From Acidobacteriota bacterium (GTDB lineage: Bacteria; Acidobacteriota; Thermoanaerobaculia; Multivoradales; Multivoraceae): DNA of 36,349 nt. The DNA lies in NCBI GenBank assembly GCA_003388555.1, contig QQVD01000062.1, forward strand, positions 1-36,349. The letters are read 5' to 3'. Position 1 is the stretch's first letter. Every line of letters starts with the position of its first letter. The notes below the pieces were generated by a model that saw only the letters and a program-made list of their open reading frames with translations, had not been told where the DNA came from and did no database searches. The position numbers and the translations under genes are program-made. This document shows, piece after piece, positions 1 to 36,349 of the stretch.

Positions 1-78
1 ACGATGGCTTCGCGCCACGCCAGCCAGGGTCGCGACGTGCGGGGTCTGCGCTGGGCGGGCGCGGCGCAGGAAACCCCT

Positions 79-1308
79 GTGGACGCGACCCCCCGGTACG
101 ACTCGGTGGTCATCCGGCGCGCCGGCTTCTGTGGTCTTGTCGCCGCCGGTCGACTCGCTCGGTCGGGCTCGCTTCGCGACGCGGTCACCGTCGTCGGTCC
201 GCGAGTCGAGGAGAGCCGCCGCCTGGTCGGCGGCTGCACGCTGCGGGCGCGGAGCCTGGAGTGGATCGCGGCGGCGATGGGGAGAGAGCGCGAGGAGATC
301 GAGTCGCGACTGCTCGATCCTGGTCTGCCGCCGGCCAGCACGCATCGCCAGCACGCCGCGCTGCTCTCCGGTGAGGCCGAGAGCGGACTGCGCATCGTGC
401 AGCGGACCTGCTTCATGGACGCGTCGAAGGCACGCCGGGGCCGGCGCGGCGGGACGCCGCTCGCTTTCGGAGTGCGCAACTCGCGGCTGCTGGCGCTGCT
501 CGAGGAGCTGGCGCGGGAGAACGGAGTGCGCTTCGTCGAGGCCGGTGGCGCCGCCGCCGATCTCCGCGCGATCGCTGGCGAGAAGGCACTGCTGGTCAAC
601 GCGGCGCCCGGCCCGATCGAGGGGTTGGAGGTCGCGGCCCCACCCCGGCGTCCGCGCCAGTTCGTCGCCGCGGTGCAGGTGCCGTTTCGCGCCGAAAGGC
701 TCGACGCTCGGGGAGTGGTCGAGGCCGACGAGTCGTTCGTCTGCTGGCTGCCCGACGCCGTCGGGCTGCAGATGGGCGTCTTCTACCCGTTCCAGGATCC
801 GCTGTCTCCGAGCGCCGACTTCTACGGCATCGTCTACCGGGTCGTCGACGCTTCGCGGGCCGCCGACCGCGCGGCGGTCTTCGAGAGACTCAGTGCGACG
901 CTGCTGGCGGTGGGAGAGCTGCTGGGCCTGCAGGCCGTGGATCGGAGGGAGACGCGGGGCGAAGCGATGGTGCCGGTCTCGCCGTGGTCCCGTGCGCCCG
1001 CCTCGCAGCCCGGAGTGCTCGAGCTCAGCCGGCTGTGCGGCGCCGGCAGCCCGATCATCACCGGCGACGGGATGACGCGCTCGGCGATCGGTGGCGTCGT
1101 CGCGGCGGAGAGCGTCCTGCTCGGCCGCGATGCGGCGGCGGACGTGCACGCCGCGCTCGCCGGGTATCGTCGGCTCAACCGCGAGCTGCACCTGTTGCTC
1201 TCGACTTTGTCGCTGCCGGCGCGCTGGCTGCTGCGAAGCGCCCCGGACCTCACCCTCTGGCGGCAGAGCCGCTCGTACCACCGAGACATGTGGGCCGGGG
1301 CTGCCTGA
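79..1308 (+). CDS. divergent FAD-dependent oxidoreductase-like protein
   Basis: Likely a flavoprotein of the geranylgeranyl-reductase/monooxygenase (FAD-binding 3-like) fold; substrate unknown. The N-terminus reads YDSVVIRRAGFCGLVAAG, where a Rossmann GxGxxG would be expected; the first glycine is arginine and one residue seems to be inserted. Near the C-terminus, GSPIITGDGMTRSAIGG followed by AAES resembles the P-x-T-G-x-G segment that contacts FAD in this superfamily, but the usual preceding GDA is missing. The frame stays open up to an ATG at 4, almost at the window edge. I prefer GTG at 79 because AGGAAA lies just upstream and the Rossmann strand then begins within the first ten residues, as is usual. 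A start further upstream outside the window cannot be excluded. It lies 50 bases before a StyC-type isomerase gene, so it could supply that enzyme's epoxide, but the altered FAD motifs leave activity in doubt. Confidence 0.7.
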   Translation: MDATPRYDSVVIRRAGFCGLVAAGRLARSGSLRDAVTVVGPRVEESRRLVGGCTLRARSLEWIAAAMGREREEIESRLLDPGLPPASTHRQHAALLSGEAESGLRIVQRTCFMDASKARRGRRGGTPLAFGVRNSRLLALLEELARENGVRFVEAGGAAADLRAIAGEKALLVNAAPGPIEGLEVAAPPRRPRQFVAAVQVPFRAERLDARGVVEADESFVCWLPDAVGLQMGVFYPFQDPLSPSADFYGIVYRVVDASRAADRAAVFERLSATLLAVGELLGLQAVDRRETRGEAMVPVSPWSRAPASQPGVLELSRLCGAGSPIITGDGMTRSAIGGVVAAESVLLGRDAAADVHAALAGYRRLNRELHLLLSTLSLPARWLLRSAPDLTLWRQSRSYHRDMWAGAA

Positions 1309-1345
1309 TGTCGGTGCTCGCGACGAAGCCCTGAGAGACAGAGCG

Positions 1346-1354
1346 AGGAGGTGA
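1346..1354 (+). promoter_or_regulatory. strong ribosome binding site for the StyC-like gene
   Basis: AGGAGGTGA is a near-perfect anti-Shine-Dalgarno match, four bases before the ATG at 1359. It fixes that start and suggests efficient independent initiation rather than simple coupling to the upstream oxidoreductase. Confidence 0.75.
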
Positions 1355-1358
1355 GCCC

Positions 1359-1862
1359 ATGGACGGAGATCCCGGTCGGCTACGTGGCACCCTGGTCCTC
1401 CACGGCGCCCTGGTCGTCGCCGTCGGCCTGGTGGCCGGATTCGGACTGCTCTTCGAGCTGCTCGGCGAGGTCGCCATCTGGCCGCTGCCCGGTCCCCAGG
1501 TCGACATCCCGGGCAGCGTGCGCGGCTGGCAGGCGGCGCACGTCGGCGGTCTGCTGAACGGCGTGCTGATGCTCGTCGGCGCTTCGTTCCTCGGTGTGCT
1601 GCCGTTCTCGCAGCGGGGCCGCGCCATCTTCGCCTGGGGTCTGGTGTTCACCGGCTGGGCGAACACCGTCTTCTACTGGTTCGGCAACGTGGCGCCGAAC
1701 CGCGGGCTGAGCGGCGGCGACAACGCGCTCGGCGAGGGCACCACGGCCGGTTTCGTGGCCTTCCTGCCAGCGGCACTGGCCAGCGTGGTCACGCTGGTCG
1801 CCATGATCGTGCTGGCGGCCGCCGGCTGGCGCGCCAGTCGCGGCCGGGGCGACGGTGGCTAG
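1359..1862 (+). CDS. styC: StyC-type styrene-oxide isomerase family membrane protein
   Basis: A 167-residue, four-helix membrane protein of the styrene-oxide isomerase family, haem b enzymes that isomerise epoxides to aldehydes (Meinwald rearrangement). Recognition rests on length and on conserved blocks: IPGSVRGWQAAHVGGLLNG (about residues 50-68) and GWANTVFYWFGNVAPNRGL (about 99-117), which match the Pseudomonas StyC segments as I recall them. In that comparison H61 corresponds to the axial haem ligand His58, N67 to Asn64 and Y106 to Tyr103. T98 stands where StyC has Asp95, so one proposed active-site residue is changed. Hydrophobic helices lie near residues 11-35, 60-82, 88-110 and 125-155. 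The start is set by AGGAGGTGA four bases upstream. The gene follows a flavoprotein-like gene, recalling the epoxidase-isomerase order of styrene operons. The substrate is unknown and need not be styrene oxide. Confidence 0.8.
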   Translation: MDGDPGRLRGTLVLHGALVVAVGLVAGFGLLFELLGEVAIWPLPGPQVDIPGSVRGWQAAHVGGLLNGVLMLVGASFLGVLPFSQRGRAIFAWGLVFTGWANTVFYWFGNVAPNRGLSGGDNALGEGTTAGFVAFLPAALASVVTLVAMIVLAAAGWRASRGRGDGG

Positions 1863-1956
1863 CGTCGGGGCGCGCCCGTCGGTTCCCGGCGCGTCGGAGA
1901 CCAGGGCGATCGGCGGCCGCGCCGTCCGGCTCCCGCCCTCCCGGGCGCCAGCGGGA

Positions 1957-2697
1957 ATGCCGGCGAGAGTGCCGGCGAAGCTCCTCGTCGCTGCCGCCAC
2001 TCTGGCCGCAGCAGGTGCTTTCACTCCAGGCTGCAGCGACTCGTCGCCCACCGCGCCGGCGCAGCCGACACCCAGCGTCGCACAGGTGGTCTTCGCCGAC
2101 GACGCGGCGCGCACCCACGAAGCGCTGATCGTCGGCCTGGTGCAGCAGACCGCCGCCGCCGCCAACCAGAGCATCCCGATCGGATCGGTGCTGTTCACCG
2201 TCGCGTCGGACGCGCAGCGCACGATTCCGGGCTGGGGGCTCGGGGGCTACACCCTGAGCGACTCCGAGATCGAGATCGTGCTCGATCCACAGCGTTCCGA
2301 CCTTGCGTCGCTGATCGCCGAGCGCCTGCCCCTCGTCACGGCCCACGAGCTGCACCACGTGGTGCGCTGGCGCGGCCCCGGACCCTACGTGACCCTGCTC
2401 GAGGCGCTCGTCTTCGAAGGGCTCGCCGATCACTTCGCCCTCGATCTCGTGGGCGGGCCGGTGCCGCCGTGGATCGATGCCTTCCCGGAATCCCAGGATG
2501 CGCTCTACCTGGCGCGCGCCGAGCCCGAGCTCGATGCGGCCTTCGACTTCGGTCGCTGGTTCTTCGGCTTCGGCGACCTGCCGCGCTGGACCGGCTACAC
2601 CCTCGGCTTCCGCCTCGTCGGCGACTACATCGCGGCCCATCCCGGCAGCAGCGCCGCGAGTCTCGTGCACGCGCGGGCGGACGTGTTCAGGCCGTGA
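1957..2697 (+). CDS. secreted or lipid-anchored HExxH metallopeptidase (DUF2268-like)
   Basis: Predicted exported zinc peptidase of about 246 residues. From the ATG at 1957 a signal sequence runs to a possible lipidation cysteine (AGAFTPGC, C26), followed by a Ser/Pro/Thr-rich linker. The catalytic motif is HELHH (H130, E131, H134), and ALVFEGLADHF supplies a downstream glutamate (E154) as a likely third zinc ligand, the arrangement seen in DUF2268-type gluzincin-like proteins. The frame is open back to a GTG at 1855 that overlaps the StyC-like stop, but that start would put 34 arginine- and proline-rich residues before the signal, so I favour the internal ATG even though its ribosome site is weak. 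The lipobox is imperfect (Pro at -2), so plain secretion is possible. Substrate unknown. Confidence 0.7.
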   Translation: MPARVPAKLLVAAATLAAAGAFTPGCSDSSPTAPAQPTPSVAQVVFADDAARTHEALIVGLVQQTAAAANQSIPIGSVLFTVASDAQRTIPGWGLGGYTLSDSEIEIVLDPQRSDLASLIAERLPLVTAHELHHVVRWRGPGPYVTLLEALVFEGLADHFALDLVGGPVPPWIDAFPESQDALYLARAEPELDAAFDFGRWFFGFGDLPRWTGYTLGFRLVGDYIAAHPGSSAASLVHARADVFRP

Positions 2698-2820
2698 AGC
2701 GCAGGGCGGTCCTCCGGCCAGCGATCATCGGCCGCTGCGTCCTGCGGCCACCGACCGCCCCGGCGCTCCGTTGCGCCCGCTTTGGCCCTTCGTCCCATGG
2801 TTCCACGCCGTGAATGGATG

Positions 2821-2828
2821 AAGGAGGT
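2821..2828 (+). promoter_or_regulatory. ribosome binding site deciding the protease start
   Basis: AAGGAGGT lies six bases before ATG 2835. An in-frame ATG at 2814 has no such site, so 2835 is the supported start. The 137 bases between the previous gene and 2835 show no recognisable promoter. Confidence 0.75.
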
Positions 2829-2834
2829 CTCGAG

Positions 2835-4832
2835 ATGAAGAACCGGTCCGCCGTACCCGGCCGCAGACACGACACACCTGGCCGCGGAGGTCTCGCCGGC
2901 CCGGCCCTGGCGGTCCTCGTCCAGCTCGCCCTGCTCGTCGTGCCGGCGGGCGCATCGGTGCCTGAGAGTCGGAGTCATGGCGACTTCGTGCCCTCGCCCG
3001 TCGCCTCCCGCGGCGGCACGAACCTCTCGGTGGTCGACGTCATCGTGATCGACGGAGCGTCGAATCCGATCGTTCCGCAGGCGGGTGAGGCGTTCTTCGT
3101 CCAGGTGCGCTTCCTCTACGAGGATCCGACCTGCGACCAGTACTCGATCGAGCGCACCGTCAACGGCTGGACCCACCAGAGCGCCGAGATCAACTGGGGC
3201 TGCGGCTCCGCCAGCGGCCTCTGGATCCACAACTGGGGCAGCTGGTTGATGTTCGAGGGTGGGACGTACGAGATCACGGTGGTGCTGGACCCGGACGACG
3301 CGGTGGCGGAGGTCGACGAGTCGGACAACTCGATGACGGTCGAGCTCACCGTCGGGGGGACCGAGGCGCCCGAGTGGCTGCTGACCAACGTCAAGGCGGG
3401 GCGCCAGCTGCTCGGCGACGGCACCGACGTGATCGTCGGCACGATGGACGACGCCTTCGACTACCTGCACCCGTGGTATTCGGGCAACGACTCGCTGGGA
3501 CGTCCACGCCTGGTCGCCGCGAGCCAGAACGCCGACGGCATCGGCGGCAGCCCGGTCAACCAGCAGCACGCCACGCGGGTGATGGGCGCTGCTCTCGCTA
3601 GAGGGCTCAACGCCGGCGACATGACCGGCTACGCGCCCGACGCCCGCTACGTCACGGCGGAGTTCCTGAACCGCGCCAGCGTGCCGGGCCTCCAGGTGAT
3701 GAACGTGGTCGACGCGGCCGGCTTCCTGGTCGCCAACGAGGTGGACGTCATCAACATGAGCTGGTCGTTCTGGCAGGGATCCGCGATCGACTCCCAGAAC
3801 GGCGAGGCGGAGATCACCAACCTGCTGGTCGACTACCTGGCTTACGGGGAGAACATCCTCTGTGTGCCGGCGGTCAACCAGCTCGTCGACTACGACAAGC
3901 CGACAGCTCCCGGATCGTCGCGCAATGTGCTCACCGTCGGGGGGATGGAGAACGACCTGATGCGGGCCTGGTCCGAGCACGACCACGGGCCGACGCTCGA
4001 CGGGCGCAGCAAGCCCGACCTGCTCGGCAACGACTCGGCCTTCGTGCCGCAGGCTTGGCAGGGCTGGCGTTTCGGGTTCCCGGCGATCCTGGGGGGTGGG
4101 GGCACCAGCGCCGCGGCGCCGCACGTGACGGGAGCGGCGGCGCAGCTGATCGACTACGGGAAGGCGAACGGGGAGAGCCTCGATCAGAAGGTGCTGCGCG
4201 CCGTGCTGATGACCTCGGCGAACAAGGCCCTGGACGCGGACGGCACGCCCTGGGCCAACGGCCTGACCACGCCGCTCGACGACGAGCAGGGTGCCGGCGT
4301 CATCGACACCGTGCGGGCGCACGCGATCTACTCCGCCGGCTCCTGGACGCAGAGCGGCGGGATCCCGGCCTACGACCTGGCGACGGTGAACGGCGAGATC
4401 GAAGGCGTCGGCGGTCGTGTCGTCTACGCGCTCGGTCGGCCGCAGGGAGCTTCGGCTTCGCTCACCGCCACGTTGGTGTTCGATCGCCACACCTTCTGGG
4501 ACGACGTGAACTCCAACGGGGTCATCGATCAGGGCGACGGCTTCTACCTCGATCCGAACGACGGCCAGGACGATCTCGACCTGGCCTTGGTGCGCGACGG
4601 CGTCGAGGTGGCCGCGTCGCGCAGTCTGGTCGACACGGTCGAGCATCTGCACCTCGAGGATCTGGCGCCCGGGGACTACGAGCTGCACGTCGAACGGCGA
4701 CAGGTCGCGGGCTCGGGGAGTGGGGAGGAGTTCGCGCTGGCGATCTTCAGCGAGACGCCCTGGAGCGTGCCCCTGTTCGCGGACGGCTTCGAGTCCGGCG
4801 ACGCCTCTGCCTGGTCGGCCTCGACGCCCTGA
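2835..4832 (+). CDS. secreted subtilisin-like (S8) serine protease with CARDB domain
   Basis: Exported 665-residue protease. An N-terminal signal (about 20-40, LAVLVQLALLVVPAGA) is followed by a CARDB-like beta-sandwich (about 62-173; contains C100 and C123, a possible disulfide) and then a subtilase domain (about 195-510). The catalytic triad is visible: Asp205 in VGTMDDAFD, His245 in QQHATRVMG and Ser425 in GGTSAAAPHVTG, with Asn348 in PAVNQ as oxyanion residue. The His block is unusual (HATR rather than HGTH). A C-terminal beta domain carries a calcium-loop-like Asp/Asn-rich stretch (DDVNSNGVIDQGDG). The last residues, LFADGFESGDASAW, form a short tail that I recall on many exported proteins of Acidobacteriota and some Gammaproteobacteria. 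It probably degrades extracellular protein; specificity cannot be read. It is convergent with the sulfotransferase gene, 27 bases away. Confidence 0.9.
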   Translation: MKNRSAVPGRRHDTPGRGGLAGPALAVLVQLALLVVPAGASVPESRSHGDFVPSPVASRGGTNLSVVDVIVIDGASNPIVPQAGEAFFVQVRFLYEDPTCDQYSIERTVNGWTHQSAEINWGCGSASGLWIHNWGSWLMFEGGTYEITVVLDPDDAVAEVDESDNSMTVELTVGGTEAPEWLLTNVKAGRQLLGDGTDVIVGTMDDAFDYLHPWYSGNDSLGRPRLVAASQNADGIGGSPVNQQHATRVMGAALARGLNAGDMTGYAPDARYVTAEFLNRASVPGLQVMNVVDAAGFLVANEVDVINMSWSFWQGSAIDSQNGEAEITNLLVDYLAYGENILCVPAVNQLVDYDKPTAPGSSRNVLTVGGMENDLMRAWSEHDHGPTLDGRSKPDLLGNDSAFVPQAWQGWRFGFPAILGGGGTSAAAPHVTGAAAQLIDYGKANGESLDQKVLRAVLMTSANKALDADGTPWANGLTTPLDDEQGAGVIDTVRAHAIYSAGSWTQSGGIPAYDLATVNGEIEGVGGRVVYALGRPQGASASLTATLVFDRHTFWDDVNSNGVIDQGDGFYLDPNDGQDDLDLALVRDGVEVAASRSLVDTVEHLHLEDLAPGDYELHVERRQVAGSGSGEEFALAIFSETPWSVPLFADGFESGDASAWSASTP

Positions 4833-4859
4833 CGGAGCCGGTGGGTCGCCCGGCGGCAG

Positions 4860-5606
4860 CTAGCGCATCACCCACCGCGCCAGCAGGACTCCCGCCGCCA
4901 GCAGCACGCCGATCTCGGCGACGCGCATCGCGGCGCCGAGCCAGCGCATGCGGCCGAGACGGCGCTTCATCTCGGCGCGGTCGTTGGTGCGCGGGAACGG
5001 CTCGTCGGGCACCGGTTCGCCGAGGAAGGCGCACAGCGGCTCCCAGCCCTGGCTGACGTCGTAGACCAGCAGTCGCTCGGGCGGCACGGTCTGCTCGACC
5101 TCGCGCTGGTGCTCGACGTAGCGCTCGATCGCCGCCCGTTCGTCGGTCATGGTGCGGCGGTGGAAGCGATTCCAGATCAGCTCACGGTGCATCTCGTCGA
5201 CCCGCCGCAGGGCCGGGATCCACCGCTTCACCACGCGCGCCTGCCACAGGTACTGCGGCGAGTAGATCGTCTCCCAGGTGCTGCGGTACCAGGTCTCGGG
5301 GCCGCCAGGGTGCAGGCTGAGCAGCACCTTGGCGTGCGGGTAGGCCTCGATCAGCTCGCGCCAGACGGTGGCGCCGGGGTTGTCGACGGTGGCGCGGTAG
5401 TCGGCGAACACGCGCTCCCAGTCGTGCTGGGCGCCCGGAGGCGAGCGCGCCACCTCGAGCCAGAAGTCGGGGTGGGCCGGCTTGTTGCGCGGCACCTCCA
5501 GCACCTCGAACATGTGGTAGCACGGGTAGCCGAGCCGGTTGAGGGCCAGGCGCAGCGAAGCGGTGCCGGTGCGTCCGAAGCCGACGCCGATCAGGTCGAG
5601 TGGCAT
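4860..5606 (-). CDS. sulfotransferase family protein (P-loop, C-terminal membrane anchor)
   Basis: A 248-residue protein of the Sulfotransfer_4-like family, which transfers sulfate from PAPS; acceptor unknown. The N-terminal LIGVGFGRTGTASLRLAL (about 5-22) is the 5'-phosphosulfate-binding loop, and YHMFEV follows in the position usual for the family. PHAKVLLSLH with the later RPETW-like PETWYRSTW matches the second core strand and the 3'-phosphate region, where bacterial members often carry a degenerate site. The last 25 residues are hydrophobic (VAEIGVLLAAGVLLARW), suggesting a membrane anchor. The start is ATG 5606; no ribosome site precedes it, but a TAGGGT -10-like hexamer ends six bases before the ATG, so the transcript may be leaderless. 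It appears monocistronic, since the next minus-strand gene upstream ends 76 bases away. Confidence 0.85.
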   Translation of the reverse strand: MPLDLIGVGFGRTGTASLRLALNRLGYPCYHMFEVLEVPRNKPAHPDFWLEVARSPPGAQHDWERVFADYRATVDNPGATVWRELIEAYPHAKVLLSLHPGGPETWYRSTWETIYSPQYLWQARVVKRWIPALRRVDEMHRELIWNRFHRRTMTDERAAIERYVEHQREVEQTVPPERLLVYDVSQGWEPLCAFLGEPVPDEPFPRTNDRAEMKRRLGRMRWLGAAMRVAEIGVLLAAGVLLARWVMR

Positions 5607-5612
5607 GGCGGC

Positions 5613-5618
5613 ACCCTA
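5613..5618 (-). promoter_or_regulatory. candidate -10 element (TAGGGT) for a leaderless sulfotransferase transcript
   Basis: On the minus strand TAGGGT is followed by GCCGCC and the ATG at 5606. A TANNNT hexamer six bases before a start codon places the expected transcription start at the A of ATG. No convincing -35 hexamer is seen. Confidence 0.4.
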
Positions 5619-5682
5619 ACCGAGGATCGTCCGGAGCGGCCCGCGGGGGCTGTTCTCCACCCGCCGCCCAATGCCGCCGCGG

Positions 5683-7080
5683 TCACTCGCCGCGGATCGC
5701 CAGCAGGCTCTGGCGGGTGCGGAAGTACCAGGTGCCGTCGACGCCGGCGGGGGAGGCGATCACCGCCTCGTCGAGCTCGTTGGTGCGCACCACCTCGAAG
5801 TCGGGGCCCTGGCGGATGACGAAGGTCACTCCGTCGTCGTTGGTGAACAGGACGTGGCCCTGCACCGCCACCGGGGCGGCCGAGAAACTCTCGCGCTTCG
5901 CTTCGCCGAGCCGCGTCTGCCAGGCGAGGTCGCCGCTCGCCGCCTCGTAGACGGTCAGCACGCTGGCCATGTCGTTGACCAGGTAGAGGTAGTCGCCGAC
6001 CGCCATCGGCGCGACGACGAACGGAGAGCCCTTCGGCGAGCTCCATACGACGCGGCTGCCGGTGACGTCGCCCGAGCCGCCGGGGCGGATCGCCAGCGTC
6101 GGCCCGGCGCGCCCGGAGGAGGCGAAGACCAGGTCCTTGGAGACCACCGGCGTGGGGATCACCTCGAAGGTGCTGCCGCTCGCCCGCCACAGCTCCTCAC
6201 CGCTCGTCGGGTCGTAGGCGATCACCATCTGCTGCCCGCTCATGACGATCTCGTCGCGGGTGCCGGACTCGGTCTCGACCCGCACCGGCACCGGGCTGTT
6301 CCATCCCACCTGCGCCTCGCGCGCCGTGCGCCAGAGCTGCTTCCCGGTGGCGCGGTCGAAGGCGGCGATGAACGAGTTGCCGTCGCCCTTCTGGTCCTGC
6401 ACCAGGATCAACCGATCGCGCCAGAGCAGCGGCGACGACGCGGTGCCGTGAAAGGCGTCGAAGGGTCCGAGTGGCACGTGCCAGGCGATCTCCCCTTCGA
6501 GGGTGAGCGCCAGCAGTCCGAGGTTGCCGAGGTAGGCATAGACCCGCTCGCCGTCGGTGGCGACGGTGGACGAGGCGTGTCCGTTCTTGGGGTAGGCGCT
6601 CTCGGCGTCGGGCCCGGCTGGCGCGAAGGTCTCCCACAGGAGTCGGCCGTCCTCGGTGGAGTAGGCGAGCACCGAGCGTCGGTCGCCGCCTTCGTAGGCG
6701 GTGGTGAGGAAGATCTTCCCGTCCCAGACCACCGGCGACGAGTTGCCACTGCCGGGCACCGGCACCTTCCAGGCGATGTTGCGCTCCTCGCCGGGCAGCG
6801 CCGACCACTCGAGCGGGTAGCCGTCACCGTGCACCTCGCCCTGTCGGCTCCAGCCACGCCAGCCAGGCCAGCTGTCGCGCGGCGCCTCGGCGGCGATCAT
6901 CTCGGCGTCGACCGCTGTCGAGGAGTTCGCGGTGCTCGCCGCGTCGCTGGCCGGCGAGCAGCCGAGCGCGAGCAGCACCGCGAGGCCGAGGGGCGCCGCC
7001 GGGGCAGGGCGCGTCGCGACGTATGCCCTGTGATCGCCAGATTCGCCGTGGAAGGTGCCGGGAGTCGCTTCGGTGGTCAT
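5683..7080 (-). CDS. PQQ-repeat beta-propeller lipoprotein
   Basis: A 465-residue exported protein with a PQQ-like (pyrrolo-quinoline-quinone repeat) eight-bladed propeller fold. Repeated blade motifs are visible: DGRLLWETFAP, TGKQLWRTAR, SGEELWRASG, SGDLAWQTRL, each a turn followed by a tryptophan, as in PQQ_2/BamB-like proteins. No quinoprotein dehydrogenase active site is apparent, so it is more likely structural or binding than enzymatic. The signal sequence ends at LGLAVLLALGC (C41), a usable lipobox. I place the start at ATG 7080, with GGAG on the mRNA side just upstream; the frame is open further, but the added residues look like noise. It lies 23 bases downstream of the MbtH-motif gene and is probably cotranscribed with it. 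Confidence 0.85.
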   Translation of the reverse strand: MTTEATPGTFHGESGDHRAYVATRPAPAAPLGLAVLLALGCSPASDAASTANSSTAVDAEMIAAEAPRDSWPGWRGWSRQGEVHGDGYPLEWSALPGEERNIAWKVPVPGSGNSSPVVWDGKIFLTTAYEGGDRRSVLAYSTEDGRLLWETFAPAGPDAESAYPKNGHASSTVATDGERVYAYLGNLGLLALTLEGEIAWHVPLGPFDAFHGTASSPLLWRDRLILVQDQKGDGNSFIAAFDRATGKQLWRTAREAQVGWNSPVPVRVETESGTRDEIVMSGQQMVIAYDPTSGEELWRASGSTFEVIPTPVVSKDLVFASSGRAGPTLAIRPGGSGDVTGSRVVWSSPKGSPFVVAPMAVGDYLYLVNDMASVLTVYEAASGDLAWQTRLGEAKRESFSAAPVAVQGHVLFTNDDGVTFVIRQGPDFEVVRTNELDEAVIASPAGVDGTWYFRTRQSLLAIRGE

Positions 7081-7103
7081 CGGTCTCCGATCTCCGGGAG
7101 TAG

Positions 7104-7556
7104 TCAGCGAGGTCGTTCCGGGCGCCCGCCTGCAGAAGCGATCGACTCGGCACAGTCGCGCGGGCGGCACTCTCCGCCTCGCGGCTCGAAGCCTTCGGGC
7201 GGCGGCTGGTCGGCGGGCCAGATCGAGTACTGCTCCTCGTGGTTGATGACCACGCGGTAGCGGGCGTCTCCGAGCTGCATCACGGCGCGGCGCAGCGGCA
7301 GTGCCTCACCCGAAGGCTTCCACCCCGTCGGCGGCGCCAGCTCGGCGGGCCACAGCGACATGGCGTCTTTGCTGCGGATCGGCCGGTAGAGCTCGGCCGC
7401 GTCGTTGGAGATCTTCTGCGTCACCTGGGTCTTCCTCTCGGCGGTCTCACCGGGAGGCTGGGGTGGCGTACCGCTTGCAGCGGCGGCCGAGGCCACGACG
7501 AGACAGGCGCCCAGGGCGAGGCGTCGCATGGCGCGGTGGGGTGAGGGTCTGCGCAT
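7104..7556 (-). CDS. exported protein with two MbtH-like motifs
   Basis: A 150-residue protein. After an export signal (about 9-28, MRRLALGACLVVASAAAASG) the C-terminal part reads YRVVINHEEQYSIWPADQ and continues P-P-P-E-G-F (about 100-123), then two cysteines (C130, C135). This closely follows the MbtH signature (N-x-E-x-Q-x-S-x-W-P-x5-P-x-G-W, then G and C). The closing W-T-D-x-R-P of MbtH is absent. Residues 66-79 (MSLWPAELAPPTGW) repeat the S-x-W-P...P-x-G-W core, so the protein carries a duplicated, degenerate unit. MbtH proteins are cytosolic activators of NRPS adenylation domains; an exported version would need another role, and no NRPS gene is in the window. The start is fixed by GGAGGAG six bases upstream. 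It probably forms an operon with the PQQ-repeat lipoprotein. Confidence 0.7.
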   Translation of the reverse strand: MRRPSPHRAMRRLALGACLVVASAAAASGTPPQPPGETAERKTQVTQKISNDAAELYRPIRSKDAMSLWPAELAPPTGWKPSGEALPLRRAVMQLGDARYRVVINHEEQYSIWPADQPPPEGFEPRGGECRPRDCAESIASAGGRPERPR

Positions 7557-7601
7557 CGAGTGCTCCTCCGTGTCGTTCTCCAGTCGCTCGGCGGTCCGTC
7601 C

Positions 7602-7607
7602 AGTGTA
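7602..7607 (-). promoter_or_regulatory. candidate -10 element (TACACT) for the MbtH-motif operon
   Basis: On the minus strand TACACT lies about 46 bases before the start codon at 7556, inside the 124-base gap after the D,D-dipeptidase gene. No clear -35 accompanies it. It would give a leader of about 40 bases containing the GGAGGAG site. Confidence 0.25.
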
Positions 7608-7680
7608 CGTCGACGAGACGCGGGGAGTTCGCCGCGAGCGACTCGCTGCTCCGAGAGTGAGCCCCGCCTGGTCGGCGGCG

Positions 7681-8850
7681 TCAGAGATCCTCGAAGCGCA
7701 CGTCGAGGATCGGATAGTCGCGCCAGATCGCGAAGTCGAAGTGCCACCACTCGTTGGGGAGGGCCTGGAAGCCCTCCTCTTCGAGCTCCTGGCGCAGCAG
7801 CGCCCGCAGGTCGCGCTGGCGTGTCGTCCAGGCGGGGTAGTCGGAGTAGGCGCGACGGCTGAACTCGTCGTAGCCGCTCGGCATGGGCACCGGCTCTCCG
7901 GTCTGGAGGTCCACCAGCGTGAGGTCGACCGCGCAGCCGCGGTTGTGGCGCGAGCCCTGCGACGGGTCGGCGACGAACTCGCGCTGGAAGTCGGGGGTGG
8001 CGTCCCAGAACATCTTGGTCACGTGCCACGGCCGGTAGGCGTCGTAGATCAACAGCCCGAAGCCCTGCTCGCGCAGATCGCCGTGGGCGCGTGAGAGCGC
8101 CTCGGCCGCCGGTCGCTGGAGGAAGGCGCGGGCCTGGAGGTAGAACTCGGTGCCCATGAAGTTGCGCGTGCCGGCGTAGCGGATGTCGAGCCGTAGCGAC
8201 GGGTCGACGTCGATCAGCTCCACCAGGTCGGGGGGGCGCACCGGTGCAGGCTCCTCGAGGGGCGGCGACGCCGCGAGGGCGCGCTCGCGCAGCTCGGAGA
8301 TCGCCGCCATCGGCTCGATCCGGAAGATCTCGCCGGTGGTCTCGGGGAACGGTACGCGCCGGTACGAGTCGTCTGCGAAGGTCAGCTCGCCGGCGTCGAT
8401 CTCGACCCGGGCCTGCGGCAGGTCGACGAGCTGGAACGAGCGCCTGTCGTCGCTGCCGTCGCCGTCCGCCGGGGAGACCTCTTCGAGCTCGTGCAGCGCG
8501 TCAGCGGCGGCCAGCAGCAGGAGCCTTCCTTGGCGTTCGAGCAGCATGATCTCGCGTCCGCTCTCGTCGCTGCGGTACTCGCCGAGCAGGCCGACGAGCT
8601 CCGCAGGCGGAGGCGGCGCGATCACGGCGCCGGTGCGCTGCTGCAGACGTTCGGCGACATCGGGGTCGACGGGCAGCAGGGAGCTCGCGTCGACGTCGAC
8701 GTCGGCCGCCGCCGGCGTGGCTCGGTCGACGAGGTCGCGACCGTCGTCGGGCCGCGCCCGGCATGCGGCCAGCAGGAGTGCCGCGGCGACGACCGGCAGC
8801 AGTAAGGCCGCGACCGGACGAACCGTCTCAGTAGCTCTTCGGGAGTCCAA
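7681..8850 (-). CDS. VanX-type D-alanyl-D-alanine dipeptidase lipoprotein with extra N-terminal domain
   Basis: A zinc D,D-dipeptidase of the M15D (VanX/DdpX) family that hydrolyses D-Ala-D-Ala. It is larger than ordinary VanX (about 200 residues) because of a lipoprotein signal (ALLLAAC, C30) and an extra beta-rich domain at about 84-180 that recalls small C-terminal domains of the DUF3471 type. The catalytic domain (about 205-389) has SRHNRGCAVD (zinc ligands H302 and D309), EWWHFDF (base E367 and ligand H370) and YDAYRP (R273, matching the catalytic Arg of VanX), so it looks active. The only good start is TTG 8850, with GGAGAAGG upstream. It overlaps the end of the acyl-CoA dehydrogenase gene by 23 bases, so translation is probably coupled. 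Lipid anchoring implies periplasmic salvage of murein dipeptide rather than vancomycin resistance; no vanH or vanA gene is present. Confidence 0.88.
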   Translation of the reverse strand: MDSRRATETVRPVAALLLPVVAAALLLAACRARPDDGRDLVDRATPAAADVDVDASSLLPVDPDVAERLQQRTGAVIAPPPPAELVGLLGEYRSDESGREIMLLERQGRLLLLAAADALHELEEVSPADGDGSDDRRSFQLVDLPQARVEIDAGELTFADDSYRRVPFPETTGEIFRIEPMAAISELRERALAASPPLEEPAPVRPPDLVELIDVDPSLRLDIRYAGTRNFMGTEFYLQARAFLQRPAAEALSRAHGDLREQGFGLLIYDAYRPWHVTKMFWDATPDFQREFVADPSQGSRHNRGCAVDLTLVDLQTGEPVPMPSGYDEFSRRAYSDYPAWTTRQRDLRALLRQELEEEGFQALPNEWWHFDFAIWRDYPILDVRFEDL

Positions 8851-9991
8851 GGACCTTCTCCGCGATGTGACAGAGGATCAGCTGCGGCGACACCGGGGCG
8901 ACGCGGGCGATGAGTACTTCGCGCAGCAGCCTCTCGACGTGGTACTCCTTGGCGTAACCCATGCCGCCGTGGGTCATCACCGCCTGGGTGCAGGTCTTGA
9001 AGCCCGCCTCGGCACCGAGGTACTTGGCGGCGTTCGCCTGCGGCCCGCAGGCACGGCCGCGGGCGTAGAGATCGGCCGCCTGGAGACAGACGAGGAAGGC
9101 CGCCTCGAGCTCCATCCAGCACTCGGCCAGGGGGTGCTGGATCGCCTGGTTCTGTCCGATCGGACGGCCGAAGACGACTCGCTCGCGGGCGTAGCGGGTG
9201 GCGCGGTCGAGTGCGTTGCGACCGATGCCCACCGCCTCGGCGCCGATCAGGATGCGCTCGGGGTTTAGGCTGTGCAGCAGGTACTCGAAGCCGCGTCCCT
9301 CCTCGCCGACGCGGTCCTCGACCGGCACCTCCAGGCCGTCGAGGAAGAGCTCGTTGGAGTCGACCGCGCTGCGGCCCATCTTGGCGATGCGCCGCACGTC
9401 GACGCGGTCGCGGTCGAGATCGGTGTAGAAGAGCGACAGCCCGCCGGTTCTCACCGAATCGTCTCGTGGCGCGGTGCGCGCGAGCAGCATGATCTTGTCG
9501 GCCACCTGGGCGGTGGAGGTCCAGATCTTCTGGCCGTGCACGACGTAGCGGTCGCCGCGGCGCTCGGCGCGGGTGGTGATGCTGGTGGTGTCGAGACCGG
9601 CGTTCGGCTCGGTGACGCCGAAGCAGGTCTTGACCTTTCCGGCCACCAGGTCGGGGATCCAGCGCCGCTGCTGTTCCTCGCTGCCGAAGCGGAGGATCGG
9701 GTGGGGTCCGAAGATGTTGATGTGGATGGCCGAGGCGGCGCTCTGCGCCCCGCTCGAGCGCGCCACCTCGTGCATCACCAGAGTCGCCTCGACGATGCCC
9801 AGGCCGCTGCCACCGTGCTCCTCCGGCATGGTCAGGCCGAGCACGCCGGCCTCGGCCATGGCGCGATGGAACTCGTGTGGGAACTGGCCGTCCTGGTCGC
9901 GCGCGTACCAGTAGTCGTCGCCGAACGGCTTGCAGGCCTCGGCTGCGGCCGCGGCGACCGCTCGCTGCTGGGGGGTGGGCTCGAAGTCCAT
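8828..9991 (-). CDS. acyl-CoA dehydrogenase family protein
   Basis: A 387-residue flavoenzyme that oxidises an acyl-CoA at C2-C3 and passes electrons to ETF. The N-terminal helical domain is followed by the FAD-binding block CFGVTEPNAG (about 123-132) and HGQKIWTS, then the C-terminal helical domain with RVVFGRPIGQNQAIQHPLAE and THGGMGYAKEYHVERLLRE. At the position of the MCAD catalytic IYEGT the sequence reads APVS. A glutamate in SLNPERILIG (E235) sits where isovaleryl-CoA dehydrogenase has its base, so catalysis may use that site. I choose ATG 9991 because family members begin with MDFxxT/P-type sequence; the frame is open 28 codons further without similarity. Its TGA overlaps the TTG of the dipeptidase gene. 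A GTACGATC -10-like element lies about 75 bases upstream. Substrate chain length is unknown. Confidence 0.9.
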   Translation of the reverse strand: MDFEPTPQQRAVAAAAAEACKPFGDDYWYARDQDGQFPHEFHRAMAEAGVLGLTMPEEHGGSGLGIVEATLVMHEVARSSGAQSAASAIHINIFGPHPILRFGSEEQQRRWIPDLVAGKVKTCFGVTEPNAGLDTTSITTRAERRGDRYVVHGQKIWTSTAQVADKIMLLARTAPRDDSVRTGGLSLFYTDLDRDRVDVRRIAKMGRSAVDSNELFLDGLEVPVEDRVGEEGRGFEYLLHSLNPERILIGAEAVGIGRNALDRATRYARERVVFGRPIGQNQAIQHPLAECWMELEAAFLVCLQAADLYARGRACGPQANAAKYLGAEAGFKTCTQAVMTHGGMGYAKEYHVERLLREVLIARVAPVSPQLILCHIAEKVLGLPKSY

Positions 9992-10065
9992 GCGGCGCTG
10001 GCCGGATTCGCGGGTGCGTCGGCGAGAGCTCGGCCGGGAGCCCCGGCCGACCGGAGGGGTCGCCG

Positions 10066-10073
10066 GATCGTAC
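10066..10073 (-). promoter_or_regulatory. candidate -10 element (GTACGATC) for the acyl-CoA dehydrogenase gene
   Basis: On the minus strand GTACGATC (hexamer TACGAT) lies about 75 bases before the start at 9991. It differs at two central positions from the GTAGAATC found at 16941 and 29217. No -35 is evident. The rest of the 229-base region between 9991 and 10221 shows nothing else I can support. Confidence 0.3.
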
Positions 10074-10220
10074 ACCGCCGATCCGAGCGGCGCCGTGGTC
10101 CATCGCCCCGACGCCTCTGCGGGCCGCGCGTCAACGCGACCGGCCGGGCGACGTTCTCGCTGTCGAAGGGACCGCCGTCCGCGAACGGTGGTCGTCAGCC
10201 AGGAGGGGAGGGAGGCGGAG

Positions 10221-10703
10221 ATGGGTCAGGAGCAGAAGGGCGGATCGATGGGCGCTGGGCGACACGCCGAGGGCGCAGTTGCGGCGGGGGGCTCGGCGGC
10301 GACGATCTTCGGAGTGCTCAACCACCGGGTGGCCCTGCGGGTGGTGTCCCGCTGCACCCGCGCCGTCGTGGTCGAGTCCACCGTACCGCCGCGCCAGAGC
10401 GGCGTGCACTGGCTGCAGCTGGGCGGGCTGCCGGGTGACGACGGTGAGCCTGGGCGGGTGGAGGGCGAAGCCGTGCCTGCGGCGGCGCCGTTCTCGCGGC
10501 GCTGGAGTGGAGCGGTGCGCACCCAGCGTTGCCGCCTCGACCGCCTGGAGGGAGAGGGGCCGGATCGCGTCGCGGTCTATCGGGCGCAACTGGTCGCGGT
10601 CGCGGGGAAGATCGGGCGCCCGCAAGCGGCGCCGGGCGGGGGCGGCACATCACCGAGGTGTCGGCGCGAGGCCGGTGCAGAAGTTGCCGACGAAGCCGGC
10701 TGA
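10221..10703 (+). CDS. hypothetical protein (possible small beta-barrel, unassigned)
   Basis: I do not recognise this gene. A 160-residue frame starts at ATG 10221 behind a purine-rich GGAGGCGGAG, and the first 130 codons show the strong G/C third-position preference of neighbouring genes, which supports coding. The middle part (about 29-120) alternates hydrophobic and polar residues (ATIFGVLNHRVALRVVSRC, then ESTVPPRQSGVHWLQLGG), compatible with a beta-barrel such as PilZ, but the RxxxR and DxSxxG signatures of PilZ are not present. The last 30 residues are low in quality and the true end could differ. It precedes the response regulator by 216 bases. A reading frame on the other strand (10131-10625) is arginine/histidine-rich and looks like a shadow. 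Confidence 0.35.
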   Translation: MGQEQKGGSMGAGRHAEGAVAAGGSAATIFGVLNHRVALRVVSRCTRAVVVESTVPPRQSGVHWLQLGGLPGDDGEPGRVEGEAVPAAAPFSRRWSGAVRTQRCRLDRLEGEGPDRVAVYRAQLVAVAGKIGRPQAAPGGGGTSPRCRREAGAEVADEAG

Positions 10704-10765
10704 CGCCGGTCGTCGGAGAACTCCTACAGCGGGTTGGGCTCCGGACGACGCCGCGATGAGCCGGC

Positions 10766-10795
10766 ATCCGCCTCGCTCCTCGGGAAGGAGCGGAT
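10766..10795 (+). other. inverted repeat between hypothetical gene and response regulator
   Basis: CGCTCCT (10774-10780) and AGGAGCG (10786-10792) form a perfect 7-bp stem with loop CGGGA; an alternative fold pairs ATCCGC with GCGGAT at the outside. No T-run follows. It may be a weak terminator for the hypothetical gene or an operator or leader structure before the response regulator. Confidence 0.3.
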
Positions 10796-10919
10796 GGGCG
10801 CGGCGCTCCGTGGCAGATGAAGATGTCGTCAGTCAGGCCGGACCCGAGCCGGCCACGATCACGAGCACGACCTGCCCGACGGCGGCGAGGAGCCGCCCAA
10901 GGGCACGAAGAGAGCCACC

Positions 10920-11633
10920 ATGACCCTGACCACCGTCTCCGCCCCATCCGTCGACCCTGCGAATCCACACGCCTCCGGCGCCTTCGCCTTCGGCACGCGT
11001 CCGATCCGCGTCGTCATCGCCGACGATCAGGTCCTGCTGCGTCAGGGCCTGGCGAGCCTGGCCGGGCAGAGCGACGCCATCTCCGTCGTCGGCCAGGCCG
11101 GCTCCGGCCCCCAGGTGCTCGGCGCCATCGACCGCTGCCGCCCCGACGTCGTGGTGCTCGACCTCTCGGCCTCGGCGACCGCCGGGCTCGAGGTGCTGCA
11201 GCGGATGAAGCGCCACTGGCCGCGGGTCGGCGTGCTGGTGCTCTCGGCGGCGGCCGAGAGCCGATTCGCCACGCGCTGTCTGCGGGCCGGCGCCGACGGC
11301 TACCTGACCCACGATCACGGGCGGGAGGACCTGACCGCCGCGATCGAGCGCATCGCCAGGGGCGGCAAGTACGTCACCGAGGAGCTCGCCGAGGAGCTCG
11401 CGGCGACGCTGCAGGACGCCGACGACCGGCCACCGCACGAGGCGCTCTCGGATCGGGAGTTCCAGGTGATGTGTCTGATCGCCGAGGGCATCCCGCCGAC
11501 CCGGATCGCCGATCGTCTCGGTCTCTCGGTGAAGACGGTGAGCACCTACCGCACGCGGCTGCTCAAGAAGCTCGAGCTCGAGAACACGGCCGAGATCATG
11601 CGCTACGCGATCGCCAACGAGCTGGTCGCCTGA
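10920..11633 (+). CDS. NarL/FixJ-type response regulator with atypical receiver
   Basis: A 237-residue two-domain regulator: receiver (about 29-148) and LuxR-type helix-turn-helix (about 174-235; LSDREFQVMCLIAEG and LSVKTVSTYRTRLLKKL). The acidic pair D35/D36 (IADDQ), the phospho-acceptor D81 (VVVLDLS) and S109 (VLVLSA) are present. The conserved lysine, normally in GYLTKD, is histidine here (H131 in GYLTHD), and the proline usually two residues after the acceptor-Asp-Leu-Ser (DLSMP) is absent (DLSASATAG). It also has a 28-residue extension before the receiver. Phosphorylation may therefore be weak or differently read out. No partner histidine kinase is in the window. The start is ATG 10920 with a poor ribosome site (GAAGAGAG). 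It lies 189 bases before the UnbV/M16 block and could control it, but this is only proximity. Confidence 0.88.
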   Translation: MTLTTVSAPSVDPANPHASGAFAFGTRPIRVVIADDQVLLRQGLASLAGQSDAISVVGQAGSGPQVLGAIDRCRPDVVVLDLSASATAGLEVLQRMKRHWPRVGVLVLSAAAESRFATRCLRAGADGYLTHDHGREDLTAAIERIARGGKYVTEELAEELAATLQDADDRPPHEALSDREFQVMCLIAEGIPPTRIADRLGLSVKTVSTYRTRLLKKLELENTAEIMRYAIANELVA

Positions 11634-11637
11634 GCCC

Positions 11638-11655
11638 GGGCCGGACGATCGGCCC
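11638..11655 (+). terminator. hairpin after response regulator
   Basis: GGGCCG and CGGCCC form a 6-bp all-GC stem with loop GACGAT, beginning four bases after the TGA of the response regulator. There is no T-run, so an intrinsic terminator is only possible. Confidence 0.35.
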
Positions 11656-11809
11656 AGGGGAGGCCGAGACCCGGTCTGGCGTCCTCGCTCCGCCTCGAAG
11701 GGGCTGCTGTCGCTCGACGATGGCACCGCATCGCAGTCGGTCGAAACGCCACTCCATCAAAGACCAACGGCGCTCCAACTCAGCTCGCGAGGGTTTCACC
11801 ACGGGCTGC

Positions 11810-11815
11810 TAGCCT
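11810..11815 (+). promoter_or_regulatory. candidate -10 element (TAGCCT) for a leaderless transcript of the first UnbV gene
   Basis: TAGCCT is followed by seven bases and then GTG 11823, the spacing expected if transcription begins at the start codon. No Shine-Dalgarno sequence precedes the GTG, and no -35 is obvious. The same hexamer occurs on the minus strand before the TPR gene (26709 to 26704). Confidence 0.4.
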
Positions 11816-11822
11816 CCCTGCG

Positions 11823-13646
11823 GTGATCGGCCCCCTTCCCCATGTCGCCTCGCCGGGCGTCGTGACGCTGGCGCTCGGGCTCTGCGGGTCCGTCGCGGTC
11901 TCCGCCGCCGGGGCGGCGCCTGCCGAGCGGGAGGCACCCTGCCCCATCGATCTGGTCGAGGCGCAGCAGGTGCTCGGGGTCGATTTCGTGCACCGCACGG
12001 GTGCACAGGGTGAGCACCACCTGCCCGAGACGATGGGCTCCGGCGTCGCCTGGTACGACTACGACGGCGACGGCTGGCTCGACCTCTACCTGGTGCAGTC
12101 GGGGCCCTTTCCGCCGACCAGCGGGTCCGGCGTCGAGGCCGACGCCCCCGGCAACCAGCTCTTCCGCAACCTCGGGCCGGGCCCGGACGGCGTCTGGCGC
12201 GGCTTCGAGGAGTGGAGCCGGCGCAGCGGCAGCGGCGACCGCGGCTACGGCCAGGGAGTGCTGCCGGTGGACCTCGACGGCGACGGTCGTCTCGACCTGG
12301 TGCTCGCCAACTACGGCGGCGACCGCCTGCTGCGGGCGCAGGTCGACGGCACCTACCGGGCCGAGCCGCTCGCCGAGCTCGACGATGTCGCGCCAGCACC
12401 GCCGCGCTGGAGCTCGTCGATCGCCGCCGCCGATCCGGACGACGATGGCGATCTCGACCTCTACGTCGCCCGCTATCTCGACTACGACCCCGGGCACGGG
12501 ATGCTCTGCGGTGAGGCCGACGCCAGGCGCGCCTGCGATCCGGCGCTGTTCGAGGGCCAGGCCGACGGCTTCTGGAGCAACCAGGCCGGGACTCTGACCC
12601 CGCGCCCGCTCGAGGCCCTCGGGCTGCGGCCCGAGGGTCCGCACGGCAAGGGTCTGGGGGTGGTGTGGACCGATCTCGACGGCGACCGTCGCCCCGATCT
12701 CTACATCGCCAACGACCTCACCGTGAACCTGCTCTTCCGCACCCTCGAGCCGCAGCAGGGCGAGCCTCGCTTCGAGGAGCTGTCGCTGCTCTCGGGCGCC
12801 GGAGTCAATGCCCAGGGTCGTCCCGAGGCCGGCATGGGCGTCGCCGCGGGCGACGTCGACGGAGACGGCGATCCCGAGCTGCTGGTGACCAACTTCGACG
12901 TCGAGACCAACACCCTGTACGAGAACCTCGGCGGCCTCGAGTTCGAAGACCGCGCCGCCGCCAGCGGCTTCGGTCTGCCGTCGTTCAACCGGCTCGGCTT
13001 CGGGCTGGTGCTGGCCGACCTCGACCTCGACGGATGGCTCGACGCCTATGTCGCCAACGGCCACATCTTCCAGCAGCCCGCACGCGGCAACGTCGGTTTC
13101 GAGCAGCCGGATCAGCTGCTGCGTGGGGTACCTCCTGGACGCTTCGAAGAGGTCCTCTGCGCCGAGCTCGGAGCGCCGCTGGTCTCGCGTGGCGGTGCCG
13201 CCGGCGACTTCGACAACGACGGCAGAGTCGACCTCGCGATCAACAACAGCGGCGGCGCGGCGCGGATCCTGCGCAACCGCACGCCCGCCGGCGGCCCGAG
13301 CCAGCCGGGTGGCGAACGCTCCTGGGTCGGGATCGAGCTGCGCGACGAGTCCGCGCCGGGCAACCTCCAGGCGATCGGCGCCCGGGTCAGCCTGCACAAC
13401 GTCGCTCCGGAGTCCGGCGGTGTCTCTGGGAGCGGAGCGGTCTCGACCGCCCATCGCTGGGTGAGCGCCGGCGACAGCTACCAGTCGGCGAGCGACCGCC
13501 GCCAGGTCTTCCCACTCGGCGCCGCCGCGTCGCCGGCGCCCACGGCGGTGCTGGAGGTCGACTGGCCCGGCCGCGGCGCCGCACGGCAGCGGATCGTGCT
13601 ACCGGCCGAGGCGCGGGGACGCTACCTGCGGGTGGTGAGGCGGTGA
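11823..13646 (+). CDS. exported FG-GAP/VCBS beta-propeller with C-terminal ASPIC/UnbV domain (1)
   Basis: A 607-residue protein of the CRTAC1-like (FG-GAP repeat plus ASPIC/UnbV) family; role unknown, presumably extracytoplasmic binding. The signal sequence covers about 8-32. The family N-terminal signature follows: FVHRTG, then PETMGSGVAWYDYDGDGWLD (about 54-87). Further calcium-type loops (DLDGDGRLDL, DPDDDGDLDLYVA, DLDGDRRPDLYIAND, DVDGDGDPELLVTN, DLDLDGWLDAYVANG, DFDNDGRVDLAINN) mark propeller blades. A cysteine pair (LCGEADARRAC) lies in the middle. The UnbV domain (about 500-605) has AIGARVSLHN and a closing VLEVDWPGRG. The start is GTG 11823 without a ribosome site but behind a -10-like TAGCCT. 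The stop overlaps the GTG of the M16 gene by 4 bases. It heads the 13-kb block. Confidence 0.88.
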   Translation: MIGPLPHVASPGVVTLALGLCGSVAVSAAGAAPAEREAPCPIDLVEAQQVLGVDFVHRTGAQGEHHLPETMGSGVAWYDYDGDGWLDLYLVQSGPFPPTSGSGVEADAPGNQLFRNLGPGPDGVWRGFEEWSRRSGSGDRGYGQGVLPVDLDGDGRLDLVLANYGGDRLLRAQVDGTYRAEPLAELDDVAPAPPRWSSSIAAADPDDDGDLDLYVARYLDYDPGHGMLCGEADARRACDPALFEGQADGFWSNQAGTLTPRPLEALGLRPEGPHGKGLGVVWTDLDGDRRPDLYIANDLTVNLLFRTLEPQQGEPRFEELSLLSGAGVNAQGRPEAGMGVAAGDVDGDGDPELLVTNFDVETNTLYENLGGLEFEDRAAASGFGLPSFNRLGFGLVLADLDLDGWLDAYVANGHIFQQPARGNVGFEQPDQLLRGVPPGRFEEVLCAELGAPLVSRGGAAGDFDNDGRVDLAINNSGGAARILRNRTPAGGPSQPGGERSWVGIELRDESAPGNLQAIGARVSLHNVAPESGGVSGSGAVSTAHRWVSAGDSYQSASDRRQVFPLGAAASPAPTAVLEVDWPGRGAARQRIVLPAEARGRYLRVVRR

Positions 13647-15244
13647 GTGTGCGGGCCTCGTCGCGGCGCAGTCCGTCGATGCTGACGACGGTTTGGCTGC
13701 TGGCTCTGCTCGGCGTGGCCGCCGGCGGTGCGGTGGCGCAGCTCGCCGAAGGCCACCGTGCTCCGGGGCCTGCTCCCGGTCCAGCTCCGGCCCCGTCACC
13801 CGTGCACCGCCTGACGCTCGACAACGGCGTCGAGGTCCTCCTGGTGCGCCGCGCCGGCCTGCCCTTCGTCGCCGCCGGCTGGGCGGTGCGCGCCGGATCG
13901 GCGGACGACCCTCCCGGCGCTCGCGGCACTGCCCACCTCGTCGAGCATCTGCTGCACCAGGGCAGCGAGACGCTCGGCACCAGCGACTGGCCCCGGGAGC
14001 GACGCCTGCTCGAGCGCCAGGAGGATCTCGTCGATCGCCTCGAGGCGGCGCGCCGGGACGGTTCGGGCTCAGGTGCGCAGGATGCGGCGCGACGGCTGTC
14101 CGAGCTGCATCGCGAGCTGACCGCGATCCAGCGCAAGGGGGAGGCCGCGGCCTGGGCGGCGCGCGGTGGCATCACCGCCATCGACGCGCTGACCGAGCCC
14201 GACTTCTCGATCTACTGGGCGCAGGTGCCGCTGGGTCAGCTCGAGCTGTGGTTCTGGCTCGAGTCCGACCGCCTCGCCGCGCCTGTCTTCCGCGACTTCT
14301 ACTCCGAGCTCCAGGTCGTCGCGGAGGAGCTCGCGCAGCGTGTCGCCTCGCGGCCGGGTGGTCCCGCCGAGGCCGAGTTCGACGCGCTCTTCTGGCCCCG
14401 CGTCGGGGTGCCCGGCTACGCCTGGCCGGCGGGTGGCCTGGCCGAGGAGATCGCCGCCCTGAGGCCGCGCGACGCGAGGGGCTTCTTCGACCGCCACTAC
14501 CGCCCCGACCGGCTGCTCTTCGCTCTCGTCGGCGACGTCGACCCGGAGCTCGTCCACCGGCTCGCCGACGTCTACCTGGGCCGGCTGGCGCCGCGGGGGC
14601 CAGCGCCGCCGTCGCGGCGGTCCGAGGCCTCCACCGAATCTGGTGAGGCACCTGGACCGGTCGTCCTCGAGCGATCGTGCAGGTGCCGTGCACGGGTCGA
14701 GCTGCGCTGGCCGAGCGCCGCCGCGGGCGACGACGAGGAGGCGCTCTACGACCTGCTCGCCGGTGTGCTGAACGGGCGCACCGGTCGTCTGCACCGCAGC
14801 CTGGTCGAGCAGCGGGAGATCGCCTTCGCCGCCTATGCGCTGCACGCCTCGCGCGGCCTGGCGGGCTCGCTGCGCCTCACCGCCGAGGCGCTGGAATCGA
14901 CGTCGGCCGCAGGCGAGCCGGAGGCGGAGCTGGCGCAGCTGCAGCAGGCGCTGCTGACCGAGTTGCGCCGGGTTGCCGAGCACGGGGTGACCGCGGACGA
15001 GCTGACCCGGGTGCGACGGCGGCTGATGACCGAGCACGCGTCGCAGCTCGAGCCCAGCCAGGGGCTGCTGCTCCGACTCCTGGCGCGGCGGGCGGTCGCG
15101 GAGGCGGCCGGCGAAGATCGGGTCTGGCGCCGCGGCGAGCTGCTCGACGGTGTCGACCCGGCGGCGGTGCAGGCGCTCGCGACGCGTCTGGTCCGACTCG
15201 AGCCGTCGGTGCTGCGACTGCGCCGCGAGGAGGCGCCGTCGTGA
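13643..15244 (+). CDS. M16 zinc peptidase, catalytic subunit
   Basis: An exported M16 (pitrilysin/insulinase-like) metallopeptidase of 533 residues. The signal sequence (about 12-33) and a Pro/Ala/Gly linker precede the first M16 domain. The inverted zinc motif HLVEH (H98, E101, H102) and the downstream LQVVAEEL (third ligand E228 or E229) are intact, so it should be active. The spacing between them is longer than usual because of a charged helical insert at about 112-172; I recall this insert from a zinc-protease subfamily that shares the LELWxWLExDRL...PVFRxFY block, here at about 200-220. The second domain (about 340-530) contains the LHRSLVEQREIAFAAYAL segment. The start is GTG 13643, overlapping the UnbV stop (GTGA). 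The next gene is a non-catalytic M16, and the two probably form a heterodimer that clears peptides in the periplasm. Confidence 0.92.
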   Translation: MSVRASSRRSPSMLTTVWLLALLGVAAGGAVAQLAEGHRAPGPAPGPAPAPSPVHRLTLDNGVEVLLVRRAGLPFVAAGWAVRAGSADDPPGARGTAHLVEHLLHQGSETLGTSDWPRERRLLERQEDLVDRLEAARRDGSGSGAQDAARRLSELHRELTAIQRKGEAAAWAARGGITAIDALTEPDFSIYWAQVPLGQLELWFWLESDRLAAPVFRDFYSELQVVAEELAQRVASRPGGPAEAEFDALFWPRVGVPGYAWPAGGLAEEIAALRPRDARGFFDRHYRPDRLLFALVGDVDPELVHRLADVYLGRLAPRGPAPPSRRSEASTESGEAPGPVVLERSCRCRARVELRWPSAAAGDDEEALYDLLAGVLNGRTGRLHRSLVEQREIAFAAYALHASRGLAGSLRLTAEALESTSAAGEPEAELAQLQQALLTELRRVAEHGVTADELTRVRRRLMTEHASQLEPSQGLLLRLLARRAVAEAAGEDRVWRRGELLDGVDPAAVQALATRLVRLEPSVLRLRREEAPS

Positions 15245-16863
15245 GCGCCGAGCCGGTGGCTCGAAGACCGGCGGCGCCCGGCCGCCGGCTCCGCTCGCCG
15301 GCCTTCGTGTCGTCCCTGCTCGGAGTGGCGGTGGCACAAGCTCTGATGGCGACGTCGGTCGTGGCGCAGCGGCCCGCGCCGGCGCGCCATCCGTCCGAGC
15401 TGTCGCTGCACTTCGAGAGGTGGTCGCCGCCGACCGCGGAGGAGATCGCGTTGCCGATCACCGGAGCGCGCAGCGTCTACCTGATGCGCGACGATCTGGT
15501 TCCCCTGGTGCGTCTGACCCTGGCCCTGCCGGTGGGCGATGAGGACGACCCGGCGGAGCGCGTCGGTCTCGCCTCGATGACCGCGGCGATGCTGCGCCGC
15601 GGCGGCACCGTCTCGCGCACCCCGGCGGAGCTCGACGAGGCGATCGATGCGCTCGGCGCCAGGCTCGAGGTGCACGGGGGGGAAAGCCGCACCGTGGCGA
15701 CCCTGGTCTCGCTCTCCGAGGTGTTCCCCGAGGCCCTCGACCTGTTGTTCGAGGTGCTGCTCGAGCCCCGCTTCGATGCCGATCGTCTCGCCCGTGTCCG
15801 GCGGGCGCTCGAGACCGGTTTCGCGTCGCGCGAGGACGACCCGGTCGCGGTGCTGCGTCGGCGCTGGAACGACCTGTCCCTCGGTCCCGACCATCCGCGC
15901 AGCCGGCAGCTGACCCGCGCCTCGCTCGCCCGTCTCGACGACGTCGCCCTGCACGAGTTCCACCGCCGCCACCTGCTCGCCGAGCAGCCCTGGATCGCCC
16001 TCTCCGGCGCCATCACGGACGAGCGCGCGAGAGCGTTGCTCGGCGAGCACCTCGGACGCTGGAGTCGCCGTCGGGCCGCCGCTGCGGAGCTTGCGGACGC
16101 CGACCGGGCCGAGGGCGCCGCCGCCTCCGCGGCAGCCGACGTGGTGGGTGCGGGAGGGGCTCAGGCGCCAGCGCGTCGGCCCCCGGCGCCACCCGGCCTC
16201 TACCTGCTCGAGCACCCGGCGCCGCAGGGCAAGATGATGATCGGCGGTCCCGGCGTCACCATCGACGGCTGGGCCGACGAGCGCCTGTGGACGGCGATGG
16301 TGCTGCAGGAGATCCTCGATGGCGGCGGTGTGCTGTCACGCCTTCGCTCGCGGCTGCGCGCCCGCGACGGCCTCGTCTACACGGTGCAGGGACTGCTCGA
16401 GGCGGCGCCGCGCGATGCCCTGCTCGAGATCTTCCTCGAGGCAGAGCCGCCCTCGGCGATCGCGGCGCTGCGGGCGGTGGTCGACGAGCTCGAGGAGCTG
16501 GCAGCCCGGCCGGTCGGTGCCGAGGAGCTCGAGCTGGCGCAGCAGGGCCTCGTGCAGAGATACCCGTTCCACTTCGCCGACGCCGAGGCGATCGCAGGCC
16601 GCTACGCGCAGGACGATCTGCTCGGTCGATCCCACGAGCACTGGGCGGTCTACCGGGACGAGATCGACGCAGTCTCGGCGCGCCAGGTGCAGGCGCTGGC
16701 GCGCGAGGTCCTCGATCCCGAGCGCCTCAGGGTGCTCTGGGTCGGGCCGCCGCTCGACGACCGGTTGCTGCGCGAGGTCGTCGGCCGTGGGCCGCTGGTG
16801 GGCGAGGTGACTCGGCTGCCGCGCCTCGATCCGGCGACTCTGGAGCCGCTCGGATCGCCCTGA
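15241..16863 (+). CDS. M16 peptidase-like protein, non-catalytic partner
   Basis: A 540-residue M16 homologue with a signal sequence (about 19-43, ending in VVAQ). Where the zinc motif HxxEH should stand, after ERVGL, the sequence reads ASMTA (about 111-115); both histidines and the glutamate are lost, so it cannot bind zinc there. The fold is otherwise kept: LPVGDEDDPAERVGLASMTA, TPAELDEAIDALGARLEVHG, then a low-complexity Ala-rich linker (about 278-320) and a C-terminal domain with RLRSRLRARDGLVYTVQG, the Arg/Tyr segment typical of the partner subunit of bacterial M16B pairs. The start is GTG 15241 in a 4-base overlap with the catalytic gene. A 134-base gap follows, which contains a new promoter-like element. 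Confidence 0.9.
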   Translation: MSAEPVARRPAAPGRRLRSPAFVSSLLGVAVAQALMATSVVAQRPAPARHPSELSLHFERWSPPTAEEIALPITGARSVYLMRDDLVPLVRLTLALPVGDEDDPAERVGLASMTAAMLRRGGTVSRTPAELDEAIDALGARLEVHGGESRTVATLVSLSEVFPEALDLLFEVLLEPRFDADRLARVRRALETGFASREDDPVAVLRRRWNDLSLGPDHPRSRQLTRASLARLDDVALHEFHRRHLLAEQPWIALSGAITDERARALLGEHLGRWSRRRAAAAELADADRAEGAAASAAADVVGAGGAQAPARRPPAPPGLYLLEHPAPQGKMMIGGPGVTIDGWADERLWTAMVLQEILDGGGVLSRLRSRLRARDGLVYTVQGLLEAAPRDALLEIFLEAEPPSAIAALRAVVDELEELAARPVGAEELELAQQGLVQRYPFHFADAEAIAGRYAQDDLLGRSHEHWAVYRDEIDAVSARQVQALAREVLDPERLRVLWVGPPLDDRLLREVVGRGPLVGEVTRLPRLDPATLEPLGSP

Positions 16864-16940
16864 GGTCGGCGTGGAAGAGGCGGGGCGGTGGCCCGCGTTG
16901 CGAAGAGCCGGGAGCCCCCGGCCCCGGGCGCGACCGGCCG

Positions 16941-16948
16941 GTAGAATC
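16941..16948 (+). promoter_or_regulatory. candidate -10 element (GTAGAATC) upstream of the beta-sandwich/UnbV/TPR genes
   Basis: GTAGAATC contains the hexamer TAGAAT about 50 bases before ATG 16998, inside the only real gap of the block (16864-16997). The same eight bases occur on the minus strand at 29217-29210, close to the start of the TPR-UnbV fusion gene. No TTGACA-like -35 is seen. Confidence 0.45.
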
Positions 16949-16997
16949 TGCCGGCCGACCGCCGCGGCGCCTTCAGCGCGGAACCTCCGGAGAGACC

Positions 16998-17639
16998 ATG
17001 CCGTTTCCGACCAGTGATCCAGCCACGACGGTCCGCCGCCGGACCGTATCGCAGGGCGTTGCGCCCGGCCGACCCGTCGCCGCGGCATTCTCGTGGCTGC
17101 TGCCCCTGCTCCTGATCGCGCCGAGTGCCGGCTCCGCGGCGCAGGTCGCCGCCGGGGCGCAGGCCGAAGGCGAGCAGTCCAGCGGGCCTCTCGCGGTGCT
17201 CGCGATCGAGGTCGAGCCGGCGCGGGTCGCGGCCGACACGCTCTGCTCGCTGACGGTGCGCCTGGAGAACCGCGGCGAGCGTCCGATCTACGCCCTGGCC
17301 TTCGAGGTCCTGGTCGGCGGCGCCGCCCTTCCGGTCTACCGCGACCAGCTCTTCCTGCAGCGGATTCCGAGCGGCGAGACGTCGGTCGAGCTGTTCAACT
17401 TCTGGAGCAGTGAGACCGGACGGCCCCTGCCTGCCGGCGAGCACCTGGAGATCGAGGTGGCAGTGCTGTCGGCGCTCTTCCTCGACGAGTCGACCGAGCG
17501 CGAGCCGGCCACCGACGGCGGCGACGGCGAGGAGGTCGAGGTGTGGAAGCCGGCGGGAGCGGTGCCCGGGCTGCCCGCACGGGCGACGCTGCGTGTGCCG
17601 CTCGACCGCGGAGGTGAATCGTCGGGAGGCGGCGGATGA
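16998..17639 (+). CDS. small exported beta-sandwich protein (CARDB-like, function unknown)
   Basis: A 213-residue protein with a signal sequence (about 26-49, SWLLPLLLIAPSAGSAAQ). The rest looks like an immunoglobulin-type sandwich: VLAIEVEPARVAADTLCSLT followed by VRLENRGERPIYALAFEVLV, the 'extra-tension, then named beta strand' pattern of CARDB and DUF11-like domains, up to about residue 150, then an acidic linker and a final strand. I do not recognise an exact family and no catalytic residues are evident. The start is ATG 16998 with GGAG upstream. Its stop overlaps the ATG of the second UnbV gene (ATGA), so the two are probably translated together and the protein may be a partner or chaperone of that propeller. 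Confidence 0.65.
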   Translation: MPFPTSDPATTVRRRTVSQGVAPGRPVAAAFSWLLPLLLIAPSAGSAAQVAAGAQAEGEQSSGPLAVLAIEVEPARVAADTLCSLTVRLENRGERPIYALAFEVLVGGAALPVYRDQLFLQRIPSGETSVELFNFWSSETGRPLPAGEHLEIEVAVLSALFLDESTEREPATDGGDGEEVEVWKPAGAVPGLPARATLRVPLDRGGESSGGGG

Positions 17640-19432
17640 GCCGCCTTCGCGACGCGGCCGAGAGGGGGACGTCGGCATGCCGCCTGCTGGTCGTTGTGGC
17701 GCTCGCGGGCGGCGCCGTCGCCCAGGCTCAGCCCTGGTTGGTCGACGTCACCGAGGCGTCCGGAGTGCGCTTCGAGTACTTCAACGGCATGGTCGGCAAG
17801 CTCTACTTCCCCGAGCACATGGGGGGCAGCGTGGCGCTGTTCGATCTCGACGGCGACGGCGACCTGGACCTCTACCTCGGCCAGGGCTCGATGCTCGATG
17901 ACGCGCCGCTGTCCGAGGCCCTGCTGCCGGCGAAGCATCCGACGCCGCTGACCGACCGCATCTACCGCAACGACGGAGTGAAGGACGGCACGGTGCGCTT
18001 CGTCGACGTCACCGAGAGCGCCAACCTGGCCTCGACCACCGGCTACTCGATGGGGGTGGCGACTGGCGACTACGACCGCGATGGCGACGTCGATCTCTAC
18101 CTGACGCAGCTGGGCGACAACCAGCTGCTGCGCAATCGCGGCGACGGCTCGTTCGAGGACGTCACCGAGGCGGCCGGCGCCAACGACCGCCGCTGGAGCG
18201 TGCCGGCGAGCTTCTTCGACTACGACGGCGACGGCTGGCTCGATCTCTTCGTCGGCAACTACGTCGAGTTCCGCGTCGCCACACACAAGAACTGCGCGTC
18301 GCCACAGGGGGCCTACGACTACTGCGGCCCGCTGGCCTACGCCGCTGAGCCCAACCGGCTGCTGCGCAACCGCGGCGACGGCACCTTCGAGGATGCCACC
18401 GCGAAGTCGCTGATGGAGACCGAGGGGCGCACCACCCTCGGCTCGGTGGCGGCGGACTTCGACGGCGACGGGCGGATCGATCTCTACGTCGCCAACGACA
18501 TGATGAACAACGAGCTGTGGCTCAATCAGGGTGACGGCACCTTCCTCGACGACGCCGACCTGCTCGGCGCCGCCGTCGACCGCAACGGGCAGGCGCAGGC
18601 CAGCATGGGACTGGTGGCCGGCGATCTCGACGGCAGCGGTACGGTCGACCTGTTCATGACCCACCTGCAACGGGAGAACAACACCCTCTACCTCAACGAA
18701 GGTGGCGGCCTGTTTCGCGACGCCAGCCGCGGCTCGGGCCTGGCGGAGGGCAGCTTCCCGTACACCGGGTTCGGCACAGCGATCCTCGACGCCGACGGCG
18801 ACGGCATCGACGACCTGTTCGTCGCCAACGGCGCCGTGCGTCGGCTCGACGACCAGGTGGCGGCGGGCGATCCACACCCGCTCGCCGAGATCAACCAGCT
18901 CTATCGTGGCAAGGGCGGCGGGGTCTTCGAGCTGGTCCCCGCGGCGCAGGCCTTCGACGTCGATCGTCGCGAGGTGAGCCGAGGCGTCGCGGTAGGAGAT
19001 CTCGACAACGACGGTGACCTCGACCTGGTGGTCTCGAACAACGGCGGTCCGGCACGGGTGCTGTCGAACCGCAGCGACCCGCGGCGGTGGCTGGGCCTGC
19101 GCCTGGTGGTGGACGGTGTCGGCGCCGCGGCGGGCAAGGCGCCGGTGACCGAAGCGATCGGCGCGCTGGCGCGGGTGCGCTCGGACGACGGCCGCTGGTG
19201 GGTGACGCGCCGCGTGCACACCGACGGCAGCTACGCCGCCGCCTCGGATCCGCGCCTGCTGTGGACGTTGCCCGGTACGCGGGGCGATCTCGAGGTCGAG
19301 GTGACCTGGCCGGACGGTGTCGTCGAGCGCTTTCAGGGTCTCGGCGCTGCCGCCTACCACACCCTGCGCCGCGGTGACGGCGCTGCCGTGGCTTCGGGGT
19401 CGGCGGTCGACCCGGACAGCGCCGAGCGATGA
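17636..19432 (+). CDS. exported FG-GAP beta-propeller with ASPIC/UnbV domain (2)
   Basis: A 598-residue CRTAC1-like protein. A signal sequence (about 14-32, LLVVVALAGGAVAQAQ) leads directly into VTEASGVRFEYFNG and PEHMGGSVALFDLDGDGDLD. Blades are marked by DYDRDGDVDLYLTQ, DYDGDGWLDLFVGNY, DFDGDGRIDLYVANDM, DLDGSGTVDLFMTH, DADGDGIDDLFVANG and DLDNDGDLDLVVSNN. The cysteine pair is NCASPQGAYDYCGP. The UnbV domain (about 480-585) includes EAIGALARVRSDDG and VEVTWPDGVVERFQG. Aspartate loops imply calcium binding; the ligand is unknown. The ATG at 17636 overlaps the previous stop and the TGA overlaps the ATG of the TPR gene, so it is tightly coupled on both sides. Confidence 0.9.
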   Translation: MSRLRDAAERGTSACRLLVVVALAGGAVAQAQPWLVDVTEASGVRFEYFNGMVGKLYFPEHMGGSVALFDLDGDGDLDLYLGQGSMLDDAPLSEALLPAKHPTPLTDRIYRNDGVKDGTVRFVDVTESANLASTTGYSMGVATGDYDRDGDVDLYLTQLGDNQLLRNRGDGSFEDVTEAAGANDRRWSVPASFFDYDGDGWLDLFVGNYVEFRVATHKNCASPQGAYDYCGPLAYAAEPNRLLRNRGDGTFEDATAKSLMETEGRTTLGSVAADFDGDGRIDLYVANDMMNNELWLNQGDGTFLDDADLLGAAVDRNGQAQASMGLVAGDLDGSGTVDLFMTHLQRENNTLYLNEGGGLFRDASRGSGLAEGSFPYTGFGTAILDADGDGIDDLFVANGAVRRLDDQVAAGDPHPLAEINQLYRGKGGGVFELVPAAQAFDVDRREVSRGVAVGDLDNDGDLDLVVSNNGGPARVLSNRSDPRRWLGLRLVVDGVGAAAGKAPVTEAIGALARVRSDDGRWWVTRRVHTDGSYAAASDPRLLWTLPGTRGDLEVEVTWPDGVVERFQGLGAAAYHTLRRGDGAAVASGSAVDPDSAER

Positions 19433-21375
19433 GCCCGGCAGCCGAGCCGCCTCTGCGAGGTACCAGCCCCCTCACGACCGGTTTCGCTCTGCGGCTCGGC
19501 GTCGCCGCCTTCCTGATCGCGGCGACGGTGGTGACGGCCCAGGGCGACGGCGGATCGGGGAACGGTTCGCTCGACCTCGCCCCCGAGCCGGTGCTGGAGA
19601 ACTTCGAGCCCAGCGTGCAGGAGCAGCTGCGTTCGGCTCGTGAGGTGGTCGCCGGGATCCTCGCCACGGAGGGTGACCCCGAGAAGCGCGGCGATGCGCT
19701 GGGACAACTCGCCGCGCTCTATCTGCTCTACGACTTCATGGACACCGCCGAGCCGCTCCTGCTGCAGGCACGCCGGCTGCAGCCGAACGACTTCCGCTGG
19801 CCCTACTTCCTGGCCCTGCTCTACAGCTTCGCGGGCGACCCCGAAGCCGGCCTCGAGAACGCGCGGCGCTCGGCGGAGCTGGCGCCCGACCATCTGGCGA
19901 GCCACCTCCGACGCGGAGACTTCGCCTACGAGCTCGGCCTCGAGGACGAAGCGCGGCGCGCCTACGAGCGCGCCCGCGAGCTGGACGATCCCTCTGGCGC
20001 GGCGCTCTACGGCCTGGCGCGCCTCGCCCTCGACGAAGGCGAGGCGCAGGCGGCGGTGGGCATGCTCGAGCAGGCGCTCGAGCGCCAGCCCCCGGGCTCG
20101 GTGATCCACTATCACCTCGGGGTCGCCCACCGCGCCCTCGGCGACCGCGAGCGCGCCCGCGCCGCCTTCGCCGCCAACCAGAACGAGCGGGTGATCTTCC
20201 CCGACGTGCTGTGGGACAGCCTCTCGACGCTGAACCGCAGTCGCGAAGCGATCTTCTCGCGCGGCGTCGAGGCGCTCGAGCGCGGCCAGCCCGACCTGGC
20301 GTTGGAGACATTCGGCGAGCTCATCGCCAAGAACCCCGACGATGCCGAGGCGCACTACAACGTCGGCATGTCTTTGCTCGAGCTGGGTCGCAAGGACGAG
20401 GCCGAGGAGGCGATCCGGCGCGCCATCGAGTTGCGCGACGACTATCGCGACGCCTACTACAACCTCGGTCTGGTGCTCGGTCAGCGCGGTGACTACGGCG
20501 AGTCGGAGCAGCAGTTCCGCAGGGTGCTCGAGATCGATCCCGAGGATCTCTCGAACCGGGTGCAGCTGGCCAACGCCCTCGCCGAGCAGGGTGAGATCGA
20601 AGACGCCGTGGCGATGCTCGACGAGGTGCTGGAGGCCGATCCGGCGATGGCCGAGGCGCGGCTGCTGCTCGGCGTGGTGCACGCGCGGCGGGGCGCTGCC
20701 GAGGCGGCGCGCGAGCAGCTGCACCGGATCCTCGCGCTCGCTCCCGGGGCCGTCTCGGAGCGCGCCGAGGCCCACTACCACCTGGCGCAGATCGCCGATC
20801 GGGAGGGCGATGCCGAAGCGGCGCGCGAGGAGCTCCTGCGGGCCGCTGAGCTCGAGCCCGAGGTGCTCTCGCTGCGCCAGTCGCTGGCCGCCGAGCTCGG
20901 TCGGCGCGGCGAGCTGATGGCCGCTGCGAAGCTGTTCGAGAGCATCGTCGCCGACCGTCCGGAGGATCCCCGGGCGCACCTCTCTCGCGCCATGGCCTAT
21001 CTGCTCGGTGGCGACGAGATGGCGGCCCTGACGGCTCTCGAGCGCAGCCTCGAGCGCCACCCCGAAGAGTTGGTGCTGCGCCACCTGACGGCGAGACTCC
21101 TGGCGACCGCGGAGTCCGAGGCGGTCCGCGACGGGCCGCGAGCCGTCGAGATGGCGCTCGCTGTCTTCGAGCAACAGCAGACGCTCGACCACGGCGAGAC
21201 GGTGGCGATGGCCCTGGCCGAGGCCGGACGCTTCGCGGAAGCCGTCTCGTGGCAGCAGCGGGTGCTCGACTTCGAGTCCCGGGAGCAAGGTCGCGCCTCG
21301 CCCGGCAGGGTCGAACGGATGGAGCGCTATGGCAGTGGGCAAGCGGTGCGCGCTCCCTGGCGGGCCCGTCCTTGA
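19429..21375 (+). CDS. exported TPR-repeat protein
   Basis: A 648-residue protein with a signal sequence (about 15-38, FALRLGVAAFLIAATVVTAQ) followed by at least a dozen tetratricopeptide repeats from about 75 onward, e.g. PDDAEAHYNVGMSLLELGRK, RDDYRDAYYNLGLVLGQRGD, PEDLSNRVQLANALAEQGE and PEDPRAHLSRAMAYLLGGDE. TPR superhelices bind protein partners, here presumably in the periplasm. Coupling by 4-base overlaps to UnbV genes on both sides suggests that it scaffolds or matures those propellers. The same pairing recurs on the minus strand at 25011-29191, once as a fusion. The start ATG 19429 lies in ATGA; the TGA overlaps a TTG start of the next gene. Confidence 0.9.
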   Translation: MSPAAEPPLRGTSPLTTGFALRLGVAAFLIAATVVTAQGDGGSGNGSLDLAPEPVLENFEPSVQEQLRSAREVVAGILATEGDPEKRGDALGQLAALYLLYDFMDTAEPLLLQARRLQPNDFRWPYFLALLYSFAGDPEAGLENARRSAELAPDHLASHLRRGDFAYELGLEDEARRAYERARELDDPSGAALYGLARLALDEGEAQAAVGMLEQALERQPPGSVIHYHLGVAHRALGDRERARAAFAANQNERVIFPDVLWDSLSTLNRSREAIFSRGVEALERGQPDLALETFGELIAKNPDDAEAHYNVGMSLLELGRKDEAEEAIRRAIELRDDYRDAYYNLGLVLGQRGDYGESEQQFRRVLEIDPEDLSNRVQLANALAEQGEIEDAVAMLDEVLEADPAMAEARLLLGVVHARRGAAEAAREQLHRILALAPGAVSERAEAHYHLAQIADREGDAEAAREELLRAAELEPEVLSLRQSLAAELGRRGELMAAAKLFESIVADRPEDPRAHLSRAMAYLLGGDEMAALTALERSLERHPEELVLRHLTARLLATAESEAVRDGPRAVEMALAVFEQQQTLDHGETVAMALAEAGRFAEAVSWQQRVLDFESREQGRASPGRVERMERYGSGQAVRAPWRARP

Positions 21376-23249
21376 GCCCGCAGCCCTCCGCTCCCGTTTC
21401 GATCTCGGGCCCGCAGCGAGGCTCCGCGGCGCTGCCGCTGAGGCGCGGCGCTGGGGGATCGTGGCTTGCCGCGATCTCACTGTCGGCGTCGTTCCTGGCC
21501 GCGGTGGCTCTCGGCGCGCAGGAGCCCCCGACCGCGAGCCGCGCCGCGTCGGCCTGGTTCGAGGAGGTGTCGTCGCGGTGGAGCGCTGCCTTCACCCATC
21601 GCCACGGCGGACGCGGCGACTTCTTCATGATCGAGACGATGGGGTCGGGCGTGGTTGCGTTCGACTACGACGGCGACGGCGACGATGACCTGCTCTGGCT
21701 CGACAGTGGCGATCCCGACCACTACCGCGGCGCGGCGGACGGCGATGCCCCGCCCTGGCTCCCAGGACGCAACGTCCTGCTGCGCAACGATCTCGGCGCG
21801 GCACCGCCGATGCAGGAAGACGGCGGAGCGGTCGAGGCCATCGCTTCGCCTCGTTTCGTCGACGTCAGCGAGGCGGCCGGCGTGCGGCTCGACGACTACG
21901 TGATGGGCGGCACCGCCGGGGATGTCGACGCCGACGGTGACATCGATCTCGTCGTCACCTCCTTCGGCCCGACCCGCTTGCTACGCAACGACGGACGAGG
22001 CGGCTTCGAGGTCGAGCCGCTCGATGAGAGCGAGATCTTCGGCAGGCCGGGTCAGCGCTTCTGGGGCGCCTCCGCGGCGCTCGCCGATGCCGACCGGGAC
22101 GGCGATCTCGATCTCTACGTCACCGGTTACGTCGACTTCGACTACGGCCGGAACCACCTCTGCGGCGAGCCCGAGCGTGGCCTGCGCAGCTACTGCCATC
22201 CCAACTCGTACCGGGGACTGCCGGATCGCTTCTATCTGAACGACGGCAGCGGCTCCTTCCGCGAAGCGGCGGCCGAGCTCGGCCTCGGCGAAGCGAACGG
22301 CAACGGCCTCGGCGTGGTCTGGCTCGACGTCGGTCGGGATCTCGAGCCCGACATCTACGTCGCCAACGACCTGACAGCGAACTACCTGTTCCGCAACCTG
22401 GGCGCCGCGCACACCCCCCGGTTCGAGGAGCGCGGCGCGCTCTACGGCGTCGCGCTCTCCGAGCGGGGCGACGCCGAGGCGGGGATGGGTATCGGGGTCG
22501 GCGACTGGGACGGCAACGGGCTCGAGGACCTCTTCGTCACGCACCTCGATCGTCAGACCAACGCGCTCTATGCCGCACTGTCCCCGGAGCTCTTCGTCGA
22601 CCAGCGCTACCAGGCTCGCCTCGCCGAGCCGTCGTTGCCGCGGGTCGGCTTCGGCGCCGCGTTCGAGGACTTCGATCTCGACGGCGACCTCGATCTGCTG
22701 ATCGCCAACGGACACATCATCCACAACGCCGAAGAGTTCGAGCGAGGCAGCACCTACCGCCAGCCGAACGATCTCTTCGAGCAGGTCGCGGGCGGCTACC
22801 GCGCGGTCGCCGCCTCGGGGCTCGGGATCGTGCGCAGCAGTCGCGGCCTCGCTCTGGCCGACTTCGATCTCGACGGGCGCACCGACGCCGCTATCTCGAA
22901 CTCGAACGAGGCATCCGAGCTGTACCGCAACGTCGCCCCAGTCGCCACGCGGGCAGCACTCAGGGTACGGCTACGGGACGCCGGCGCCGCGAGCCTCGGG
23001 CGCAGCCCGGACGGGATCGGCGGCTGGCTCGACCTCGCCCCCGCGACGGAGGGAGCGGCGCGGCAGTCGCGCTATGTGCGGACGGCGAGCTCGTACCTTT
23101 CGCAGAACAGCCTCGAGGCGACCTTCGGCGGTGTGTCATCGGGCCAGGAAACGGTGCGGCTCGAGGTCCAGTGGCCGGACGGCAGGCGACAGCGCATCCT
23201 CGCCCCGCACCGCACCCGCTGGCTGGTCCACCGGAGCGCTGCGCCGTGA
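21372..23249 (+). CDS. exported FG-GAP beta-propeller with ASPIC/UnbV domain (3)
   Basis: A 625-residue CRTAC1-like protein. The supported start is TTG 21372, overlapping the TPR stop (TTGA). It puts the signal sequence (about 30-50, SWLAAISLSASFLAAVALGA) in a reasonable place, although the n-region of about 29 residues is long; the frame itself is open to 21249. The signature HRHGGRGDFFMIETMGSGVV is followed by DYDGDGDDDLLWLDSG. Blades include DVDADGDIDLVVTS, DADRDGDLDLYVTGY, DVGRDLEPDIYVAND (missing one loop Asp/Gly), DWDGNGLEDLFVTH, DFDLDGDLDLLIANG and DFDLDGRTDAAISN. The cysteine pair is LCGEPERGLRSYCHP. The UnbV domain ends RTASSYLSQNS ... LEVQWPDGRRQRI. It is closely similar to the next gene, which looks like a tandem paralogue. 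Confidence 0.88.
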   Translation: MSPQPSAPVSISGPQRGSAALPLRRGAGGSWLAAISLSASFLAAVALGAQEPPTASRAASAWFEEVSSRWSAAFTHRHGGRGDFFMIETMGSGVVAFDYDGDGDDDLLWLDSGDPDHYRGAADGDAPPWLPGRNVLLRNDLGAAPPMQEDGGAVEAIASPRFVDVSEAAGVRLDDYVMGGTAGDVDADGDIDLVVTSFGPTRLLRNDGRGGFEVEPLDESEIFGRPGQRFWGASAALADADRDGDLDLYVTGYVDFDYGRNHLCGEPERGLRSYCHPNSYRGLPDRFYLNDGSGSFREAAAELGLGEANGNGLGVVWLDVGRDLEPDIYVANDLTANYLFRNLGAAHTPRFEERGALYGVALSERGDAEAGMGIGVGDWDGNGLEDLFVTHLDRQTNALYAALSPELFVDQRYQARLAEPSLPRVGFGAAFEDFDLDGDLDLLIANGHIIHNAEEFERGSTYRQPNDLFEQVAGGYRAVAASGLGIVRSSRGLALADFDLDGRTDAAISNSNEASELYRNVAPVATRAALRVRLRDAGAASLGRSPDGIGGWLDLAPATEGAARQSRYVRTASSYLSQNSLEATFGGVSSGQETVRLEVQWPDGRRQRILAPHRTRWLVHRSAAP

Positions 23250-24985
23250 ACCGGGTCTGGCCGATCGCAGCGCTGTCAGCGCTTCTCCTTGGAACACTCT
23301 CGGCGGGAGTCTCGGCTGCCCAGCCCGAGGCGGCGGCAGGGCCGCTCTTCCGCGAGGTCGCCGGCGAGTGGGGACTCGACTTCCGTCACCATCACGGCGG
23401 CTCGGGGGAGCGCTACATGGTCGAGACGATGGTCGGCGGCGTGGCGCTGTTCGACTACGACGGCGACGGCGACGACGACGCGCTCTTCGTCGACGGCGGC
23501 GTGCTCCCGGGCTACCAGGGTGAAGCGCCGCGCACGGTGCTGCTGCGCAACGATCTGATCGTCGGCGACGACGGGGTCCTCGAGCCGCGCTTCGTCGACG
23601 TCAGCGCGGCGGCGGGGATCGATTTCGCCGGCTACGGCTGCGGCGCCACGGCGGGAGACTTCGACGGCGACGGCTGGATCGACGTCTACCTCACCGCCTA
23701 CGGCGCCAACGCCCTCTTCCGCAACCGCGGCGACGGCAGCTTCGAGGAGGTCGGAGCCGGCGCCGGGGTCGCCGACCCGCGTTGGAGCGCGTCGGCCGCG
23801 TTTGCCGACACCGATCTCGACGGCGATCTCGACCTCTACGTCGCCAACTACGTCGAGTGGTCGCCGGAGACCCGACAGTTCTGCGGCAACCGCGAGACCG
23901 GAGTGCGTGGCTACTGTCATCCGGGCGTCTACCAGGGCTCGCCGGACGCCTTCTACCGCAACCGCGGCGACGGCAGCTTCGAGGATGCGACCGCCGAGGT
24001 CGGTCTCGCCGGGCCGCGCGAATCCGGCCTCGGTGTGGTCTTCGGCGACGTCGACGCCAACGGTTGGCCCGACCTGTACGTCGCCAACGACCTCGATCCG
24101 AACCTGCTCTTCCTCGGCGTCGGGGAGGGCCGCTTCGAAGACAACACCCTGCTCTCGGGCACCGCGGCTTCGCCCAACGGACACCCCGAGGCGGGCATGG
24201 GGGTCGAGCTGGCCGACCTCAACGGCGACCTGCGACCCGACCTGGTGGTCACCAACTTCGCCCTCGAGACGAATGCCCTCTACCGCAACAGCGGCGGCGG
24301 GCTGTTCGTCGACCGGCGCTTCGCCGACAACCTCGCCGAGCCGACGCTGCATCCGCTCGGCTTCGGCGTCGCGGCCCTCGACGCCGATCTCGATGGCGAT
24401 CTCGATCTGCTGTTCGCCAACGGACACATCCTCGACAACCTGGAGGAGCTCGGCCAGGACGGCCAGTACCGGCAGCCGAACCTGCTGCTGCTCAACCAGG
24501 ACGGACGCTTCTCGCCGGCGCCCCAGGCGGGGCTCGACGTGGTGCGCGCGAGCCGCGGGCTGGCGATCGGCGATCTCGACCTGGATGGCGATCTCGACGT
24601 GGTGATCGTCAACTCCAACGACGTCGCCGAGGCCTACGAGGGGCTGGCCCGGGGCTCCGGTGGCGGACTGTCGAGAGGCGGCTCAGGCGGCTCGTGGCTC
24701 CTCGTCGACCTGGAGCAGCCGGGCGCCAACCGCTACGCGCTCGGCGCCGAGGCGGTGCTGCGCACCGGCGGCTCGGGGCCCGGCGCGGCGCAGCTGCGCC
24801 ATCGCCGTTCGGCCTCTTCGTACCTGTCGCAGAACGGGCTCGGCCTGCACTTCGGGATCCCGGCGAGCGCCGCCACTTCGAGCGGCGGGGACGGGTACTC
24901 CGTCGCGGTGCGTTGGCCCGACGGCGGCCGACTCCGCCTCGAGGCGGCGCCGCAGCAGCGCAGGCTGCTGGTGCGGCGTCCCTGA
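23246..24985 (+). CDS. exported FG-GAP beta-propeller with ASPIC/UnbV domain (4)
   Basis: A 579-residue CRTAC1-like protein. The start is GTG 23246 in GTGA overlap with the previous gene, giving a compact signal sequence (about 3-25, VWPIAALSALLLGTLSAGVSAAQ). The signature HHHGGSGERYMVETM is followed by DYDGDGDDDALFVDGG; blades include DFDGDGWIDVYLTAY, DTDLDGDLDLYVANY, DVDANGWPDLYVAND, DLNGDLRPDLVVTN, DADLDGDLDLLFANG and DLDLDGDLDVVIVNSN. The cysteine pair is FCGNRETGVRGYCHP, with the same spacing as in the third protein. The UnbV region carries RRSASSYLSQNGLGLHFG and AVRWPDGG. Shared signature, cysteine spacing and the SSYLSQN block with its neighbour argue for recent duplication. It is the last gene of the plus-strand block, converging on the TPR gene 25 bases away. 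Confidence 0.9.
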   Translation: MNRVWPIAALSALLLGTLSAGVSAAQPEAAAGPLFREVAGEWGLDFRHHHGGSGERYMVETMVGGVALFDYDGDGDDDALFVDGGVLPGYQGEAPRTVLLRNDLIVGDDGVLEPRFVDVSAAAGIDFAGYGCGATAGDFDGDGWIDVYLTAYGANALFRNRGDGSFEEVGAGAGVADPRWSASAAFADTDLDGDLDLYVANYVEWSPETRQFCGNRETGVRGYCHPGVYQGSPDAFYRNRGDGSFEDATAEVGLAGPRESGLGVVFGDVDANGWPDLYVANDLDPNLLFLGVGEGRFEDNTLLSGTAASPNGHPEAGMGVELADLNGDLRPDLVVTNFALETNALYRNSGGGLFVDRRFADNLAEPTLHPLGFGVAALDADLDGDLDLLFANGHILDNLEELGQDGQYRQPNLLLLNQDGRFSPAPQAGLDVVRASRGLAIGDLDLDGDLDVVIVNSNDVAEAYEGLARGSGGGLSRGGSGGSWLLVDLEQPGANRYALGAEAVLRTGGSGPGAAQLRHRRSASSYLSQNGLGLHFGIPASAATSSGGDGYSVAVRWPDGGRLRLEAAPQQRRLLVRRP

Positions 24986-25001
24986 GGCCTTGTCCGCGCC
25001 G

Positions 25002-25017
25002 CGGCTGCGCTCAGCCG
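25002..25017. terminator. hairpin between convergent UnbV and TPR genes
   Basis: CGGCTG, loop CGCT, CAGCCG: a 6-bp stem in the short space between the plus-strand stop at 24985 and the minus-strand stop at 25011, overlapping the latter. It could serve both directions, but it has no T-run. Confidence 0.35.
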
Positions 25018-26654
25018 TCGAGGCGGTCGAGATTCTGTTTGGCGACGGGGTCCTCGGGCCAGATCTCGAGCGCCCGGGCCAGCAGGGTGCGCGCCTCGTC
25101 GCGCCGGTTCTGGTTCATCAGCAGCACCGCCAGGTCGTTGAGCGTCGGGCTGTGCTCCGGATTGCTCTCGAGCGCGGCGCGCAGACTCTCTTCAGCCTCG
25201 TCGAGGCGCTGCAGCGACATCAGCACCGCGCCGCGCTGGTAGAGACCGTCGGTCGTGGGACGCAGCTCGAGGGAGAGCTCCACCGCCCGCAGGGCCTCGC
25301 CGGGACGCTGCAGAGAGAGCAGCACCCGTGAAGCCAGCAGCGGGATGCGCGCGTCCTCGGGGTTGAGCACCGACTCCTGCTCGAGGATGCGAAGCGCCTC
25401 CTCGTCCTCGCCGGCGGTCAGCTTCTCGAAAGCGAGCCGCAGCTGCTTGGCGGTGGGGTCGTTGCGCTCCACGTCGACCTGATTGGGCGCCTGCCGTCCC
25501 TCGTCGTCGGCGAGCTGCTGGAAGCGTGCGATCGCCTGCCGGGCGCCGTCGTTGTCGCCCGACGCCGCGAGCGCCTGGCCGAGAGACTGCCAGGCGAGCT
25601 TCTCGCGGGGGATGATCTCGGTCGCCATGCGCAGGTAGGGCAGCGCTTCGTCGGGACGATCGTCGGTCAACAGCAGGCGCCCGTGCTCGAGCACGATCGA
25701 TCCCGCCAGGCTGCCTCCGGAGGAGCGGTCGGGTGTCGCCGCGATGCGCTCGGCGAACGGCTGCAGCAGCCCGAGGGCCTGCTGCACATCGCCGTTCTGG
25801 TAGTGCGCCTGGGCGAGCTGGAGGGTGAGCTGGGGATTGCCCTCGGCGTGGCCTTCGAGGACATCGATCGCCTTGTTCGACTCGCCGGCCATCATGTGGG
25901 CGCGGGCGGAGGCTCGGCGCACATCGGCCTGCATCGCCTCGGGCGCATCGGCGACCAGCGGCTCGAGGTAGCCGAGGGCGGCGTAGGGCTCTCCCTTCAG
26001 CAGCAGGGTCTGGCCCCAGAGCAGCTGCACGCCGGGGTCGTCCTGGGCGAGGTCGGAGAGCATCGCCTCGGCGTCGGGCGCCCGCTCGAGCTGCACCGCA
26101 GCCACCGCGGCGAGCAGGCGCGCCTCCTCGTCCTCGGGGTGCAGCGTCGACCACCGACGCAGGTAGGGGAAGGCGCCGACGTAGTCGCCGCCGCGCCCGA
26201 GCAGCACGCCGAGCTCGCGCACGGCCGGCGAGCCCGGTGCGAGCTCGGCCGACCGGCGCAGCATGTCGAGGCCGCGATCGAAATCGCCGACGCCGACCGC
26301 GGCGCGGCCGGCGTTGTAGAGCACACCGGGGTCGTCGTGCTCCTCGATCAGCGGTTCGAGGACCTCGAGCGCGTCGGCGTGCCGGTCGAGGCGCACGTAG
26401 ACGGCGCCGAGCGCGGCGGCGGCGCGGCGATCCCCCTCGGCGCGCAGGCGCTCGAGGTCGGCGACGGCGGCGCTGAGCTCGTTGCGCTGGATCTTCGCCA
26501 GTGCCTCGTCGAACGGGTCCGGCCCGGCGTCGGCCTCCTGCCCGCCGGCGATCGGAGCGAGCAGGAAGCAGAGCAGGACACCGAGGAACGCCACGGTGGC
26601 GGGTCGGTGTCGCGGAAGGAATCGTCGGGATCGCGGAAGGGATCGCAGAGGCAT
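25011..26654 (-). CDS. exported TPR-repeat protein
   Basis: A 547-residue TPR protein. The signal sequence (about 19-38, TVAFLGVLLCFLLAPIAGGQ) is followed by about a dozen helix-turn-helix repeats, e.g. RAAAALGAVYVRLDRHADAL, DPGVLYNAGRAAVGVGDFDR, PQLTLQLAQAHYQNGDVQQA and PEHSPTLNDLAVLLMNQNRR. No enzymatic domain is present. The start is ATG 26654 with GGAG seven bases upstream; the frame stays open far beyond, but that part is the shadow of the neighbouring gene. A TAGCCT -10-like element lies at 26709-26704 on the minus strand. The gene follows the TPR-UnbV fusion by 146 bases and mirrors the UnbV/TPR pairing of the opposite strand. Confidence 0.9.
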   Translation of the reverse strand: MPLRSLPRSRRFLPRHRPATVAFLGVLLCFLLAPIAGGQEADAGPDPFDEALAKIQRNELSAAVADLERLRAEGDRRAAAALGAVYVRLDRHADALEVLEPLIEEHDDPGVLYNAGRAAVGVGDFDRGLDMLRRSAELAPGSPAVRELGVLLGRGGDYVGAFPYLRRWSTLHPEDEEARLLAAVAAVQLERAPDAEAMLSDLAQDDPGVQLLWGQTLLLKGEPYAALGYLEPLVADAPEAMQADVRRASARAHMMAGESNKAIDVLEGHAEGNPQLTLQLAQAHYQNGDVQQALGLLQPFAERIAATPDRSSGGSLAGSIVLEHGRLLLTDDRPDEALPYLRMATEIIPREKLAWQSLGQALAASGDNDGARQAIARFQQLADDEGRQAPNQVDVERNDPTAKQLRLAFEKLTAGEDEEALRILEQESVLNPEDARIPLLASRVLLSLQRPGEALRAVELSLELRPTTDGLYQRGAVLMSLQRLDEAEESLRAALESNPEHSPTLNDLAVLLMNQNRRDEARTLLARALEIWPEDPVAKQNLDRLDG

Positions 26655-26800
26655 GTCGAGGCTCCGGCTACGGCGGTTGGCGTTCGTCGTCCTGAGGGTC
26701 CTGAGGCTATCGAGGAGAGGCACAGCGAGGAGCGCGAGCGGGGCGTCGACGCCTCGCCAGCGAGCGGCCCTGCCGAAACCGCCGCCGAGCTCGCCCGGTG

Positions 26801-29191
26801 TCAGCGATGGTCGTGCCGCTCGGCCGTGTCGCTGTCGTGGCTCGGCCGCAGGGCGAACTCCACCCGCGGCCGGCGCAGCTCGTGCAGCGCCGCCTCGCCT
26901 GCCGCCGCGCCTCGCTCCACCCGGTAGGCTCGATCGGCCAGCAGGCCGGTGTACACGGTCGACACCGGGCCCAGGTCGTCGGGCCACGCGACCTCCAACC
27001 GCTCGATCCGGGAGGCTGTTCCCAGGCCGAGCTCGAGCTGCAGGCTGGAGCCGCCGAACGATCCACCGCTGGTGACCTCGGCGTGCAGCGTGCGCTGCCG
27101 CTCGCCGTCCTGCAGCACCAGGCGGACGCGGGCGCCGACGGCGTGGCGGTTGGCGCCGGGCGAGTGCAGCTGCAGCGTCAGCCAGTGCGGCGCGGGCTCG
27201 CCGCCTTCGGCACCAGGTGCGCCGAGCGTCGGGTTGAGGTAGAGGGCGTTGGAGAAGCCGTCGTAGGGGAAGGCGCCGCCGAGCTGCTCGAACAGGTCCT
27301 CGTCGCCGTCGTTGTCGAGATCGCCGAAGGCGACACCGTGCCCCTTCTGCAGGTGGCCGAGGCCGGTCTCCCAGGTGACGTCCTCGAAGCGGAGGCCGCC
27401 GAGGTTGCGGTAGGCGACGTTCGGCATCAGGCCGTCGAAGCGTGGCACACCGGTGCCGAGGTAGAGGTCGGGCCAGCCGTCGCTGTCGAGATCGCCGAAG
27501 TTGGCGCCCATCGGCAGCAAGGTGCTGTCGAAGCCGAGCTGACGCCCCACCTCGACGAAGCCGCCGCCGGTGGCGACGTCGTTGCGGTAGAGCAGCGGCT
27601 CGCCGGCAGCCGCGGTCGGGGCCCGCTGCAGCCCGAGCAGGTCGCCGGTCACCTCCTCGACCGAGGAGCTGTAGCGGGCGACGAAGAGGTCGAGATCGCC
27701 GTCCTGGTCGAAGTCGAACCACCAGGTGGCGAAGGTGCGCTCACGCGAGTCGACGCCGAGCTCGGGCGCGACGTCGACGAAACGGGGCGCCCCGTCGCCG
27801 CCGATCCCGTCGTTGCGGTAGAGCCGGTTGGCGCCGATGTTCGAGACGTACAGGTCCGGGTCGCCGTCGTCGTCGTAGTCGCCCCAGGCGGCGCCCTTGG
27901 CGTAGCTCAGGTTCTGCACCCCGGCCTGGCGGGCGACGTCTCGGAAGCGCCCGCTACCGAGGTTGAGGAAGAGCTGCGACGGGAAGCCGCGCTCCTCGCG
28001 ACCGGTCAGCGACAGCGGATCGGCGCTGCCGGCCGGCGACTCGTTGGCGATGAAGAGGTCGAGGTCGCCGTCGCGGTCGATGTCGGCCCAGGCGGCGGCC
28101 TGCGTGGGGTAGGCGGGCTGCGCCAGGCCGGCCTCCACGGTCACGTCGACGAAGCGGCCGGAGGTCGCGAGATCGTTGCGCAGCAGCGAGTTGCGGATAC
28201 GGCCGTCGTCGCCCATCCAACCGCCGCGCAGCACCAGCAGGTCGAGCGCGCCGTCGCCGTCGTAGTCGGCGTGCACCAGGTTGAGCCCACCGAGCTGCGG
28301 CGACAGCCCCCAGGCGTCACCGACGTCGACGAAGCCGGTGCCCTCGTTGCGCCAGGCCCGTAGCGGACCACACGGGTCCATCGTCGAGGTGATCAGGTCG
28401 AGCCGGCCGTCGCCGTCGAAGTCGTCGACCACGGCGCCGCCGGCGAGGTCTTCGCCGCGCACGCCGAGCCGGTGGGCGACGTCGAGCCAGGGGTGGCTGG
28501 TGCGGCCCGCCGCGTCGGGTCGCCGGGTGCGGGCGACCGCGGCCTGACCGTCGCGGCGTCGCGGTGCTTCGACCTCGCTCGGATCGCCGCCGGCGAGGGT
28601 GTGCGCGAGCTGCAGCAGCCAGCGCGCCTGCACGTCGTCGGGGTGGGTCTCGAGCACCTGACGGAAGCGCTGCGCGGCGCTGCGCGCGTGGGTGGGGTCG
28701 CGGTGCACCGCGCTCTCGATCAGCGGCAGGACGCAGGCGCCGCCGCCGTGCACCAGCAGACAGTTGCGGTCCTCGGCCAGGGTCAGGTGGGCGATGCCGG
28801 CCGACATCGCGTCGGCCGGACCGAGGGCCGGGAGGCTCTCGTAGAGCGCCAGCAGCTCGGCCGCCCGGTCGAGTCGGACCAGATGGTAGGCGAGCTGGTT
28901 GCGCGCCGCGGTCAGTCGCTCGAGTGTCTGCGGGTCACCGGCTGCTGCGCTCGCCTGTGCCTGGTCGTAGGCGGTGCGTGCGGCCTCGAGCTGCGCCTCG
29001 CCGAAGTAGTCGTTGCTCGCCTTCAGCCGCTGGCAGATGCGCCCGAACTCGGCCTCGACGCGCGCCTGGCCGTCGCTGGCCGCGAACGCCACCGGCGAGG
29101 GAGCGAACAGCAGGCACAGAGCCAGCAGGGCCCGCCGCGGCGTCACCCACGGGTATCGCGATCTCGTTCGGCAGAGAACGGGTGGTGGCAT
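26801..29191 (-). CDS. exported TPR-FG-GAP-ASPIC/UnbV fusion protein (5)
   Basis: A 796-residue exported protein. The signal sequence (about 20-38, ALLALCLLFAPSPVAFA) is followed by an alpha-helical, TPR-like region (about 40-200; RLTAARNQLAYHLVRLDRAAELLALYESL, split here by HTLAGG further on, with C-x8-C-like residues in NCLLVHGGGAC). The propeller starts at about 230: DFDGDGRLDLITST, DYDGDGALDLLVLRGG, DIDRDGDLDLFIANE, DYDDDGDPDLYVSN, DFDQDGDLDLFVARY, DLDSDGWPDLYLGTG and DLDNDGDEDLFEQL. The UnbV domain (about 675-770) includes NRHAVGARVRLVLQDG and LEVAWPDDLG. Unlike the four plus-strand proteins, the propeller lacks the conserved cysteine pair. The start ATG 29191 lies about 19 bases downstream of GTAGAATC; a frame open to 29509 is not supported. 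In effect it joins the TPR and UnbV genes of the other strand into one protein. Confidence 0.88.
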   Translation of the reverse strand: MPPPVLCRTRSRYPWVTPRRALLALCLLFAPSPVAFAASDGQARVEAEFGRICQRLKASNDYFGEAQLEAARTAYDQAQASAAAGDPQTLERLTAARNQLAYHLVRLDRAAELLALYESLPALGPADAMSAGIAHLTLAEDRNCLLVHGGGACVLPLIESAVHRDPTHARSAAQRFRQVLETHPDDVQARWLLQLAHTLAGGDPSEVEAPRRRDGQAAVARTRRPDAAGRTSHPWLDVAHRLGVRGEDLAGGAVVDDFDGDGRLDLITSTMDPCGPLRAWRNEGTGFVDVGDAWGLSPQLGGLNLVHADYDGDGALDLLVLRGGWMGDDGRIRNSLLRNDLATSGRFVDVTVEAGLAQPAYPTQAAAWADIDRDGDLDLFIANESPAGSADPLSLTGREERGFPSQLFLNLGSGRFRDVARQAGVQNLSYAKGAAWGDYDDDGDPDLYVSNIGANRLYRNDGIGGDGAPRFVDVAPELGVDSRERTFATWWFDFDQDGDLDLFVARYSSSVEEVTGDLLGLQRAPTAAAGEPLLYRNDVATGGGFVEVGRQLGFDSTLLPMGANFGDLDSDGWPDLYLGTGVPRFDGLMPNVAYRNLGGLRFEDVTWETGLGHLQKGHGVAFGDLDNDGDEDLFEQLGGAFPYDGFSNALYLNPTLGAPGAEGGEPAPHWLTLQLHSPGANRHAVGARVRLVLQDGERQRTLHAEVTSGGSFGGSSLQLELGLGTASRIERLEVAWPDDLGPVSTVYTGLLADRAYRVERGAAAGEAALHELRRPRVEFALRPSHDSDTAERHDHR

Positions 29192-29209
29192 CGATCCGGT
29201 CACGAGCGG

Positions 29210-29217
29210 GATTCTAC
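29210..29217 (-). promoter_or_regulatory. candidate -10 element (GTAGAATC) for the TPR-UnbV fusion gene
   Basis: The minus strand reads GTAGAATC from 29217 to 29210, identical to the plus-strand element at 16941-16948. The start codon at 29191 would lie about a dozen bases after the predicted transcription start, giving a very short leader without a clear ribosome site. Confidence 0.45.
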
Positions 29218-29535
29218 GAAGGGCGGCTCCCCGACTCTCCTGCACTGCGGCTCCGCGCTCCTTCCGGTGCGGGAAGCACCGGTCGTCGACAGCCGTTCCG
29301 GGGAGGGCGGGCCTACGGCCGTCGGCGTCGGCGTCGGCTGCGGCGCCGAACCGGCTCGGCATCGACCGGGATTCGTTGCGGGCATCGGGTAGCGTTTTCC
29401 GGCGTGGGCCGTCCCAGCCCCCGAGCGCCCGCCGGCTGGAGGTGATCCGAGGGTGCGGCCCGGACGGCATCGGACTTGCTGCCGCAAGGACGGGACGACA
29501 CCGGCCCAATCCCGGGGACAGCGGCGCCGTGTCCC

Positions 29536-29570
29536 GGCTCCGCCCTCCTCCGGGGAATCCGGAGGGAGCC
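29536..29570 (+). other. hairpin in the leader of the yihY-tamA-tamB genes
   Basis: GGCTCC (29536-29541) pairs with GGAGCC (29565-29570), and TCCGG (29549-29553) with CCGGA (29559-29563) around loop GGAAT, with an asymmetric internal loop. It lies about 90 bases before GTG 29658. It may be a leader structure; no riboswitch class is recognised. Confidence 0.3.
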
Positions 29571-29657
29571 GACGGGTCGCCGGAGCGATCGCCGCCGGCT
29601 CGGCCTCAGGGTCCCGATCGAGAGCACCGGGCGAGAACGACTTGGCGAGGACGATTC

Positions 29658-30665
29658 GTGAGCGACGAGAGAGAAGCGACCGCGGCGGCAGACGCCCCCG
29701 AAGATCCCGACGCCCCTGACGCCCCCGACGACCGGGGCAGTGGAGCGGAGGGTGGGGCGCCTCGGCGGCTGGCGATCGAAACGCTGCAGCTGTGGCTGCG
29801 CGCCGGCGCCACCACCCAGAGCGCCGCCCTCGCCTTCTACACGCTGTTCTCGCTCGGTCCGGTGCTCGTCGTCGCCTTCGCGATCGCCGGCAGCGTCTTC
29901 GGCGAGGCCGCGGCGCGCGCCGAGATCGAGAGTCAGGTGGAGCTGCTGATGGGCGCCGAGAGCTCGGCCGCGGTGCTCGAGATCCTCGAGAAGGCCGACC
30001 GCCCGGAGCTCACCGGTGTGGCGAGCCTGCTCGGCGTGCTGACCCTGCTGCTCGGCGCCACCGCCGTCTTCGGTCAGCTGCAGGAGGCCCTCAACCGGGT
30101 GTGGGGCAGCGAAGGACGAGGCGACGGGCCGTTGACGGGCTTCCTGATCAAGCGCCTCTTCTCCTTCGGGCTGGTGCTGGCGATCGGCTTCCTGCTGCTC
30201 GTCTCCCTGGTGCTCAGCGCCGCGGTGGCGGCGCTCGGCGAGTACGCCGAGGGTCGGCTCGCGAGCCGCTTCGAAGGTCTCTCGGTGCTCTTCTCGACGC
30301 TCGACCTGGCCCTCTCGATCGGGCTCGTCACGGTGCTGGTGGCGGCGATGCTCCGCATCCTCCCCGACGCCGAGATCGAGTGGCGCGAGGTGTGGGTCGG
30401 GGCGCTGTTCACCGCCCTGCTGTTCAGCGTCGGCAAGTTCCTGATCGGCTTCTACCTCGGTCGGCGAGATCCCGGATCGGTGTACGGGGTGGCCGGCTCG
30501 ATCGTGCTCACTCTGTTCTGGATCTACTACTCGTCGCTCCTGCTGCTGCTCGGCGCCTGCTTCACCCGCGTGTGGGGATTGCGCCACGAGGACCCCGACG
30601 CGCGACGCCAGGAGCTGACCGGCGGGGCCGGCTCGGCCGAGGCCGAGGCCGAGGACGAGGCGTGA
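29658..30665 (+). CDS. YihY/BrkB (UPF0761) family inner-membrane protein
   Basis: A 335-residue integral membrane protein. An acidic, proline-rich N-terminal tail (about 1-35) precedes about six transmembrane helices, with family signatures TTQSAALAFYTLFSLGPVLV near the first helix and SVYGVAGSIVLTLFWIYYSS near the last. The family is widespread and its molecular role is unsettled; it was once annotated as RNase BN in error. The C-terminus is acidic (AEAEAEDEA). The start is GTG 29658 (GAGG upstream); the frame is open to 29013 but only noise precedes it. The stop overlaps the GTG of tamA, and tamA overlaps tamB, so the protein is produced together with the TAM envelope machinery, suggesting a role in outer-membrane lipid or protein handling. 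Confidence 0.9.
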   Translation: MSDEREATAAADAPEDPDAPDAPDDRGSGAEGGAPRRLAIETLQLWLRAGATTQSAALAFYTLFSLGPVLVVAFAIAGSVFGEAAARAEIESQVELLMGAESSAAVLEILEKADRPELTGVASLLGVLTLLLGATAVFGQLQEALNRVWGSEGRGDGPLTGFLIKRLFSFGLVLAIGFLLLVSLVLSAAVAALGEYAEGRLASRFEGLSVLFSTLDLALSIGLVTVLVAAMLRILPDAEIEWREVWVGALFTALLFSVGKFLIGFYLGRRDPGSVYGVAGSIVLTLFWIYYSSLLLLLGACFTRVWGLRHEDPDARRQELTGGAGSAEAEAEDEA

Positions 30666-32491
30666 GACCGGTGCTGGCGGTTCTCCTGCTCGCCGTCGCC
30701 GTGGGCACTGCGACCGGGGCACAGGAGGCCGACGCGCAGGCCGAGTCGCCAGGTGACGGCCTTGTCTCGGCGGCCGAGATCGGTCTCGAGGTCGAGATCG
30801 AGCTGCTTGGCGAGGGCTTCTTCAGCGAGCTGCGCCGCAACGTGCGGGCGCAGCTCGCGATCGCGGCGCTCGCCGACGAAGACGAGAGCGACGCGACGCC
30901 GATCACCGCCGCTCGGGTGCGTCGTCTGCACCGCCGCGCCGAGGAACAGATCCGCGCCGGGCTCGAGCCGTTCGGCTACTACCGCCCACAGATCGAGGCG
31001 CTTCTCGAGACCTCTGCAGAGCCCTGGAAGGCGACCTACAGGATCGATCCGGGACCGCGGGTGCGGGTGCGCGAGGTCGACGTGCGGATCAACGGGCCGG
31101 GCGCCGGAGATCCCGAGCTGCAGTCGCTGGTCGCAGACTTCCCGCTCTCCGCAGGCGCCGCCCTCTACCACCCCGCCTACGAGTCGGGCAAGGAGGGCCT
31201 GCGCCGCGGCGCCGAGCGCAACGGGTATCTCAGCGCCGAGTTCGAGGTCGCCCGGGTCGAGGTCGACGTGGCCACCGACTCCGCGGTCGTGGTTCTGCAC
31301 CTGGCGACGGGACCGCAGTACCGCTTCGGCGCCGCGCGCTTCGAGCAGGAGCTGCTGAAGCCCGAGCTGCTGCGCGGCTACGTCAGCTGGGAGGAGGGCG
31401 ACCCGTTCGACTTCGAGGAGCTGCTGATCTTCCAGGACGCACTCTCCAACTCCCCCTACTTCCGGCGCGTCGAGATCGAGGCGGATCCTGCGAGCGCCGA
31501 CGAGCGACGGCGCGTGCCGGTGGTGGCGACCCTGGTTCCGGCAGCCGCCCAGGAGTGGGACCTGGGAGTCGGCTACGGCACCGACACCGGCCCGCGGGGC
31601 AGCGTCGAGCTGGATCTGCGGCGGATCAATCGCAGCGGTCACCGCGGCCGCTCGGCGGCGGTGATCTCCGACATCGAGCGCTCCTTCGAGGCCCGCTACC
31701 TGATCCCGGGGGCGTACCCGCGCACCGACGTGCTCACCTTCACCCTCGGCTACCAGCTGCTCGAACCGGACACCAGCTCGTCGGAGACCTTCGTGGTGGG
31801 CCTCGGCCGGACGCGCTCGATCGGCCGCTGGCGAGAGGCCCTCGGTCTCACCTTCCGACGCGCCGACTTCGAGGTCGGAGTCGACCGCGGCATCTCGGAG
31901 CTGCTGGTGCCGGACATCGGCTACTCGCGGGTGAAGACGGACGATCGCATCTTCGCCACCCACGGACGCAGGCTGCGCTTCGAGTTGCGCGGCGCCGCCG
32001 AGGACGTCGGCTCGAACGCCACCTTCGCCCGCCTGTCGGCGGAGACCAAGGTGGTGCGCTCGCTGGCCGACGACGTGCGCATCCTGGGTCGGCTCGAGGC
32101 CGGGTATCTGGCCACCGACGACTTCCGCAGGCTGCCACCCGAGATGCGCTTCTTCGCCGGCGGTGACGCGAGCGTGCGCGGCTTCGGCTACCAGGAGCTC
32201 GGCGGTGTCGACGAGCAGGGCAACGTGATCGGCGGCGAGACGCTGCTCACCGGCAGCCTCGAGATCGAGTCGATGTTCCTCGAGCTCGAGCGCTTCGGGC
32301 GCTGGGGCGCCGCCGCCTTCTTCGACTTCGGCAACGCCTCGAACGAGCTCGGCGCCGACCTCGAGCGCGGCGCCGGCGTCGGACTGCGCTGGCTGTCGCC
32401 GATCGGCCTGGTGCGCGCCGACCTGGCGTGGGCGATCAGCCGCGAGGGCTCGCCGCTGCGTTTCCACCTGATGATCGGACCCGACCTTTGA
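30662..32491 (+). CDS. tamA: TamA-type outer-membrane protein (Omp85/BamA superfamily)
   Basis: A 609-residue outer-membrane component of the translocation and assembly module. The signal sequence (about 1-20, VLAVLLLAVAVGTATGA) is followed by POTRA-type domains (about 35-285; e.g. RRGAERNGYLSAEFEVARVE and FQDALSNSPYFRRVEIE) and a 16-stranded barrel (about 300-609; WDLGVGYGTDTGPRGSVELD). The Omp85 lid-lock motif appears as ASVRGFGYQELG, and the last strand ends in LRFHLMIGPDL. The length is close to Escherichia coli TamA (577). With TamB it is linked to outer-membrane protein assembly and phospholipid transport. GTG 30662 overlaps the yihY stop, and the TGA overlaps the TTG of tamB. Confidence 0.93.
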   Translation: MRPVLAVLLLAVAVGTATGAQEADAQAESPGDGLVSAAEIGLEVEIELLGEGFFSELRRNVRAQLAIAALADEDESDATPITAARVRRLHRRAEEQIRAGLEPFGYYRPQIEALLETSAEPWKATYRIDPGPRVRVREVDVRINGPGAGDPELQSLVADFPLSAGAALYHPAYESGKEGLRRGAERNGYLSAEFEVARVEVDVATDSAVVVLHLATGPQYRFGAARFEQELLKPELLRGYVSWEEGDPFDFEELLIFQDALSNSPYFRRVEIEADPASADERRRVPVVATLVPAAAQEWDLGVGYGTDTGPRGSVELDLRRINRSGHRGRSAAVISDIERSFEARYLIPGAYPRTDVLTFTLGYQLLEPDTSSSETFVVGLGRTRSIGRWREALGLTFRRADFEVGVDRGISELLVPDIGYSRVKTDDRIFATHGRRLRFELRGAAEDVGSNATFARLSAETKVVRSLADDVRILGRLEAGYLATDDFRRLPPEMRFFAGGDASVRGFGYQELGGVDEQGNVIGGETLLTGSLEIESMFLELERFGRWGAAAFFDFGNASNELGADLERGAGVGLRWLSPIGLVRADLAWAISREGSPLRFHLMIGPDL

Positions 32492-35400
32492 GCTCTCCGG
32501 AACAGGGTGAGGCGACCGGCGGGACGCCGCGTCGTTCCCGACGGCGTCGCCTGCTGCGCTGGGTGGCGGTAGTGGCGCTGGCGCTCGTCGTCGCCGCCGG
32601 TGCTGCACTGGTCGCCCTCGTCGCCACTCCGGCTGGGGCGCGCTGGGCATTCCAGCGACTCGGCGCCGCGGTGCCGGGCTCGCTCACCGTGCAGCAGCTC
32701 GACGGCCCGCTGCGTGGACCGCTGCGGGTCGAGGGGCTGGTGTGGGAGAGCGACGGCGCCGAGGTGAGCGTCGACGAGCTGCACCTGCAGTGGCGGCTGC
32801 GGGATCTGCTGGCTCGCCAACTCGACATCACCCAGCTCTCGGCGAGCACGGTGCGGGTCCGGCTCGCGGAGTCGGGCGAGGAGGAGGAGCCGAGCGCGCT
32901 GCCCGACCTGCGACTGCCGATCGCCATCGTGGTCCGGCAGGCGCGGGTCGACGATCTTGTGGTCCTGGACGGCTCCGGCGAGAGCCTGATCGAGGTCCGG
33001 TCGATCGAGCTGCGCACCCGGGCCGAGGGAGAGCGGGTCGAGATCGAGCGCTTCGAGCTCGTCTCGCCGGACCTCGAGCTCGAGGTCGCCGGCAGCGTCG
33101 AGCCGGTGGGCGACTACGCGGTCGACCTGTCGCTGCGCTGGGGTGTCGCGGTCGAGGCGGCAGAGTCGGCCGGCGACGGGGCCGCGGGCAGCGATCGGTC
33201 CACGCAGCGCACCTGGTGGCGCGGCGAGGGCACCCTCGGCGGCTCGCTCGAGGAGCTCACCGTGGCGCAGGAGCTGAGCGCGCCGCTGCGAGCCGGGATC
33301 GACGCCGTGCTGCGACGGCCGCTGCGCGACCTGTCCCTCGACGGCACGCTGACCCTGCCCCGGACCGAGCTGGCCGACCTCGCTGCTGTGGCGTCGGCGT
33401 CGTCCGGAGAGGCCGCCTCCCCCGAGCTGCCCTCCGGCGCCCTCTCCGGCACCCTCGCCGTGCGCGGCAGCCTCGAGCGGCTGGAGCTGCGACCCGACCT
33501 CGCCCTGGTGTCGAGCGATCCGCTCTTCGGCGAGCTCGGATCCGGCGCTTCGGCTGCCTCAGGGGCCAGCGAGGCGGTGACTCTGGAGCTCGCCGGTACG
33601 GCGATCCGCACTCTCGAGGGAGCGCGAGGCCAGGACCAGCGGATCGACCTCGAGCCCCTCGAGCTGAGGGTCGGCGAGGCGACGTTGGCGCTGCGTGGCG
33701 CAGTGCTCCTGCCGGCCGCAGGCGACGGCGGCGAGGCCGCCGAGCCGAGGCTGGCGCTGGAGGCGACTTGGACCGAGGCGCGCTGGCCGCTCCTCGGTAC
33801 TGCGCAGGTGACGAGCCCCGCCGGCACCGGGCGCCTCGACGGCGCCCTCTCGGGACTGGAGCTGCGCGCCAGAGCCGAGCTCGACAGCCCGATGCTGCCG
33901 GAGGCGGCACGCCTCGGCGAGCTCGAGCTGCGCGCAAGCGGCAGCGTCGAGCGCCTCGAGCTCGACGTCACCGCGAACGCCCTCGGCGGCTCGCTGGGGA
34001 TCGCCGGAACGCTCGGCTTCGGGGAGATCCCGAGCTGGGACCTGCGCGTCCGCGGCCGCGGGCTCGATCCCTTCCTCCTGCAGCAGGTCGCCATGGCCGA
34101 GAGCGGGCCGGACGAGGGTGGATCCGCGCAGGCCCCGGACGCTGACGCTGACGGTGCTGACGGTGCTGACGGTGCGCGCGCCGCGACGACCGCCGACCTG
34201 CAGGCCTGGGGCCTGGGTGGCGCCGTCGACGTGGATCTCGAGACGCGCGGTGAGGCGCGGCCCGAGGGGGTCTTCGGACGTGTGGTGCTCGGCGATCTCG
34301 GCGGCAGCCTGCGCCAGCACCCGCTGCGCGGCAGCGGCGCCGTGGTGCTCGCCGGCGAGGCGATCACCGTCGAGGACGTCATAGTGCGCTGGGCCGAGGG
34401 CGACGCGCTCGCCGAGCTCGTGGTCGACGGCCGGGTGGCGCCGGAGCTCGAGATCGAGTGGCGCCTGCAGGCCGCCGAGCTCGCTCTGGTGCACCAGAGC
34501 GCCGGCGGCACGCTGCGCGCCAGCGGCACGGCGCGTGGGCCGACCGCGACGCCGCGCGTCGCGCTCGAGCTCACCGGTGAACGCCTGGCCTGGACCGACA
34601 CCAGGGTCGGCTCGCTCTCGGCGAGCGCCGACGTCGACCTGGGGCCGGAGGGCGAGGTCGACTTCGCGGCGGGTGCCGAGGACCTCGTGCTCGGCGGCCA
34701 GACGCTGGAGGCGGCGTCGCTCTCCGGAGACGGCACGCGCGGCGCCCATCGCTTGACCCTCGAGGCGCGCGGCGCCGCCGGCGCCGAGCCGCTGCCGCGC
34801 CGCCTGCGGCTGGTGGCGCGCGGCGGTCTGAACGGTGGCGCCGAACTGGCCGAGGAGGCCGGGCAGCCTGTGGGAGCGGCAGGGAGCGCTTCCGAGACGA
34901 CGCCCCTCTCGTGGCGCGGCGAGCTCGCCGGGCTCGAGATCGACGGCCTCGCCGGCAGCGACTGGCGCTCGGAGGCCGCCGCCGCCCTGGAGATGAGCTC
35001 GGCCTCCGCGGAGCTCGAGCGCCTCTGCCTCGATGGCCCCGAGAGCGGCCGCGTGTGCGTCGAGGCCTCCTGGTCGACCGGCGTCCCGGAGGAGGACGGC
35101 GAGGCCGACCCGCGGACGGAGACCATCGCAGGCGGTGCGGCGTGGCGCGTGAACGCCGCTCTGACGCAGGTGCCACTGACCCTGCTCGAGCCCTGGCTGC
35201 CGCCCTCTTCGGACCTCTCCGGCCCGGTGAGCGGCAGGCTGAGCGCGCGCAGCGGCCAGGCCGCCGAGGCGGGGGCCGGCTCGACACCGGCTGCGATCCT
35301 CGCCGAGGCGTCGCTGCAGCCGGGCCCCGGCGAGCTGACCTTCGTCGCCAGCGGTCCGGGCGCCGGCCGCGAGCGTGTCACCTTCGGACGAGGGTCCCTG

Positions 35401-36349
35401 CAGGCGACGCTCGACGACTCCGGCGCGCGGCTGGCGTTCGAGCTGCCGCTCGACGAGCTCGGCGACGTCGACGGCGAGCTGCAGCTGCCGGGCTTCCTCC
35501 TGGGTGGGAGCGCCGACCAGGTGACCGCCGCGACCCAGCCGCTGCGCGGCGCGCTGCGGATGCGCGTCGACGACCTCTCTTTCGTGCAGGGTCTCACCGA
35601 CCAGATCAGCGATCTCGAGGGCAGCGTGCGTGCCGATCTCGACGTCGCCGGCACCGTCGAGGCGCCGGAGCTGCGCGGCGTCGCCGCGCTCGAGGGAGGG
35701 CGCGCCTCGCTGCCGGAGCTCGGCATCGAGCTGATGGATCTCGGGCTGGTGGTGCGCGGCGACCGGCTCGAGACCGCAGCAAGCGTCGCGACGCCCGGCG
35801 CTGAGGCGAGCGCGGGGCAGCCGCTGCGCATCGAAGGCTCGCTGCGCTCCGGCGGCGGCACGTTGCGCATCTCCGGCCAGAGTCCTCTGATCCCCCGTCC
35901 CGAGGATCCGCTGGTGCTGGCGCTCGAAGGCGAGGAGCTGCTGGCGATGAACACCCGCGAGATCGAGCTGTACGCCTCGCCCGATCTCGAGCTGCGCTTC
36001 GACGGCGAACGGCTGGCGCTCTCCGGCGAGGTGGTGGTGCCGCGCGCCGAGATCGAGATCGACGAGGCGCCGGAGGGCACCGTCGAGGCCTCCCCCGACG
36101 TGGTGGTGATCGGGCGCGAGAGTCCCGCTGCGGCCGGCGATCTGCCGCTGGCGCTGCGGGTGCGGGTGGTGCTCGGCGACGACGTCGACGTCGAGGCGCT
36201 GGGCCTCGACGCCGAGCCGAAGGGCAGTCTGCTGCTGGTCGACGAGCCGGGTCGGCCCACCTACGGCAGCGGCGAGATCGACGTCTCCGGCGGCACCTTC
36301 GAGGCCTATGGCCAGGACCTGCGCACCGAGCGCGGCCGCCCCGTCTTCT
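32488..36349 (+). CDS. tamB: TamB (DUF490) AsmA-like translocation/lipid-transfer protein, 3' end beyond the window
   Basis: At least 1287 codons, open to the right edge. A basic N-terminus and one transmembrane anchor (about 23-46, WVAVVALALVVAAGAALVALV) are followed by a long periplasmic beta-rich body of the AsmA/TamB type with repeated short hydrophobic strands. The final visible part, GSGEIDVSGGTFEAYGQDL, matches the conserved YGQDL segment near the end of TamB domains, so only a few tens of residues are probably missing. TamB bridges the envelope and is thought to carry phospholipids through a hydrophobic groove while partnering TamA. The start is TTG 32488 in a TTGA overlap with tamA. 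A Gly-Ala-Asp repeat lies at about 551-562. Confidence 0.93.
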   Translation, partial: MSSPEQGEATGGTPRRSRRRRLLRWVAVVALALVVAAGAALVALVATPAGARWAFQRLGAAVPGSLTVQQLDGPLRGPLRVEGLVWESDGAEVSVDELHLQWRLRDLLARQLDITQLSASTVRVRLAESGEEEEPSALPDLRLPIAIVVRQARVDDLVVLDGSGESLIEVRSIELRTRAEGERVEIERFELVSPDLELEVAGSVEPVGDYAVDLSLRWGVAVEAAESAGDGAAGSDRSTQRTWWRGEGTLGGSLEELTVAQELSAPLRAGIDAVLRRPLRDLSLDGTLTLPRTELADLAAVASASSGEAASPELPSGALSGTLAVRGSLERLELRPDLALVSSDPLFGELGSGASAASGASEAVTLELAGTAIRTLEGARGQDQRIDLEPLELRVGEATLALRGAVLLPAAGDGGEAAEPRLALEATWTEARWPLLGTAQVTSPAGTGRLDGALSGLELRARAELDSPMLPEAARLGELELRASGSVERLELDVTANALGGSLGIAGTLGFGEIPSWDLRVRGRGLDPFLLQQVAMAESGPDEGGSAQAPDADADGADGADGARAATTADLQAWGLGGAVDVDLETRGEARPEGVFGRVVLGDLGGSLRQHPLRGSGAVVLAGEAITVEDVIVRWAEGDALAELVVDGRVAPELEIEWRLQAAELALVHQSAGGTLRASGTARGPTATPRVALELTGERLAWTDTRVGSLSASADVDLGPEGEVDFAAGAEDLVLGGQTLEAASLSGDGTRGAHRLTLEARGAAGAEPLPRRLRLVARGGLNGGAELAEEAGQPVGAAGSASETTPLSWRGELAGLEIDGLAGSDWRSEAAAALEMSSASAELERLCLDGPESGRVCVEASWSTGVPEEDGEADPRTETIAGGAAWRVNAALTQVPLTLLEPWLPPSSDLSGPVSGRLSARSGQAAEAGAGSTPAAILAEASLQPGPGELTFVASGPGAGRERVTFGRGSLQATLDDSGARLAFELPLDELGDVDGELQLPGFLLGGSADQVTAATQPLRGALRMRVDDLSFVQGLTDQISDLEGSVRADLDVAGTVEAPELRGVAALEGGRASLPELGIELMDLGLVVRGDRLETAASVATPGAEASAGQPLRIEGSLRSGGGTLRISGQSPLIPRPEDPLVLALEGEELLAMNTREIELYASPDLELRFDGERLALSGEVVVPRAEIEIDEAPEGTVEASPDVVVIGRESPAAAGDLPLALRVRVVLGDDVDVEALGLDAEPKGSLLLVDEPGRPTYGSGEIDVSGGTFEAYGQDLRTERGRPVF
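34147..34173 (+). repeat. three tandem copies of GCTGACGGT inside tamB
   Basis: Three exact 9-base units encode Ala-Asp-Gly repeated, preceded by a partial copy. The unit keeps the frame, and copy number could vary by slippage in what looks like a loop between beta segments. Confidence 0.8.

Follow-up and report, generated by a model that had tools for sequence, protein, structure and literature searches.

Gene content and organization of the locus

The window, the whole 36,349-nucleotide stretch of DNA that was analysed, contains eight genes arranged head to tail on the forward strand across positions 11823–24985 and two further genes on the reverse strand immediately to their right.

11823–13646, forward: UnbV1, FG-GAP propeller with UnbV/ASPIC domain (Pfam); first gene of unit A
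13643–15244, forward: M16a, M16 peptidase of the catalytic type with an HLVEH motif (Pfam)
15241–16863, forward: M16b, M16 partner lacking HxxEH (Pfam)
16998–17639, forward: BS, probably exported Ig/CARDB-like beta-sandwich protein (fold matches; start chosen as below)
17636–19432, forward: UnbV2, FG-GAP/UnbV propeller (Pfam, tree); first gene of unit B
19429–21375, forward: TPR1, TPR protein (Pfam TPR families), directly 3′ of UnbV2 in relatives
21372–23249, forward: UnbV3, FG-GAP/UnbV propeller (Pfam, tree)
23246–24985, forward: UnbV4, FG-GAP/UnbV propeller (Pfam, tree, predicted structure)
25011–26654, reverse: TPR2, TPR protein transcribed towards UnbV4; in genus g4 the final gene of unit B
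26801–29191, reverse: UnbV5, larger FG-GAP/UnbV protein upstream of TPR2 (Pfam, tree)

Coordinates and Pfam searches agree with the order and identities of the eight genes in the initial annotation. FG-GAP and UnbV_ASPIC score above the Pfam cut-off in all five UnbV proteins, as do Peptidase_M16 and M16_C in M16a and M16b; TPR1 matches TPR_Slam at 50.3 bits (cut-off 35.2), yet lower than many generic TPR models. The eight genes are real but the limits 11823–24985 are too narrow, omitting TPR2 and UnbV5, which by gene content belong to a conserved set extending past 24985. Comparison with relatives resolves the block into two adjoining conserved units: unit A (UnbV1-M16a-M16b) and unit B (UnbV2-TPR1-UnbV3-UnbV4 with TPR2 and UnbV5). 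In relatives, genes are identified by their best BLAST match to a protein of the window or of G016, in frames read from stop to stop, rather than by curated annotation, and the class-wide searches for UnbV and M16 scored the best 8–9 candidates per genome.

Six of the seven junctions in the eight-gene run are 4-base start/stop overlaps (in order GTGA, GTGA, ATGA, ATGA, TTGA and GTGA). The seventh, between M16b and BS at 16860, is CTGA; the BS open frame runs back to 16860 with no usual start codon and the more likely start is the ATG at 16998, 134 bases past M16b, so that the earlier count of all junctions but one is right. Among relatives (one row per genome, matches no more than 400 bases apart on one strand) the UnbV1/M16a overlap recurs in 12 of 13, UnbV2/TPR1 in 13 of 15, UnbV3/UnbV4 in 7 of 9 and M16a/M16b in 5 of 10, while the TPR1/UnbV3 (0/13) and UnbV4/TPR2 (0/6) overlaps do not; both unit A overlaps are present in the open frames of G001. 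Three overlaps are common to most relatives checked. A simple hydropathy scan finds a hydrophobic stretch near the N-terminus of nine of the ten proteins, TPR2 and UnbV5 included; in BS the 80-residue scan fell short of the segment, and the stretch after the ATG resembles one by eye. On this basis the nine proteins are predicted, and BS probably, to be exported.

The UnbV and BS proteins

A structure model of UnbV4 (pLDDT 87.8, pTM 0.91) superimposes on murine CRTAC1 (PDB 9etn) with a Z score of 41.5 over 454 residues (rmsd 2.2), and UnbV4 is accordingly predicted to have the whole CRTAC1 fold, propeller plus ASPIC/UnbV domain; the CRTAC1 sequence match has an E value of 3.9e-15. Among its many Foldseek neighbours are PVL-type lectins, rhamnogalacturonan lyases, aldos-2-ulose dehydratase and integrins; numerous propellers without a sugar-related role also rank among the best structural matches. 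Seven DxDxD-type sites, putative metal motifs in blade loops, are conserved (UnbV4 numbering, 40 sequences). Counts in six genomes gave 11–23 UnbV domains each, and UnbV4-like matches occur in 69 of 396 genomes of the phylum. The statement in the initial annotation that UnbV proteins have no established bacterial function holds for the open-access literature searched, which yielded no bacterial UnbV role and, among the matches listed, no description of an UnbV-TPR gene cluster. The accessible part of a report on Poribacteria records several UnbV copies (PMC3909097) and that of a Solibacter report tabulates one UnbV paralogue (PMC3174227), neither with a function.

BS could not be assigned to a known domain family: no Pfam family matches at E 0.01, the best PDB sequence match has E 0.031, Foldseek returns nothing at 0.001 or below, and fold comparison (VIA) gives Z scores up to 9.8 scattered over many Ig-like folds, the biofilm protein RbmA (Z 8.9) ranking level with many others. 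Of the 50 genomes of the class with BS, 48 have a single copy. It lies near UnbV genes in loci of families f1, f2 (L053 and L067; ~5 kb off in L072) and f9, and was rejected as a constant partner of UnbV arrays since most f4 BS loci have no UnbV match nearby.

Unit A: UnbV1 and the M16 pair

The conserved-neighbourhood search that the initial annotation had proposed finds UnbV1-M16a-M16b retained in 22 of 23 other genomes of the family, with UnbV1 and M16a adjacent and in the same orientation in all 22 loci examined plus L005, and finds UnbV genes beside TPR genes. The grouping was to be given up if the genes were not neighbours in relatives; within the family they are. UnbV1 forms a well-defined orthologue group in the UnbV tree (7 rows, support 100/100). 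The HxxEH motif is present in 44 of 44 M16a frames and in 1 of 44 M16b open frames (relatives and paralogues), and M16a and M16b are adjacent genes for a catalytic and a non-catalytic chain (533 and 540 aa) that are predicted to pair. The match to the PqqF model scores 25.7 bits, below that model's cut-off of 320.

Outside the family, no M16 match was found near UnbV arrays in any of 14 fetched loci, and UnbV1 sits within the UnbV/TPR cluster (L150, L154). Conversely, none of 20 non-family M16 loci has an UnbV match beside it, a weak result for the window pair because in a midpoint-rooted tree 19 of the 20 fall in or beside the group of the family's second M16 pair and were rejected as orthologues on that ground; only L138 groups with the UnbV1-linked sequences, and in five of the 20 (L134, L136, L138, L139 and L144) the contig extends less than 1 kb upstream of M16a. 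A better test is offered by the 14 M16-free UnbV-array loci, and as far as examined the link of M16 to UnbV appears confined to one family. Within that family, the M16 unit of genus g4 (12 genomes) lies 24–34 kb from the UnbV2-TPR1 unit, on opposite strands in 11. The idea that the genes encode one machine with the M16 pair and a TPR scaffold therefore retains its neighbourhood within the family, while its M16 centre is weakened by the 0/14 arrays, by the distances in g4 and by the position of UnbV1 in UnbV/TPR clusters elsewhere.

Unit B: an UnbV/TPR array

Of the 18 other family genomes for which an UnbV2 match was fetched, 17 have TPR1 directly 3′ of UnbV2 in the same orientation, the exception being G002, which has fragments only (L071). 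Unit B extends into other families of the order, the UnbV2-TPR1 adjacency being found also in f4 and f2. The UnbV tree (built from stop-free translations of matches longer than 400 residues, near-duplicates removed) has five lineages with members outside the family, including orthologue groups for UnbV3 (10 rows, support 100/97) and UnbV5 (7 rows, support 99/93). At L150 (f4) all five lineages occur with TPR1 and TPR2 within ~17 kb. Gene order is reshuffled from family to family; several UnbV-array loci stop at contig ends and L181 has no match to any probe.

UnbV-TPR nearness is far above background. In G021, a single contig, 11 of 11 UnbV domains have a TPR_16 gene at most 3 kb away (background 3.3%); the figure for G000 is 10 of 22 (background 3.6%), with 6 of 17 domains, corresponding to 5 of 13 clusters, near TPR_16 outside the window. 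On gene content and the UnbV tree, the block combines an array of CRTAC1-like propellers with TPR proteins, conserved in several families of the order (unit B together with UnbV1 and UnbV5), and an M16 pair that is linked to UnbV1 in this family.

Flanking genes

Within the family, genes beside unit B encode an Oar-type TonB receptor, a protein with carboxypeptidase-regulatory and TPR parts, and sulfatase-like enzymes that carry TPR tails. In all 13 family genomes whose flank was fetched the receptor is no more than ~8 kb from unit B; it lies ~24 kb, 19 kb and 18 kb from M16a in G001, G009 and G021 respectively; two Oar matches adjoin one UnbV4 in G049 (L158). The one Oar-type receptor scanned has CarboxypepD_reg and a Plug match below cut-off. 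Neither a receptor nor a sulfatase-like gene is on the window's contig; in the source genome this half of the locus is on a different contig, so its products would act in trans. These genes lay outside the stretch on which the earlier reading was made.

The sulfatase-like genes have Thr at the sulfatase Cys/Ser position in all 24 with the motif (it is absent from 8 of 32), so that 'sulfatase' may be a misnomer. No carbohydrate-active enzyme family and no glycoside hydrolase were found among the few flank proteins scanned. A general nearness of UnbV genes to TonB receptors was dropped as PF00593 receptors in six genomes looked near background by eye among the matches listed; the Oar link at the conserved locus was kept. 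Oar receptors give poor scores with the PF00593 model.

Two other neighbours in the window were rejected as partners. TamA (Omp85, POTRA) and TamB lie next door at 30662–36349; neither was matched, at E 1e-10, in any of the other 195 fetched loci (~20 kb or less, many overlapping), so that the TAM neighbour looks local. The upstream LuxR response regulator (10920–11633) is likewise unmatched in the other fetched loci.

Proposed role and alternatives

We tentatively favour, at somewhat less than even chances, an envelope locus for capture, processing and uptake resembling TonB-linked nutrient loci, to which the M16 pair has been added in this family. The propeller/TPR array would act at the cell envelope, where the propellers, with seven DxDxD-type blades and an UnbV domain, may capture a macromolecule through a conserved face, with a glycan or glycoconjugate as the probable ligand, while TPR proteins keep several propellers together. 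The sulfatase-like/TPR enzymes would split ester groups, the Oar-type receptor would carry the product over the outer membrane, and in this family the M16a/M16b pair would cut a peptide part in the periplasm (cf. FusC and PqqL with TonB receptors). The UnbV2-TPR1 order, the five UnbV lineages shared with other families and gathered at L150, the UnbV-TPR nearness, the nearness of Oar, the UnbV1-M16a adjacency, the CRTAC1 fold, the sugar-related fold neighbours and the M16-TonB receptor pairing of Proteobacteria speak for this reading; the contig without a receptor or sulfatase-like gene, the scanned flanks without a carbohydrate-active enzyme, the PF00593 receptors that by eye do not lie obviously near UnbV genes, the M16-free arrays outside the family, the Thr residue and the fold neighbours unrelated to sugars speak against it.

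The flanks also admit an export platform, in which the Oar-type receptor and periplasmic TPR chaperones secrete the UnbV proteins, and perhaps peptidases, to the surface. The receptor near unit B in every fetched flank and the TPR1 score above the TPR_Slam cut-off, though below many generic TPR models, are consistent with this, as is the requirement of Oar for PopC secretion in Myxococcus given in the accessible part of that report (PMC6434023). Export leaves the conserved hydrolases by the receptor unaccounted for, the receptor is on a separate contig in the window genome, and the differing number of UnbV genes among loci, with two Oar matches to one UnbV4 in G049, implies no fixed cargo-to-receptor ratio; we consider it unlikely, although it is the most credible alternative. 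An adhesive or matrix layer of secreted propellers, assembled by the TPR proteins and trimmed by the peptidases with no uptake, would suit the closest fold (CRTAC1), the integrins among the Foldseek matches and the Ig/CARDB-type sandwich of BS with RbmA among its fold matches. CRTAC1 and integrins are secreted structural or adhesive proteins in animals, and several MAG series among the relatives presumably derive from sponges. That the locus stays close to a TonB receptor and hydrolases suits uptake better, and the adhesive layer too is unlikely, a little below export.

The uptake reading fares better still against a role in envelope assembly or quality control, where the propellers, TPR proteins and M16 pair by TamA/TamB would act on outer-membrane proteins like BamB, BamD and BepA. 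The part types of the cluster resemble those of the BAM complex, and TamA and TamB do adjoin; their lack of a match in the other 195 loci, and UnbV domain numbers that fit substrate diversity rather than housekeeping, make this improbable. Chance clustering or drift of abundant secreted families (UnbV, TPR and M16) with no common function has in its favour the many family members in these genomes and the reshuffled order, yet conserved order, recurring start/stop overlaps, orthologous lineages sharing one locus in other families and the UnbV-TPR nearness already disfavour it, and we regard it as highly improbable. A more speculative extension, which we think rather doubtful and place between the adhesive layer and envelope assembly, is that this acidobacterial order has a so far undescribed envelope system with multi-propeller UnbV/TPR complexes, an Oar receptor and phosphodiesterase-like TPR enzymes with a Thr nucleophile, in which the UnbV proteins would themselves be sugar enzymes (with an aldos-2-ulose dehydratase/lyase-like pocket) and not inert binders, the operon paralogues performing successive steps.

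UnbV/ASPIC proteins are numerous in these Acidobacteriota and are predicted to share a whole fold with animal CRTAC1, and a locus keeping several UnbV lineages with recurring partners is a defined test set for binding and TonB import. The confinement of the M16 link to one family, as examined, spares experimenters an M16-centred starting model.

Comparison with known systems

The UnbV4 model shares the whole-chain fold of CRTAC1 (PDB 9etn), propeller and ASPIC/UnbV domain together. CRTAC1 is an animal protein and by eye does not retain the bacterial motifs ANDL, EAGMG, ANGHI and SRG. It is not known to have a TPR partner.

In Proteobacteria the pairing of M16 genes with adjacent TonB receptor genes is well established, and the accessible part of the account of Fus/YddB-PqqL import describes an M16 peptidase tied to a TonB receptor, with a macromolecule imported and cut in the periplasm (PMC6793856). 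As described there, that M16 peptidase is a single chain whereas the cluster here has a two-chain pair, the receptor here is instead Oar-type with a CarboxypepD_reg domain, and the propellers and TPR proteins have no counterpart; the M16 linkage here is seen in one family only. The Oar/PopC system of Myxococcus xanthus likewise combines an Oar-type receptor and a protease, but its role is secretion and the part of the report available names no UnbV or TPR component (PMC6434023). A CRTAC1-family FG-GAP gene of Planctomycetota is, from the portion of the source available, likewise in a conserved neighbourhood, beside hydrazine-synthase-like genes, with other partners and a single propeller gene (PMC12758564).

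In the cluster described here, compared with SusC/SusD loci, propellers stand in for SGBPs, and no SusD family appears among the Pfam matches of TPR1 (best 25 of 27 families) or TPR2. Polysaccharide utilisation loci of the SusC/SusD type combine a TonB receptor, dedicated exported binding proteins, hydrolases and a helical-repeat partner, and it is in this combination of parts that the present locus may resemble them.

Gene organization

The initial annotation of the window, which is the complete contig C50 (36,349 bases; 72% G+C) in the 6.8 Mb assembly G000, described eight head-to-tail genes, namely UnbV1, M16a, M16b, BS (a beta-sandwich protein), UnbV2, TPR1, UnbV3 and UnbV4, and the sequence and a Pfam check of the window bear out their order, families and overlaps. 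An NTGA overlap with a usual start codon is present at six of the seven junctions; the exception is M16b/BS, with a CTG at 16860 and the likely BS start at an ATG at 16998. The conserved set has two additional members:

25011-26654, opposite strand (-), TPR2, a TPR-repeat protein
26801-29191, opposite strand (-), UnbV5, an FG-GAP/UnbV protein

TamA and TamB are encoded next after UnbV5. Two window genes overlap at 7681-8850 and 8828-10075, both minus strand: a scan assigned one to an M15 D-Ala-D-Ala peptidase-like protein, and the other was read by eye as a putative acyl-CoA dehydrogenase. A 72–84% identical gene is also upstream of UnbV1 in most loci of genus g4 and in G001, a family member of another genus.

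The cluster is real and conserved, with an architecture corrected from that of the initial annotation. UnbV4-like proteins (E 1e-120 or better) occur in 37 of 148 class genomes and BS in 50 of 148, in both cases all within the window's order; at 1e-100, a phylum-wide sample of 396 genomes has UnbV4-like proteins in 69. BS is single-copy in 48 genomes and has two copies in G011 (contigs C165 and C69) and G022 (C1 and C9), which could reflect duplication or mixed bins. Beside one of the G022 copies is a sulfatase-like gene split over several frames (L086:1609-3718) that is probably decayed or mis-sequenced.

Unit A: UnbV1 and the M16 pair

Gene sets and overlaps are conserved; the family is represented by 24 genomes. 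All 24 have an M16a match, and UnbV1 lies on the same strand as M16a, with matches no more than 518 bases apart, in 22/22 first-class loci examined; locus L005 adds G014. Of the 23 other family genomes, 22 thus retain the linkage; the exception is G002, where a paralogous M16 pair alone was seen. The UnbV1/M16a overlap recurs in 12 of 13 testable genomes, and the open frames of G001 likewise give it. The HxxEH motif is present in 44/44 M16a frames versus 1/44 M16b frames. Bacterial MPP relatives do not function as heterodimers according to an organelle-peptidase paper (PMC9291397), and the two-chain M16a/M16b pair is therefore worth testing, the heterodimer step not being a given. Between M16b and BS, G016 (L031) carries a pair of fn3-containing reprolysin-like metallopeptidases along with a DUF3179 gene (5704-11085, minus strand; 4199-5662, plus strand). 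A DUF3179 match occupies this position in other g4 genomes, and some have a similar-sized gap.

An UnbV match beside M16 was found at 0/20 non-family M16 loci within the stretch examined, five of them with a short upstream contig. In a midpoint-rooted M16a tree, with the window and G001 on long branches, the nine UnbV1-linked sequences group together (98/94), and L138 of family f8 is the one outside sequence that joins them. The remaining 19 non-family sequences cluster with, or as neighbors of, the family's second M16 pair, which likewise has no adjacent UnbV; because of this placement the 20 loci test the window pair poorly. A cleaner test runs in reverse: an M16 match was found at 0/14 UnbV-array or UnbV4/BS loci from families f2, f4, f8 and f9, and the UnbV1–M16 link thus appears, as seen, confined to the window's family.

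Unit B and the UnbV lineages

Units A and B (the latter UnbV2-TPR1-UnbV3-UnbV4 with TPR2) are 24–34 kb apart in the 12 g4 genomes with both annotated on one contig, and their strands differ in 11 of these and agree in G021. TPR1 directly follows UnbV2 in 17 of 18 other family genomes with an UnbV2 match examined, while in the remaining one (G002, L071) BS has only short fragments of UnbV next to it and TPR1 gave no match; among these 17, UnbV3 is found after TPR1 in 13, and UnbV4 is present in 10 and TPR2 in all 17. G001 carries unit A, BS, UnbV5, UnbV2, two TPR1-like genes, UnbV4 and TPR2 on one contig. Outside the family, unit B is whole or partial in f4 (L150, L151, L152, L156, L163, L167), f8 (L153, L154) and f2 (L053, L067), and L150 holds UnbV1–UnbV5, TPR1 and TPR2 in the stretch from ~1.4 to ~18.3 kb.

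The UnbV lineages are also conserved. A tree of 55 UnbV sequences contains five groups, each comprising the window protein plus sequences from at least one other family: UnbV1 (7 rows, support 100/100), UnbV2 (9, 99/84), UnbV3 (10, 100/97), UnbV4 (9, 95/93) and UnbV5 (7, 99/93). One BLAST-called UnbV4 gene each from L150, L151, L053 and L163 is placed in the UnbV3 group, and two UnbVs from other G000 loci are in the UnbV5 group. All five lineages are together in the window and L150, four in G001 (without UnbV3) and L151 (without UnbV1, at a contig end), and three in L153–L154. The simplest explanation is that the five lineages were together before these families split, with joint transfer a possible alternative.

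Neighboring receptor and enzyme genes

Near unit B, family genomes encode an Oar-type TonB receptor, a carboxypeptidase-regulatory/TPR protein and a TPR-tailed sulfatase-like enzyme. In 13/13 genomes with the flank examined, the receptor is within ~8 kb of unit B; this count leaves out G003, G006, G017 and G018, for which the stretch retrieved stops short of that flank. Some loci of f4, f8 and f2 also have Oar and/or sulfatase-like matches close to UnbV genes (L157, L158, L165, L154; ~10 kb away in L155), and this nearness is not universal. The one receptor scanned matches CarboxypepD_reg (E 5.4e-15), with a Plug match below cut-off. The G000 partner genes are on contig C33, not the window contig, together with a partial carboxypeptidase-regulatory/TPR match:

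C33 17131-21302, two sulfatase-like/TPR genes (BLAST matches)
C33 32154-35048, Oar receptor (BLAST match)

This stretch looks like the remaining half of the cluster in its G001 arrangement. It (C33:17131-35048; L183, L184) also contains VWA-type genes and has no UnbV match. Parts of this theme recur elsewhere in G000: on contigs C2, C6, C9, C20 and C63 (L175, L176, L177, L182, L179), UnbV is accompanied by sulfatase-like/TPR genes, Oar-like receptor genes or both.

The one sulfatase-like enzyme scanned matches both PF00884 and PF01663. The motif was found in 24 of 32 gene matches, and in these threonine, not Cys/Ser, occupies the nucleophile position, as in nucleotide pyrophosphatases; the T-x-P-S-H of the TPR-tailed enzymes (e.g. 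L111, L112, L116) suggests the chemistry of a phosphodiesterase more than that of a sulfatase.

G021, a genome on a single contig, has a TPR_16 gene within 3 kb of 11/11 UnbV domains (9/9 clusters, including one UnbV gene of the unit B locus itself; background 3.3% of the genome). The G000 values are 10/22 UnbV domains, and 6/17 (5/13 clusters) outside the window (background 3.6%); both sets use one hand-entered position per TPR gene and TPR_16 scores for 150 candidates per genome, and are possibly undercounts.

Predicted folds

The UnbV4 model, computed with 15 relatives, has a pLDDT of 87.8 and pTM of 0.91. Murine CRTAC1 ranks first among its PDB matches (Foldseek E 3.2e-29; Z 41.5, rmsd 2.2, 454 residues), with LGI1 (Z 29) and then many propellers next, aldos-2-ulose dehydratase at Z 25.6 over 368 residues, and PVL-type lectins second in the Foldseek ranking; these matches to a predicted model indicate a common shape, not function. 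The blade Asp residues are almost invariant across 40 locus UnbVs, polar positions E60, N281, N286, N343, R437 and S525 are at least 88% conserved, and a Cys pair is common to window UnbV1–4. By integrin topology, several of the polar positions would come behind the strand that succeeds the metal loop and so sit on the ligand face. The BS model (pLDDT 89.9) is a common Ig/CARDB-like sandwich.

Possible function and comparison with known systems

The function of the cluster is now testable. The proteins may be exported and form a complex that would bind a ligand, with putative ester cleavage, TonB-driven transport and digestion by the M16 pair. The Fus/PqqL group (PMC6793856) offers the closest precedent for an M16 paired with a TonB receptor; for the Oar receptor, which here lies near unit B, that precedent is its use in PopC secretion (PMC6434023). 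Because these precedents allow both directions of transport, envelope capture and uptake is proposed tentatively, with rather less than even confidence.
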